48,402 nucleotides of DNA, taken from positions 1-48,402 of the forward strand of contig NCGX01000024.1 of the NCBI GenBank assembly GCA_002256995.1, read 5' to 3'. Positions within the stretch are counted from its first letter, which is position 1. Every line of letters begins with the position of its first letter. A program made the position numbers and the translations under genes. The stretch is from Hydrogenophilales bacterium 16-64-40. GTDB taxonomy: Bacteria; Pseudomonadota; Gammaproteobacteria; Burkholderiales; Thiobacillaceae. Below, one piece after another: positions 1 to 48,402 of the stretch. The notes beneath the pieces are model-generated. The model saw nothing but the letters and a program-made list of their open reading frames with translations, did no database searches and was not told where the DNA came from.

Positions 1-561
1 CCAGGTGCCGGCCACGCCGGGGACCTGCGCCTGCCCGCCCAGCTTGCCCTCGGTACCCACCTCGCGCGCCACCCGCGTCACTTCCGACGCGAACGATCCG
101 AGTTGGTCCACCATGGTGTTCACGATTTTGGACGTACGCATAAACTCGCCCTTGAGCGGTAAGCCGTCCGCTTCGAGAACCATTCGTTGGGTGAGGTCCC
201 CCTTGGCTACCGCCCCGATGACTCGCGCCATTTCAGTCGTGGGGCGGGCAAGATCGGAAATCAGTCCATTCACCGATTCGATTTCGCGTGCCCATGCGCC
301 GTCCAGATCCCCAACCGAGACGCGTTCCGCCAGCTTTCCATCCCTGCCGACCAGTTCGCCGGCACGGCCTATCGCGCGCGCGACGTTATCGTTCAGTTCG
401 ATAATATCGTTCAGCGTATCGGCTATCTTGCCCTCGACGCCGGTCCAGTCGAGCGGCATACGCGCTGCAAAGTTCCCTTTTTTAACTGCAGTCAAAACTT
501 CTAACAATACTCTGAGCTCCGTGCTTCCTTGCGACGGGCTTTCTCGGGTTTCCACATCCAT
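1..561 (-). CDS. HAMP-repeat sensor protein (probable hybrid histidine kinase), partial
   Basis: This gene runs off the left edge; only about the first 187 residues are present. The ATG at 561 follows AGGAAC at good spacing, and an in-frame TAA lies just upstream, so the start is secure. The fragment begins with a short region rich in charged residues, then HAMP-type repeats containing [28 protein letters not shown] and TEGKLGGQA. That repeat pattern is typical of large cytoplasmic hybrid histidine kinases with stacked HAMP domains, followed by GAF, kinase and receiver domains that would lie outside the window. No membrane segment is visible, so a soluble sensor is likely. A HAMP-containing chemoreceptor is the alternative. 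It lies on the accessory side of the tRNA-Ser boundary. Confidence 0.8.
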
Positions 562-1050
562 TGTTGTTCCTGAAAAGTGAGCTTAAAAGTAGAAGTGTCT
601 GACGGGTAAAGTCGTGCCGTGAAATGGCGGCAGCCCATCGATCTCGATCAAACGCATTGTTGCAGAAAAACTCAGAACGGAAACGGAAGAGTGGTAGTAG
701 ATTCAGGCGCAGTCGCGCATGTAAAAACCCCAGGCCAATGCATGTCTTTCTGGGGAATGGTCTGCTCGCGTTAGCGTGAAAGACGCCACCCGTTGGACGT
801 AACAAGTACTGGCCTGTCGCGAGCCTGGGCGAAGGACGGCGGGAGACGTGAGCGGTTAAGCGGTAACAGCGCTGCGTATCCAGCATTTCATCGCCCTAAT
901 CGGGGTTGCTGTTAGGGATATGTGCCGTGCCGGAATGACCCCCATCGAAGTACGCGACGCATGTGCAGACGCATGTTGCGGTAAGTAAAAAACCCGCGAA
1001 ACCATAAGCCGCGCGGGTTTTCGATTGCTGTCGGTTGTAAGAGCCTGGGC
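562..1050. other. Intergenic stretch without a supported gene
   Basis: About 490 bases between the sensor gene and the transposase. Short open frames on both strands have no recognisable domain, biased composition or ribosome binding site. The only clear element is the hairpin at 987-1021, listed separately. The right part probably includes the end of the IS30-family element, but I could not fix its terminal repeat. Confidence 0.5.
987..1021 (-). terminator. Intrinsic terminator after the transposase
   Basis: CCCGCG (993-998) pairs with CGCGGG (1012-1017) around a 13-nt loop. Flanking A and T runs extend the stem, and on the minus strand the hairpin is followed by six T. It lies just past the stop of the minus-strand IS30 transposase and would end that transcript. 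It is also a weaker terminator in the plus direction. Confidence 0.6.
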
Positions 1051-1054
1051 GGTT

Positions 1055-1930
1055 TCAAGCCCCAAGTGCAAAAAGCGCAGCATGATGCTGCTTGAAATCG
1101 AAAGCATCCGGCGTAAACAACTCTGCGGGGCATTTGAAGCCTAGCGACTTGCGCGGTCGGGTGTTTAGTTTCCAGGCGATTTCGTCCAGCTCGTCCTGAG
1201 CGAAACCACTCAAGTCACTGCCCTTGGGCAGGTACTGCCGCAGCAAGCCGTTGGTGTTCTCGTTGATTCCGCGTTGCCAGGGGCTATGCGGGTCAGCAAA
1301 ATACACCTTCACCCCGGTATCGAACGTCAGTTTCTGGTGTGCCGCCATTTCTCGCCCTTGATCGTAGGTCATAGACAGGCGCTTCTGCCCTCGATCCGGT
1401 TGAGCACATGACCGAAGCCCTTCACGGCCGATTCGGCTGTCCATCCTGGCTAGCACCGTGAATAGCGTAGTACGCTCCACCAGCGTGCCCACCGCAGAAC
1501 GATTGTACGCACCCTTGATGAGGTCACCTTCCCAGTGTCCCGGAACCAGGCGCTCCTCGATCTCTGGCGGGCGGTCATGGATGCTGACCATGTCGGGAAT
1601 CTTCCCGCGTCGGTCTTCACCACGCACACGTGGGCGACGTTTGGCATGACCGAAGCGCAGCCAGCCAATGACTTCCGTGCGCAATTCGCCGCGCGGCATG
1701 GCGTAGATGGCGGTGTAGATGGTTTCGTGAGAAACCTGCAACGAAGGAAGGTCAGGATGCACAGCAGCCAGTGTGCCAGCAATCTGCTCGGGCGAGTACC
1801 CCGCTTTCAGATAGCGCATCACGTGATCCAACAAGGCAGTTCCCGGTCGCAAGCGGCGTTCAACACGCGGCTTGGTCGTACAAATCTGTGCGCGCTGATG
1901 TGCAGCGTCGCATCGGTATCCAGCTTTTTA
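1055..1930 (-). pseudogene. IS30-family transposase, 5'-truncated and internally frameshifted
   Basis: The frame encodes the DDE transposase core of an IS30-type element: RPGTALL, VSHETIYTAIY, VPGHWEGDLIKG, TYDQGREMA, FADPHSPWQRGINENTNGLLRQ and LNTRPRKSLGF are family hallmarks. The open frame can start at a TTG at 1852, but recognisable transposase sequence (GYRCDAAHQRAQ) continues upstream to about 1930, where a stop codon interrupts it. The N-terminal helix-turn-helix portion, roughly 90 residues in the family, is missing. Inside the catalytic domain, around 1385-1435, the frame reads as unrelated residues, while the neighbouring frame reads VKGFGHVLNRIEG, the expected family sequence. This indicates two compensating indels. 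The protein is therefore probably inactive. It directly abuts the truncated integrase. Confidence 0.85.
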
Positions 1931-2583
1931 TCCAGCGTACTCGCAGCCATTGTTCCGCTCATCGCCACCTTGAAATCAGCCACGGTGCGCTTCACGACAA
2001 TCTGAATAGGGACGTCCCCGACAGTGCGGATAAAGAGTTCAATGGAGGAGCGGTAGTCGTCCGCAGTCCGGGGAACCCACTTCGTGGCATTCACCTTCAT
2101 GTGGTCCTCAAGGACAGCGGAAAGCGAGCGGCTGCTGTTCGGGCCAGACTGTATGCCGCTCAGGGCGTTAGTGGCATGCATGAGCCGCAACATCTCCGCA
2201 CCGTCAATTAGCGGGCGGGACTGTTCTGCCGCGGCTATCACCGGGGCGAGATGCTGGATGGCCGCCAGGGCTTGCGCGCCATCTTCAGGATTATTGGGGT
2301 CAGTCTCGACGTACAGCCCCTCCTTGGAGCTGTACTTCAGGAGAAACGATAGCCTGTTGGGGTCCTGTTTCATTGCCATGAGTAATGCTTCGCCTGCAGT
2401 CCAAATTCGCTGTGTTTGTAACGACAGAAACCAGACTTTCTGCAGCGCTGTTTTTTTATCGCGGGTGCCAAGCGAGAAGCAGAACTCGGTGCGGCCGGAA
2501 AATGCAGGACGCAGGCGGTTGGGGACGGCGATGCGGAAATAAAAGATGCCAGAACGCAACAGCAGATGGGACGGGGTGTACAT
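1922..2583 (-). pseudogene. Tyrosine integrase with DUF6538-like N-terminus, 3'-truncated
   Basis: The ATG at 2583 begins MYTPSHLLLRSGIFYFRI, followed by LGTRDKKTALQKV, the N-terminal module (DUF6538 type) of many phage and island integrases. A SAM-like core-binding domain follows (AVLEDHMKVN to VADFK). The conserved sequence stops near residue 220 at STLDKKL. The catalytic domain with the R-H-R-Y residues is absent, and the reading frame then runs into IS30 sequence. Full members are about 400-500 residues. The start lies under 100 bp from the 3' end of tRNA-Ser, as expected for an integrase of an element inserted in that tRNA. Loss of the catalytic domain means the element can no longer excise by itself. 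Confidence 0.75.
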
Positions 2584-2677
2584 GTCCAATGCTCCATGAC
2601 TTTGGAACACTTCTTTGTGACACCCGTCTAACAACCCGACTGAAATTCTTATTGTTATTCAGCAGGTTAATAATGCT

Positions 2678-2767
<90 letters not shown>

Positions 2768-2781
2768 GGCGGCGCGGAAGA

Positions 2782-4176
2782 ATGGCTCGTTTCGGGGGAG
2801 GCGCCGCACTCGTGCTGAGCCTGGCACTGGCTGCCTGTAGCCAGCCGGTGCCGCCGCCGGAAATCAGCGGCGAGTTGCGGGTCGGCGCGCGCAACAGCCC
2901 GGCCACTTACTATGTCGCGCCCAACGGGGAGCCCGCCGGCTTCGAGCACGACTTGATCCGCGCCTTCAGCGAATCACAGAACTGGTCGCTCAAGTGGACG
3001 GAAAAATCCCCCCCCGAAGCATTGTTCAAATTGCTCGACAGCCATCATATCCATCTGGCGGCGGCGGCCCTGCCGCGTGCTGTCGTCAAGGACCGCCATC
3101 TGATTTCCGGGCCGATTCTGTTCGAGACTCCGATTCATATCGTGTATCGCGCCAGCGAAAGACAACCGCGCAGCATGGCGGACCTGTCAGACAGGAAACT
3201 CGCGCTGATTATCGGCTCCGGACACACGCCCGTCCTGATGCGCCAGAAGCGCAAGCACCCAGCCCTGAGTTGGGCGGCGCTTGAGAATGTCTGGCCGGAG
3301 GAACTGCTGGCGCAATTGCAGGCCGGCAGGTACGACGCGGTGGTCATCAACGGCATGGATTTCGACCCGATGCGCAATACCTACCCCGGGCTGGCCGTGG
3401 CGTTCGACATTGGCGACACGCAGAAAATCGTATGGGCGCTGCCGCCCCGCAGTTCGCAGGCGATGCGCAATGCCCTGGCGCGCTTTGTCGAGCAGGCGCA
3501 CAAGGACGGCACCATCAGGCGTGTTTACGAGCGCTATTTCGGCCATGTCAGGCGGCTGGACCGCAGCGACATCCTCGGCATCCTGCAGCGCCGTCCGCAG
3601 CGGCTGCCGGGGCTGCGCCAGCATTTTCACGAGGCGCAGACGCTTACCGGGATCGACTGGCGCCTGCTGGCCGCGATCGGCTATCAGGAGTCACAGTGGA
3701 ATCCCCTCGCCACCTCGCCGACCGGGGTGCGCGGCCTGATGATGCTGACCGGGCAGACAGCCGACCGCATGGGCGTTTCCAATCGCCTCGACGCGCGCCA
3801 GAGCATCCTGGGCGGGGCGCGCTATCTGGCGCTGATGAAAGACAGCCTGCCCGCCCGCATCGCCGAGCCCGACCGCACCTGGCTGGCGCTGGCCGCCTAC
3901 AACCAGGGACAGGGGCACATGGAGGATGCGCGCCGCATCGCGCAGGCGCGCGGCGGCAATCCGGACAACTGGGTCGATGTGAAGGAAGCGCTGCCGTATC
4001 TGAGCCGCGGCACCTATTCGAAAGTGATGCGCTACGGCTACGCCCGCGGCGGCGAAGCCCTGCATTTTGCCGAGAACATCCGCAACTACTACGACATCCT
4101 GCTGCGGCAGGAACCGGAGTTCAACCCGATGATCAATCTGGGGCACAGCGAGGGTGGGCTGGCCGCACCCGGCTGA
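2782..4176 (+). CDS. mltF: Membrane-bound lytic murein transglycosylase F
   Basis: A lipoprotein of 464 residues that cleaves the peptidoglycan glycan strand at the MurNAc-GlcNAc bond, giving 1,6-anhydro ends, anchored at the outer membrane. The signal peptide ends in LALAAC, so Cys19 is the lipidation site. Residues about 30-265 form a periplasmic solute-binding-like regulatory domain (GELRVGARN, FDIGDTQKIVWALP). Residues about 280-440 form the lytic transglycosylase domain with AAIGYQESQWNP (catalytic Glu303), GVRGLMMLT and LALAAYNQGQGH. Size and domain order match MltF. The frame is open upstream through the tRNA, but the ATG at 2782 with GGAAG is the start compatible with the signal peptide. 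It converges on serS with only a few bases between them. Confidence 0.93.
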   Translation: MARFGGGAALVLSLALAACSQPVPPPEISGELRVGARNSPATYYVAPNGEPAGFEHDLIRAFSESQNWSLKWTEKSPPEALFKLLDSHHIHLAAAALPRAVVKDRHLISGPILFETPIHIVYRASERQPRSMADLSDRKLALIIGSGHTPVLMRQKRKHPALSWAALENVWPEELLAQLQAGRYDAVVINGMDFDPMRNTYPGLAVAFDIGDTQKIVWALPPRSSQAMRNALARFVEQAHKDGTIRRVYERYFGHVRRLDRSDILGILQRRPQRLPGLRQHFHEAQTLTGIDWRLLAAIGYQESQWNPLATSPTGVRGLMMLTGQTADRMGVSNRLDARQSILGGARYLALMKDSLPARIAEPDRTWLALAAYNQGQGHMEDARRIAQARGGNPDNWVDVKEALPYLSRGTYSKVMRYGYARGGEALHFAENIRNYYDILLRQEPEFNPMINLGHSEGGLAAPG

Positions 4177-4182
4177 CCCGAC

Positions 4183-5493
<1,311 letters not shown>

Positions 5494-5539
5494 CTATTTT
5501 CACCGATAGCCGCCGCCCTCGGCTAGGGGCGCCTTGAAT

Positions 5540-8500
5540 TTAGGCCGCTTCGACCATCCCCACCGCCGCTTCCACGTCCACCGCGACGATGCGCGACACG
5601 CCCGGCTCCTGCATGGTGACGCCGGCCAGGTGTTGCGCCATTTCCATGGTGACGCGGTTGTGGGTGATGAAAAGGAACTGGGTGTGGTCGGACATCGCCT
5701 TGACCAGATTGCAGTAGCGCTCGGTGTTGGCGTCGTCGAGTGGCGCGTCGACCTCGTCGAGGAGGCAGAACGGCGCCGGGTTGAGCTTGAACATGGCGAA
5801 CACCAGCGACAGCGCGGTGAGCGTCTTCTCGCCGCCGGACAGCAGGTGGATCGAGGCGTTTTTCTTGCCGGGCGGCTGGGCGAACACCTGCACCCCGGCG
5901 TCGAGCAGTTCGTCGCCGGTGAGGATGAGCCGCGCCTGGCCGCCGCCGAACAGCTGCGGGAACAACTCGCCCATGTGATGGTTGACGGTGTCGAAGGTCT
6001 CCTTCAGCCGTGCGCGCGATTCCTGGTCGATGCGGCGGATTGCATCTTCCAGGGTGGTGACGGCTTCCAGCAGGTCGGCGCACTGCGCGGCGAGATATTC
6101 CGAACGCTCCTGCGCCTGGGTCAGTTCGTCCAGCGCGGCGAGGTTGACCGCGCCGAGCGCGGCGATCTCGGTTTGCAGGCGGCCGATCTGCGCCTGCAGC
6201 TGGGCCGGCTTGGGACTGTCGGCCAGACCGGATTCAAGGCTGGCCTCGTCGGCCGCCGCCTCGCGCAACTGCAGTTCGAACTGCGACTGCATCAGCATGG
6301 CTTCCTGATCCTTGAGCTTCAGCTGCTCGATGGTGCGGCGCAATGGATCGAGCCCCTGCTCGCAGCTCAGCCGTGCCTCGTCCTGGCTTCTCAATTGCGC
6401 GGTCAGGCCTTCCAGCGCGTCGCGTGCGGCGGCCAGCGCGGTTTCGGCCGCGGTGCGCGCGGTCAGGGCGAGCTGCAGTTCGGCATCGAGCGCGTCGGCC
6501 GGCAGGCGGGCCAGTTCGTCGCGCGCCTGGGTCAGGCGGGTTTCGTCATCGGCGATTTCCTGGTCGATGCGCGCCAGGGTTTCACTGAGTTCCTTGATCT
6601 TGTTGGTGCGGGTGGTGAGCGCGAAGCCGGCTTCCTGATGCCGCCGCTCGGCCGCGCGCTGCAGCTCGCGCGCCTCGAACACCGCGCGGTCGGCTTGGTC
6701 GCGCGTCTGGCGCGCGGCGTACAGCGCCTCGCGGGCGACGTCGCCCTGCGCGCGATATTCCTTGAGGCGGGATTCCAGGGCGTCGAGCGTGGCGCGCTCA
6801 CCGGTCAGCTGGCGGGTGACTTCGTCCAGTTCCTGGGCGATCTGCGTCGCCCGGCTCTGCACCCGGTCCACCGCCTGCTGCAGGCGCAGCAGCTCCATCT
6901 GCGCAGTGTGGTGGCGGCTCTGGGTCTGGGCGGTCTGCGCGCGCAGCGCCTGGACCTCGCGCTGGCGCTCCAGGTAGCGCTGCTGCGTCTCGGCGTAGGC
7001 GGCTTCGAGCTGCGCCGCCTCGTCGCGCAGGCGCACGGCATCCGTCGCCAGTCGTTCGAGTTCACGCCCGCGCGCGAGGATGCCCTCGACCGCGGTGTGC
7101 GGGCCGTGGAAGGTGACGCTGTGGCGGGTGAACAGATGACCCTGCGGGGTGACCGCATATTCGCCGGGCACGAGGGTCGCGGCGCGCGTGCGCGCGGCCT
7201 CCGCGTCGTCGGCCCAGTAGACGCCGGCGAGCCAGTCGGCGAGTGCGGCGTGGGCGGCGGCATCGTCGCTGCCGATCTTGCTGGCAAGCAGGTCCGGCGC
7301 GGCAGGCGCCACTGCGCCCTCCCCCGCCCATACCGTGAGCCGCGCCGGCGGCGCATCGGCAAACCAGTCGGGGGCAGCGTCGGCGGCCACGGCCTGCAGC
7401 CGTTCGCGCAGCACCGCCTCGACCGCGGCTTCCCAGCCCGGGGCGACGCGCAGCTTTTCCCACAGGCGCGGCGCCGCATCAAGATTGCGGCTACGCAGCC
7501 AGGCGCCGAGCTTTTCGTCGGCCTTGAGGCTCTCCTGCAGCTTCTTCAGCGCGGCAAGTTCGGCCTCGGTCTGGTGCAGCGCGCGGCGCGCGGCTTCGAG
7601 CTCGCGCGTGAGCTGGGTGCGCGCGGCGTCGAGTTCGGGCAGCGCGGTCTCGGCTTCCTTCAGCCCGGCCTGGGCGGTGGCCAAGGTCTGCGCCAGTTCC
7701 TCGAGTTCGACCTGCTTTTGCGCCAGGCCCGCGGTATCGGTGCGCGGCAGTTGCGCCTGTTCCTGGGCGAGCCTCTGCTTACGCGCGTCCAGTTGTTCGA
7801 GCTGGCGTTTGGTGTGGCCGAGGCTGTTTTCGTCGACCTGGCGCGCCTGCTCGCTTTGTGACACCACGCGCTGCGCCTCGCCCACGCCCTGCTGCGCCTC
7901 GCGCAGCGCCGCCTCCTTCTGCGGCAGGGTGCTGTCGGTGGCCTGACGCGCGGCGGCTTCGGCCTCCATCAGCGCGGCCTCGAGGTCGGGCTGCTGCGCG
8001 GTCACCTCACTCAGGGCATCCTGCGTGGTGGCGCGGCGTGCCTGCTGGGTGTCCATGCGCGTGCCCAGATCCTGCACCTGGCGATAGAGCCGGTCGCGGG
8101 TGGCGTTCTGGTGCGCCATGGTCTGCTCGATCCGCGCGACTTCCGACTGCGCCTGGTAATACGTGGCCTGCGCGGTGTTGAGCGTGTCCTGCCCGACGAA
8201 CTGGGTCTGGCGCGCGGTTTCGAGTTCGGATTCGATATGGCGCAGGCGCGCGGTTTCGGCTTCCAGCCTGTTCTGCGCCTCGACCAGGTCGCGGTCGATG
8301 CGCGCGCGCTGCTGGGCGGCATCGTATTTGCGGGCAAACCACAGGCGATGCTGGGAAAACGTCAGGTCGACCTGCAGCTGCTTGTAGTGCTGGGCGACTT
8401 CGGCCTGCGCGGCGAGCTTCTCGACCTGGGTCCCGAGCTCGCGCTGAATGTCCTCGACGCGATTCATGTTGTCGCGCGCGTCCTTCAGGCGGGATTCGGT

Positions 8501-9037
8501 TTCCTTCCGGCGTTCCTTGTATTTGGACACGCCGGCGGCTTCTTCCAGGTAGCCGCGCAGTTCCTCCGGCTTGGCCTCGATCAGGCGCGAAATCATGCCC
8601 TGCTCGATGATGGCGTAGGCGCGCGCGCCGACCCCGGTGCCCAGGAACAGGTCGGCCACGTCGCGCCGCCGCACCCGCATGTTGTTGATGTAATAGGTGG
8701 AGTCGCCGCTGCGGTCGAGCACGCGCTTGACCGCGATCTCGGCGTATTGCGACCACTGTCCGGCAGCGCGCCCGAGCTCGTTGTTGAACGCCAGCTCGAC
8801 CGAGGCGCGCGACGCCGGCTTCCTGGTGCCGGAGCCGTTGAAGATCACGTCCTGCATGGTCTCGCCGCGCAGGTGCTTGGCCGACGATTCGCCGAGCACC
8901 CAGCGCACCGCGTCGATCACGTTCGACTTGCCGCAGCCGTTCGGCCCCACCACGCCGGTCAACTGCGCGGGGACAGGAATGACGGTGGGATCGACGAAAC
9001 TCTTGAATCCGGCAAGTTTGATGTGGGTTAAACGCAA
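5540..9037 (-). CDS. smc: Chromosome segregation ATPase SMC
   Basis: Structural maintenance of chromosomes protein of 1165 residues, the full family length. It dimerises and, with ScpA and ScpB, forms the condensin that compacts and segregates the chromosome. Walker A GPNGCGKS is at residues 31-38. Two long coiled-coil arms flank a hinge around residues 510-660. The C-terminal head has the ABC signature [11 protein letters not shown] (about 1064) and Walker [14 protein letters not shown] (about 1090). The whole length is intact. The presence of SMC-ScpAB rather than MukBEF fits a betaproteobacterium. The gene is divergent from queF. Confidence 0.98.
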
Positions 9038-9057
9038 GACAGCGGAACCTTGGGTTT

Positions 9058-9063
9058 TATAAT
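9058..9063 (+). promoter_or_regulatory. Perfect -10 hexamer upstream of queF
   Basis: TATAAT lies at 9058-9063, 61 bases before the queF ATG. No good -35 hexamer is seen at 16-18 bp distance (CAAGAC at 9035-9040). Transcription would begin near 9070, so the hairpin at 9073-9094 would sit at the very 5' end of the queF message. Confidence 0.45.
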
Positions 9064-9072
9064 GGGGTCTCC

Positions 9073-9094
9073 AAACGCCCCCTGGGGCGTTTTT
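9073..9094 (+). terminator. Terminator-like hairpin in the queF leader
   Basis: AAACGCCC pairs with GGGCGTTT, and the T run continues to 9094, giving the form of an intrinsic terminator on the plus strand. It lies between the divergent smc and queF genes and upstream of queF, so it does not end either gene. It may be a leader attenuator or a 5' stabilising hairpin. Confidence 0.45.
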
Positions 9095-9123
9095 ATCGCC
9101 GCCATTCTACACCGAGCTCTTTT

Positions 9124-9543
9124 ATGTCCTCCACGCCCGCCAAGACCCTGGAAACCTTCCCCAATCCGAAACCGGGACGGGACTTCCACATCCACATGGA
9201 AGTCCCCGAATTCACCTGTCTTTGCCCCAAGACCGGGCAGCCGGATTTCGCCACCCTGATTCTCGACTACATCCCTGACAAGACCTGCGTCGAGCTGAAG
9301 AGCCTGAAGCTCTACATGTGGAGCTTCCGCGAGGAAGGCCATTTCCACGAGGACGTCACCAACCGCATTCTCGACGACCTGGTCAAGGTGACCAAACCGC
9401 GCTTCATGCGGCTCACCGCCAAGTTCTATGTGCGCGGTGGCATCTTCACCAATGTGGTGGCCGAATACCGCAAGAAAGGCTGGGCGCCGGCCCCGCGCGT
9501 CGACCTCACCCAGTTCGAACACCAGTCGAATACGCGCGGATAG
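9124..9543 (+). CDS. queF: NADPH-dependent 7-cyano-7-deazaguanine reductase
   Basis: A 139-residue enzyme that reduces preQ0 to preQ1, a four-electron nitrile-to-amine reduction with NADPH, in queuosine tRNA modification. The nucleophilic Cys is Cys34 in [13 protein letters not shown], with the acid Asp41 in the same motif. The QueF substrate motif follows as [12 protein letters not shown], then [16 protein letters not shown]. Length and layout match the short, homododecamer-type QueF, not the two-domain form. The downstream FGGY kinase starts four bases after its stop, so the two are probably co-transcribed. Confidence 0.96.
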
Positions 9544-9547
9544 TCTC

Positions 9548-10807
9548 TTGTATTTTCTCGGCATCGACTTCGGCACCAGCGGCGCGCGCGCCTGCGTCAT
9601 CGACGCCGAAGGTGTGGTCATTGCCGAGGACGCGCGCGATTTCGGCGAACTCGCCGAGTACGAACGCGCCGGCATCTGGCGCGAGGCGCTGTGGGATCTG
9701 GTCGCGGCGCTGCCGCCCGCGATTCGCACGCAACTGTCGGATATCGCGCTCGACGGCACCTCCGGCACCGTGCTCGCCTGCGACGAGGCGCTGGCGCCGC
9801 GCCATCCGCCGCTGCTGTACAACGACGGCCGCGCGGTCGACGAGGCGAAACTGATCGCGAAAACCGCCACCCCGGGCCACCCCGCCGCCGCGGTCACCTC
9901 GGGGCTGGCCAAGGTGCTGTGGCTGAAAAAGCGCCTCGGCCTCACCGGCGCGCGGCTGTACCTCAACCAGGCCGACTGGCTGTCTGGCCTCTTGACCGGC
10001 CGAGTCGGGATGACCGACTACCACAACGCCCTCAAGATGGGGCTCGACCTCGACGCGCTGAAATGGCCTGAATGGGTGGCATACCTGGCCGACATCGACT
10101 ACCTGCCGGTGCCGATCGCGCCCGGCGCCCGGCTCGCCACCGTGTCGCGCCCGCGTGCGCGCTACCTCGGCATCAACCCCGCCTGCATGGTGCACGCCGG
10201 CACCACCGATTCGATCGCCGCTTTTCTGGCCGCGGGCGTCAGCCACAGCGGCGACGCCGTTACCTCGCTCGGCAGCACGCAGGTGCTGAAGCTCTTGTCC
10301 GATACCCGGGTGGAATCAACCGAACACGGTGTCTACAGCCACTGGTTCGGCGATCGCTGGCTGGCGGGCGGCGCGTCCAATTCGGGCGGCGCGGTGCTGC
10401 GGCAGTTTTTCGACGACCGCCACCTGGCCGCGCTCAGCAAAAGAATCGATCCGGCCGTCGCCAGCCCGCTCGACTATGTGCCGCTGCCGAAACCCGGCGA
10501 ACGCTTCCCGCTCAGCGACCCGCAGTTGTCGCCGCGTCTCACCCCGCGCCCGGCCGACGACGCCGAATTCCTGCATGGGCTGCTGGAAAGCCTGGCCCGC
10601 ATCGAGGCGCGTGGCTATGGCCTGCTGGCCGAACTCGGCGCCTCGCCGCTGCGTCGGGTTGAAACCGCCGGCGGCGGCGCCCGCAATCCTGCCTGGACGC
10701 GCATCCGCCAGCGCTTGCTCCAGGTGCCGGTCGCGCGCGCCGCCCATACCGAGGCCGCCTACGGTGCTGCGCTGCTGGCACGCGACGGCCAGCAGCGCTT
10801 CGCTTGA
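9548..10807 (+). CDS. FGGY-family carbohydrate kinase (possible D-ribulokinase)
   Basis: A 419-residue sugar kinase. The N-terminus YFLGIDFGTSGARACVID is the FGGY phosphate-binding motif. DGTSGTVLACD, GTTDSIAAF, GAVLRQFF and the C-terminal adenosine motif GGGARNPAWTRIR complete the two-lobed ASKHA fold. It is shorter than classical xylulokinases (about 480-500). It resembles the compact cyanobacterial/plant type first called xylulose kinase-1 and later shown to prefer D-ribulose, so D-ribulokinase is a plausible but unproven role. No ATG fits the N-terminus; the TTG at 9548 gives the correct start of the fold. It is translationally close to queF, although the two have no known pathway link. 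Confidence 0.82.
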   Translation: MYFLGIDFGTSGARACVIDAEGVVIAEDARDFGELAEYERAGIWREALWDLVAALPPAIRTQLSDIALDGTSGTVLACDEALAPRHPPLLYNDGRAVDEAKLIAKTATPGHPAAAVTSGLAKVLWLKKRLGLTGARLYLNQADWLSGLLTGRVGMTDYHNALKMGLDLDALKWPEWVAYLADIDYLPVPIAPGARLATVSRPRARYLGINPACMVHAGTTDSIAAFLAAGVSHSGDAVTSLGSTQVLKLLSDTRVESTEHGVYSHWFGDRWLAGGASNSGGAVLRQFFDDRHLAALSKRIDPAVASPLDYVPLPKPGERFPLSDPQLSPRLTPRPADDAEFLHGLLESLARIEARGYGLLAELGASPLRRVETAGGGARNPAWTRIRQRLLQVPVARAAHTEAAYGAALLARDGQQRFA

Positions 10808-10909
10808 CGCCTTCCGCAGCCTCCTCCGCTGTAGTCGCCCGGTATTTGTCCTATTGTTTAATCATCGCGTCCTAGGAAAAGGGCGCCATCGCCGTTGAGG
10901 GAGGCCGCC

Positions 10910-11056
10910 ATGTATGTTCCTGCTCGAGAAACCCACGCACCCGACCCGAAATGCTGTTTCTGCGGCCTCAGGCCACGCACACGAGGCAATGATGCGCTGC
11001 GCCTCGTCATTGTCGTGCTGCTTCTGCTGCCCGTGGCCCTGATGCTTTTGGGCTGA
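10910..11056 (+). CDS. 48-residue membrane microprotein with N-terminal Cys cluster
   Basis: ATG at 10910 follows a strong Shine-Dalgarno sequence (GAGGGAGG, about 8 bases upstream). The peptide begins MYVPARETHAPDPKCCFCG, carrying a CCxxC-like group, then a basic stretch RPRTRG, then one hydrophobic helix of about 19 residues (LRLVIVVLLLLPVALMLLG) to the end. This predicts a small inner-membrane protein with a cytoplasmic Cys cluster that could bind zinc. I do not recognise a family. It stands alone between the FGGY kinase and the rhodanese, which is on the other strand. Support is the ribosome binding site and protein-like architecture only. Confidence 0.55.
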   Translation: MYVPARETHAPDPKCCFCGLRPRTRGNDALRLVIVVLLLLPVALMLLG

Positions 11057-11114
11057 GCGGCCTCATTTCACGGTTTCGGCGGAACAGCGTCGACCACCGG
11101 CCTCGCGGTACCGC

Positions 11115-11456
11115 CTACTGTGGCCCGTGTTTGAACGACACGTACGCGCGCAGCCCGCCGGCGATTGAACTTACGTTGGTATATCCCAACTTTTCCAGTG
11201 CGGCGACGGCGCGCGGTCCGCGCGTGCCGCCATAGCAGTAGCAAATCACGGGCGCATCCTTGTCCGCTATCGATGCCGCAGCCTGCTCGGCCAGGACCGA
11301 GAGACTGATGTTGACCGATCCGGGAACATTCGATTTCGCGTAGTCATCCGGCTCCCTCACGTCGATGACTAGTGTGCCGCCCGATACCCTTTCGTCTATC
11401 TCGGTCGGACTCACCTGGGGCGGAATTGCGTTTTCATTTTCAGGCTGGCGATCCAT
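11115..11456 (-). CDS. Rhodanese-like domain protein
   Basis: A single-domain rhodanese of 113 residues, cytoplasmic, no signal peptide. Such proteins carry a persulfide on an active-site Cys and pass sulfur to acceptors. The domain shows GTLVIDVREPDDY near residues 27-39, and the active-site loop is CYGGTR with Cys74 as the nucleophile; Cys72 precedes it. GLRAYV near the C-terminus is the usual last helix. Its partner is unknown. It follows the ppx operon on the same strand after about 33 bp. Confidence 0.9.
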   Translation of the reverse strand: MDRQPENENAIPPQVSPTEIDERVSGGTLVIDVREPDDYAKSNVPGSVNISLSVLAEQAAASIADKDAPVICYCYGGTRGPRAVAALEKLGYTNVSSIAGGLRAYVSFKHGPQ

Positions 11457-11489
11457 GCTGTTTCTCCGGCTTGCTTAAGGGACCGGCGG

Positions 11490-12968
11490 CTAGCCGACCG
11501 TGTATTTCATCCCGGTCGCGTGCCAGTGGGCCGCCTCTTCCTCCAGCGCGCGCTGGGTGAGCGGGCGCGACGCCAGCCAGCCTTCTGGCAGGGTCAGCCG
11601 AAAACGCTTGCTGCTGGCGTCCACTGTCACATCGGGCAGCGGGGCGTCAGCGCGGCTGCGACACAGGATGGCCGCCTGGCGCAGCAGCCAGACCAGCAGG
11701 CGGTCGTTGTCGGGCATGACGGCATCAGCGGAAAACTGCGGCAGCTTGGCCAGCGCGCCGCGCTGGGCGCGCGCCAGCAGCGCCAGGCGTGCCTGGTCGG
11801 AACGGGAAAACCCCGGCATGTCGGCGTTTTCCAGGATATAGCCCGAATGGCGATGGAAGCCGCCGTGCGACACCGACAGGCCGATTTCGTGCAGGCGTGC
11901 TGCCCAGTCGAGAAAGCGCACGTCGTTTTCGTCACCGCCGCCGGCGGCCGCCAGCAGCTTCAGCGCCACCCGCCTGACGCGCGCAGCCTGCTGGGGATCG
12001 ACGTGATAGCGGCGCATGAATTCATCCACGGTCACTTCGCGCATGTCCTGCCGGTGAAAGCGTCCCAGCAAATCGTAGAGGATGCCTTCGCGCATGGCGG
12101 TTTCGGCGACATCCATCTGCTCGATCCCGAGTTCGGCGAACAGGCCGGCCATGATGGCGAAGCCGCCGGCGATGACCGGGCGGCGGTCGCGCGACAGGCC
12201 GGGCAGTTCGAGCGCGTCGACATGGCCGGCCTTGATGAACTGGGCGCGCAGCTGGGCGAGGCCGTCGGCGGTGATGCCGCGCGCCGACCAGCCGTTCTGT
12301 TCGAGGATTTCGCGCAGCGCGCGCGCGGTGCCGGACGAGCCGATGGCCTGCTGCCAGTTGGCTTTGGAAAATTCTTTGGCAATGATCTCGGCCTCGACCC
12401 GCGCAGCGACTTCGGCGGCTTTCAGCGCGGCCTTGTCGATCGCACCGCCGGCAAAGAAGCGCTGCGAGAAATTGACGCAGCCCATGTGCAGGCTTTCGCG
12501 CTCGTGCGGCTTCAGGCCATGCCCGATGATGAGCTCGGTCGAGCCGCCACCGATGTCGACCACCAGCCGGCGGTCGGGCGAGGCCGGCAGCGAATGGGCG
12601 ACGCCGAGATAGATCAGCCGCGCTTCTTCGCGCCCGGCGACGATTTCGATCGGATGGCCGAGCGCGGCTTCGGCTTGACGGATGAACACATCGGCGTTGC
12701 GGGCGACGCGCAGGGTCGAGGTGCCGACGCAGCGAACCGTTTCCGGCGACAGGCCGCGCAGGCGTTCGCCAAAGCGTTGCAGGCAGGCCAGCGCACGTGC
12801 CTGGGTGGCTTCGTCGAGCTGCTTGTCGGCGGCAAGCCCACCGGCCAGGCGCACGGTTTCCTTCAGCGAATCGAGTTGGTACAGCTGGTCGCCGGCCACC
12901 CGCGCCACTTCCAGGCGGAAGGAATTGGAGCCGAGGTCGACCGCCGCAAGGGTGTCGTAGGGTTTCAT
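11490..12968 (-). CDS. ppx: Exopolyphosphatase / pppGpp phosphohydrolase family
   Basis: A Ppx/GppA protein of 492 residues. These enzymes release phosphate from polyphosphate ends or convert pppGpp to ppGpp. The N-terminal ASKHA domains carry AAVDLGSNSFRLEV, the second phosphate motif VVDIGGGSTELIIG, and GSSGTARALREIL. The C-terminal HD-like domain (about residues 310-492) has LDWAARLHEIGLSVSHGGFHRHSGYIL. The full two-part layout favours Ppx over the short single-module members. The ATG at 12968 overlaps the stop of the upstream SpmA-SpmB-type gene by ATGA, so the two are translationally coupled. Confidence 0.93.
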   Translation of the reverse strand: MKPYDTLAAVDLGSNSFRLEVARVAGDQLYQLDSLKETVRLAGGLAADKQLDEATQARALACLQRFGERLRGLSPETVRCVGTSTLRVARNADVFIRQAEAALGHPIEIVAGREEARLIYLGVAHSLPASPDRRLVVDIGGGSTELIIGHGLKPHERESLHMGCVNFSQRFFAGGAIDKAALKAAEVAARVEAEIIAKEFSKANWQQAIGSSGTARALREILEQNGWSARGITADGLAQLRAQFIKAGHVDALELPGLSRDRRPVIAGGFAIMAGLFAELGIEQMDVAETAMREGILYDLLGRFHRQDMREVTVDEFMRRYHVDPQQAARVRRVALKLLAAAGGGDENDVRFLDWAARLHEIGLSVSHGGFHRHSGYILENADMPGFSRSDQARLALLARAQRGALAKLPQFSADAVMPDNDRLLVWLLRQAAILCRSRADAPLPDVTVDASSKRFRLTLPEGWLASRPLTQRALEEEAAHWHATGMKYTVG

Positions 12969-14203
12969 ACGGAGGCACCGAAAAACAAATAGGCCATGCC
13001 AATGGCGGCGAGGATGCCGGCCACGTCGGCGATCAGGCCGCAGGCGACGGCGTGGCGCACGCGCTTGATGCCGATCGCGCCAAAATACACCGCCAGCACG
13101 TAAAACGTCGTCTCGGTGCTGCCCTGCACGATCGACGCCAGGCGGCCGGCGAACGAATCCGCGCCGTGTGCCTGCATGGTATCGATCATCATGGCACGCG
13201 CGCCGCTGCCGGAAAACGGCTTCATCAGCGCGGTGGGCAGCGCGTCGACCCAGCGCGCGTCGTACCCCAGCGCCAGCACCATGCCGCGCATCCCGTCCAT
13301 CAGCAGATCGAGCGCGCCGCTGGCGCGAAACACCGCGATCGCCACCAGCATCGCGACAAGGTACGGAATGATCGTGACCGCGGTATGAAAGCCTTCCTTG
13401 GCGCCTTCGACGAACGCCTCGTAGGCATTGACCCGGCGCCGCACCGCCATCAGCAGGAAGGTGACGATGAGGCCGAACAGCAGCACGTTGCTCAGGATCG
13501 ACGACTGCCGCGTCATCGCCGCGGCGTCGAGGCTGCCGAAATACAGCACCAGCCCGCCGATCAGCGCCGTCGCGCCGCCCAGGTAGGCCATGGTGACGCG
13601 GTTCCACAGATGCAGGCGCTGGAACAAGCCGGTGACGAAGAGCCCGACCAGGGTGCCGATATAGGTGGTGATGAGGAGCGGCACGAACACGTCGGTTGGG
13701 TCTGCCGCGCCCAACTGCGCGCGGAAGGTGAAGATGGTCACCGGCAACAGGGTGACCGACGCAGTGTTGATCACCAGAAACAGGATTTGCGCGTCGCTGG
13801 CGGTATCGCTGGACGGGTTGAGTTTCTGCAGCTCCTGCATCGCCTTGATGCCGAGCGGCGTCGCCGCATTGTCCAGCCCCAGCATGTTGGCGCCCATGTT
13901 CATGGTCATCGCGCCGAGCGCGGGATGGTTGGCGGGCACGTCGGGGAACAGGCGGCGGAACAGCGGCGCGAGACCGCGCGTCAGCAACTCGAGCATGCCG
14001 GCGCGCTCGCCGATTTTCATCACCCCCAGCCACAGCGCCATCACCCCGGTCAAGCCGAGGGCGATTTCAAATGCGGTCTTGCTGCTGGCGAACAGCGCCT
14101 TCACCAGCGCGGCGAAAACGTCGGCATCGCCGAGAAAGACCAGTTTGAACGACGCGATCAGAAAGGCGGCCAGAAAGAAGCCGATCCACAGCGCGTTGAG
14201 CAT
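12965..14203 (-). CDS. SpmA-SpmB fusion, nucleoside recognition/Gate domain membrane protein
   Basis: An integral membrane protein of 412 residues with about ten hydrophobic segments. It contains two related halves resembling the spore maturation proteins SpmA (N-terminal half; MTMNMGANMLGLDNAATPLG is diagnostic) and SpmB (C-terminal half; GSTETTFYVLAVYFG). In non-sporulating Gram-negatives the fused form is common and its function is not established; a transport or gating role is likely from the Gate domain. It is packed between a CobD/AmpE-like gene (6 bp upstream) and ppx (ATGA overlap), which suggests an envelope or phosphate-related operon. Confidence 0.9.
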   Translation of the reverse strand: MLNALWIGFFLAAFLIASFKLVFLGDADVFAALVKALFASSKTAFEIALGLTGVMALWLGVMKIGERAGMLELLTRGLAPLFRRLFPDVPANHPALGAMTMNMGANMLGLDNAATPLGIKAMQELQKLNPSSDTASDAQILFLVINTASVTLLPVTIFTFRAQLGAADPTDVFVPLLITTYIGTLVGLFVTGLFQRLHLWNRVTMAYLGGATALIGGLVLYFGSLDAAAMTRQSSILSNVLLFGLIVTFLLMAVRRRVNAYEAFVEGAKEGFHTAVTIIPYLVAMLVAIAVFRASGALDLLMDGMRGMVLALGYDARWVDALPTALMKPFSGSGARAMMIDTMQAHGADSFAGRLASIVQGSTETTFYVLAVYFGAIGIKRVRHAVACGLIADVAGILAAIGMAYLFFGASV

Positions 14204-14209
14204 TCGGGC

Positions 14210-15127
14210 TTAGGCGAACCAGCCGGCGATGACGACCAGGAGACCCGCCGCCAGCCAGATCGCCAGGCCGCGCCAGATCATGCTGACGGCGCTGTCGATG
14301 CAGTCGGCGTCGGGCGCCTGCCCGGTACCGAGTTCGGGCCGCCACACGGTTTCCCCGCCCACGTTGACGCTCTGCCCCAGGCGCACGCCCATGGCGCCGG
14401 CACCGGCGGCAAGCACCACGCCCTCTTCCAGTTCCGGCCAGGCGGCTGCCTGGGTCCGCCAGCAATAGGTGGCGTCCTCGAAGTTGCCGGCGATGGCATA
14501 GGTCAGCGCGGTCAGCCGTGCGGGCAGCCAGTTGATGGTGTGAAACGCGCGCTGCGCAAACGCACCGAAGCGCCCCCGGCTGCTCTCCCAGCGCCGCGCC
14601 AGAATCGAGGCGCTGCGGAACAGCACCGCACCAACCGGCCCCAGCGACGCCAGCAGCACAAACCACAGCAGCACGCCGAACATCTGGCGATGGCTAGCGG
14701 CCATCACCTGCTCGAGGGTGACCCGGGCCAGATCGTCGGCGCTGAACTGGCTGGCGTCGCCGCCGCGCCAGCCATCAAGCCGCGCGCGCGCGCCTTCGAT
14801 ATCGCCGGCGCGCAGCAGACGCGCAACCTGTTCGGCGGCGTCGCTGAAATACTTGAATCCCAGGGTGAAATACAGCACGGCCACATTCCACGCCCAGCCG
14901 AAGACGGGGCTGATGCCGTCGAGCAGGGTAAAGACCAGCCACACTCCCGCCAGCACCGGCAGCACCGCCAGCGCCCAGGCAATCGCCCCGTGGCTGTACT
15001 CGCCGGCATTGAAGCGACGTTCGAGCCACTGGGTGAGCCGGGTGTAGTGCCGGTAGTACGACAGCGGCTGCCGCAACGGGCGCAGATGCTCGAAGATGAC
15101 GGCGGCAAGAACGGACAAAAAAGCCAT
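14210..15127 (-). CDS. CobD/CbiB- or AmpE-family integral membrane protein
   Basis: A 305-residue polytopic membrane protein. The N-terminus FEHLRPLRQPL and a central EQVMAASHRQMFGVLLWFVLLASLGPVGAVLFR are characteristic of the CobD/CbiB family and its regulator-like relative AmpE. True CobD makes adenosylcobinamide phosphate in cobalamin synthesis, but no other cobalamin genes are seen here, and in this operon setting betaproteobacterial homologs are usually left as CobD/CbiB-family proteins. The C-terminal segments include a final helix AIWLAAGLLVVIAGWF. Its start overlaps the upstream stop by one base (TGATG). Confidence 0.8.
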   Translation of the reverse strand: MAFLSVLAAVIFEHLRPLRQPLSYYRHYTRLTQWLERRFNAGEYSHGAIAWALAVLPVLAGVWLVFTLLDGISPVFGWAWNVAVLYFTLGFKYFSDAAEQVARLLRAGDIEGARARLDGWRGGDASQFSADDLARVTLEQVMAASHRQMFGVLLWFVLLASLGPVGAVLFRSASILARRWESSRGRFGAFAQRAFHTINWLPARLTALTYAIAGNFEDATYCWRTQAAAWPELEEGVVLAAGAGAMGVRLGQSVNVGGETVWRPELGTGQAPDADCIDSAVSMIWRGLAIWLAAGLLVVIAGWFA

Positions 15128-15654
15128 CAGCGGTTCATCTCCAGGGTAAAGCGACCGATGCGGTTTGCCTGGCCCGCCGGGCGATACAGCTCGACCGTCG
15201 GCATGACGATGGCCAGCCCGCGCGCCTCCAGCGTATCGGACAGCGCCTGGTAGGCCTTGGACGGCGCCAGCAGCACCGCTGCCTGCACCTCGGCGGCAAA
15301 CACCGGACGGCGTTCGATGCGGCCTTCCTTCAGGCCATTCGGGATCGGGGCATTCTCGGCCAGGGTGTAGCCCAGCTGCGCGCGCACCTTGCCGTCGGCT
15401 GCGCGCGGGTCGGTCAGGATCACGCTGATCGTGTCGCCCGCCGCCACCTTGGCCGCCGTGAAATGATTCAGCGCCGTGCGATGCGATTTGCGCAGGTTGC
15501 TGATCGGGCCATCGTAATCCAGATAGGCATAGCGATAAGGCCCCGCCTCGGTTTCAGTGACGCTGACCGAGTTGAATCCGCCCCACCACCAGAACACCGC
15601 CAGCAGCGGCACTACGAACGCCAGCACAAACGCCGGCCACTGTTTTTTGAACAC
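15127..15654 (-). CDS. Membrane-anchored GyrI-like (effector-binding) domain protein
   Basis: A 175-residue protein starting at a GTG (15654). One N-terminal hydrophobic segment (WPAFVLAFVVPLLAVFWWWGG) anchors a periplasmic or extracytoplasmic domain. The rest, with AGPYRYAYLDYDGPISN near the start and ALSDTLEARGLAIVMPTVELYRP near the end, resembles the GyrI/AraC effector-binding fold that binds small hydrophobic ligands. No catalytic motif is visible. It heads the operon ending in ppx. The assignment rests on overall pattern and is tentative. Confidence 0.6.
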   Translation of the reverse strand: MFKKQWPAFVLAFVVPLLAVFWWWGGFNSVSVTETEAGPYRYAYLDYDGPISNLRKSHRTALNHFTAAKVAAGDTISVILTDPRAADGKVRAQLGYTLAENAPIPNGLKEGRIERRPVFAAEVQAAVLLAPSKAYQALSDTLEARGLAIVMPTVELYRPAGQANRIGRFTLEMNR

Positions 15655-15729
15655 GCCTGAGACTCCCCGTTACAGCTTTGAAGATATCACAGCATTACCC
15701 GCTGGTCCCGGACTGCCACCCGCCCTCTC

Positions 15730-15735
15730 TATAAT
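15730..15735 (+). promoter_or_regulatory. -10 element for the MBL hydrolase gene
   Basis: TATAAT at 15730-15735 lies 30 bases before the ATG at 15765 in the divergent region. No strong -35 hexamer is seen at the right distance. Confidence 0.4.
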
Positions 15736-15764
15736 GCGTGCATACCTGTCGATGGAAAACCGCC

Positions 15765-16712
15765 ATGCAACGCATTCTGTTCGCTCTGCTCTGCCTTGCC
15801 TTGCTGCCTGCCGCCTGGGCCAAAACCGAACCCGCCACCGTGCCGATGCAGGCGGTGCGACTGGGTTCCCACAGCTATTTCGTTCAGGGCCTGCCGGGCG
15901 CGGCGTCGAGCGAAAACCAGGGCTTCATGTCCAATGCCGGATTTGTCGTCACGGACGACGGCGTGGTGGTGTTCGATGCGCTGGCCTCGCCGCCGCTGGC
16001 CGAAAAACTGGTCAGCCTGATCCGCAAGATCACCGATCAGCCGATCAAGCGCGTCATCGTCAGCCATTACCACGCCGACCATTTCTACGGTCTGCAGGTA
16101 TTCAGGGCGCTGGGGGCCGAAATCTGGGCGCACCGCCTCGCCGAAGGCGCCACCCGCACAGAGGAAGCCGCGTTGCGCCTGGCCCAGCGCAAGGAAGCGC
16201 TTTTCCCCTGGGTGGACGACGACACGCAGTTGCTGGAAGCAGACCGTTTCCTGGAGGACGAGATGGACTTTGAACTGGGCGGCGTCGAGTTCGCGCTGCG
16301 TCACGTCGGTCCGGCCCACTCCAACGAGGATCTGGCGATGCTGGTGAAGCAGGATGGCGTGCTCTATGCCGGCGACCTGGTGTTTCGCGGACGCGTGCCG
16401 TTTGTCGGCGACGCCGACAGCCGCGCCTGGATCGCCGCGCTCGACAAGCTGATCGCGTTCGACCCCAAGGTGCTGGTGCCCGGCCACGGCGCATCCTCGA
16501 ACACACCGCTCAGCGACCTCGTTTTTACCCGTGATTACCTGCAATACCTGCGCGACCAGATGGGACCGGCCGCACGCAAGCTCGTGCCGTTCGAAGAAGC
16601 CTATGAACAAACCGACTGGTCGAAATACCGCGACATGCCGGCATTCGACGAAGCCACCCGGATCAACGCTTATAACCAGTATTTGCGGTTGGAGCAGGAA
16701 AGCGGGGAATGA
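15765..16712 (+). CDS. Exported MBL-fold zinc hydrolase (SoxH-like)
   Basis: A periplasmic metallo-beta-lactamase-fold protein of 315 residues. The signal peptide MQRILFALLCLALLPAAWA is followed by the mature chain KTEPATV. The zinc-binding motif HYHADH is at residues 101-106, further ligands are in GPAHSNEDL and the late PGHG, and YAGDLVF supplies the bridging Asp. The arrangement matches the SoxH/quinoprotein-relay type of periplasmic hydrolase seen in sulfur oxidisers and methylotrophs; the substrate is unknown. The open frame extends to 15738, but the ATG at 15765 gives the signal peptide. It stands alone and is followed by an imperfect inverted repeat that could end the transcript. Confidence 0.85.
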   Translation: MQRILFALLCLALLPAAWAKTEPATVPMQAVRLGSHSYFVQGLPGAASSENQGFMSNAGFVVTDDGVVVFDALASPPLAEKLVSLIRKITDQPIKRVIVSHYHADHFYGLQVFRALGAEIWAHRLAEGATRTEEAALRLAQRKEALFPWVDDDTQLLEADRFLEDEMDFELGGVEFALRHVGPAHSNEDLAMLVKQDGVLYAGDLVFRGRVPFVGDADSRAWIAALDKLIAFDPKVLVPGHGASSNTPLSDLVFTRDYLQYLRDQMGPAARKLVPFEEAYEQTDWSKYRDMPAFDEATRINAYNQYLRLEQESGE

Positions 16713-16726
16713 AGGCAGCCGCGCGA

Positions 16727-16760
16727 GGGTTAAGGCGGCAAATCACGCCTCCGTTAACCC
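16727..16760. repeat. Imperfect inverted repeat after the MBL gene
   Basis: GGGTTAA (16727-16733) with GGCG pairs with CGCC and TTAACCC (16754-16760), with a four-base bulge on one side. There is no T run, so termination is uncertain. It lies between the MBL hydrolase and the GGDEF gene. Confidence 0.35.
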
Positions 16761-16828
16761 AAACTCCCCATAAACCACGATAATAATCAGCTGCCAAACA
16801 ACAAGAAAAAGCTGATTCAGCCCGCGCC

Positions 16829-18433
16829 ATGCTCTGTTCCCCGGAAGAACTCCTGCAAAAAAACCAGGCTTTGTCGAACACCTGGCAGCGTTATCAAGCG
16901 CTGCCCAGCTTCGACAGCTTCGTCGAGCTGGCGGTATCGATCAACAGCTTCACCGAGTTCCTGATCGACAAGGGCATCACGGCACTGCACCATGCCAGTC
17001 ACCAGCTGGAGCAGGTGACGCTGGCCCTGTTCAGCCAGGATGTCGCGCATCCGCTGCCGCAGGACGCACTGGACGACCTGAACGAACGCGTGCTCGCGCT
17101 GGGCCGCATGGCCAACACCCATGCCACGGCGACTGCCGATCTGGCCGAGCGGCGCCATGACCTGCTGCACCCCACCCCGCATGACCTGCGGATCAGCCAG
17201 ACCTGGCTGATCGGCCATGACCAGTCGGCCTGGGCCGACTTACAGGCCCAGCTGAGCTATTTCGGCATGACGCCGCAGTTCACCACCTGGCAACAGCCCT
17301 TGCCGGACAGCGCGGGCGTTGCCCCCCTGCTGCTGCTCGACATGAGCAGCCTGCCCGAAGCCGAGTGGAGCAACCGGGTCCAGGCTCTGCGGCAACGCTT
17401 CGCGATGGGGCAGCTGATCGGTCTCGGGGTGCGCTCCGACTTCGATCAGTTGCAGCAGGCCTTGCGCGGCGGCTGCGACAGTTGCCTGCTGGAAGGCACG
17501 CCCTCGCATGCCATCGTCGAGCACATTCTTGAATTGAACGAACGGCATGATCAGGAAGCATTTCGCGTGCTGATCGTGGAGGACTCCAAGACCGCCAGCC
17601 ACCTGATCCGCCGCACGCTCGAAGAAAACCAGATCAAAACCGAGATTGTCAACGACCCGCGCCAGACACTGAATGCGCTGCGCCAGTTCAACCCCGACCT
17701 GATCCTGATGGACATGTACATGCCGAACTGCACCGGCGTCGAGGCCGCGCGCATCATTCGCCAGCACAGCGAATTCCTCAGCACGCCGATCGTCTACCTG
17801 TCCGGCGAAACCAACGTCGCCCTGCAGGTCGACGCCATGCGGCTGGGGGGCGACCACTTCCTCACCAAACCCTTCAACCCGGTATTTCTCAACGCGATCG
17901 TCAAGAGCAAGATCGAGCGTTACCGGGCGCTGCGCCGTACCATGTACAACGACAGCCTGACCGGCCTGCTCAACCACTCCAGCGGCAAGCACACGCTGGA
18001 CATGTTGCTGTCCAGCGTGTCGCATGAAGGCGGATTCCTGTCGGTGGTGATGATGGACATCGACCATTTCAAGCAGGTCAACGACACCTACGGCCATCCC
18101 GTGGGCGACCAGGTGATTCGCAGCCTGTCGTGGCTGTTGAAGCAGCGCCTGCGCAAGCAGGACATCATCTGCCGCTACGGCGGCGAGGAATTCCTCATCG
18201 GTCTGCCGCACACCGATGCCGAACAGGCATTGTCCATCATGGATCGCATCCGCCATGATTTCTCACAAATCAGGCATCCCGTCGGCGAGCGCCATTTCGT
18301 TGCCACGGCCAGCGGCGGCATCGCCACCTACCCGCTCTATCAAAACGGCGATTCGCTGATCAAGGCAGCCGACGAGGCGCTCTACCAGGCCAAGCGCGAC
18401 GGCCGCAACCGCATCCACACCGATGAAGACTAG
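16829..18433 (+). CDS. Response regulator with GGDEF diguanylate cyclase output
   Basis: A cytoplasmic signalling protein of 534 residues. The N-terminal about 240 residues are a helical region and a degenerate receiver-like segment (TWLIGHDQSAWADLQAQL, LLLLDMS). A true receiver domain follows from about residue 246 (VLIVEDSKTAS), with phospho-acceptor Asp295 in LILMDMYMP, and YLSG and KPF completing the site. The GGDEF domain occupies about 375-530, with active-site GGEEF near 451-455, preceded by an inhibitory I-site RKQD five residues before it. It should make cyclic di-GMP when phosphorylated and be product-inhibited. No histidine kinase is adjacent, so the partner is elsewhere. It is convergent with the TauE-type exporter gene. 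Confidence 0.93.
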   Translation: MLCSPEELLQKNQALSNTWQRYQALPSFDSFVELAVSINSFTEFLIDKGITALHHASHQLEQVTLALFSQDVAHPLPQDALDDLNERVLALGRMANTHATATADLAERRHDLLHPTPHDLRISQTWLIGHDQSAWADLQAQLSYFGMTPQFTTWQQPLPDSAGVAPLLLLDMSSLPEAEWSNRVQALRQRFAMGQLIGLGVRSDFDQLQQALRGGCDSCLLEGTPSHAIVEHILELNERHDQEAFRVLIVEDSKTASHLIRRTLEENQIKTEIVNDPRQTLNALRQFNPDLILMDMYMPNCTGVEAARIIRQHSEFLSTPIVYLSGETNVALQVDAMRLGGDHFLTKPFNPVFLNAIVKSKIERYRALRRTMYNDSLTGLLNHSSGKHTLDMLLSSVSHEGGFLSVVMMDIDHFKQVNDTYGHPVGDQVIRSLSWLLKQRLRKQDIICRYGGEEFLIGLPHTDAEQALSIMDRIRHDFSQIRHPVGERHFVATASGGIATYPLYQNGDSLIKAADEALYQAKRDGRNRIHTDED

Positions 18434-18485
18434 CAGGCGGTCCGCCCCGTGCGGGTGCGCCTACAGGTGATGTCCTCAATGCGCC

Positions 18486-19235
18486 CTAACCCAGGATCAG
18501 CTTCAGGCCGATCAGGATCGTCACGATCTCGAACGCCCGCTTGATCCACAGGTTGCCTTTTTTGATCGCGATGTGGCTGCCCAGATAGCCGCCGATGACT
18601 GAGCCGGCCAGCAGCGCCGGCATCCAGTCCCACGCCACCGTCCCGATCACGCCCAGCACCAGTGCGCCAGTGCCGTTCCAGACCAGGCCGCACAGAATCA
18701 GGGTGTAGGCCACGGCCCGCGTGTAATCGAGGCCGAACCAGCGGATCAGCCAGAGGGTGAGAAACAGACCGGTGCCGCTAGTGATCGACCCGTTGAGAAA
18801 GCCGACGACAAACAGTCCCGCCATGCCGCCGACCAGCGCCGCGCCCTGCCGGTTCCTGGGCGCATGGTCCATGCCGAGGCGGGGTCTGAACACCGAATAC
18901 AGCCCCACGCCCAACGTGAGCACACCCAGCGCCAGGGTGGCGATGCGCTCGGGAATCTGCAGGATCGTCAACGCGCCCAGCACCACGCCAGGCAGACCTG
19001 CGCCGAGGATGATCAGCGAAAAGCGACGCTCGAGATGCGATTCCTTCAGGTGCCGCAGCGTGGCGCCGAGGCCGAGCGCCACGCTGGCGACCTTATGGGT
19101 GGCGAGCGCCACCCCGAACGGCAACCCCAGAAAAATCAGCATGGGGAACTGGATCAGCCCTGCCCCGCCGCCCGACAGCGCCGAAAAAAAATTCGCCGCC
19201 AGCGAGGCGACGAACAGCACCAGCTGGTCGAGCAC
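18486..19235 (-). CDS. TSUP-family exporter (TauE/SafE type)
   Basis: A polytopic inner-membrane protein of 249 residues with about eight helices in two related halves. SALSGGGAGLIQFPMLIFLGLP near the start and the matching GFLNGSITSGTGLFL in the second half are the paired TSUP signatures. Family members export sulfite, sulfoacetate or related organosulfur anions; the substrate is not defined by sequence. The open frame extends upstream into DUF190 sequence, but the real protein begins at the GTG at 19235 (VLDQLVLFVASLAANFF), just two bases after the DUF190 stop. The coupling to DUF190 and CrcB suggests co-expression. Confidence 0.9.
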   Translation of the reverse strand: MLDQLVLFVASLAANFFSALSGGGAGLIQFPMLIFLGLPFGVALATHKVASVALGLGATLRHLKESHLERRFSLIILGAGLPGVVLGALTILQIPERIATLALGVLTLGVGLYSVFRPRLGMDHAPRNRQGAALVGGMAGLFVVGFLNGSITSGTGLFLTLWLIRWFGLDYTRAVAYTLILCGLVWNGTGALVLGVIGTVAWDWMPALLAGSVIGGYLGSHIAIKKGNLWIKRAFEIVTILIGLKLILG

Positions 19236-19237
19236 GC

Positions 19238-19552
19238 TTATTGCGCAGTGACGCCGATTTCGGCCGGCAGCCTGGCGTAGACGAGCGCCAGCCCGGCGTC
19301 GGCGATGACTTTCAGCACCTGGTCTGCCAGCGCTGCATCGACGAAGAACTCCACCACCATCGGCAGCTCGCCCGCCAGCTCGAAGAATCCGGCGTCGTGT
19401 CGGCCATGGCGCCCAAAGCCCGCAACGGCACGGAACGCCGAGCCCCCGCCGACGCCAAGCCCCTGCGCAGCATCGAGCAGCCATTCATACGTCAGCTTGC
19501 CGTGATGGCGGCTGGCTTCGGACACAAACACCTGCAGGCAGACCACGTTCAT
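19238..19552 (-). CDS. DUF190 protein
   Basis: A 104-residue cytoplasmic protein, MNVVCLQVFVSEASRHHGKLT followed by AFRAVAGFGRHG and PMVVEFFVD. This is the PII-like DUF190 family, which very often sits beside crcB and may regulate fluoride or other ion export. Function is not established. The ATG at 19552 overlaps the crcB stop (ATGA), and the stop is almost fused to the exporter start, so the three are one transcription unit. Confidence 0.88.
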   Translation of the reverse strand: MNVVCLQVFVSEASRHHGKLTYEWLLDAAQGLGVGGGSAFRAVAGFGRHGRHDAGFFELAGELPMVVEFFVDAALADQVLKVIADAGLALVYARLPAEIGVTAQ

Positions 19553-19923
19553 TTGAATAGCCTCATCGAATAAAACCCCAGCCCGGTGGCCATAAAAGAG
19601 CCCAGCATGTGGGAAAACGCAATCAGGCCGCCGGTCAGCCAAAGTCCGCGCATCATCGCGGTGACGACTTCGGCGGAAAAGGTGGAGAACGTGGTCAGCC
19701 CGCCCAGGAGGCCGGTGATGAGAAACAGCCGCGCTTCCGGCGGCACGCCGGGGTGATCGGCAAACCAGGCGATGACCAGACCGATGAAATACCCGCCGGT
19801 CAGGTTGGCGGCCAGGGTGCCGAGCGGCATGGCGGGGAATATGGGGTTCAACCACAGACCCAGTCCCCAGCGCAGCCAGGCACCGATGGCGGCGCCGAGA
19901 CCGATGGCAAGGAAGGCGATCAT
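19549..19923 (-). CDS. crcB: Fluoride ion channel CrcB/Fluc
   Basis: A small membrane protein of 124 residues with four helices that forms an antiparallel dimer and lets fluoride out of the cell. Typical motifs are GAAIGAWLRWGL near the N-terminus, GTLAANLTGGYFIG (with the key Asn), and GGLTTFSTFSAE with the phenylalanine path. The frame is open to 19980, but the ATG at 19923 (MIAFLAIGLG) gives the standard length. No convincing fluoride riboswitch is seen upstream. It is coupled to DUF190 by an ATGA overlap. Confidence 0.93.
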   Translation of the reverse strand: MIAFLAIGLGAAIGAWLRWGLGLWLNPIFPAMPLGTLAANLTGGYFIGLVIAWFADHPGVPPEARLFLITGLLGGLTTFSTFSAEVVTAMMRGLWLTGGLIAFSHMLGSFMATGLGFYSMRLFK

Positions 19924-20016
19924 GGCGGCGATGCGGAGGCTGGAGTCATGCGCGAATTCTAGCCGATGCGGTACGGGCAATCAGTCCGGCAAATGACCGC
20001 ATCATCCATTCGCTCG

Positions 20017-20475
20017 TTACATCGCGTCCTTGATGATGTCGGTGAGCAGCTTTTCCAGATCGACCAGCGTTTTCTTCAATGCCGGATTCTTGGTGTCGGC
20101 GGGCTTGCGGTAAGCGAGGTACACCGTCTTGTCGTTGGGAATGGTGTACACCACCACGCTGTAGGGGCACATCACGATTGCGTGCGGGTCGGCCTCCATC
20201 ATGTGGCGCGAAATGGTGGCGCTGCAGAATTCGAACTGCTCGGCGTTTTCGTACACCTTCCGCGTCTCGCCGATATCCTTGCCGGTGCGGTCCAGCATGC
20301 CGCCGATGTGATTGGTGTTGGTGATCTTCAGGCCCTTGCCTTCGATTGCTATTTGAAGCATATCGCGCACATCCTGAAATTCGCCCTGCGCCTTGAACAG
20401 CGCGGTGTAGCTTTCGGCGGCCTGGGCAGTCAGGGGCAGGCTGAGCATTGCGCATACGACGAGCAGTTTTTTCAT
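20017..20475 (-). CDS. Exported DUF302 protein
   Basis: A 152-residue protein with signal peptide MKKLLVVCAMLSLPLTAQA and mature start AESYT. The mature part has the DUF302 features DVRDMLQIAIEGKGLKITN and FEFCSATISRHMMEADP, ending IVMCPYSVVVYT. DUF302 proteins are common in sulfur-oxidising and marine bacteria; their role is unknown. AGGAG at good spacing supports the ATG at 20475 over an upstream in-frame ATG at 20496. It lies 93 bp upstream of crcB on the same strand. Confidence 0.88.
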   Translation of the reverse strand: MKKLLVVCAMLSLPLTAQAAESYTALFKAQGEFQDVRDMLQIAIEGKGLKITNTNHIGGMLDRTGKDIGETRKVYENAEQFEFCSATISRHMMEADPHAIVMCPYSVVVYTIPNDKTVYLAYRKPADTKNPALKKTLVDLEKLLTDIIKDAM

Positions 20476-20557
20476 GGCACTCTCCTTAAATTTCAAGATT
20501 GTTCAATTCTGTGCCGCCCGCTCGCGAACGGCAATGGTCGTTTGCTACACTCGCCGC

Positions 20558-20896
20558 ATGACGACACGATCCCGAAAAACAGCACAACTCAGGGCGGACG
20601 GCCGCTTCTGGCTGACGCTCGAGGGCATGAATTTCCTCGGCCGCGGCCGCGTCGAACTGCTGCAGCGCATCCGCGAAACCGGCTCCATCTCCAAAGCCGC
20701 CAAGGCCATGAAGATGAGCTACAAGGCCGCGTGGGATGCGGTGGACGCGATCAACAGCGCATGGCAGTCGCCGCTGGTCGAAAGTGGCCCCGGCGGCAGC
20801 CGCCTGACCGAAGATGCCGAGCGGCTGATCACGGCCTTCCTCAAGGCGGAAGCGCGGCACACGGTTTTCCTGGAAAAGCTCGCCGAGACCCTTTAG
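20558..20896 (+). CDS. ModE-type winged-helix regulator, DNA-binding domain only
   Basis: A 112-residue protein matching the N-terminal domain of ModE: LLQRIRETGSISKAAKAMKMSYKAAWDAVDAIN is the LysR-like winged helix with the characteristic SYKAAWD. The two C-terminal TOBE domains that bind molybdate in ModE are absent, so it either senses metal through another partner or binds DNA constitutively. A ModE-box-like palindrome lies between moaA and mobB in this window (39433-39454), making it a candidate regulator of the cofactor genes. Its last four bases overlap the end of the convergent rlhA gene. Confidence 0.85.
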   Translation: MTTRSRKTAQLRADGRFWLTLEGMNFLGRGRVELLQRIRETGSISKAAKAMKMSYKAAWDAVDAINSAWQSPLVESGPGGSRLTEDAERLITAFLKAEARHTVFLEKLAETL

Positions 20897-22836
20897 GCCC
20901 GCGCTTTATAAAACGTCAGCGGCGCGCTGTTTCTGGCGACCGCCGGTTTCAACTTCCCCACCACGTGCATCTCGCACGCCTTGCAGTCGAAGCGCAGCGT
21001 GAGCTTTTCGCTGCCGTTGATGAGCGTCAGCGGCGCGGCGCGCACGGTGCCCTGAACGCCCACCACGCCCTTGGCCTGCTTGGGGCACAGGGAAAGCGAA
21101 TAGCGCACGCAGTGCTTGGTGATCATCAGCGAGGCTTCGCCGGTTTCCTCGTGGCTCTCGTAGGCAGCGGCGATGACCTGGACGCCGTGCTTCGCGTAGA
21201 AATCACGCGCCTTGTGGTTGTAGACGTTGGCCAGATAGCTCAGCGTGTCTTCGGGATAGATCGCCGGCGGCTCGGCCGCCTGCGCACGCGCGGGACGGAC
21301 ATAAGCGGCGGCGCGCGCCGCTTCCAGCGCGGCAACGGCATCGCGGCGCAATGCATTGAGGAAGGACGCCGGCACGAACCAGGGCTGCTCCAGTTCGAGT
21401 GCAATGCCCATGGCCGCAAACGGCGTGGTGCCGAGCTTGCCGAGATGCTCGCGCAGCGTCGCCTCGGCCTTGGCGGCATCCTTGGCTGCTTCCTTCGCGT
21501 GCGCGGCTTCCACGCTCGCAGTGTGGCCGTCCTCGTCGGTCAGCGTCAGCGCAAATCCGGCATCGGTTTCGTCCAGCCGCAGCCACACGCCGATGCGGCG
21601 CTCGCTGGAGGGTTTGTCGAGCAGGCGGGTCCAGTTCATGTCGCGGTTGCGGTTGACCAGCGTGCCGGCGCGCAGGTCCTTGAAGCCCGTCATCGGGTCT
21701 TTCGGAAACACGCGCCACACGCCCGCGCCCTGCTTCTCGGCGCGGTTGATCGCGAGGCCGGTCAGGTCCTTCTGCAGCGTGTAGTAGCACAGGCCGTCGC
21801 CGTTGTTCAGCACGATGTCGGGCGAATCGGTCTGCAGGTCGAGCCATTTGTCGCCGACCTTGCTGACGTAGCCGATGAAGAGGCCGGGATTCTTCGGCGT
21901 GTCGAACGCGCCGATGTCGTCCTTGCGGCCGCTGACGAAGTAGTCGGTGAACTCGCGGTTGAAGTTCTGCTCGGGGTCGGGCGTGAAGGCGAACGCCGTG
22001 TGGCCGGCGGAGGCGCGCGCGAATTGCGGGCGGCGCTCGATGAGCGTATCCAGCAGCGTGCGGTAGTGGGCGGTGATGTTTTTCACGTAACCCATGTCCT
22101 TGTAGCGGCCTTCGATCTTGAAGCTGCGGATGCCGGCGTCGATCAGCGCTTCGAGGTTGTCGCTCTGGTTGTTGTCCTTCATGGAAAGAACATGTTTGTC
22201 GTGCGCGACGATGCGGCCTTCCATGTCGGTGACCTGGTACGGCAGACGGCAGGCCTGCGAGCAGTCGCCGCGGTTGGCGCTGCGCCCGGTGTGGGCGTGG
22301 CTGATGTAGCACTGGCCGCTGTAGGCGACGCACAGGGCGCCGTGGACGAAGAATTCCAGTGTGGTCTCCGGCCGTGTGGCGGCGCGGATGGCGGCGATCT
22401 GGCCGAAATCGAGCTCGCGCGCGAGCACGATCTGGTTCAGCCCCACGTCCTGCAGGAAGCGTGCCTTCTCCGGGGTGCGGATGTCGGTCTGGGTGCTGGC
22501 GTGCAGCTGGATCGGCGGCAGGTCGAGCTCCAACAGGCCCATGTCCTGGAGGATGAGCGCGTCGACGCCGGCGTCGTAGAGTTGATGGATTTGCCGGCGC
22601 GCCGGTTCGAGTTCGTCGTCGCGCAGGATGGTGTTGAGGGTGACGAACACGCGCGCGTTGTAGCGATGCGCGTGGTTCACCAGCCGCGCAATATCGGCGA
22701 TGTCGTTGGAGGCGGCCGCGCGCGCGCCGAAGGACGGCCCGCCGATGTATACGGCATCGGCGCCGTGGTTGACGGCTTCGATGCCGATGTCGGCGTCGCG
22801 CGCGGGCGCGAGGAGTTCAAGTTGGTGGGGTTGCAC
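20893..22836 (-). CDS. rlhA: 23S rRNA C2501 hydroxylation protein (U32 peptidase family)
   Basis: A U32-family protein of about 647 residues matching E. coli RlhA (YdcP, 653 aa) throughout. It is needed for 5-hydroxycytidine at position 2501 of 23S rRNA and acts with prephenate and an iron-sulfur cluster. LELLAPARDADI, HGADAVYIGGPSFGAR, HGALCVAYSGQCYISH, GDCSQACRLPY and SFKIEGRYKDM are diagnostic, and the Cys residues in the last part of the U32 core are cluster ligands. The C-terminal DUF3656 part is intact (HKARDFYAKHG, LCPKQAKGV, FDCKACEMHVVGK). Neither possible start (GTG 22836, TTG 22857) has a good ribosome binding site; GTG gives the family-like start. Confidence 0.92.
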   Translation of the reverse strand: MQPHQLELLAPARDADIGIEAVNHGADAVYIGGPSFGARAAASNDIADIARLVNHAHRYNARVFVTLNTILRDDELEPARRQIHQLYDAGVDALILQDMGLLELDLPPIQLHASTQTDIRTPEKARFLQDVGLNQIVLARELDFGQIAAIRAATRPETTLEFFVHGALCVAYSGQCYISHAHTGRSANRGDCSQACRLPYQVTDMEGRIVAHDKHVLSMKDNNQSDNLEALIDAGIRSFKIEGRYKDMGYVKNITAHYRTLLDTLIERRPQFARASAGHTAFAFTPDPEQNFNREFTDYFVSGRKDDIGAFDTPKNPGLFIGYVSKVGDKWLDLQTDSPDIVLNNGDGLCYYTLQKDLTGLAINRAEKQGAGVWRVFPKDPMTGFKDLRAGTLVNRNRDMNWTRLLDKPSSERRIGVWLRLDETDAGFALTLTDEDGHTASVEAAHAKEAAKDAAKAEATLREHLGKLGTTPFAAMGIALELEQPWFVPASFLNALRRDAVAALEAARAAAYVRPARAQAAEPPAIYPEDTLSYLANVYNHKARDFYAKHGVQVIAAAYESHEETGEASLMITKHCVRYSLSLCPKQAKGVVGVQGTVRAAPLTLINGSEKLTLRFDCKACEMHVVGKLKPAVARNSAPLTFYKARA

Positions 22837-22896
22837 AGGGGGTAGTCCGGACAGCAAAGACGCATTTTACCGGAGACTGCCCCTTGCTGGACTGGC

Positions 22897-23472
22897 TTAC
22901 TGCGCCGGCTTGTTGACCGCCTCGATGGCCAGGGTCAGCGTCACTTCGTCGCTGACAAAGGGCGCGTTCTTGCCCATGTTGAATTCCGAGCGCTTGATCT
23001 GGGTGGTGGCGTTGGCGCCGCAGGTGTCGACTTTCAGCATGGGATGCGGCTGGCACTTGAAGTGGGTAATCGTCAGCGTCACCGGACGGGTCACGCCCTT
23101 GATCGTCAAATCGCCGACCAGGCTCACCGGCTGGTCGCCCCTGAACGCCATCTTGCTGGACATGAAGGTGATGGTGGGATGCTTGGCGGTATCAAAAAAG
23201 TCAGCAGCCTGGATGTGCTCGTTGAATACGGCGTAGCCGGTGTTGACCGAGGTGGCGTCGATGATCACAGCGACCGAACCGGCTTTCTCTTCACGGTCGA
23301 GCACCACCTTGCCGCTGGTCTTGTCGAACTTGTGGGTCTGGTTGGAGAAGCCCAAGTGGTTGTAGGTGAAATGCGGATAGGTGTGGCTGTTGTCGATGGT
23401 GTAGGTGACCGGCGCGGCCTGGGCGGCGACGGAGACGGCGGCAAGTGCGGCGATGAGGGCAAGACGTTTCAT
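22897..23472 (-). CDS. YceI-family periplasmic protein (first of two)
   Basis: A 191-residue lipocalin-like protein with signal peptide MKRLALIAALAAVSVAAQA. The mature part APVTYTIDNSHTYPHF, VAVIIDATSVNTGY, HIQAADFFDT and VGDLTIKGVTRPVTL matches YceI, a beta-barrel that binds polyprenoid lipids such as ubiquinone precursors in characterised members. A partner YceI paralog and a cytochrome b561 gene lie directly upstream in the same operon, a common combination linked to periplasmic quinone or redox handling. An unremarkable GGAG precedes the ATG at 23472. Confidence 0.92.
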   Translation of the reverse strand: MKRLALIAALAAVSVAAQAAPVTYTIDNSHTYPHFTYNHLGFSNQTHKFDKTSGKVVLDREEKAGSVAVIIDATSVNTGYAVFNEHIQAADFFDTAKHPTITFMSSKMAFRGDQPVSLVGDLTIKGVTRPVTLTITHFKCQPHPMLKVDTCGANATTQIKRSEFNMGKNAPFVSDEVTLTLAIEAVNKPAQ

Positions 23473-23504
23473 GTAAATCTCCTTGAGGTGGATGAACTGC
23501 GAGG

Positions 23505-24059
23505 TTATTTGCCGGTGGCGGCAATTCTGAATCGGACCTGGACTTCGTTGGCGACGGTGCCGACATCCGCCCACATCCCTTCTCCGATGCCGAAGTCGAG
23601 GCGCTTGAGGACGAAGCTGCCGTCGAAGGTGGAGGCATTCTTGCCGGGCGCGTAGCTGACCGGGATGACCATGTCGCGGGGCTTGCCCTTGAGCGTGAGC
23701 GTGCCGCGCAGCTCGAAGCGGTTGTTGCCGAACGCGCGCACCTCTTTGGAAACGAAGGTGGCCTTGGGATACACGCTGCGGTTGAACCACAGCTTGCCGG
23801 CAGACTCGTCGTCGGCTTCCGGCGAGCCGGCGTCGATGCTGCCAAGATCGATCTCGATCGACGCGCGGGCGGCCTCGGGTCTGGCCGGGTCGAACTGCAT
23901 CTGGGTGGTGAAGCGCTTGAAGCCGCCCTTCACCGGCACCCCCATCTGGCGGAACTCGAACTGGACGCTGCTCTGCTTCGGCAGCACCGTGGTGTACTCC
24001 ACGGCGTGTGCCGCGGGGGCGGCCAGCACGGCCAGCAGGGTGAATGTCGCAAGTTTCAT
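23505..24059 (-). CDS. YceI-family periplasmic protein (second of two)
   Basis: A 184-residue exported protein with signal MKLATFTLLAVLAAPAAHA. It has the same YceI fold (SSVQFEFRQMGVPVKGGF, ASIEIDLGSIDAGS, LRGTLTLKGKPRDMVIPV) but is clearly divergent from its downstream neighbour. Its start overlaps the cytochrome b561 stop (ATGA at 24056-24059), so the two are co-translated. The pairing with b561 suggests that electrons and a quinone-like ligand are handled together, which is an inference. Confidence 0.9.
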   Translation of the reverse strand: MKLATFTLLAVLAAPAAHAVEYTTVLPKQSSVQFEFRQMGVPVKGGFKRFTTQMQFDPARPEAARASIEIDLGSIDAGSPEADDESAGKLWFNRSVYPKATFVSKEVRAFGNNRFELRGTLTLKGKPRDMVIPVSYAPGKNASTFDGSFVLKRLDFGIGEGMWADVGTVANEVQVRFRIAATGK

Positions 24060-24604
24060 GTGCGTTCCTTTCTGCCCAGGCCCATGCGCTGCAGGAAGGG
24101 CCGGCGTTCGATGAAGTGATGCTTGAGCGCTGCACTCACGTGCAGGATGACCAGCGCCAGCAGGACGTAGTTCAAGACTTGATGCACCGTGGCGAGCAGC
24201 TCGCCCAGTTCGCGGTTTTTCTCGACCAGGTCGGGCAGCGGCAGCATGCCGAACCACACGGTCTGGAAACCCTTGGCCGAACTCATCAGCCAGCCCGACA
24301 CCGGAATCACCGCCATCAGCGCATATAGGAGTCCGTGCGCGACCGCGCTGGCGCGCCGCTGCCAGGCGGCGATGTCGCCGGGCAGCGCCGGCGGCCTGTG
24401 CGTCAGCCGCCAGCCGAGGCGGATCGCCACCAGCAGGAATACGGTCACGCCGATCCACTTGTGGTAGCTGTAGAGCTTCAGCTTGCCGGGCGACAGCGGC
24501 AGCTCGACCATGTAGAGGCCAAGCGGAAACGTCGCGAAGATCAGCATTGCCACCAGCCAGTGCAGCGCGATGGCCGTCGTCGAATAGCGGTTCGCAGCAG
24601 TCAT
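24056..24604 (-). CDS. Cytochrome b561
   Basis: A diheme b-type cytochrome of the inner membrane, 182 residues, four transmembrane helices. Heme-ligand histidines fall in ALHWLVAMLIF (helix 1), YSYHKWIGV (helix 2), VAHGLLYALMAVIPVSGW (helix 3) and VHQVLNYVLLALVILHVSAALKHH (helix 4). It moves electrons between the quinone pool and periplasmic acceptors, or oxidises superoxide, as in E. coli CybB. It sits between marR (ATGA overlap) and yceI (ATGA overlap), so the operon is tightly coupled and is probably controlled by the MarR protein. Confidence 0.93.
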   Translation of the reverse strand: MTAANRYSTTAIALHWLVAMLIFATFPLGLYMVELPLSPGKLKLYSYHKWIGVTVFLLVAIRLGWRLTHRPPALPGDIAAWQRRASAVAHGLLYALMAVIPVSGWLMSSAKGFQTVWFGMLPLPDLVEKNRELGELLATVHQVLNYVLLALVILHVSAALKHHFIERRPFLQRMGLGRKERT

Positions 24605-25041
24605 GCCGCCCCCTTTCTGAACACCTGTTCCAGCCCGCGCAGGGCCGCTTGCCAGCGCGCGTGCTCGGCCGCGCTCACCCCCGCAAAGCATGCGGCCAGA
24701 TGCGCCATGTGGGCGGGAAACACCTTGGCGAACAAGGCTTCGCCGGCCGCGGTCAGACGGACGATCTGGCAGCGGCGGTCGCTTGCATGCGCGGCGCGTT
24801 CGACCCAGCCGCGGTCGGCCAGGCGGTCGACCACGCCGGTCAGCGTGCCCTTGGTGATCAGCGTTTTTTCGCCGAGCTCAGTCGACGTCATGCCCGCCGT
24901 GTTGCCGAGCGTGGCAATGACGTCGAACTGCGGCGGCGTCAGCCCCAGCGCACGGATGTCCGTGGCGGAGTAGGCCTCGAAAGCCTGGTAGCAGCGCACC
25001 AGGGCTTGCATGGTCGGCAGGAAATCGGCGTGCTGGCTCAT
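24601..25041 (-). CDS. MarR-family transcriptional regulator
   Basis: A 146-residue winged-helix regulator. LGLTPPQFDVIATLGNTAGMTSTELGEKTLITKGTLTG is the MarR recognition region, DRRCQIVRLTAAGEALF the wing. It heads the marR-b561-yceI-yceI operon and is coupled to the cytochrome gene by ATGA. The promoter immediately upstream is overlaid with inverted repeats, which points to autorepression of the whole operon. The single Cys in the dimer interface region could allow redox sensing, but that is only a possibility. Confidence 0.93.
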   Translation of the reverse strand: MSQHADFLPTMQALVRCYQAFEAYSATDIRALGLTPPQFDVIATLGNTAGMTSTELGEKTLITKGTLTGVVDRLADRGWVERAAHASDRRCQIVRLTAAGEALFAKVFPAHMAHLAACFAGVSAAEHARWQAALRGLEQVFRKGAA

Positions 25042-25050
25042 CGACGGCTT

Positions 25051-25099
25051 AATTGGTTCTAATGCGTACCAATTTAGTTCGTGTTAGAACCATTGTCAA
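25051..25099 (-). promoter_or_regulatory. marR operon promoter with overlapping operator palindromes
   Basis: On the minus strand TTGACA (25099-25094), a 17-bp spacer and TAAATT (25076-25071) form a near-consensus sigma-70 promoter. Two exact inverted repeats overlie it: AATTGGT (25051-25057) with ACCAATT (25068-25074), and GGTTCTAA (25055-25062) with TTAGAACC (25084-25091). Binding to either would block RNA polymerase. The marR ATG is 30 bases downstream of the -10. Confidence 0.8.
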
Positions 25100-25184
25100 G
25101 CCATGCCGGAAAACCTTTTCAGGAACCCGTCCCTGCCCGGCGGCTCGAACGGGCATCCACTGACAAATGCTGCCCCCCGCCGCC

Positions 25185-25586
25185 ATGAATCGCCCGACTC
25201 CCCTGCTCACCCTGTATTACGACGGCGGCTGCCCGGTCTGCACGCGCGAAATCGGCTTTTATCAGCGTCGACGCGGGGCCGAACGCATCACCTGGATTAA
25301 CTTGGCGCAGTGCGAAGACGCCGCGCTGGGAAGCGATCTGAGCCGCGAGGCAGCGTATGCGCGCCTGCATGCACGGCGTCCGGACGGCCAACTGGTTTCG
25401 GGTGCGCAGGCCTTCGCCTCCCTGTGGCAGGCACTGCCAGCCTTCTGCCTGGCCGGGCGCATCGCCTCGCTGCCCGGCATCGTGCACGGACTGGAAGGGG
25501 GGTATCGGGGATTTTTGAAAGTACGCCGCTTGTGGCGCAAGGAGGCGGGCGCCTGCCAACTGCCTGACAACACCCGGTTCAAATAA
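25185..25586 (+). CDS. DCC-family thiol-disulfide oxidoreductase-like protein
   Basis: A small protein of 133 residues (or 139 from an in-frame ATG at 25167; neither has a clear ribosome binding site). LTLYYDGGCPVCTREIGFYQRR is the defining DCC motif with its CxxC, and SGAQAFASLWQALP and the closing helix fit the family. Members are thioredoxin-like, but their substrates are unknown. It is divergent from the marR operon and convergent with the large Nfn-like gene, with no partner. Confidence 0.85.
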   Translation: MNRPTPLLTLYYDGGCPVCTREIGFYQRRRGAERITWINLAQCEDAALGSDLSREAAYARLHARRPDGQLVSGAQAFASLWQALPAFCLAGRIASLPGIVHGLEGGYRGFLKVRRLWRKEAGACQLPDNTRFK

Positions 25587-25626
25587 GGCAACCCTTCGGG
25601 GATGGACGGCCCCGGAACTCCGTATT

Positions 25627-28600
25627 TTATGACGCTTCGCCCTCCCCCAAAGGCGCACCGGCCGCTTCACAGCATCCCGCGTATGCCTGATCCGCGCTAA
25701 TGTCCTCCCGCTTTGCATCCATGAGGTAGGCTAGCCAGGCATTGGATATTTTCTCCTGAACACTGTTTTGTCCCTGGCGCGCCTGCAGGTTCGCGAAGTC
25801 GAGCTCGAACAGGGGTTGATGCTGGTTGAAGCAGGAAAAGACAAACTTGGAGGGCTCGCCCGTCGTGCTGTCCACATGCCGGCACAGGCACTGGGCACAC
25901 ACCTCCTTCATCATGCATTGCATCGGACTGTTCACGGCTGCGATCGCATTGAAGCCGGGTTTCAAATAAGGTTTCAACTCGGCACGCAAGCGCCTGCGAA
26001 AGGTCTCCATCGATTCGGGATGATCCGACAGGATGAACTGGTCGGTCTGGCGCACCCAGTCGGAAAAGGGCGCTTCCATCTCGGCGCAGGACTGCAGGAA
26101 CTCGTCGAGTCCGTGCACGAAACAGGCATCCTGCTGCCGCCGCAATGTCAGGGCCGGTCCTTCGTCCAGCACCCAGATCGCCCGGTCCGTCAGAATCTCG
26201 ATGACGCGCTGCACGGCACGCGCCCGCTCCACATTGCGGAAGTGGCCGATGAACACGATGCGGTTGCCAGCGGCCCGCCACATCGCCGCGCCGTCCACGG
26301 TGCTGGTCACGGCGGAGTGCCCGCCCGCCACCGTCACGGTCGCGTTTTCCGGCACCGGCAGGCCGGTTCCGGTCGGCCCCATCAGGATCACGCGCGTGCC
26401 GGGCTTGAGCGACGCGGCGATCCGGCTCGACACGCCCACGCTGTTGATCAGCAACTGCACCTCGCCGCGCGCCTTGTCCACGTGCACGCCATCGATGGCC
26501 ATGCCCTCCATCGCCAGCATCTGTCCCGCCACGTGTTCCGCGTGCCGCTCGAAATTCTGCAGCCGGTATACCTGCCCCGGCAGCCAGTGCCGGGTAGCCT
26601 GCGGCGCACGCACGGTGAGGCTAGTGAGATGCGGCGCCAGACGCTCGACCGCCACCACTTCGGGACACAGGGCGACGTCGAGCGACGCCGCGAAGGCATC
26701 GAATATGCGTTGATCGGTTGCGGACGCCGGTAGTGAATCGCGCCCCAACAGCAGCGCGGTGATGTCGCGCACCGCGTGCTTGCTCGACGCCATCGCCTTC
26801 ACCACGCTGCCGTGGTACCAGGGATGGTTGTCGCCGACGAAGGACACCTTGAGGTCACCCGCACCGTAGGAAGTGAAGAAGCCTGGCTGTTCGCCCTTGC
26901 AATGCCCAGCCGAGGGAACCCGAACCATTTCCCCGGCATCGTCGATGCGATAGGCGGCGAAATACTTGCCGTCCATCTCGAACGTGCCCGGATGCTCGCG
27001 CTCGTACACGGTGTTGGGGATGCTGCCGGCGGCCACCAGCACCGCGCGCGCCGGCAGCGCGACGGCCTCGCCGCTTTCCGTGTGTACGCAGCGCAGCTGC
27101 TGCACGTGGCCGTGTTCGTCGAGGACCGCCTCGGTCGGCTCCAGCGCTTCCGCGTAGTAGATGCCCTCCTCCAGCGCCTTGATGATTTCTTCGTGGTTGC
27201 GCAGGTAGGCCGGTGACTCGGCCATGGCGCGGCGGTAGACGACGGTGACGCCGCCCCAGGCGCGGATCAGCGGCGTGAAATCGGGCAATTCGCCGGCTGC
27301 GCGCGCGCGTTCGCGCTCGGCGCGCACCGCCCGGCCGTGCGCGAGGAATTCATCCAGCACGCCCTGTTCGTAGGCGTCGAACAGGCCGGCGCGGGTTTCG
27401 CCGACCGCCTCCCAGCGCGCCAGGACCTTCTCCACCTGGCGGATATAGTAGGCCTGCACCTCGGTCGCAGTGTCGATCGAGGTGAGTCCGCCGCCGATCA
27501 CCACCGCGGGAAGGCGCACCTGCAGGTTGGCGAGGCTGTCGCGCTTGGCCGCGCCGGTGAGCTGCAGCGCCATCAGGAAATCGCTCGCCTGGCGCATGCC
27601 GCGCGCCATGTTGTTGCGCACCGGCAGAACGGTGGGCCGGCCCGCGCCGGTCGCCAGCGTCACGTGATCGAAGCCGAGCGCCGGCACGTCGTCCAGGGTG
27701 ATCGTGCCGCCGAGGCGGATGCCGCCGTAGACGCGGAAGGCGGGCTGGCGCTCCAGCACCAGCCGGATCAGCGTCAGGAAATTCTTGTCCCAGCGCACCG
27801 TGATGCCGTATTCCGCGACCCCGCCAAAACCCGAATTGGTGCGCGCGTCGAGCGGCTGGTAGAGGTCTTTGACATTCTCCACCGGTAGCGTCGGCCGGCC
27901 GCTGGCGTCGAAGAGTTCCGACGGCAACGGCTCGATCTTGAGGCCGTCGACGATCACCACGCCGAAGCCTTCCTGCAGCAGGTGGTGCGCGAGATTGAAG
28001 CCGGCCGGCCCCGCGCCGACGCACAGGGTATTGCGGCCGTTGTACGGCAGGCGATAGGGCCGCGCACGGTTGAGCGGGTTCCACTGCGTCAGCGTGAAAT
28101 AGAGCTCGAATCCCCAGCGCCATTCCAGAACGTCGGTCAGGATGCGCGTCTCGATCTCGGGAATGTTCACCGGGTCCTGCTTCTGGTAGATGCAGCTTTT
28201 CATGCAATCGTTGCAGATGCGGTGGCCGGTGGCGGGCAGCAGCGGGTTGTCCAGCATGATCATGGCCAGCGCGCCCAGCGTGTAGCCGTCGCGCTTCAGC
28301 ACGTGGGCTTCCGAGATGCGCTCCTCCAGCGGGCAGCCGGACAGCGGAACCTCCAGCGGATTGCTGCGGAAGCCATCGCCCTCCTTGGCGGGGAATCCGT
28401 GCGAGCAGACATCGCCCGAATGGTCGTGGCAGTACACGCAGTAATCCACCTGATCCATGGCGTGGCGCAGGTCCGGGCGGGTGTCGGTGAGATCGAAGCC
28501 GTCCCGCCGGCGCGGGGCGGCAGCGCCTTCCACGCGGCCTGCATCCTCGCCCGGGACCGGAACGACCGGCACCAGCTTGAAGTAATCGGTGGCCTGCGGC

Positions 28601-29148
28601 AGGGCGAGGCTGACCCAGCCCGACGTCGCCGCCCGTCCGGCATCGCTGTGGCAGGCGGCGTGCAGCCACGCCTCAAGCAGTGCCAACTGCCCCGCGTTGC
28701 CAGCTTCCGATGCGTCGGCCCAGAAGCGGGCGACGCTCCATTCGCGGTCGGCCTCCGGCCACGACGGGATCAACGGGTCGAGCTCGGCAAAATCCCGCGC
28801 CGGCTGCGTGCGCTGCTTGCGGATGCGGCGCTTGACGAACTCGCGCTTGAAGGCATGAACGACCGCGTCGCGTTCCTGCGCCGCGCGCAGGCCATCGCGC
28901 GCGGGTCCGACGCCGAAGGCCGCCACCAGGAAATCCTCCAGTTCGCGCGCCACGGCGATCAGCAGGCCCGATTCCTCGGGGCCGACCCACGCGCCGCCGT
29001 TGCGGTAGTCGCGGTAGCGCGCCTGGAGTGCGCCGTCGCGCCCGGCAAGCCACGCGTCGAAGCGTGCGTCCAGCAGCGGAAGCTGCGAGGCCCGATACAC
29101 ATCCTTGTATTCAAATCCATCAAGATTCAGCTGCAGGGTCGACGCCAT
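25627..29148 (-). CDS. Fused NfnL/NfnS-like flavoprotein (GltD-like plus PyrK/FNR-like)
   Basis: A very large soluble flavoprotein of 1173 residues. Residues 1-270 have no clear family except a Cys-rich patch near 232-245 (VYCHDHSGDVC). From about 270 it becomes GltD/NfnL-like: iron-sulfur ligands Cys312, Cys315 and Cys319 in RICNDCMKSCIYQKQDPVN, an FAD motif CVGAGPAGFNLAHHL near 374, and an NAD(P) motif VIGGGLTSIDTATEV near 549. From about 835 it is like NfnS/PyrK: an FNR-type FAD/NAD(P) module (LPGQVYRLQNF, GPTGTGLPVPE) and a [2Fe-2S] motif with Cys1078, 1084, 1087 and a later Cys (CMMKEVCAQCLC, FVFSCFNQH). NfnLS bifurcates electrons between NADPH, NAD and ferredoxin; here both subunits appear in one chain. 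The ATG at 29148 has AGGA. A GntR-type operator lies upstream. Bifurcation itself is inference. Confidence 0.8.
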   Translation of the reverse strand: MASTLQLNLDGFEYKDVYRASQLPLLDARFDAWLAGRDGALQARYRDYRNGGAWVGPEESGLLIAVARELEDFLVAAFGVGPARDGLRAAQERDAVVHAFKREFVKRRIRKQRTQPARDFAELDPLIPSWPEADREWSVARFWADASEAGNAGQLALLEAWLHAACHSDAGRAATSGWVSLALPQATDYFKLVPVVPVPGEDAGRVEGAAAPRRRDGFDLTDTRPDLRHAMDQVDYCVYCHDHSGDVCSHGFPAKEGDGFRSNPLEVPLSGCPLEERISEAHVLKRDGYTLGALAMIMLDNPLLPATGHRICNDCMKSCIYQKQDPVNIPEIETRILTDVLEWRWGFELYFTLTQWNPLNRARPYRLPYNGRNTLCVGAGPAGFNLAHHLLQEGFGVVIVDGLKIEPLPSELFDASGRPTLPVENVKDLYQPLDARTNSGFGGVAEYGITVRWDKNFLTLIRLVLERQPAFRVYGGIRLGGTITLDDVPALGFDHVTLATGAGRPTVLPVRNNMARGMRQASDFLMALQLTGAAKRDSLANLQVRLPAVVIGGGLTSIDTATEVQAYYIRQVEKVLARWEAVGETRAGLFDAYEQGVLDEFLAHGRAVRAERERARAAGELPDFTPLIRAWGGVTVVYRRAMAESPAYLRNHEEIIKALEEGIYYAEALEPTEAVLDEHGHVQQLRCVHTESGEAVALPARAVLVAAGSIPNTVYEREHPGTFEMDGKYFAAYRIDDAGEMVRVPSAGHCKGEQPGFFTSYGAGDLKVSFVGDNHPWYHGSVVKAMASSKHAVRDITALLLGRDSLPASATDQRIFDAFAASLDVALCPEVVAVERLAPHLTSLTVRAPQATRHWLPGQVYRLQNFERHAEHVAGQMLAMEGMAIDGVHVDKARGEVQLLINSVGVSSRIAASLKPGTRVILMGPTGTGLPVPENATVTVAGGHSAVTSTVDGAAMWRAAGNRIVFIGHFRNVERARAVQRVIEILTDRAIWVLDEGPALTLRRQQDACFVHGLDEFLQSCAEMEAPFSDWVRQTDQFILSDHPESMETFRRRLRAELKPYLKPGFNAIAAVNSPMQCMMKEVCAQCLCRHVDSTTGEPSKFVFSCFNQHQPLFELDFANLQARQGQNSVQEKISNAWLAYLMDAKREDISADQAYAGCCEAAGAPLGEGEAS

Positions 29149-29170
29149 GGCTTGTCCTTTCCGCATTGGT

Positions 29171-29185
29171 ATTACATGTCATAAC
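29171..29185. promoter_or_regulatory. Putative GntR operator upstream of the Nfn-like gene
   Basis: ATTACATGTCATAAC, centred on the palindrome ACATGT, starts 23 bases upstream of the ATG at 29148. Its reverse complement matches 14 of 15 bases of the site at 36771-36785 upstream of the gntR gene. The shared, rare sequence is the reason to call it an operator. Confidence 0.65.
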
Positions 29186-29202
29186 AAGTTGAGTTGAGCG
29201 AT

Positions 29203-29220
29203 AGGCCGGCGTGCCGGCCT
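29203..29220 (-). terminator. Hairpin after the ABC ATPase gene
   Basis: AGGCCGGC (29203-29210) and GCCGGCCT (29213-29220) form a perfect GC-rich palindrome five bases past the stop of the ATPase gene. There is no T run, so it may be a weak terminator or an RNA-stability element separating the importer operon from the Nfn-like gene. Confidence 0.5.
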
Positions 29221-29225
29221 GTCGT

Positions 29226-30101
29226 TCAGATGAGTTCCGCTACGCCCTTCGGTCCGACCTCGACATCGAAGCCAGCCAGCCCGCTGTCCTTCAACTCACC
29301 GCCCATCGCCTTGAGACTTTCCTCGGTAATCAGGTCACGCAACTGCTGCTTGATCCGCAGGTATTCGGGACACGATGCCATGTCGGGCGTGCGCGGACGC
29401 GGCAGCAAAATGGGGATCTCAGCCTTGATCCGTCCCGGCCGCGCCGTCATCACATAGACCCGGTCCGACAGGAAGATGCTCTCGTCGATGTCGTGCGTGA
29501 TGAAGAGCACCGAGATGCGGAAGCGCTGCCACATGTTGGTGAGGATCTGCTGCATCACCACCCGGGTCTGCGCGTCGAGCGCACCGAAGGGCTCGTCCAT
29601 CAGCAGCACCTGCGGGCTGGTGGCCAGTGCGCGGACGATGCCGACGCGCTGCTTCATGCCGCCTGAAAGCTGATCCGGATAGTGGTTCTCGAAGGCGAGC
29701 AGACCGGCCAAGCCGAGCAGCGTGCGGGCCGCCTCTTCACGGTGGTTGGCGTCCATCCCCTTCTGTTTGAGACCGAACTCCACGTTCTTGCGAACGGAGA
29801 GCCAGGGAAACAGCGAGTACTGCTGGAACACCATGCCGCGGTCGGCACTGGGTTTGTCCGTCGCCTTGCCGTCCATGGTCACCGTGCCCTCGCTCGGCTT
29901 GACGAATCCGGCCACCACGTTGAGCAGGGTCGACTTGCCGCAGCCCGAGGGGCCGATAATAGAGACGAATTCGCCGGGCTTCACTTCCATCGAGACGTCG
30001 CTCACCGCCTCCACCGCGGCCGCCTTGCTGCCGAAGCGGACGCGCAGGTGGTCGACCAGGATGTGGCCGGTTGCATTGGGTTTGTCGTCGGCTTGCGTCA
30101 T
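29226..30101 (-). CDS. ABC transporter ATP-binding protein (nitrate/sulfonate/taurine type)
   Basis: The ATPase of an importer, 291 residues. Walker A GPSGCGKST, Q-loop QQYSLFPW, signature LSGGMKQR, Walker B VLLMDEPFGALD and the H-loop THD are all intact. It belongs to the SsuB/TauB/NrtD group that energises uptake of oxyanions and sulfonates. A C-terminal extension of about 50 residues follows the core. The ATG at 30101 overlaps the permease stop by one base (TAATG). A longer open frame upstream is only the permease read in another frame. Confidence 0.95.
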   Translation of the reverse strand: MTQADDKPNATGHILVDHLRVRFGSKAAAVEAVSDVSMEVKPGEFVSIIGPSGCGKSTLLNVVAGFVKPSEGTVTMDGKATDKPSADRGMVFQQYSLFPWLSVRKNVEFGLKQKGMDANHREEAARTLLGLAGLLAFENHYPDQLSGGMKQRVGIVRALATSPQVLLMDEPFGALDAQTRVVMQQILTNMWQRFRISVLFITHDIDESIFLSDRVYVMTARPGRIKAEIPILLPRPRTPDMASCPEYLRIKQQLRDLITEESLKAMGGELKDSGLAGFDVEVGPKGVAELI

Positions 30102-31048
30102 TATTTCTGTCCTCCATGAGTGGGGCCTGCCATCCAGGGCATCAGCATGTTGCCCAGAATCCGGATGGCGCCGCTGCACAACAGCCCGAGCACGCCGATC
30201 ACGATCATGCCGATGGCGATGTCGGCATATTCGATGAGGGAATACGCCTCCCAGGTGAAATACCCGATGCCGAACTGGCCCGAGATCATCTCGGCGGCAA
30301 TCAGCGACACCCAGGCCACCCCCATGCCGATGGCGAGCCCGGTAAAGATGTGCGGCAAGGATGCCGGCAGCACGACCTGGCGCAGCAGGCCGTACTCGCT
30401 CGTGCCCAGGCATCGCGCAGCACGCAGCAGCACCGGATCGACGCTGTTCACGCCATGGATGGTATTGAGCAGGATGGGAAAGAACGAACCCAGGAAGGTG
30501 ATGAATACGATGCTGGTTTCGTTGGTGGGCCACAGCATGATGGCCATCGGCACCCAGGCGATCGCCGGCACCGGCCGCAGGGTCTCGAACAGCGGAAACA
30601 GCAGGGCCCTTGCGCCGCGGTATTGCCCGATCAGCAGTCCCAGCGCCACGCCCAGCACGGTGGCGATGCTGAAGCCGAGCAGGATCCGCCGCAGGCTGAC
30701 ATACATGTTGTTGTAGAACTTGTCGCTTTGCGCCAGCCGGGCCGCGTTGTCCCAGACCTCACCGGGACTGGGAATGTTGGTAAAGCGGATATAGAAATCC
30801 AGCTTGTACTTGGTGGCGAAGTACCAGAAGGCCACGAACAAGCCCAGCGACAGCATCGTCATCAGCAATTTGGGAAGTGCGCTCCGCAACCAGGCTGCGA
30901 CGCGCCGTAGCGGCGTCTCGGCCTGCTGCGCCGCCGAGGAAACGCCCGACGGCGTGACCTCGGGCTTCGGCGCAAGCGCCAGACTGGGCCCTTGCGCTAC
31001 TTCGGCAGCCTGGGGGTCAACGCGGTTCAGACTGGTTGCGGTTCGCAT
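30101..31048 (-). CDS. ABC transporter permease (nitrate/sulfonate/taurine type)
   Basis: A 315-residue inner-membrane permease with a long, cytoplasmic N-terminus (about 60 residues) and about six helices, beginning LLMTMLSLGLFVAFWYFATKY. The EAA loop that docks to the ATPase is in the second half (ARCLGTSEYGLLRQVVLPAS). It is of the SsuC/TauC/NrtB class. It starts 3 bp after the binding-protein gene and is fused by overlap with the ATPase gene. Confidence 0.94.
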   Translation of the reverse strand: MRTATSLNRVDPQAAEVAQGPSLALAPKPEVTPSGVSSAAQQAETPLRRVAAWLRSALPKLLMTMLSLGLFVAFWYFATKYKLDFYIRFTNIPSPGEVWDNAARLAQSDKFYNNMYVSLRRILLGFSIATVLGVALGLLIGQYRGARALLFPLFETLRPVPAIAWVPMAIMLWPTNETSIVFITFLGSFFPILLNTIHGVNSVDPVLLRAARCLGTSEYGLLRQVVLPASLPHIFTGLAIGMGVAWVSLIAAEMISGQFGIGYFTWEAYSLIEYADIAIGMIVIGVLGLLCSGAIRILGNMLMPWMAGPTHGGQK

Positions 31049-31051
31049 GAT

Positions 31052-32512
31052 TTATCCCCCGACTTTCGCGACTGCCAGCACTTCCGTGTAGGAGGCGATC
31101 CGGCCGCCGCTCTTGACAGCCCAGGCCTGGGCGTCTTTCTTCAACAGGAAGGGCACGATCTCAAGCTTTTTCGGATTCTTGGCATTGAGGGCGTAGAACG
31201 CCTTGTCGGCAAACAGCTTGATGCCGGTGGTCTTGTCGAACACGAAGGCCACGCCGATCTTCTTGCCTTCCGTCAGCGCCTTCTTCACCCCGGCCAGGGT
31301 GCAGCCGGCAGAGCTGTAGGCCGTGATGGCGCCGCCTTCGACCCATACCTCGCCGCCCTCGCGCGGGCTTTTGATCGGCTTCTTGCACAGCGGGTCAGTG
31401 CCGCTGATTTCATAGCCGGCATAGCTCGCCTTCTGCTTGTCGTAGTCGAGCCCCTTCTCCTTGAAAGCCTGTTTGATATAGGTTTCGTTGGCCCAGGCAT
31501 CGGCGTTGAAGGCCTTCACCCGGCCCATGCGGCCCAACACGCCATGGTCGTATTTGACCGTCTCGATCCATTTCGGCTTGATGCTCGGATCGAGCGTATG
31601 CACGCCGCTGGGGCCGAGGAACATGTAGGCGACTTCCTTCTCGATCTTGGTCCACTCCTCGATCCTGGTCGCAGCCAACGCCGGATTCTTGCGCACCCAG
31701 TCGTTCGCATCGAGCAGCGCCTTCAGATAGGCGACCACGAACTCCGGATACTTGTCGGCGAAGTCCTTGCGCACCACGATGCCGTGGAAGGTCGGCACCT
31801 TGGTCTCCACGCCGTCGAAGATCTTGCGCGCGAAACCGCGGTGGGGAAGCAGTTCGGCGAAGGGCACGAAGTCGGCGTGACCGTCGAGCTTGCGCTCCTG
31901 CAGGTTGGTGGTCCCGACCTCGGGACTCTGGCTGGCCAGATCCCAGAAATTCTCATTCCAGCCGCGGTCCTCCATCGCCTTCAGCAGCATGCCGTGGGCG
32001 GCGGAGCCGAACGGCACCGACACCTTCTTGCCCTTGAGGTCGGCCAGTTCGTAGTAGGGCGAATCCTTGTGAACCACCATGCCGTTGCCGGCGCCATCCT
32101 TGTTGTAGGCGATCAGCGCGATCAGCTCGCTCTTGGTTTCGGACCCGGCCTGGAAGGTGGCGCCATTCACCAGCAGCGGATAGTCGCCCATCATGCCGAT
32201 CTGCAGCTTGTTGGCCACCATGCCGTTGGTGACGGGCGGACCCGAGGTGAAATTCTGCCAATCGAACTTGAAGTCGATGCCCTTGTACTTGGGCGTCTTC
32301 TTCAGTTCGGCCAGGTACTTGTCCATCAGACCGAGCTTCTCGATCACGATGCCGCCGGTCACGGTGTTGGTGGTCGTGTTCTGCGTGCCGATGCCGACGG
32401 TCACCGTTTCAGCATGCGCGGCGGCTCCGGTCAAAACGCCGATGAATGCCAGTGCGGCCCCCATCTTTCGGGTTGTTGTCATTCGGGTGGGGAAACTGCG
32501 CGTTCTTTTCAT
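31052..32512 (-). CDS. ABC importer substrate-binding protein with NosL-like C-terminal domain
   Basis: A periplasmic protein of 486 residues, far longer than SsuA/TauA/NrtA relatives (about 320-400). The signal peptide ends near AAAHAETVTVG. Residues about 25-365 are a binding-protein domain of the NrtA/SsuA class (GMMGDYPLLVNG, VSVPFGSAAHGMLLKAM, HADFVPFAELL). From about residue 372 the chain becomes NosL-like: LCKKPIKSP, GVAFVFDKTTGIKLFADKAFYAL, then EIVPFLLKKDAQAWAVKSGG and RIASYTEVL, which tracks the end of NosL (EIVPF, DAQAF, GGRI). The metal-binding CxM motif of NosL is not kept. GGAAGG precedes the ATG at 32512; upstream ATGs would destroy the signal peptide. Confidence 0.85.
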   Translation of the reverse strand: MKRTRSFPTRMTTTRKMGAALAFIGVLTGAAAHAETVTVGIGTQNTTTNTVTGGIVIEKLGLMDKYLAELKKTPKYKGIDFKFDWQNFTSGPPVTNGMVANKLQIGMMGDYPLLVNGATFQAGSETKSELIALIAYNKDGAGNGMVVHKDSPYYELADLKGKKVSVPFGSAAHGMLLKAMEDRGWNENFWDLASQSPEVGTTNLQERKLDGHADFVPFAELLPHRGFARKIFDGVETKVPTFHGIVVRKDFADKYPEFVVAYLKALLDANDWVRKNPALAATRIEEWTKIEKEVAYMFLGPSGVHTLDPSIKPKWIETVKYDHGVLGRMGRVKAFNADAWANETYIKQAFKEKGLDYDKQKASYAGYEISGTDPLCKKPIKSPREGGEVWVEGGAITAYSSAGCTLAGVKKALTEGKKIGVAFVFDKTTGIKLFADKAFYALNAKNPKKLEIVPFLLKKDAQAWAVKSGGRIASYTEVLAVAKVGG

Positions 32513-32694
32513 GTCGTGCCTTCCTTCCTGTTGAATTGATTGAGAGCTCATTGCCACGTGTTTTTCAAAACCTAAATTCAGCAATCTCCATGCCATCCGA
32601 ACAAGCCTGTTTTTATGTGCATTTCCAACGATTCGAATGCCGTGTCCAGGTCAGCGCAGTGCATCCCTGCAGGCGCACGCACCAAGCGCGGGCG
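32513..32694. other. Gap between binding-protein and ferredoxin genes
   Basis: About 180 bases with lower GC than its surroundings. I see no gene and no copy of the operator-like sequence found at 29171 and 36771. It may hold a second promoter or processing site for the importer genes, but nothing specific is visible. Confidence 0.4.
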
Positions 32695-33030
32695 TCACGC
32701 GGTTTCAGCCATTTCCAGATACTTGAACTTGTCCTGCGTATCGGCCCATTCATCCGCATCCGGCAGCGGCTCTGGCTTGTCCTTGATCAAAGGCCATGCC
32801 CTCGTCAATTCGGCATTGATGGCCACGTAACGCGCATATTCCTCGGGGAGTTTGGATTCATCGAAGATCGCCCCGGCGGGACACTCGTCCACGCACAGCG
32901 AGCAGTCGATGCACTCCTCCGGATCGATCACCATGAAATTCGGACCCTCATGGAATGCATCCACCGGGCACACCGGGACACAGTCTCCGTATTTGCAGTT
33001 GATGCAGGGTTCGGTCACCACATAGGTCAT
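32695..33030 (-). CDS. FdI-type 7Fe ferredoxin (FdxA-like)
   Basis: A 111-residue ferredoxin with the layout of Azotobacter Fd[22 protein letters not shown] then [20 protein letters not shown]. Cys9, Cys17 and Cys50 correspond to the [3Fe-4S] ligands; Cys21, 40, 43 and 46 to the [4Fe-4S] ligands. The extra free Cys of FdI is Ala25 here. The C-terminal tail ([20 protein letters not shown]) is also typical. It lies 10 bp after the HEAT-repeat gene and is a likely electron carrier between the Nfn-like flavoprotein and the AprB-like protein. Confidence 0.93.
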
Positions 33031-33040
33031 GTCGTGCTCC

Positions 33041-33991
33041 TCATTTCGAGAGTTGGGTCAGGGCCAGGCGCGCCAGCTTGCGCACGTCCGGATCGCTGTC
33101 GTCGAGCGCTTTCTCAAGTGCGGGAATCGCCGCCACCTCCCCCACTTCGCCCAGCGCGACAGCCGCTTCCTTGCGCAGGTTGCTCATCTCGTGTCCCAGC
33201 GCTTCGATGAGTGCCGGCAAGGCCGATTTCGCCTTGAGCCGGCCCAGGCTGCGCGCCGCCTTGAGACGGACCTGCCAGTAGGGGTCCGCCATCGCGGCAA
33301 TCAGGTCGTCGGTCGCATCGGTGGCGAGCAGTTTGCCGAGCGTGGCGGCTGCTTCCTCGCGCACCTGCCACGACGCGTCCATCAGCGCCCGCTTCATGGC
33401 CGGGACCACCGCCGCGGGATCGGTGGCAAAGCCGAGCGCACCGACCGCGATACGCCGGGCTTCCACCTCGGCATCGCTGCCGGCGATGCGTGCGATGTCC
33501 GGCAGCGCAGCCGGGTTCTTCAGATACCCGAGTACGCCGAGCGCGGTACAGCGGACGCCGACATCACTCGAGCCTAGCGCGGCCAGGGCCGGTGTGAAGG
33601 CTTCCGGGCGACGCAGTTCGCGCAGAGCACGAAACAGGGCGGCCTGCATGAAGGCTTGCGATGCGGCGGGCAGCGCGGCCAGCAGTCCGTCCCCCATCGC
33701 CGCATCTTTCAGCTCGGACAGCGAGACGGCGGCGGCTTCGCGCACTTCCGCGCTGTCGTCATCCAGCACGCCGATCAGCCCCTCGACCACCTCGTGGGTC
33801 TCGTAGCCTTCGAGCAGGCGAGCGGCCTCGGCGCGCACCTTGGCATCGGCGTCCTTCAGCGCATCGAGCAGGTACTGGTCGACGTCGTCCTCGTCGCTGT
33901 CCAGAAGGTCCATGACCGCAATGCGGCGTACTTCAGGGTCGGTGCTCGCCAGTCGGCTGTGAATGCTGGCGAGTTGGGTTGCAGGCATCAT
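33041..33991 (-). CDS. HEAT-repeat (PBS lyase-type) scaffold protein
   Basis: A 316-residue all-helical protein built almost wholly of about nine HEAT repeats of the PBS-lyase type, spaced about 31 residues. Recurring pieces are [71 protein letters not shown] and [14 protein letters not shown]. No catalytic site is present; such proteins act as assembly or docking platforms. GAGGAG supports the ATG at 33991. Sitting between the AprB-like and FdI-like genes, it may hold the redox partners together. Confidence 0.93.
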
Positions 33992-34001
33992 TCGGTTCTC
34001 C

Positions 34002-34235
34002 TCAACGCAACAGGTAGGGGATGTCGACACGGATCGCCTGGGTCGGGCAATCCTTCTCGCACGGCAGGCAGTACCAGCACTCGTCGTACTTCATGAACGC
34101 CTTCTTCTTCAACAGATCGATGGCGAGCAGATCCAGCGGGCAGGATTCGACGCAGACCGTACAGCCCTTGTCGGCGATGCAGGCGTCTTCGTTCACGGTC
34201 ACGGGCACGGATACCCGGTTCAGGGTCATGGGCAT
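34002..34235 (-). CDS. AprB-like two-cluster ferredoxin
   Basis: A 77-residue protein with two [4Fe-4S] motifs: Cys19, 25, 28, 32 and Cys53, 56, 59, 63. The second motif reads ECWYCLPCEKDCPTQAIRV, closely like AprB (CWECYxCvKxCPxxAI), including the Trp next to the first Cys that tunes cluster potential in APS reductase. True AprB has about 150 residues, with a C-terminal tail wrapping around AprA; that tail is missing here. It lies 11 bp after the AprA-like gene, giving the AprAB pairing in reversed order relative to aprBA. I read it as the electron-transfer subunit of the flavoprotein. Confidence 0.85.
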   Translation of the reverse strand: MPMTLNRVSVPVTVNEDACIADKGCTVCVESCPLDLLAIDLLKKKAFMKYDECWYCLPCEKDCPTQAIRVDIPYLLR

Positions 34236-34246
34236 GAGAATTCTCC

Positions 34247-35977
34247 TTAGGCGGTGGCGGCCTGCTTGACGACGCGCAGGCGGTTGTAGGCATCCTTCTC
34301 TTCATCGTCGAGTTCCACGATGTAGGGCTCGATGGGGCGCTTGAAGCAGGTCATTTCGCCCGCGTCGTTTTTCTTCAGCTGCGCGTGGCAGAACCAGTCC
34401 GCATCGTTCTTTTCCGGATGCTCGACGCGGTAGTGGTACAGGCCCCAGCGCGACTCGGTGCGGTAGAGGGAAGCGTGGGCCGCCATCTCCGCGCAGTCGA
34501 GGATGAAATGCACTTCCATCGCGCGCATCAATTCGTGCGGATTCGTTGCAGACATGGAATCCAGGTCGGCACGGATTTCCGCGAAGCGATCGAGGCCGAT
34601 CTCCATCTTCTTGGTCACCTTGGGCGGCTGCAGATAGTCGTTCACAAAGCGGCGCAGCTTGTATTCGACCTGGGCGGGCGGCAGGCCGTCCGGATTCGCC
34701 AGCGGGGCCAGCACGCGCTTGCGCTCCGCCTCCACCTGCGCGGCATCGACCGCCGGCAGTTCATGCGACATGGCGTACTCGGCTGCGCTCTGGCCGGCGA
34801 ATTGTCCGTACACGAAGGCGCCCAGCATGTAGTTGTGCGGGACGCAGGCGAGGTCGCCTGCCGCGTAGAGCCCCGGCACAGTGGTCGCCGCATGCTCGTC
34901 CACCCACACGCCGGAGGCCGAGTGGCCGCTGCACAGGCCGATCTCCGAAATGTGCATCTCCACCATGCCCAGGCGGTAGTCGAGGTTCCGGCCTTCGTGG
35001 AACCGGCCGCGGCTGGGGCGCTCGTTGCTGTGCAGGATGTGCTCGATGGTGCCGATCGTCTCTTCCGCCAGATGGTCCATCTTGAGGAAAACCGGGCCGT
35101 TGCCGCCTTCGAGCTCCTTGTAGAACTCCATCATCATCTGACCGCTCCAGTAGTCGCACTCGATGAAGCGCTCGCCCTTGGAGTTGGCGGTGTAACCGCC
35201 GAAAGGACCCGTGACGTAGGCGCACGACGGCCCGTTGTAGTCCTTGATCAGCGGGTTGATCTGGTAGCACTCGATGCCCGAGAGCTCGGCGCCGGCGTGG
35301 TAGGCCAGCGCATAGCCGTCGCCGGCATTGGTCGGGTTCTCGTAGGTGCCGAACAGATAACCGGAGGACGGCAGGCCGAGCCGGCCGGCGGCGCCGGTGC
35401 ACAGGATCACCGACTTGGCGCGGATCACGCCGAAGCCGCCCTCGCGGGTGTCGAGCACCATGGCGCCGGCGATTGCGCCGCTGTCATCCAGCAGCAGCCG
35501 GGTCGCCATGTAGCGATTGGTGATCTCGACGCGCGCCTTCTTCAGCTGGCGGTAGAGCACCTTTTTCATGTGATGCCCTTCCGGCATCGGCAACACGTAG
35601 GTGCCGATGTGGTGAACCTTCTTCACCGCGTAGTCGCCGGTCTCGTCCTTCTCGAACTTGACCCCCCAGCGGTCGAGCTGGTTGATCATGTTGAAGCTCT
35701 CCTGCGCGTAGGCCATCACCGTCTTCTGGTTGACGATGCCGTCGTTGGCGACGGTGATTTCCTTGACGTACTGCTCGGGCGTGGCATGCCCCGGAATCAC
35801 CGCATTGTTGAGGCCGTCCATGCCCATCGAGATGGCGCCGCTGCGCTTCACGTTGGCCTTCTCCAGCAGCATCACCTTCAGCGCCGGGTTTTTTTCCTTG
35901 GCCTTGACCGCGGCCATCGGGCCCGCCGTGCCGCCGCCGATCACCAGCACATCCACTTCTGCAATCATGTCGCTCAT
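34247..35977 (-). CDS. AprA-like flavoprotein of the fumarate reductase/APS reductase family
   Basis: A 576-residue FAD enzyme. The FAD motif is VLVIGGGTAGPMAAVKAK, followed by VKRSGAISMGMDGLNN, which parallels the ERSGAVAQGLSAIN segment of AprA. SEIGLCSGHSASGVWV matches the SEPYLVGSHSGCCGIWV region of APS reductase that holds an active-site His, then VPGLYAAGDLACVPH. The end WGLYHYRVEHPEKNDADWF is the AprA C-terminal pattern. True AprA is about 620-665 residues, and several substrate-loop segments are shorter here. It is therefore a paralog and its substrate may not be APS. AGGAG precedes the ATG at 35977. It lies 9 bp after gntR. Confidence 0.87.
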   Translation of the reverse strand: MSDMIAEVDVLVIGGGTAGPMAAVKAKEKNPALKVMLLEKANVKRSGAISMGMDGLNNAVIPGHATPEQYVKEITVANDGIVNQKTVMAYAQESFNMINQLDRWGVKFEKDETGDYAVKKVHHIGTYVLPMPEGHHMKKVLYRQLKKARVEITNRYMATRLLLDDSGAIAGAMVLDTREGGFGVIRAKSVILCTGAAGRLGLPSSGYLFGTYENPTNAGDGYALAYHAGAELSGIECYQINPLIKDYNGPSCAYVTGPFGGYTANSKGERFIECDYWSGQMMMEFYKELEGGNGPVFLKMDHLAEETIGTIEHILHSNERPSRGRFHEGRNLDYRLGMVEMHISEIGLCSGHSASGVWVDEHAATTVPGLYAAGDLACVPHNYMLGAFVYGQFAGQSAAEYAMSHELPAVDAAQVEAERKRVLAPLANPDGLPPAQVEYKLRRFVNDYLQPPKVTKKMEIGLDRFAEIRADLDSMSATNPHELMRAMEVHFILDCAEMAAHASLYRTESRWGLYHYRVEHPEKNDADWFCHAQLKKNDAGEMTCFKRPIEPYIVELDDEEKDAYNRLRVVKQAATA

Positions 35978-35986
35978 AAAAATCTC

Positions 35987-36748
35987 CTAGACGTGTGAAC
36001 GTTCGATGCGCATCCGGTACTGGAACGCATCACCGCGGTAGTACAGGTATTCGAAATCGATCGGCCGGCCCTCTGCGGTCATGGTGAGCCGCTCGATGCG
36101 CAGCACCGGCGCGCCCTCCTCCACCTGCAGCTGGCGCGCCAGATACTCGTCAGCCAGCATCGACTCGATCTGCAATTCGGCGCCGCCCAGTGCGTAGCCG
36201 TAGTCGTTTTCCAGGATCAGGAACACGTCGCGGTGCGCCAGGTCTTCCTTGGCCAGGCGTTCGCCGATGGCCTTGGAGACATAGGTGACGTCGAACGAGA
36301 TCGGCGCGCGGTTGAGGTAGCGCACCCGACGCAACTCCACGACTTCTTCGCTCGGGCCAACCCCCAGCTTGGCACCCACCGCGGCCCCGGCCGCCAGGCC
36401 CTTGAGGCTCACCACGCGCGAGAATGTCTCGTAGCCCATGCTGGACATCGCTTCGCCGAAGCCCTGCAACTCGGCCACGTTCTGGAACGCCTTGGGCTTG
36501 GAGACGTAGGTGCCCTTGCCGTGAATCTTGAAAATGAGGCCTTCCTTCTGCAGATCGCCCAGGGCTTGCCGCACCGTGATGCGCGACACGCCAAAGGTGC
36601 TCATCAGTTCGCTTTCGGACGGCATCTGCTGATGCGCCTGGTAGCTGCCGTCCAGAATGCTGTCGCGCAGAATTTCCTTGATCTGCGTATACAGCGGGAC
36701 CGGTGACACCTGCAGTAGAGCAGGCGGTTTCTTCCGGGGCTTGTCCAT
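35987..36748 (-). CDS. GntR-family regulator with UTRA ligand domain
   Basis: A 253-residue regulator. The winged helix at about residues 20-90 contains PLYTQIKEILRDSI, SESELMSTFGVSRITVRQALGDL and IHGKGTYVSKP, the HutC-subfamily hallmark. The rest is a UTRA ligand pocket with EVVELRRVRYLN, ISFDVTYVS and IDFEYLYYRGDAFQYRM. HutC-type members usually repress the genes beside them until a small molecule binds. The ATG at 36748 (MDKPRKKPP) is preferred to the open upstream frame. It is the first gene of the AprA-like operon, and an operator-like site lies 23 bases upstream. Confidence 0.93.
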   Translation of the reverse strand: MDKPRKKPPALLQVSPVPLYTQIKEILRDSILDGSYQAHQQMPSESELMSTFGVSRITVRQALGDLQKEGLIFKIHGKGTYVSKPKAFQNVAELQGFGEAMSSMGYETFSRVVSLKGLAAGAAVGAKLGVGPSEEVVELRRVRYLNRAPISFDVTYVSKAIGERLAKEDLAHRDVFLILENDYGYALGGAELQIESMLADEYLARQLQVEEGAPVLRIERLTMTAEGRPIDFEYLYYRGDAFQYRMRIERSHV

Positions 36749-36763
36749 TTCGATGCGCGCTCC

Positions 36764-36785
36764 ATAACTGGTTATGACGTGTAAT
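36764..36785. promoter_or_regulatory. Putative autoregulatory GntR operator
   Basis: GTTATGACGTGTAAT (36771-36785) is the near-identical mate of the 29171-29185 site in opposite orientation. It is overlapped by a second small inverted repeat, ATAAC-TG-GTTAT (36764-36775). Both lie 16-37 bases before the gntR ATG, where a repressor would act. Confidence 0.65.
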
Positions 36786-36842
36786 GACACAGCAACACAC
36801 GTGCCAACCCCGCAAATAGGCCAGCAGAAACTATCGAAAGGC

Positions 36843-37472
36843 TTATGGATATTGGCCTGCAGCCAATTTGAGTGGACGAGAAAACGCCCACGGTTGAGCG
36901 ACGCGCGCAGCACTGGCTTGGTGCGCGCTGCCCTGAAGTTGTTTTAGATTGGTGCTTGTCGAAGGCGAGCGCACGCCTCTGCGAGGCGTCGTGATGCACT
37001 CAATGAACTTGAATAATCCGGCGCTCGAGGCGCCGGAAAAAAGCCTCGTATTCCGGTCAGGTTCGGGGTTGGCGCGCTCGCCGTCCGCAGTTTCTTCCTT
37101 CTTCCAGAACGGCGCCTGCGTCTTCAGATAATCCATGATGAATTCGCAGGCGGCGAAGGCTTCGCCGCGATGCTGGCCCGCCACCGCGACCAGCACGATG
37201 GGGTCGCCCGGCAGCAGGCGGCCGACGCGGTGGATCACGGTGACGTCGAGCAGGGTCCAGCGCGCGCAGGCTTCGTCGACCAGTTTGGCGAGCGCCTTCT
37301 CGGTCATGCCGGGGTAGTGCTCCAGCGTCATCGCCGCGACCCCGCTGCCTGCGTTCATGTCGCGCGCGAGGCCGACGAAGCTGGCGATGGCGCCGATGTC
37401 GGTGCGGCCCCGGCTCATCGCCGCAACTTCAACGCCGAGGTCGAAGGCTTCGTTCTGGACCCGGATCCTCAT
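36843..37472 (-). CDS. moaE: Molybdopterin synthase large subunit, with aberrant C-terminus
   Basis: MoaE joins MoaD to insert two sulfurs into precursor Z. Residues 1-140 are a normal MoaE: RTDIGAIASFVGLARD, LEHYPGMTEKAL, IHRVGRLLPGDPIVLVAV, HRGEAFAACEFIMDYLKTQ and APFWKKEE, with the two catalytic Lys in YLKT and FWKKE. The usual ending (ERWVxAR) is replaced, after ADGER, by about 65 residues of low protein character. The DNA there holds three stem-loops. The frame continues to a stop at 36843, giving 209 residues against about 150 normally. The core looks functional. The start is 2 bp after the moaD stop. Confidence 0.88.
   Translation of the reverse strand: MRIRVQNEAFDLGVEVAAMSRGRTDIGAIASFVGLARDMNAGSGVAAMTLEHYPGMTEKALAKLVDEACARWTLLDVTVIHRVGRLLPGDPIVLVAVAGQHRGEAFAACEFIMDYLKTQAPFWKKEETADGERANPEPDRNTRLFSGASSAGLFKFIECITTPRRGVRSPSTSTNLKQLQGSAHQASAARVAQPWAFSRPLKLAAGQYP
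36903..37036. repeat. Three stem-loops in the moaE 3' region
   Basis: Perfect inverted repeats: GCGCGCA (36903-36909) with TGCGCGC (36922-36928); ACGCCTC (36973-36979) with GAGGCGT (36983-36989); CCGGCGC (37018-37024) with GCGCCGG (37030-37036), followed by AAAAAA. Three in 134 bp suggests structured non-coding DNA rather than coding constraint. None has a proper T run on its transcribed strand. Confidence 0.65.
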
Positions 37473-37474
37473 GC

Positions 37475-37726
37475 TCAGCCTCCGGTCACCGGCGGGAAGA
37501 TCGCGACTTCGGCGTGGTCCGGCAGGGCCGCGTCGAGCGCGACGATGTCCTGGTTGACCGCCATCCGGAACGCCCGCCCTGCAGCCAGTTCCTCCGCCCA
37601 CACGCCGCCGCGCGCCTGCAGTTCGGCAAGCAGATCGGCGGCCGTGATACCGGCAAAATCGAGGGTTTCCTCGGCCACGCCGAAGCGCTCGCGCAGGCGG
37701 GCGAAGTACAGCACGCGCAGTTTCAT
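37475..37726 (-). CDS. moaD: Molybdopterin synthase sulfur carrier
   Basis: An 83-residue ubiquitin-like protein ending in IFPPVTGG; the terminal Gly is thiocarboxylated and supplies sulfur to molybdopterin. MKLRVLYFARLRERFGVAEE is the typical start. The ATG at 37726 overlaps the moeA stop (ATGA), so it is co-translated. A longer frame upstream is moeA read in another frame. Confidence 0.94.
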   Translation of the reverse strand: MKLRVLYFARLRERFGVAEETLDFAGITAADLLAELQARGGVWAEELAAGRAFRMAVNQDIVALDAALPDHAEVAIFPPVTGG

Positions 37727-38916
37727 TTGAGCAGTTCCGAGAAGGGGATGAAGCGCACCCAGTCGTCTGGCTCGATGGTCTGGCTGATTTCGAGATCGAC
37801 CAGCCCGTCGGCCCAGGCGCACGAGGTGAGCACGCCCGAGCTCTGGTTGGGAAACAGGCCCAGCTTGCCGTTGGGCTGCAGGCGCGCACGCAGGAATTCG
37901 CGCCGCGCGCCCGGTTTGGTCCAGGCGAAATCGGCCTGCACGGCGAACGCGCGGTACAGCACGTCGGCCACGCCCATGCGCTTCAGCAGGAAGGGCCGGA
38001 CGAACAGGCAGAAGGTGACGAAGGCCGACACCGGGTTGCCGGGCAGGCCGATGAAGTCGGCCTCACCCACGCGGCCGTAGACCAGCGGCTTGCCGGGCTT
38101 CATCGCGACCTTCCACATCTCGACGCGGCCAAGCTTTTCGACCGCCGCTTTCACGTAGTCAGCCTCGCCCACCGACACGCCACCGCTGGTGACGACGACG
38201 TCGGCCAGGCTGGCGGCCTGCGCCAGCGCGGCCTCGGTCGCCTCCAGCGTGTCGGGCACGATGCCGAGGTCGATCAATTCGCAGCCCAGACCGTTCACCA
38301 GCCCGGTCAGCGTGTAGCGGTTGGAGTTGTAGATTTGTCCTGCCTGCAAAGGCGCACCCGGCGTCACCAGTTCGTCGCCGGTGAAGAAGCACGCCACCTT
38401 CAGCTTGTTGAACACGGGCAATTCGGCCAGCCCGACCGAAGCGGCAAGCCCCATTTCAGCCGCGCCGATACGGGTGCCCGCAACGAGGATTTGCGCGCCG
38501 GCTTCGATGTCTTCGCCTGCACGACGGATATTTTCGCCCGGCTCTGGCAGTTTGTTGATGACGACGGATTCGCCCTCGACCATGCAGTATTCCTGCATCA
38601 GCACGGCATCGGCGCCCGGCGGCACCGGTGCGCCGGTGAAAATGCGCGCGGCGGTGCCGGGCACGAGCGGCGTGCCGACTGCGCCGGCGAGGATGCGCTG
38701 CGACACCGGGAGTCTGACACCCGGCACCACCACGTCGGCGGCGCGAACGGCGTAGCCGTCCATCGCGCTGTTGTCGAGCGGCGGCACGGTGATGGCGGAA
38801 GTCTGTGGCGCGGCGAGCACGCGCCCGAGCGCGTCCACCACGGACACGGTCGTGGTTCCGGTGACCCCGTGCGCACGTTCGAGCAGGGCATCAAGCAGTT
38901 GGTCGGCTGTAAGCAT
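37723..38916 (-). CDS. moeA: Molybdopterin molybdenumtransferase
   Basis: A 397-residue enzyme that inserts molybdate into adenylated molybdopterin. PPLDNSAMDGYAVRA, GTAARIFTGAPVPPGADAVLMQE, SVGEADYVKAAVEKLG, GKPLVYG and GLPGNPVSAFVTF are the standard motifs, and the three domains are complete. The ATG at 38916 (MLTADQLLDALLERA) fits the family start; an in-frame ATG at 38952 would add 12 residues. Its 5' end overlaps mobB by about 26 bp, consistent with one operon. Confidence 0.95.
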   Translation of the reverse strand: MLTADQLLDALLERAHGVTGTTTVSVVDALGRVLAAPQTSAITVPPLDNSAMDGYAVRAADVVVPGVRLPVSQRILAGAVGTPLVPGTAARIFTGAPVPPGADAVLMQEYCMVEGESVVINKLPEPGENIRRAGEDIEAGAQILVAGTRIGAAEMGLAASVGLAELPVFNKLKVACFFTGDELVTPGAPLQAGQIYNSNRYTLTGLVNGLGCELIDLGIVPDTLEATEAALAQAASLADVVVTSGGVSVGEADYVKAAVEKLGRVEMWKVAMKPGKPLVYGRVGEADFIGLPGNPVSAFVTFCLFVRPFLLKRMGVADVLYRAFAVQADFAWTKPGARREFLRARLQPNGKLGLFPNQSSGVLTSCAWADGLVDLEISQTIEPDDWVRFIPFSELLK

Positions 38917-39391
38917 GGTCAATGATGAAATCGGTGAGTTGGGAAATGGCATCGAGGTCGATGCGGGGGAATGTGTCGGGCGCTTCCACGTCGGACGCCA
39001 CTACCAGAATAGTCGGGTCATCCGGAAACAGCCAGGACTTGCCGGTCTCGGCGCGGTGCACTTCCAGCTTGGGGATGGCGCAGCGCTTGTAGCCTTCGAC
39101 CAGCACCAGATCGCATGGCGGCAGCTGCGCCAGCAGGTCGTCCAGCCGCGGCGGCATGTCGCGGTGCTCGGTCAGCACCGCGGTGCGGTGGTCGGACGCC
39201 AGCAGCACCGCAGCCGCGCCCGCCTCTCGCGCGCGCCAGCTGTCCTTGCCGGGGCGGTCGATGTCGAAGTCGTGGTGGGTGTGCTTGATCACCGCCACCT
39301 TGAGGCCGCGCGCCGCCAGCTGCGGCAGCACGCGCTCGATCAGCGTCGTCTTGCCGCTGCCGCTGTAGCCTGCGATGCCGAATATTTTCAT
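38891..39391 (-). CDS. mobB: Molybdopterin-guanine dinucleotide biosynthesis adapter
   Basis: A 166-residue GTP-binding protein with P-loop GYSGSGKTTLIERVLP, then VIKHTHHDFDIDRPGKDSWR and DLVLVEGYK, all diagnostic of MobB. It binds GTP and aids delivery to MobA in making the guanine dinucleotide form of the cofactor. It is the first gene of mobB-moeA-moaD-moaE, and a ModE-box-like site lies upstream, shared with moaA. No mobA, moaB or moaC is seen in this window. Confidence 0.94.
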   Translation of the reverse strand: MKIFGIAGYSGSGKTTLIERVLPQLAARGLKVAVIKHTHHDFDIDRPGKDSWRAREAGAAAVLLASDHRTAVLTEHRDMPPRLDDLLAQLPPCDLVLVEGYKRCAIPKLEVHRAETGKSWLFPDDPTILVVASDVEAPDTFPRIDLDAISQLTDFIIDHAYSRPTA

Positions 39392-39432
39392 GCGGGTGTT
39401 GTCAGTCCGACTGGCCTGGATTGAATAATTGA

Positions 39433-39454
39433 GTTATATTTTTTCATATATAAC
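39433..39454. promoter_or_regulatory. ModE-box-like palindrome between mobB and moaA
   Basis: GTTATAT (39433-39439) and ATATAAC (39448-39454) are exact inverted repeats with an 8-bp spacer, in a short AT-rich island. This resembles the E. coli ModE site, which has TATAT-like half-sites with 6-8 bp between. It lies between divergent cofactor genes, where one regulator could control both. Confidence 0.65.
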
Positions 39455-39481
39455 CCATTCTTGCCAGCCACCACCGACATC

Positions 39482-40465
39482 ATGAACGCCACCGTTCTCA
39501 CCGATCAGTTCGGACGCCGCATCGACTACGTACGGCTGTCGGTGACCGACCGCTGCGACCTGCGCTGCAGCTATTGCATCCCGGAAGGCTTCACGGGCTT
39601 CGAAGAACCCGAGCACTGGCTCAACTTCGACGAGATCGAACGCCTGATCGGCGCGTTTGCCCGGCTCGGGGTGAGCCGCATCCGACTGACCGGCGGCGAA
39701 CCGCTCTTACGGCGCGACATCGCCGGACTGGCCGGGCGCATCGCCGCCCTGCCCGGCATCGACGACCTGTCGCTGTCGACCAACGCCACCCAGCTCGACC
39801 GCCATGCGCAGGCCTTGAAAGCCGCCGGGGTGACGCGGCTCAACGTCAGCCTCGACTCGCTGCAGCAGGCGCGGGTGGAAAAAATCAACGGCCGCGACGT
39901 GCTCGCCAAGGTGATGGCGGGGCTCGCCGCCGCGCAGGAAGCGGGCTTTGCGCCGATCAAACTCAACATGGTGGCGCTCGCCGGCAGCAACGACGATGAG
40001 ATCGACGAGATGGTCGCTTTCTGCATGGAACGCGGCTTCGTGCTGCGCCTGATCGAGGCGATGCCGATGGGCGACACCGGCCGCAATGCCGAATACCTCG
40101 ACCTGCAACCGGTGAAGGAACGCCTGCGCACGCAGTTCGATTTGATCGAAACCGCCCTGCCCGGCGCCGGCCCCGCGCGCTACCTGGGCACCGCCGACGG
40201 CGGCTTCAACGTCGGCTTCATCACGCCGATCTCGCAGCATTTCTGCCAGACCTGCAACCGCATCCGCATCGCCGTCGACGGCACCGCCTACATGTGCCTG
40301 GGCCAGGACGAGAAATTCGAATTCCGCCCGCTGCTGCGCGGCGGCTGTTCGGACGCCGAACTGGAAGCGGCGATTCTCGGCGCGATCAACCTCAAGCCGG
40401 AACGCCACGAATTCAACGAATCACCGCAGAAAATCCTGCGCTTCATGTCGATGACCGGCGGCTGA
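39482..40465 (+). CDS. moaA: GTP 3',8-cyclase, molybdenum cofactor synthesis
   Basis: A radical SAM enzyme of 327 residues that starts molybdopterin synthesis by rearranging GTP. The N-terminal cluster motif is CDLRCSYC, the SAM motif TGGEPLLRRD. The C-terminal substrate cluster has FCQTCNRIRIAVDGTAYMCLG, and the chain ends in the conserved GG that enters the active site. The ATG at 39482 fits MNATVLTDQFGRRI; a TTG at 39461 is possible. No good ribosome binding site is visible. It is divergent from mobB, and the ModE-like palindrome lies 28 bases upstream. Confidence 0.96.
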   Translation: MNATVLTDQFGRRIDYVRLSVTDRCDLRCSYCIPEGFTGFEEPEHWLNFDEIERLIGAFARLGVSRIRLTGGEPLLRRDIAGLAGRIAALPGIDDLSLSTNATQLDRHAQALKAAGVTRLNVSLDSLQQARVEKINGRDVLAKVMAGLAAAQEAGFAPIKLNMVALAGSNDDEIDEMVAFCMERGFVLRLIEAMPMGDTGRNAEYLDLQPVKERLRTQFDLIETALPGAGPARYLGTADGGFNVGFITPISQHFCQTCNRIRIAVDGTAYMCLGQDEKFEFRPLLRGGCSDAELEAAILGAINLKPERHEFNESPQKILRFMSMTGG

Positions 40466-40472
40466 TTTCTAA

Positions 40473-41624
40473 TCAGCTTGCGGTGCGGAATCCCGCAAAC
40501 GGATCGCGCCGCTGCGGCAGATAGAAATTGCGGAAGCCGGGACGTTTGAGCGCAGGGTCGGTGACCGACCCGCCGCCGCGCAATTCGCCGTGGCTGTGGT
40601 ACCAGGGCGCTGAATAATCGTGATATGGATCGGGTGCAAAGCCCGGATAAGGTGCGAACGGATCGCGCAGCCATTCCCACGCCATACCCCAATGAAAATC
40701 CGCCTGCGCCACCGCCCTCAGCCACTGCGCAGCGGTCGGCAGGCGCCGCCCCAACCAGGCAGCACAGGCCTCGGCCTCGTAGCGGTTCACATGCAGCATC
40801 GGCGCCGCTGCGCTCAGCGGCAGCCAGCGGTCGAAGCGGCGCACCTGCCAGCCGCCGTTTGCCTGCTTCCAGTACAGGGGATGATGCGCGCCGCTGGCCT
40901 GGCGCCAGGCCCAGCCGTCAGCCGACCATCCCGCCCTGTGCTGGTATCCGCCCGCCTCGACGAATTCGGCGAAAGCCGTCTCGGACACCGGGCTCGCGTC
41001 GATGTCGAACGCCGCGACCGCAACCGGGTGGCGCCATTTCTCATTGTCGAAAATGAATCCGTCGTCCGCTCCGCTCCCCAGCACCACCTCACCTGCATCG
41101 ATCAGCAGCCGCTGCGTGGACAGCACGCTGGCAACATCGGGCCGGGCAGGCGGCGCATAGCCCAGATCCTGGAAGGCCATCCACCAGGCCTCGATGTGCA
41201 TCAGTTCGTGATAGAGGCACAACTCGGCGAAATACGCGATTTCGGCGTCGAGACCGCTGCGCAGGCGGGTGGCCACGGCATCGGCCACCTGGCTCGCATA
41301 GGCGTCGACTGCCGCCGATTCCAGCAAAGGCAGGTCCCAGCGAACGTCGTGCGGCACGGCGGTGGAATCGTACAAGGCGTCGGCGCCACGCAACAGGCTA
41401 GGGGCGCGCGTGCCGTCGGGCCGTTCGCGCAGGCACCAGCGTTCCTGGAACCAGACGATGTGTCCGTACTCCCACAGCGGCGGATTCAGATGCCCGGCGC
41501 GTGGCCCCAGCCAGCCGCCGGCCGGCAGGCAGTCGATCAGCGCGCGCAGCCGGCCGCGCGCCTGCGCCAGCCGGTCGATGAGCTGGTCCGCGGTATAGCC
41601 GCTGATGGGTCGCGCTGGGCTCAT
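40473..41624 (-). CDS. EgtB-like / SenA-like non-heme iron sulfoxide or selenoneine synthase
   Basis: A 383-residue DinB plus FGE-sulfatase (SUMF1-like) protein. The iron triad appears as His55 in EYGHIVWFQERW and His139/His143 in YHELMHIEAWW. The C-terminal fold has HPVAVAAFDIDASPVSETAF, GRRLPTAAQWLRAVA, and ends HGELRGGGSVTDPALKRPGFRNFYLP. EgtB joins cysteine or gamma-glutamylcysteine to hercynine; the related SenA joins a selenosugar to hercynine. Here it is divergent from selD, with egtD (which makes hercynine) right after selD, so both substrates' enzymes are at hand. The selD neighbour favours SenA, but SenB, the selenosugar synthase, is not in the window. Confidence 0.82.
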   Translation of the reverse strand: MSPARPISGYTADQLIDRLAQARGRLRALIDCLPAGGWLGPRAGHLNPPLWEYGHIVWFQERWCLRERPDGTRAPSLLRGADALYDSTAVPHDVRWDLPLLESAAVDAYASQVADAVATRLRSGLDAEIAYFAELCLYHELMHIEAWWMAFQDLGYAPPARPDVASVLSTQRLLIDAGEVVLGSGADDGFIFDNEKWRHPVAVAAFDIDASPVSETAFAEFVEAGGYQHRAGWSADGWAWRQASGAHHPLYWKQANGGWQVRRFDRWLPLSAAAPMLHVNRYEAEACAAWLGRRLPTAAQWLRAVAQADFHWGMAWEWLRDPFAPYPGFAPDPYHDYSAPWYHSHGELRGGGSVTDPALKRPGFRNFYLPQRRDPFAGFRTAS

Positions 41625-41695
41625 ATTGGGTTCATGTTATATAAAGCACTTTAGCCGATTCATTGCAGGCGCCACTCTCGACAGGCACTCGAACC
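41625..41695. promoter_or_regulatory. Divergent promoter region of the EgtB/SenA-like and selD genes
   Basis: Seventy-one bases separate the start codons. An AT-rich core GTTATATAAA (41637-41646) can serve as a -10 for either direction. No clear -35 hexamer or operator was identified. Confidence 0.4.
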
Positions 41696-42766
41696 ATGAA
41701 CGATTCCATTCTCGACCAACCCATCCGGCTCACCCAGTTCTCTCACGGCGGCGGCTGCGGCTGCAAGATCGCGCCTTCGGTGCTGCGCGAGATTCTGGCC
41801 GACACACCCTTTTCTTCACACCTGGCAGCCGCCTATCCCGACCTGCTGGTGGGAATCGAGCACGGCGACGACGCCGCGGTCTACCGCCTGAACGATGAGC
41901 AGGCCATCGTGGCGACCACCGATTTCTTCATGCCCATCGTCGACGACCCCTACGAGTTCGGCCGCATCGCCGCCACCAACGCGCTGTCCGACGTCTATGC
42001 CATGGGCGGGCGGCCGCTATTCGCCTTGGCCATCGTCGGCATGCCGATCGGCAAGCTGCCCAACAGCGTCATCCGGCAGATTCTCGCCGGTGGCGAGTCG
42101 GTTTGCAAAGCCGCCGGGATTCCCATTGCCGGCGGCCACTCCATCGACGCGCCGGAGCCGATCTACGGCCTGGTCGGCATCGGCGTGGTCGATCCGCGCC
42201 GCATCAAGCAGAATAGCGGCGGCGAGGCCGGCGATCTGCTGATTCTCGGGAAACCGCTGGGCGTCGGCATCTACAGCGCAGCACTGAAAAAAAACCAGCT
42301 GAGTCCGGATCAATACGCGGCGATGATTGCAGCCACCACCCAGCTCAACACCCCCGGCGCCGATCTGGCCGCAACCGCAGGCGTGCACGCGATGACCGAC
42401 ATCACCGGCTTCGGCCTGCTTGGCCACCTGCTCGAAATCACCCGCGCCTCGAAACTCGCGGCACGCGTCGAACTGGCCCGGCTGCCCCTGTTTCCCGGCG
42501 TGGGCGAGTTGGCGCAGGGCGGCCACATCACCGGTGCCAGCGAGCGCAACTGGGCGAGCTACGGCAGCGAGGTGCAGCTCGCCGACGGCATCGCCGACTG
42601 GCAACGCGCCCTCTTGACCGACCCGCAAACCAGCGGCGGCCTGCTGGTGAGCTGCACGCCCGCATCAAGGGATGCGGTGCTCGAAATATTTAGCCGGCAC
42701 GGCTTCGCACAGGCGGCGGAAATCGGGCGGCTGGCCGCCGGCAGCCAGGTTTCGATCGGAGCCTGA
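41696..42766 (+). CDS. selD: Selenide, water dikinase (SelD/SenC type)
   Basis: Makes selenophosphate from selenide and ATP. The 356-residue protein has RLTQFSHGGGCGCKIAPSVL, with Cys21, Cys23 and Lys24 matching Cys17, Cys19 and Lys20 of the E. coli enzyme. DDAAVYRL, TTDFFMPIVDDPYEFGRIAA and GGHSIDAPEPIYGLVG are the metal and ATP sites, and LLTDPQTSGGLL is intact. It should be active. The product can feed selenocysteine, selenouridine or selenoneine. The setting between an EgtB/SenA-like gene and egtD points to the last. ATG at 41696 is preferred to an upstream in-frame start at 41663. Confidence 0.94.
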   Translation: MNDSILDQPIRLTQFSHGGGCGCKIAPSVLREILADTPFSSHLAAAYPDLLVGIEHGDDAAVYRLNDEQAIVATTDFFMPIVDDPYEFGRIAATNALSDVYAMGGRPLFALAIVGMPIGKLPNSVIRQILAGGESVCKAAGIPIAGGHSIDAPEPIYGLVGIGVVDPRRIKQNSGGEAGDLLILGKPLGVGIYSAALKKNQLSPDQYAAMIAATTQLNTPGADLAATAGVHAMTDITGFGLLGHLLEITRASKLAARVELARLPLFPGVGELAQGGHITGASERNWASYGSEVQLADGIADWQRALLTDPQTSGGLLVSCTPASRDAVLEIFSRHGFAQAAEIGRLAAGSQVSIGA

Positions 42767-43717
42767 GTGTCTTTTACCTTCAAGAACTTTCCCGCCGATC
42801 GCGACGATTTACGCAGCGACGTGCTGGCCGGTCTGGCCGCCTGCCCCAAATCCATCCCACCCAAATACTTCTACGACGAAGCGGGCTGCCGACTGTTCGA
42901 ATCGATCTGCGCGCAACCCGAATACGCGCTCACCCGCACCGAAGGCGCGCTGCTGCGTGCGCGGCTCGGCGAGATCGCCGCCGCCATCGGAGCGGTGGAT
43001 TGCATCGTCGAACCGGGGGCCGGGGAGTGCGCCAAAGTGCGCCTGTTGCTGCCGGCCCTCCACCCCAGCCACCTGGTCGTACTGGACATTGCCGGCGGAC
43101 CGCTTTCAGCCGCAGCGGAATCCCTTTCGCGTGATCACCCGGGGCTTGCCGTCACCGCGCTGGGAATGGACTTCATCCGCGACCTGGACGCGGCGGCGCC
43201 CCACCTGGCGGAAGGCCGGCGGCTCATCTATTACCCCGGTTCCAGCATCGGCAACTTCGCACCCGACGCGGCGGCCACGCTGCTCACTCGCTTTCGCCGG
43301 CTGGCCGGCACGGCAGGCCAGTTGCTGATCGGTTTCGACCTCAAGAAGGATCCGCTGCAGTTGCATGCGGCTTACAACGACGCGGCCGGCGTCACCGCCG
43401 CCTTCAACCTCAACCTGCTCGAACGGCTGAACCGTGAACTGGATGCGGACTTCGACACCTCGCGCTTCCGCCACTACGCGTTCTACAACCCGACCGCAGG
43501 CCGCATCGAGATGCACCTGGCCAGCCTCGCCGCACAGGACGTGAGCGTCGCCGGCCAGCGCTTCCATTTCGCCCTCGGCGAAACGCTACACACCGAAAAC
43601 TCCTACAAGTTCCGGCGCGACGAATTCAGCGCCATTGCGACAAACGCCGGCTGGCCATTGAAGGCCGAGTGGGAACTCGACGGCTTCGCGGTGCAGCTGT
43701 ACGGGAACGCCGACTAG
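42767..43717 (+). CDS. egtD: L-histidine N-alpha-methyltransferase
   Basis: A 316-residue SAM-dependent enzyme that trimethylates histidine to hercynine, the precursor of ergothioneine and selenoneine. PPKYFYDEAGCRLFESICAQPEYALTRTE, VEPGAGECAKVRLLLPAL, YYPGSSIGNFAPD and GFDLKKDPLQLHAAYNDAAGVTAAFN are diagnostic. The start is a GTG that directly abuts the selD stop codon, so it depends on selD translation. Its last four bases overlap the convergent HD-GYP gene. Confidence 0.95.
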   Translation: MSFTFKNFPADRDDLRSDVLAGLAACPKSIPPKYFYDEAGCRLFESICAQPEYALTRTEGALLRARLGEIAAAIGAVDCIVEPGAGECAKVRLLLPALHPSHLVVLDIAGGPLSAAAESLSRDHPGLAVTALGMDFIRDLDAAAPHLAEGRRLIYYPGSSIGNFAPDAAATLLTRFRRLAGTAGQLLIGFDLKKDPLQLHAAYNDAAGVTAAFNLNLLERLNRELDADFDTSRFRHYAFYNPTAGRIEMHLASLAAQDVSVAGQRFHFALGETLHTENSYKFRRDEFSAIATNAGWPLKAEWELDGFAVQLYGNAD

Positions 43718-45084
43718 AATCCGAGCTCGGGCAGGGCCTGCTTCAAGGCATCCAGGCAGGCGCCGTCGATTGCCGTGCCGCGCTCCTTCTCCATCATCGC
43801 GATCGCATCGGCCACCGGGATCGGGCCGCGGTAAGGCCGCTCGGCCGTGATGGCATCGAAAATGTCGGCGACGGTGATGATGCGGGTTTCGAGCGGAATG
43901 CGGTCGGCCGCCAGCCCGCGCGGATAGCCCTTGCCGTCGAGCCGCTCGTGATGCGCCGCGGCGACAAAGGCCAGCTCCGAGAAAATGTGGAGCCGCGCCA
44001 GGATCTGTTCGGAATAGGCGGCATGCGCCCTCACCTGCGCCCATTCGTCTTCGTCCAGCCGCCCCGGCTTGTCCAGCACGGCGTTGCTGACGCCCAGTTT
44101 GCCGATGTCGTGCAGCAGCGCCCCGCGACGCAGCCAGCGAACCCGTTGCTGCGGCAGGCCGAGCCTGGTCGCGACGACTTCGGTATAGGCCGCCACCCGG
44201 GTGCTATGGCCGTAGGTGTAATTGCTCTTCGCATCGACCACCTGGGCGAAGGCTTCGGCGATGGTGTCGAGCCGCTGCTCGTCGATCCGGACCACTTTCG
44301 ATGCCGGCTCGATTTCGCCGATGCGCCGTTGCAGATCGGAGTCGCTCAGCGCTTCCCAGAATCCGGGCTGCCGCTGCGCCTGCAGGAAAGCCTCCACCAC
44401 GGCGGGATCGAACCACGACCCCGAGCGCTTGTGCACTTCCTCCACCACATGTTCCTTGCCTGCTGCGGAATGAAACACGTCCACCACCTGCGACAGCAGC
44501 GCGATCCGCGAGCCGAGCGGGATGTCCGCCCCGCCCAGGCGGGCCGGTTTTCCCCGACCGTTCCAGTGTTCGTCCAGACAGCGAATCCCGGCAGCCACTT
44601 CGGCGTCAAATCCCAGCTGAATGGAAATATGCGCGCCGCGTTCGCAGCGCGTGGCAATCAGTTCGGTGGCGAACTGCTCGCCGTTCTGGGCCAGATTGAG
44701 GATGCGGCTCACCCGCTCGTGCAGGGATTTGCCGACCCCGGCATGCGACAGCACGAAGCTTCCGAGGCGCACCAGGCTGTCGGAATCCACCAGCTTGAAG
44801 TCGCGCTTGAGCAGCCTGTCATCGCTCCCATACAGCTCGAACAGGCGCGCGGCATTGCTGCTGCAGCCCGCGTCCTTCAGCAGCAGCGTGTAATAAAGAT
44901 GCGAGAGCGCCTCGCTGTCCATTCCCATCTGCTGTCCCACATGCATGCCCACCCAGCAGCAGCGCAGGCTGTGCCCGGCAGGCAAGCCTTCGGTCAGATC
45001 GAGGGCGTAGCTCAGGGAGCCGATGATGGCGGAAAGCGAAAGCGCCTCCACCGCCGTGGTGGGCTGAATATCGAGAGGGCTCAT
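43714..45084 (-). CDS. HD-GYP domain protein (possible c-di-GMP phosphodiesterase)
   Basis: A 456-residue cytoplasmic protein. The C-terminal HD-GYP domain has GALLHDIGKLGV, AAAHHERLDGKGYPRG and VADIFDAITAERPYRG, with the metal residues intact. The N-terminal half (about residues 20-270) is a second, degenerate HD-like region (AGHSLRCCWVGMHVGQ, HWNGRGKPARLGG) with fewer metal ligands, so the protein has the tandem HD form. HD-GYP enzymes hydrolyse cyclic di-GMP. AGGAGG supports the ATG at 45084 rather than an in-frame start 21 codons upstream. It has no clear tie to its convergent neighbour egtD. Confidence 0.92.
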   Translation of the reverse strand: MSPLDIQPTTAVEALSLSAIIGSLSYALDLTEGLPAGHSLRCCWVGMHVGQQMGMDSEALSHLYYTLLLKDAGCSSNAARLFELYGSDDRLLKRDFKLVDSDSLVRLGSFVLSHAGVGKSLHERVSRILNLAQNGEQFATELIATRCERGAHISIQLGFDAEVAAGIRCLDEHWNGRGKPARLGGADIPLGSRIALLSQVVDVFHSAAGKEHVVEEVHKRSGSWFDPAVVEAFLQAQRQPGFWEALSDSDLQRRIGEIEPASKVVRIDEQRLDTIAEAFAQVVDAKSNYTYGHSTRVAAYTEVVATRLGLPQQRVRWLRRGALLHDIGKLGVSNAVLDKPGRLDEDEWAQVRAHAAYSEQILARLHIFSELAFVAAAHHERLDGKGYPRGLAADRIPLETRIITVADIFDAITAERPYRGPIPVADAIAMMEKERGTAIDGACLDALKQALPELGF

Positions 45085-45119
45085 GAACGCTTGCCTCCTG
45101 GGGCGCAATCGGGTTTGCG

Positions 45120-45168
45120 CCAGCCCGCGGCCGGGCTGGTTATCCATTATTAACGGCAGTTTCTGCCG
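45120..45168. repeat. Two hairpins between the HD-GYP gene and selO
   Basis: CCAGCCC (45120-45126) pairs with GGGCTGG (45133-45139), and CGGCAG (45154-45159) with CTGCCG (45163-45168). They lie in the roughly 200-bp divergent gap, with no T run. The rest of the gap shows no gene. Confidence 0.5.
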
Positions 45169-45281
45169 AGGCTAAACCGCTGCCGAGTCATGGTTTTTGT
45201 GGTCGACCGTCCAGGCACAGCACAAATTATCCCTCTGCCCGGCGAGGTCGCCTTGCCACGCCAAAGCCTTAAAATTCGCCC

Positions 45282-46745
45282 ATGCCAAAACTTGAATCGC
45301 TTGCCTTCGACAACAGCTTTGCCCGTCTGCCGGAAGCCTATTATTCGCGCGTCTGCCCGACCCCCGTTCCCGATCCCTACCTGGTCTGCTACAGCCCGGA
45401 AGCGCTGGCCTTGCTCGACCTCGATGCAAGCGAAATGAAGCGTCCCGAGCTGATCGAGGCGCTGGCGGGCAACCAGCTGCTGCCCGGCATGGACGCCGTC
45501 GCCGCGCTCTACGCCGGCCACCAATTCGGCCATTTCGTGCCGCAGCTGGGCGACGGCCGCGCGATCCTCTTGGGCGAAGTGAAGAATGCGGCGGACCAAG
45601 GCTGGGAAATCCAGCTGAAAGGCGCCGGCCGCACCCCCTACTCGCGCGGCGGCGACGGCCGCGCGGTGCTGCGCTCGAGCATCCGCGAGTTTCTGTGTTC
45701 CGAGGCGATGCACGCGCTCGGCATCCCCACCACCCGCGCGCTCGCCATCGTCGGCAGCGACCGTCCGGTGTACCGCGAGGACCAGGAAACCGCCGCGCTG
45801 GTGACGCGCCTCGCCCCGAGCTTCGTGCGCTTCGGCTCCTTCGAAGTCTTCTATTACCGCAACCAGATCGAGCCGATCAGGCAGCTGGCCGATTACGTCA
45901 TTGCGCGCCACTACCCCGAGCTTTTGGCGCTTGCCGACTCCTACCCCGAGTTCCTGCGCCAGGTTGCGCGCTCCACCGCCGAGCTGATAGCGCACTGGCA
46001 GGCGGTGGGCTTTTCGCACGGGGTGATGAACACCGACAACATGTCCATCCTCGGCCTCACCCTCGACTATGGCCCGTTCGGCTTTCTCGACGCCTTCGAT
46101 CCCGGCTACGTCTGCAACCATTCCGACACTGGCGGCCGCTATGCCTTCGACCAGCAGCCCGATGTGGCGGCGTGGAACCTCACCAAGCTGGCGCAGACGC
46201 TGGTGCCGCTGATGTCGGTGGAGGCCGCATCGCAGGCGATCAGCGAATACCCGCAACTGTTCGGCCGCGCCTACCTCGAGCGCATGGCCGCCAAGTTTGG
46301 CCTGCCGCCGGGCAGTGAAACGGCCACGCTGGTGATGGACGCGCTGCAGCTACTGGCGCAGAACCATGTTGACTACACGATCTTCCTGCGCCGCCTGTGC
46401 AACTTCGACAGCGGGGAAAATGCCCCCAACACGCTGCGCGACCTGTTCCTCGACCGCGCAGCCTTCGACGCCTGGGCGGCGCGCTATGCCGCCGCACTGC
46501 GCCAGCAGGGCTCCGTCGACACTGAACGCGCTGCGGCAATGCGGCGCGTCAATCCCAAGTACATCCTGCGCAACCACCTGGCCGAGATCGCCATCCGCCG
46601 CGCGGCGGACGACCGCGATTACAGTGAGGTGAACCGCCTGCACGCGCTGCTGGCGCGCCCGTTCGACGAGCAGCCGGAATACGAAGCCTATGCCGCCGAA
46701 CCGCCTGACTGGGCGAGAAAGATTGAGGTAAGCTGTTCTTCGTGA
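45282..46745 (+). CDS. selO: Protein adenylyltransferase SelO (YdiU)
   Basis: A 487-residue pseudokinase-fold enzyme that transfers AMP from ATP to Ser, Thr or Tyr of target proteins and is linked to oxidative stress. GNQLLPGMDAVAALYAGHQFGHFVPQLGDGRA, KGAGRTPYSRGGDGRAVLRSS, GVMNTDNMSILGLTLDYGPFGFLD and the C-terminal NPKYILRNHLAE are diagnostic. The chain ends KIEVSCSS, the bacterial form of the C-terminal redox motif where animal SelO has selenocysteine. Its stop overlaps the next gene by GTGA. The selD neighbour two genes away is a coincidence of naming, as bacterial SelO has no selenium. Confidence 0.96.
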   Translation: MPKLESLAFDNSFARLPEAYYSRVCPTPVPDPYLVCYSPEALALLDLDASEMKRPELIEALAGNQLLPGMDAVAALYAGHQFGHFVPQLGDGRAILLGEVKNAADQGWEIQLKGAGRTPYSRGGDGRAVLRSSIREFLCSEAMHALGIPTTRALAIVGSDRPVYREDQETAALVTRLAPSFVRFGSFEVFYYRNQIEPIRQLADYVIARHYPELLALADSYPEFLRQVARSTAELIAHWQAVGFSHGVMNTDNMSILGLTLDYGPFGFLDAFDPGYVCNHSDTGGRYAFDQQPDVAAWNLTKLAQTLVPLMSVEAASQAISEYPQLFGRAYLERMAAKFGLPPGSETATLVMDALQLLAQNHVDYTIFLRRLCNFDSGENAPNTLRDLFLDRAAFDAWAARYAAALRQQGSVDTERAAAMRRVNPKYILRNHLAEIAIRRAADDRDYSEVNRLHALLARPFDEQPEYEAYAAEPPDWARKIEVSCSS

Positions 46746-47464
46746 ACCGTAGCCCCGCCCTGCTCGCCTGCCTGTTGACGGCTTCCCTGCTCGCTGCCTG
46801 CAGCAGCCCGCCCATCGCGCGCCGCGACGGCAGCAGCAGCGTACGCAGCTTCAGCATCAAGGAACTGGCCAAGGGCGACATCGATACGGTGATTGAAATC
46901 CACCAGCAGGAAGTCATCGCCGCTCTCAAGGCCCTCACCCTCAAGCTCTACCGCCGCAATCCCAACGAGTGGCGCAAGTCCGGCTTTGCCAGCGCCGGCG
47001 CCGCCACCGCAGCGCTGTTTCGCCCAGTGGAAAATTGGCAGCTGGCGCCGCACAAAAACCTGCCCTGGGAAACCGCGCTGCTCGAACCCTGGCGCAGCGA
47101 TTTCGCCGGCGACCGGGTGAAAACCCTGATGGACGGCCTGCTGGTCATGCACATGGGCGCCTTCGGCCACCAGACCGAGTTTTACCTGCTGACCGAAGTC
47201 GGTGCGCAAAAACTGTACAACGCCGCCCGCAATACCGAGGCCGTGGTGTGGAAACTGTCAAATGCCCGCAACGCCCAAGGCGAACTGGTCCTGCACAGCA
47301 ACAGCATGGGCGCCGGCGGCGTGCCCAACCTCAGCTTCGAACGCGAGTTCGGCAAACTCATCGGTCTCCAGGACACCCTGGCAAAAATCATCGAAGACAA
47401 AAGCAATCGCGCGATCCGCTTCGGCGTGGTCAACGTCGCCAGCATGGTCTTTCTGCCGATCTGA
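46742..47464 (+). CDS. Lipoprotein of unknown function, coupled to selO
   Basis: A 240-residue exported lipoprotein: the signal ends LLAAC with lipidation at Cys20, and the next residues are Ser-Ser-Pro, compatible with outer-membrane sorting. The mature part has SIKELAKGDIDTVIEIHQQEVIAALKALTLKLYRRNP and HMGAFGHQTEFYLLTEVGAQKLYNAARNTE, then GVPNLSFEREFGKLIGLQD. I do not recognise a defined domain. The start is a GTG overlapping the selO stop by GTGA, so it is translated after selO. Confidence 0.8.
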   Translation: MNRSPALLACLLTASLLAACSSPPIARRDGSSSVRSFSIKELAKGDIDTVIEIHQQEVIAALKALTLKLYRRNPNEWRKSGFASAGAATAALFRPVENWQLAPHKNLPWETALLEPWRSDFAGDRVKTLMDGLLVMHMGAFGHQTEFYLLTEVGAQKLYNAARNTEAVVWKLSNARNAQGELVLHSNSMGAGGVPNLSFEREFGKLIGLQDTLAKIIEDKSNRAIRFGVVNVASMVFLPI

Positions 47465-47466
47465 AC

Positions 47467-48150
47467 ATGGACGCCGACCCCTACGCCCACTGTGCCCGCC
47501 TCACGCGCGACCAGTGGGCGTGGGAATTCCTCCGCCGCAACCCGGACTACCGGCGCGACTACCAGGCCTTCATCACGATCTGGCGCGCGCTCGAAGCCGA
47601 CTACGGCACCCCGCCCCAGCGCGACTTTTCAAGATGGAAACTGGACCCGCGCGCCTACGGCCCGCTGCCGGGTGACGCCGAACTCGCGACCCCCGGCGGC
47701 GAGTTGTGCATGGTCGACGACGACCGCGTGCTGCTCGAGTGCTGGATGGGCGCGAAATGGGGCTTCCACAAATTCCCGCTCGACCCCGCGCGCACCGCGC
47801 CCGCCCCCGACGAACTGTCGTGGCGCCCGCCGCCGCAGCCGGACACGCCCGTCGATGTGCCCTACCGCCTCGACATCGCCTTCGATCTGTCCCTGCCGCT
47901 GCCGCCGCAACTCGAAGCCGCGAAATTCCGCCTCGTCAGCCGCGCCGCCGAACTGCGGCGCCAAGGTTTCGCCGCACCGAAGATCGTGGCGAACCAGTGT
48001 GAACGCTGGACCACGATGCTGCGCCTGATCGACAGCGCCGCCGTGCCGGACGCTGACACGGCAACCCTGCTGGACGAGGCGCAGGCGCTAGTTGCGGGCG
48101 GCTACCGTGAGATTCTGCGGTTGGCGGACGGCGGCGCGGAGGCCGCTTAA
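47467..48150 (+). CDS. DUF6499-type transcriptional-regulator-like domain protein
   Basis: A 227-residue protein starting two bases after the lipoprotein stop. The N-terminus RLTRDQWAWEFLRRNPDYRRDYQAF is a DUF6499-type (transcriptional regulator-like) domain that commonly occurs beside conjugative or integrative elements, sometimes with DUF2285. The C-terminal half has an Arg-rich helix (LEAAKFRLVSRAAELRRQGF) and SAAVPDADTATLLDEAQAL but no clear second domain. A longer open frame upstream is the lipoprotein read in another frame. Its role, if regulatory, is not shown. Confidence 0.75.
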   Translation: MDADPYAHCARLTRDQWAWEFLRRNPDYRRDYQAFITIWRALEADYGTPPQRDFSRWKLDPRAYGPLPGDAELATPGGELCMVDDDRVLLECWMGAKWGFHKFPLDPARTAPAPDELSWRPPPQPDTPVDVPYRLDIAFDLSLPLPPQLEAAKFRLVSRAAELRRQGFAAPKIVANQCERWTTMLRLIDSAAVPDADTATLLDEAQALVAGGYREILRLADGGAEAA

Positions 48151-48306
48151 TTAAAGGGGCTACATCCGGTTCTTCATGACGCAATATGGAGATTGGGGCA
48201 ACAGTTGATCTGATCGATCAATGGCTTAGTGGCGAAAACGCTCGGTGCCTCTATATTAAAAACGTTCGAACCGATGGGTCTCTTGAATAACTATTATGAC
48301 TAAAAC
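48151..48306 (+). other. Short low-GC stretch before the IS3 end
   Basis: About 155 bases of clearly lower GC than the genes before it. One short frame (ATG at 48187 to a TAA near 48291; MEIGATVDLIDQWLSGEN start) looks protein-like but is only about 34 codons and has no ribosome binding site. It could be the remnant of a gene interrupted by the IS3 element. Confidence 0.35.
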
Positions 48307-48402
48307 TGAACCGCCCCGGATTTTGAGGAGGCTCCAACTCTTGAGAAGATGGAGCCATGAAGAAACCCGTAAAGTATTCCCCCGAAGTCCGCGAGCGCGC
48401 CG
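48307..48402 (+). mobile_element. IS3-family insertion sequence, left end (partial)
   Basis: TGAACCGCCCCGG at 48307 resembles the terminal inverted repeat of several IS3-family elements and is followed after about 50 bp by a transposase orfA start. A perfect stem (GGCTCCA 48330-48336 with TGGAGCC 48350-48356) lies just before the ATG. The element continues past the right edge. Confidence 0.7.
48357..48402 (+). CDS. IS3-family transposase OrfA, N-terminus only
   Basis: Only the first 15 codons are in the window: MKKPVKYSPEVRERA, the usual beginning of an IS3-type OrfA helix-turn-helix protein. GGAG lies 6 bases before the ATG, inside the stem that precedes it. Confidence 0.75.
   Translation, partial: MKKPVKYSPEVRERA

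Follow-up and report, generated by a model that had tools for sequence, protein, structure and literature searches.

An AprAB-like flavoenzyme linked to an ABC importer in Hydrogenophilales bacterium 16-64-40 and its possible role in sulfur scavenging

The DNA analyzed here, referred to as the window, comprises 48,402 nucleotides (positions 1-48,402) of contig NCGX01000024.1 from Hydrogenophilales bacterium 16-64-40 (GCA_002256995.1). The initial annotation placed nine consecutive minus-strand genes at 25627..36748, and all nine open reading frames are present with the domains it named. These genes and the sites associated with them are as follows.

36852..36891 (-): two inverted repeats 5′ of the sigma-54 box, found by eye; candidate activator site
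36791..36806 (-): sigma-54 promoter box TGGCACGTGTGTTGCT, matching the pattern exactly
36767..36782 (-): palindrome 5′ of gntR, a plus-strand match with 2 mismatches; proposed operator
35987..36748 (-): GntR/UTRA regulator (Pfam UTRA 1.8e-34, GntR 1.1e-21)
34247..35977 (-): AprA-like FAD subunit, proposed to be catalytic (NCBIfam PRK08275; FAD_binding_2 and Succ_DH_flav_C domains)
34002..34235 (-): AprB-like two-[4Fe-4S] subunit, 77 aa (PDB AprB 3gyx_B 7.1e-8, 1jnr_B 2.8e-6)
33041..33991 (-): HEAT-repeat protein (HEAT_2 1.2e-47)
32695..33030 (-): FdxA-type ferredoxin (NF045490, 146.9 bits against a cut-off of 135)
31052..32596 (-): periplasmic binding protein, NMT1-type; mature part at 31055-32410, start position uncertain
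31055..31399 (-): NosL-like domain at the C terminus of the binding protein (hhalign)
30101..31048 (-): ABC permease (BPD_transp_1 2.7e-22)
29226..30101 (-): ABC ATPase (ABC_tran 6.5e-34)
29174..29189 (-): palindrome ACTTGTTATGACATGT 5′ of nfn, 16 bp, exact match; proposed GntR operator
25627..29148 (-): fused Nfn-like (NfnL + NfnS type) flavoprotein; alternative ATG upstream at 29166

The close spacing claimed from gntR to the ATPase gene is also seen, with gaps of 9, 11, 10 and 10 bp from gntR through fdxA, 98 bp between fdxA and the binding-protein gene (assuming its longest start), 3 bp between the latter and the permease gene, and a 1-bp overlap of permease and ATPase genes if the ATPase ATG is at 30101. 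The ATPase gene and nfn are 77 bp apart if nfn starts at 29148. A Pfam-confirmed TauE gene is present in the window as well.

The nine genes had been taken as one regulon, and a survey of their co-occurrence proposed with that claim was carried out on the best 80 of 531 relatives. Gene presence was scored by tblastn, and the 53 loci from named genomes with full flanks were counted, leaving out 27 shorter loci. A core of six genes, encoding the AprA-like and AprB-like proteins, the HEAT protein and the three-part ABC importer, occurs together in 51 of these 53 loci (50 of 53 when gntR is included; a gntR relative is found in 69/80 loci). The cluster spans proteobacteria, cyanobacteria and actinobacteria with varying gene order, and the grouping exceeds chance. 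FdxA (14/53) and the Nfn-like protein (12/53) are optional and lie outside the universal core; all nine genes are found together in 16/80 loci, or 12/53 with full flanks. A DUF971 gene accompanies 42 of the 53 full-flank loci; this partner was looked for within the window and not found. Further counts refer to a set of 90 loci that contains one plasmid twice (L018 and L098). A thiC gene lies near 5/90 loci and was kept out of the interpretation.

The AprA-like protein is a member of NF006131, the PRK08275 family (1090.6 bits, cut-off 587), a membership that carries no tested functional meaning. It scores below the cut-offs of the AprA equivalog TIGR02061 (183.5 against 641.75 bits), of TIGR01812 for SdhA/FrdA (177.3 against 567.3) and of PRK06854 (285.6 against 557), the last of which the AprA of the same genome also fails to reach (437.5). 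Identity to that AprA is 31-33%, in two segments, and the nearest solved relative is the alpha subunit of a PAPS reductase, 8a8o (2.3e-64). The FKDGYGP motif is found in none of 90 AprA-like relatives, all of which have an NPLIKDYNGP-type sequence instead. The arginine of RFKDGYGP, the presumably functional Arg265 of A. fulgidus AprA, is present in the 4/4 AprA rows shown and replaced in 90/90 AprA-like rows; in the window protein the Arg265 position is Leu and the Trp234 position is Tyr. The AprB-like subunit reaches only 34.6 bits against TIGR02060 (cut-off 135.65), and its CWxCxxC sequence, the Trp-Cys motif with the electron-relay Trp, is conserved in the 87/87 relatives read. The AprAB-like pair of the initial annotation is thus an Apr-related enzyme that, judged from the model scores and the lost arginine, is not an APS reductase. 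The AprA-like rows form one side of a weakly supported branch (78/89) in a tree with very long outgroup branches and one distant row (L012) unplaced. A structure model of the protein was poor (pLDDT 71.2) and was set aside.

The HEAT protein scores 87 bits against the HEAT portion of PRK13800, a fusion model, and in two actinobacteria, Tsukamurella and Nonomuraea, the AprA-like and HEAT proteins are fused in a single chain. A direct BLAST of the window HEAT protein against the Tsukamurella fused chain gave nothing significant. We propose from the fusions that the HEAT protein is a physical partner of the AprA-like subunit.

Genes for Nfn-like, Rnf or ferredoxin-NADP reductase proteins adjoin 27 of the 32 loci that carry FdxA and none of the other 58 (Fisher p 3e-18, kinship ignored). 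The window Nfn-like chain matches both NfnI subunits in separate parts (PDB 5jca_L, alpha, 4.1e-12; 5jca_S, beta, 1.8e-4). Electrons had been suggested to pass from NAD(P)H through the Nfn-like protein and ferredoxins; the association favors a ferredoxin route in which these two particular proteins are dispensable parts. At 58/90 loci both FdxA and a ferredoxin-reducing module are absent, so a supply of low-potential electrons is putative there. The initial annotation left open whether the substrate is reduced or oxidized. Because the adjoining optional modules can all reduce ferredoxin, reduction appears the likelier direction.

Comparison of the binding-protein structure over residues 1-331 gives SsuA and TauA as best folds, followed closely by nitrate and bicarbonate transporter folds (Z 24.5-25.7, where the putative SsuA 3uif also falls). 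The sequence falls below the cut-offs of SsuA_fam (102 against 163.5 bits) and of the taurine model (76.9 against 304.25).

A site shared by gntR and nfn had been noted, and we find an exact 16-bp copy at nfn and a copy with 2 mismatches at gntR; these are the only matches in the 3.1-Mb genome when up to 2 mismatches are allowed. Reversing the pattern likewise yields 1+1 matches in the genome, so the gntR copy is not significant by itself and rests on its conserved position. Among 78 gntR upstream regions, 63 have a site within 2 mismatches of ACYTGTYATRACARGT (shuffled mean 0.15); the window copy, at 3 mismatches, is outside these 63. Similar palindromes were seen by eye 5′ of nfn in 13 of 20 upstream regions viewed. 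We propose that the palindrome is a GntR operator for both gntR-to-ATPase and nfn. The Thiobacillus cluster promoter is of the sigma-54 type, and a sigma-54 box within 1 mismatch occurs in 31/78 gntR upstream regions (shuffled mean 0.2). Control by NifA was dropped as a candidate, there being no TGT-N10-ACA within 250 bp upstream, as was oxygen sensing by adjoining Crp/Fnr regulators, since the FNR-type cysteine motif is absent in the 5/5 read (four alphaproteobacterial, one of them a 134-aa fragment, and one cyanobacterial).

In Oxalobacteraceae the cluster has a promoter motif in common with sulfate, methionine and organosulfur genes. The motif, ATAWR-N13-ATTCGTTC, occurs at 21 sites in 12 genomes compared with 3 for the reversed pattern; six of the 21 precede the gntR of the cluster, and others precede genes for a sulfate binding protein, a MetQ/NlpA-family protein and a cystathionine beta-synthase-like protein or adjoin TauD, luciferase-type monooxygenase and sulfatase genes. 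We read it as a putative sulfur-limitation promoter motif. Of the 78 gntR upstream regions, 30 have neither this motif nor a sigma-54 box. Genes for TauE and YeiH end the cluster in two of three cyanobacterial copies (Pseudanabaena and Leptolyngbya), and in the third (Nostoc) neither gene is annotated. An SsuD-, DmoA-, SfnC-, TauD- or TauE-type neighbor occurs at 20/90 loci, a count that has no matched control and includes distant matches (26-41%). TauE-family genes lie near 5/95 loci, four of which are the query loci themselves, in a search insensitive enough to miss the TauE gene of the window at the same limit. A TauE-family gene in Acinetobacter was not counted as support because the surrounding genes fit the gene set of the FisR sulfide operon (PMC7315123). 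The sulfur context, consisting of the Oxalobacteraceae motif, the TauE/YeiH genes and the SsuA/TauA-like fold, rests on more than protein names, and it supports the earlier proposal of an imported anion, probably one containing sulfur.

Taken together, the results suggest a sulfur-scavenging role for the cluster, in which a sulfonate-like anion is taken up and sulfite is freed from it reductively; in our judgement this reading has an even chance of being correct. The TauA/SsuA-type binding protein and ABC importer would take up a small sulfonate-like anion, and the cytoplasmic AprA-like/AprB-like enzyme, with the HEAT protein, would reduce it with release of sulfite. By analogy with the proposal for AprAB, N5 of the reduced flavin probably attacks sulfur to form a flavin-sulfite adduct. 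FdxA would be the low-potential electron donor, recharged by the Nfn-like protein here and by Rnf or ferredoxin-NADP reductase elsewhere, and lineages that do not have FdxA would use some other ferredoxin. DUF971 or Mrp/NBP35 proteins, which we assume to act in FeS cluster loading, may assist at that step; surplus sulfite may exit through TauE or YeiH in certain hosts; and GntR would act, perhaps by repression, on gntR-to-ATPase and nfn via the palindrome. It is possible, and rather doubtful, that the enzyme defines a new desulfonating class, a ferredoxin-dependent, oxygen-independent flavoenzyme of the AprAB type that cleaves C-S bonds reductively via a flavin-sulfite adduct to yield sulfite. 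We know of no precedent for flavin-driven sulfite release from an unactivated alkyl sulfonate. As a counterpoint to scavenging, Thiobacillus, a sulfur oxidizer, should seldom be short of sulfur.

The same system might instead cut an N-S, O-S or S-S bond, in a sulfamate, sulfate ester or S-sulfonate, where the leaving group would be better. In APS itself a sulfuryl group is joined to a good leaving group, so such substrates would presumably need the smallest change in mechanism, and they could provide nitrogen besides sulfur in some hosts. Sigma-54 promoters of the Thiobacillus type would fit a nitrogen source, and amidase-like genes lie near 7/95 loci (some at only 28-30% identity). However, the binding-protein fold is closest to sulfonate binders and the core holds no gene specific to such substrates, and we consider this variant unlikely. 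A system for a nitrogen source, or of the nitrate/cyanate type, controlled by sigma-54 would draw on the same promoters, on the nitrate and bicarbonate transporters in the importer family, and on the nif-type genes that follow four of the six remaining exact sigma-54 boxes of the genome. The missing NifA-type site, the Oxalobacteraceae motif and a further sigma-54 box of the genome, preceding a sulfide:quinone reductase-like gene, make it improbable. The AprA-like protein could also act like a fumarate reductase on an unsaturated or oxidized organic acid, with sulfur incidental. It belongs to the same flavoprotein superfamily and SdhA/FrdA models give it 143-177 bits, yet its best solved relatives are PAPS and APS reductases, its partner is AprB-like with CWxCxxC, and its promoter motif and neighbors point to sulfur; we regard this reading as quite unlikely.

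Metal or organometal handling is suggested by the top models for the permease (SaoP, tied with NtrB) and ATPase (SaoA), by the NosL-like domain (hhalign probability 97.5, E 7.4e-12 against 12 NosL rows) and by a SCO1/SenC-like gene near 6/90 loci. The Sao scores are far below cut-off (SaoP 156.4 against 295 bits, SaoA 273.4 against 360); we take the SAO transporter identity from NCBIfam names, and found no paper on the system in the open-licence literature. Pfam NosL has no match in the binding protein, and no NosL structure is among the fold matches listed for residues 1-331. In the 12 of 46 binding-protein rows shown, the cysteine of NosL FFCD has no counterpart and the CxLDGM motif precedes the aligned range; the NosL cysteine motif is presumably copper-binding. 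We regard metal handling as very unlikely. A role in assimilatory sulfate reduction, with the enzyme acting on APS or PAPS in place of CysH, would agree with the nearest solved structure. Because CysH (TIGR02055) was not found in 4/4 cluster-bearing genomes tested, that of the window among them, gene content alone is compatible with this role in those four. Against it, CysH is above cut-off in 11/12 further cluster-bearing genomes, the AprA motif arginine is replaced throughout, the core has no sulfate activation genes, and an importer would be pointless for a nucleotide substrate. On scores and residues we judged this role unlikely, indeed hardly credible.

Sulfonates are a large pool of sulfur in soil and sea, and the best-known aerobic routes for their assimilation depend on oxygen. 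If the scavenging interpretation is correct, a conserved AprAB-like enzyme coupled to an importer and fed by ferredoxin could explain oxygen-free sulfur acquisition by its hosts, which include soil, plant-associated, methanotrophic, cyanobacterial and sulfur-oxidizing bacteria; the APS reductase scaffold would gain a further reaction, and a family labeled 'fumarate reductase/succinate dehydrogenase flavoprotein subunit' in public genomes would gain a role. If C-S bonds are in fact cleaved, the enzyme would be distinct from the SsuD/TauD oxygenases, from thiamine- or PLP-dependent lyases and from glycyl-radical lyases, and the class would be plasmid-borne in three phyla.

Several known systems share parts of this arrangement. 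SsuABC/TauABC with SsuD/TauD resemble it in importer fold and sulfur-limitation role; desulfonation by SsuD/TauD requires oxygen, a step that we propose a ferredoxin-linked flavoenzyme would replace. Both subunits of NfnSL are matched by the window nfn product, which differs in being a single fused chain of ~1170 aa and an optional part of the cluster. The PRK13800 fusions of Tsukamurella and Nonomuraea hold in one chain, together with GntR, AprB-like and importer genes, the pair that the window encodes as two separate genes. The 'Fervidacidithiobacillus caldus' plasmid pTcM1 carries gntR, AprA-like, AprB-like, HEAT, fdxA and Nfn-like genes, with ABC importer genes ~2-6 kb beyond the gntR/AprA-like module. 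The initial annotation knew of no described pathway with this gene set; we found no paper reporting experiments on it in the open-licence literature, and a 2025 study predicts organosulfonate uptake and assimilation for 'F. caldus' plasmid cargo including the module, in the text available through a sentence and a figure legend with no assay (PMC12375680). AprAB shares with the cluster pair an FAD subunit, a two-[4Fe-4S] subunit and the beta Trp-Cys motif, whereas the importer, HEAT and GntR partners are features of the cluster. The PAPS reductase of Methanothermococcus thermolithotrophicus shows that an AprAB-type scaffold can serve a different substrate, with reduced viologen in the assay; that substrate is a nucleotide made inside the cell, and the available text mentions no importer or HEAT partner (PMC10322725). 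Its structure, 8a8o, the nearest solved relative of the AprA-like protein, retains the Apr arginine at the position where the window protein has Leu.

The nine-gene minus-strand run proposed by the initial annotation is present, and domain and family matches agree with its assignments for all nine genes, including the fused Nfn-like call, the last gene matching both Nfn subunits. The run is bounded by:

35987-36748, minus strand: gntR, first gene of the run
25627-29148, minus strand: nfn, last gene of the run

Adjacent genes from gntR to fdxA are separated by 9-11 bp, the permease and ATPase genes overlap by 1 bp, and 77 bp lie between the ATPase gene and nfn (start at 29148). Immediately upstream, and likewise on the minus strand (about 36843-38952), are genes for MoaE, a ThiS/MoaD-type protein and MoeA. 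At 1055-2767 a tRNA-Ser (CGA) adjoins a DUF6538 ORF (1819-2634) and an rve integrase core ORF (1055-1852), an arrangement resembling the remains left by a mobile element.

The cluster is real and widely shared. Among the matches listed, the closest AprA-like genes from named genomes are 97-98% identical and include those of two Thiobacillus MAGs. The gene occurs in 9 of the 56 genus genomes searched (own genome counted, two of the nine partial), and a class-wide draw of 274 genomes held a close relative in five (own included) and a distant one in one, so the cluster is an accessory trait. Plasmid records with a match number 55 and belong to proteobacteria, cyanobacteria and actinobacteria; identity is 59-78% in 54 of them, some of these being partial, and 28% in the remaining one, which is annotated as APS reductase. 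A scan of named genomes gave at least 531 relatives among at least 595 pattern matches. In the best 80 loci of the 531, AprB-like (78) and HEAT (76) genes are nearly constant, followed by those for the permease (74), the ATPase (71), the binding protein (70) and GntR (69), counts that possibly include unrelated flank genes; DUF971 (49), which has no match in the window, FdxA (27) and Nfn-like (19) are less frequent. Co-occurrence thus holds for a core rather than for the whole set: among the 53 of these loci with at least 9 kb on either side, the AprA-like, AprB-like, HEAT and three importer genes occur together in 51, with gntR as well in 50, but all nine genes are found in only 16 of the 80.

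The order of the genes varies: there is the Thiobacillus type; one with HEAT after the ATPase (Massilia, Cupriavidus, Acinetobacter); a gammaproteobacterial type in which Rnf is present and the importer is separate; a cyanobacterial type that includes Mrp/NBP35; and that of Tsukamurella and Nonomuraea, in which the AprA-like and HEAT parts form one chain of about 890 residues. Direct BLAST of the window HEAT protein against the fused Tsukamurella chain gave no significant match; the two are linked through Pfam HEAT and the PRK13800 model, which scores 87 bits against the window protein. Linkage that survives reshuffling, together with this fusion, argues that the genes would serve one function and that the AprA-like and HEAT proteins may form a complex. 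In Nostoc (locus L165, 11001-23602) HAD hydrolase, methyltransferase, GNAT and VOC genes lie between the AprA-like and AprB-like genes, and amidase, metX and O-acetylhomoserine aminocarboxypropyltransferase genes are nearby. Other neighbors are thiC in 5/90 loci (L021, L039, L040, L043, L045; four from Massilia) and an SCO1/SenC-like gene in 6/90 (L015, L030, L057, L058, L064, L103).

A shared site before gntR and nfn had also been noted, and a palindrome is found at both. ACYTGTYATRACARGT, a consensus derived from the same 78 gntR upstreams on which it was scored, occurs there with at most two mismatches in 63 (shuffled mean 0.15); the window's gntR copy has three. Independent support comes from its recurrence before nfn (by eye in 13 of the 20 upstream regions listed) and from the lack of any further place in the 3.1-Mb genome within two mismatches of ACTTGTYATRACAWGT, the backward pattern also giving 1+1 matches. 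At locus L177, a sulfide:quinone reductase-like gene has two upstream copies of TGTCATGACA, which shares the core of the palindrome.

A sigma-54 box precedes the palindrome in 31 of the 78 upstreams, the window among them, and the motif ATAWR-N13-ATTCGTTC is present in 18; one has both and 30 have neither. Six further exact sigma-54 boxes occur in the window's genome (backward pattern, one):

before nifB (model match)
before a nifV-like gene (one box) and a nifH-like gene (two boxes), by eye
before a binding protein (one) and a sulfide:quinone reductase-like gene (one)

The nif genes of this genome have NifA-type sites upstream; none was found upstream of the cluster. In 12 genomes ATAWR-N13-ATTCGTTC has 21 sites, against three for the backward pattern; six precede this cluster's gntR and 15 lie elsewhere (by locus):

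L126: before a sulfate binding protein
L128: before a MetQ/NlpA-family protein
L129: before a cystathionine beta-synthase-like gene, scoring under its cut-off
L121, L132: amino-acid-type binding proteins
L125: divergent luciferase-type monooxygenase
L127: divergent TauD
L131: sulfatase as second gene
L116, L130, L136: TonB receptors, by eye
L119, L124, L133, L135: no clear gene type

With targets of this kind the motif looks, at least for Oxalobacteraceae, like the mark of a regulon for sulfur limitation.

The initial annotation left open whether the substrate is reduced or oxidized, with electrons passing through ferredoxin; the ferredoxin and reductive parts gain support. FdxA is encoded in 32 of 90 loci, a set in which L018 and L098 represent the same plasmid. 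Next to 27 of the 32 lies a ferredoxin-reducing module, which is Nfn-like in 20, Rnf in 6 and ferredoxin-NADP reductase in 1; the 58 loci lacking FdxA showed none. Four of the five exceptions are shorter than 16 kb, including L064 with about 2.4 kb shown after fdxA and no such module; in the fifth, L013, an Nfn-like match lies at the edge of the locus and scored below the limit used. The presence of unrelated modules with the same output points to ferredoxin as the likely electron donor, and hence to substrate reduction; the 58 other loci would have to draw on another ferredoxin. CWxCxxC, which aligns with AprB, is kept in all 87 AprB-like chains, and we infer that its Trp is the counterpart of Trp42 of archaeal PAPS reductase, for which a part in electron transfer has been proposed (PMC10322725).

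The AprA-like protein best matches the PAPS reductase alpha subunit (2.3e-64), then A. fulgidus AprA (1.4e-45), and scores far under the AprA and SdhA/FrdA model cut-offs. It has Leu in place of AprA Arg265, which we take to be an APS contact (position counted by hand on the alignment), and NPLIKDYNGP occurs in 90/90 AprA-like rows, FKDGYGP in none. From these features the scaffold appears to be kept and APS is probably not the substrate. In the phylogeny AprA forms a solid group (100/100), and the AprA-like rows occupy one side of a weakly supported branch (78/89) in a tree with very long outgroup branches. A second, canonical-looking AprA is encoded elsewhere in the window's genome. CysH (TIGR02055) has no match in four genomes (G000, G239, G026, G247, a set including the window's own) and exceeds its cut-off in 11 of 12 other cluster-bearing genomes.

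Neighbors hint at sulfite as product, a link that is only suggestive. TauE and YeiH (PF03601) genes end the cluster in Pseudanabaena and Leptolyngbya, the Nostoc cluster has neither at its end, and the Aquabacterium and Rhizobium copies have TauE-family genes nearby. In a tblastn search 5 of 95 loci had such a gene nearby, and four of the five were query loci; the count is a lower bound because this search would miss the window's Pfam-confirmed gene:

18489-19241, minus strand: TauE/SafE-family gene (149 bits), about 6 kb beyond the end of nfn

SsuD-, DmoA-, SfnC-, TauD- or TauE-type neighbors occur at 20/90 loci, some distant, a raw count without matched control. The Acinetobacter copy (L019) lies about 5 kb from genes fitting the FisR sulfide operon of PMC7315123.

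Most likely the cluster serves sulfur scavenging through an AprAB-type enzyme with altered substrate. Of the proposal that an AprAB-like pair acts on an imported anion, sulfonate-like import and reduction survive as the best reading; the enzyme is probably not APS-using. That the anion gives up sulfite reductively we regard as about an even prospect; the bolder version, C-S cleavage proper, is doubtful.

The terms searched in PMC3826726 gave no match, and the parts consulted of PMC7315123, PMC5373536 and PMC8557817 hold no work on the cluster. The claim that no pathway with this set is described stands insofar as no experiment was found in the open-licence literature searched, but a role has been predicted: PMC12375680 counts a sulfonate transporter and a 'ferredoxin/APS reductase/GntR' module among the cargo of 'F. 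caldus' plasmids and predicts that organosulfonates are taken up and assimilated. Plasmid pTcM1 bears this cluster, fdxA and an Nfn-like gene included. Its importer genes are located 2-6 kb beyond the rest, and a transposase gene of the ISL3 type separates the permease from the binding protein.
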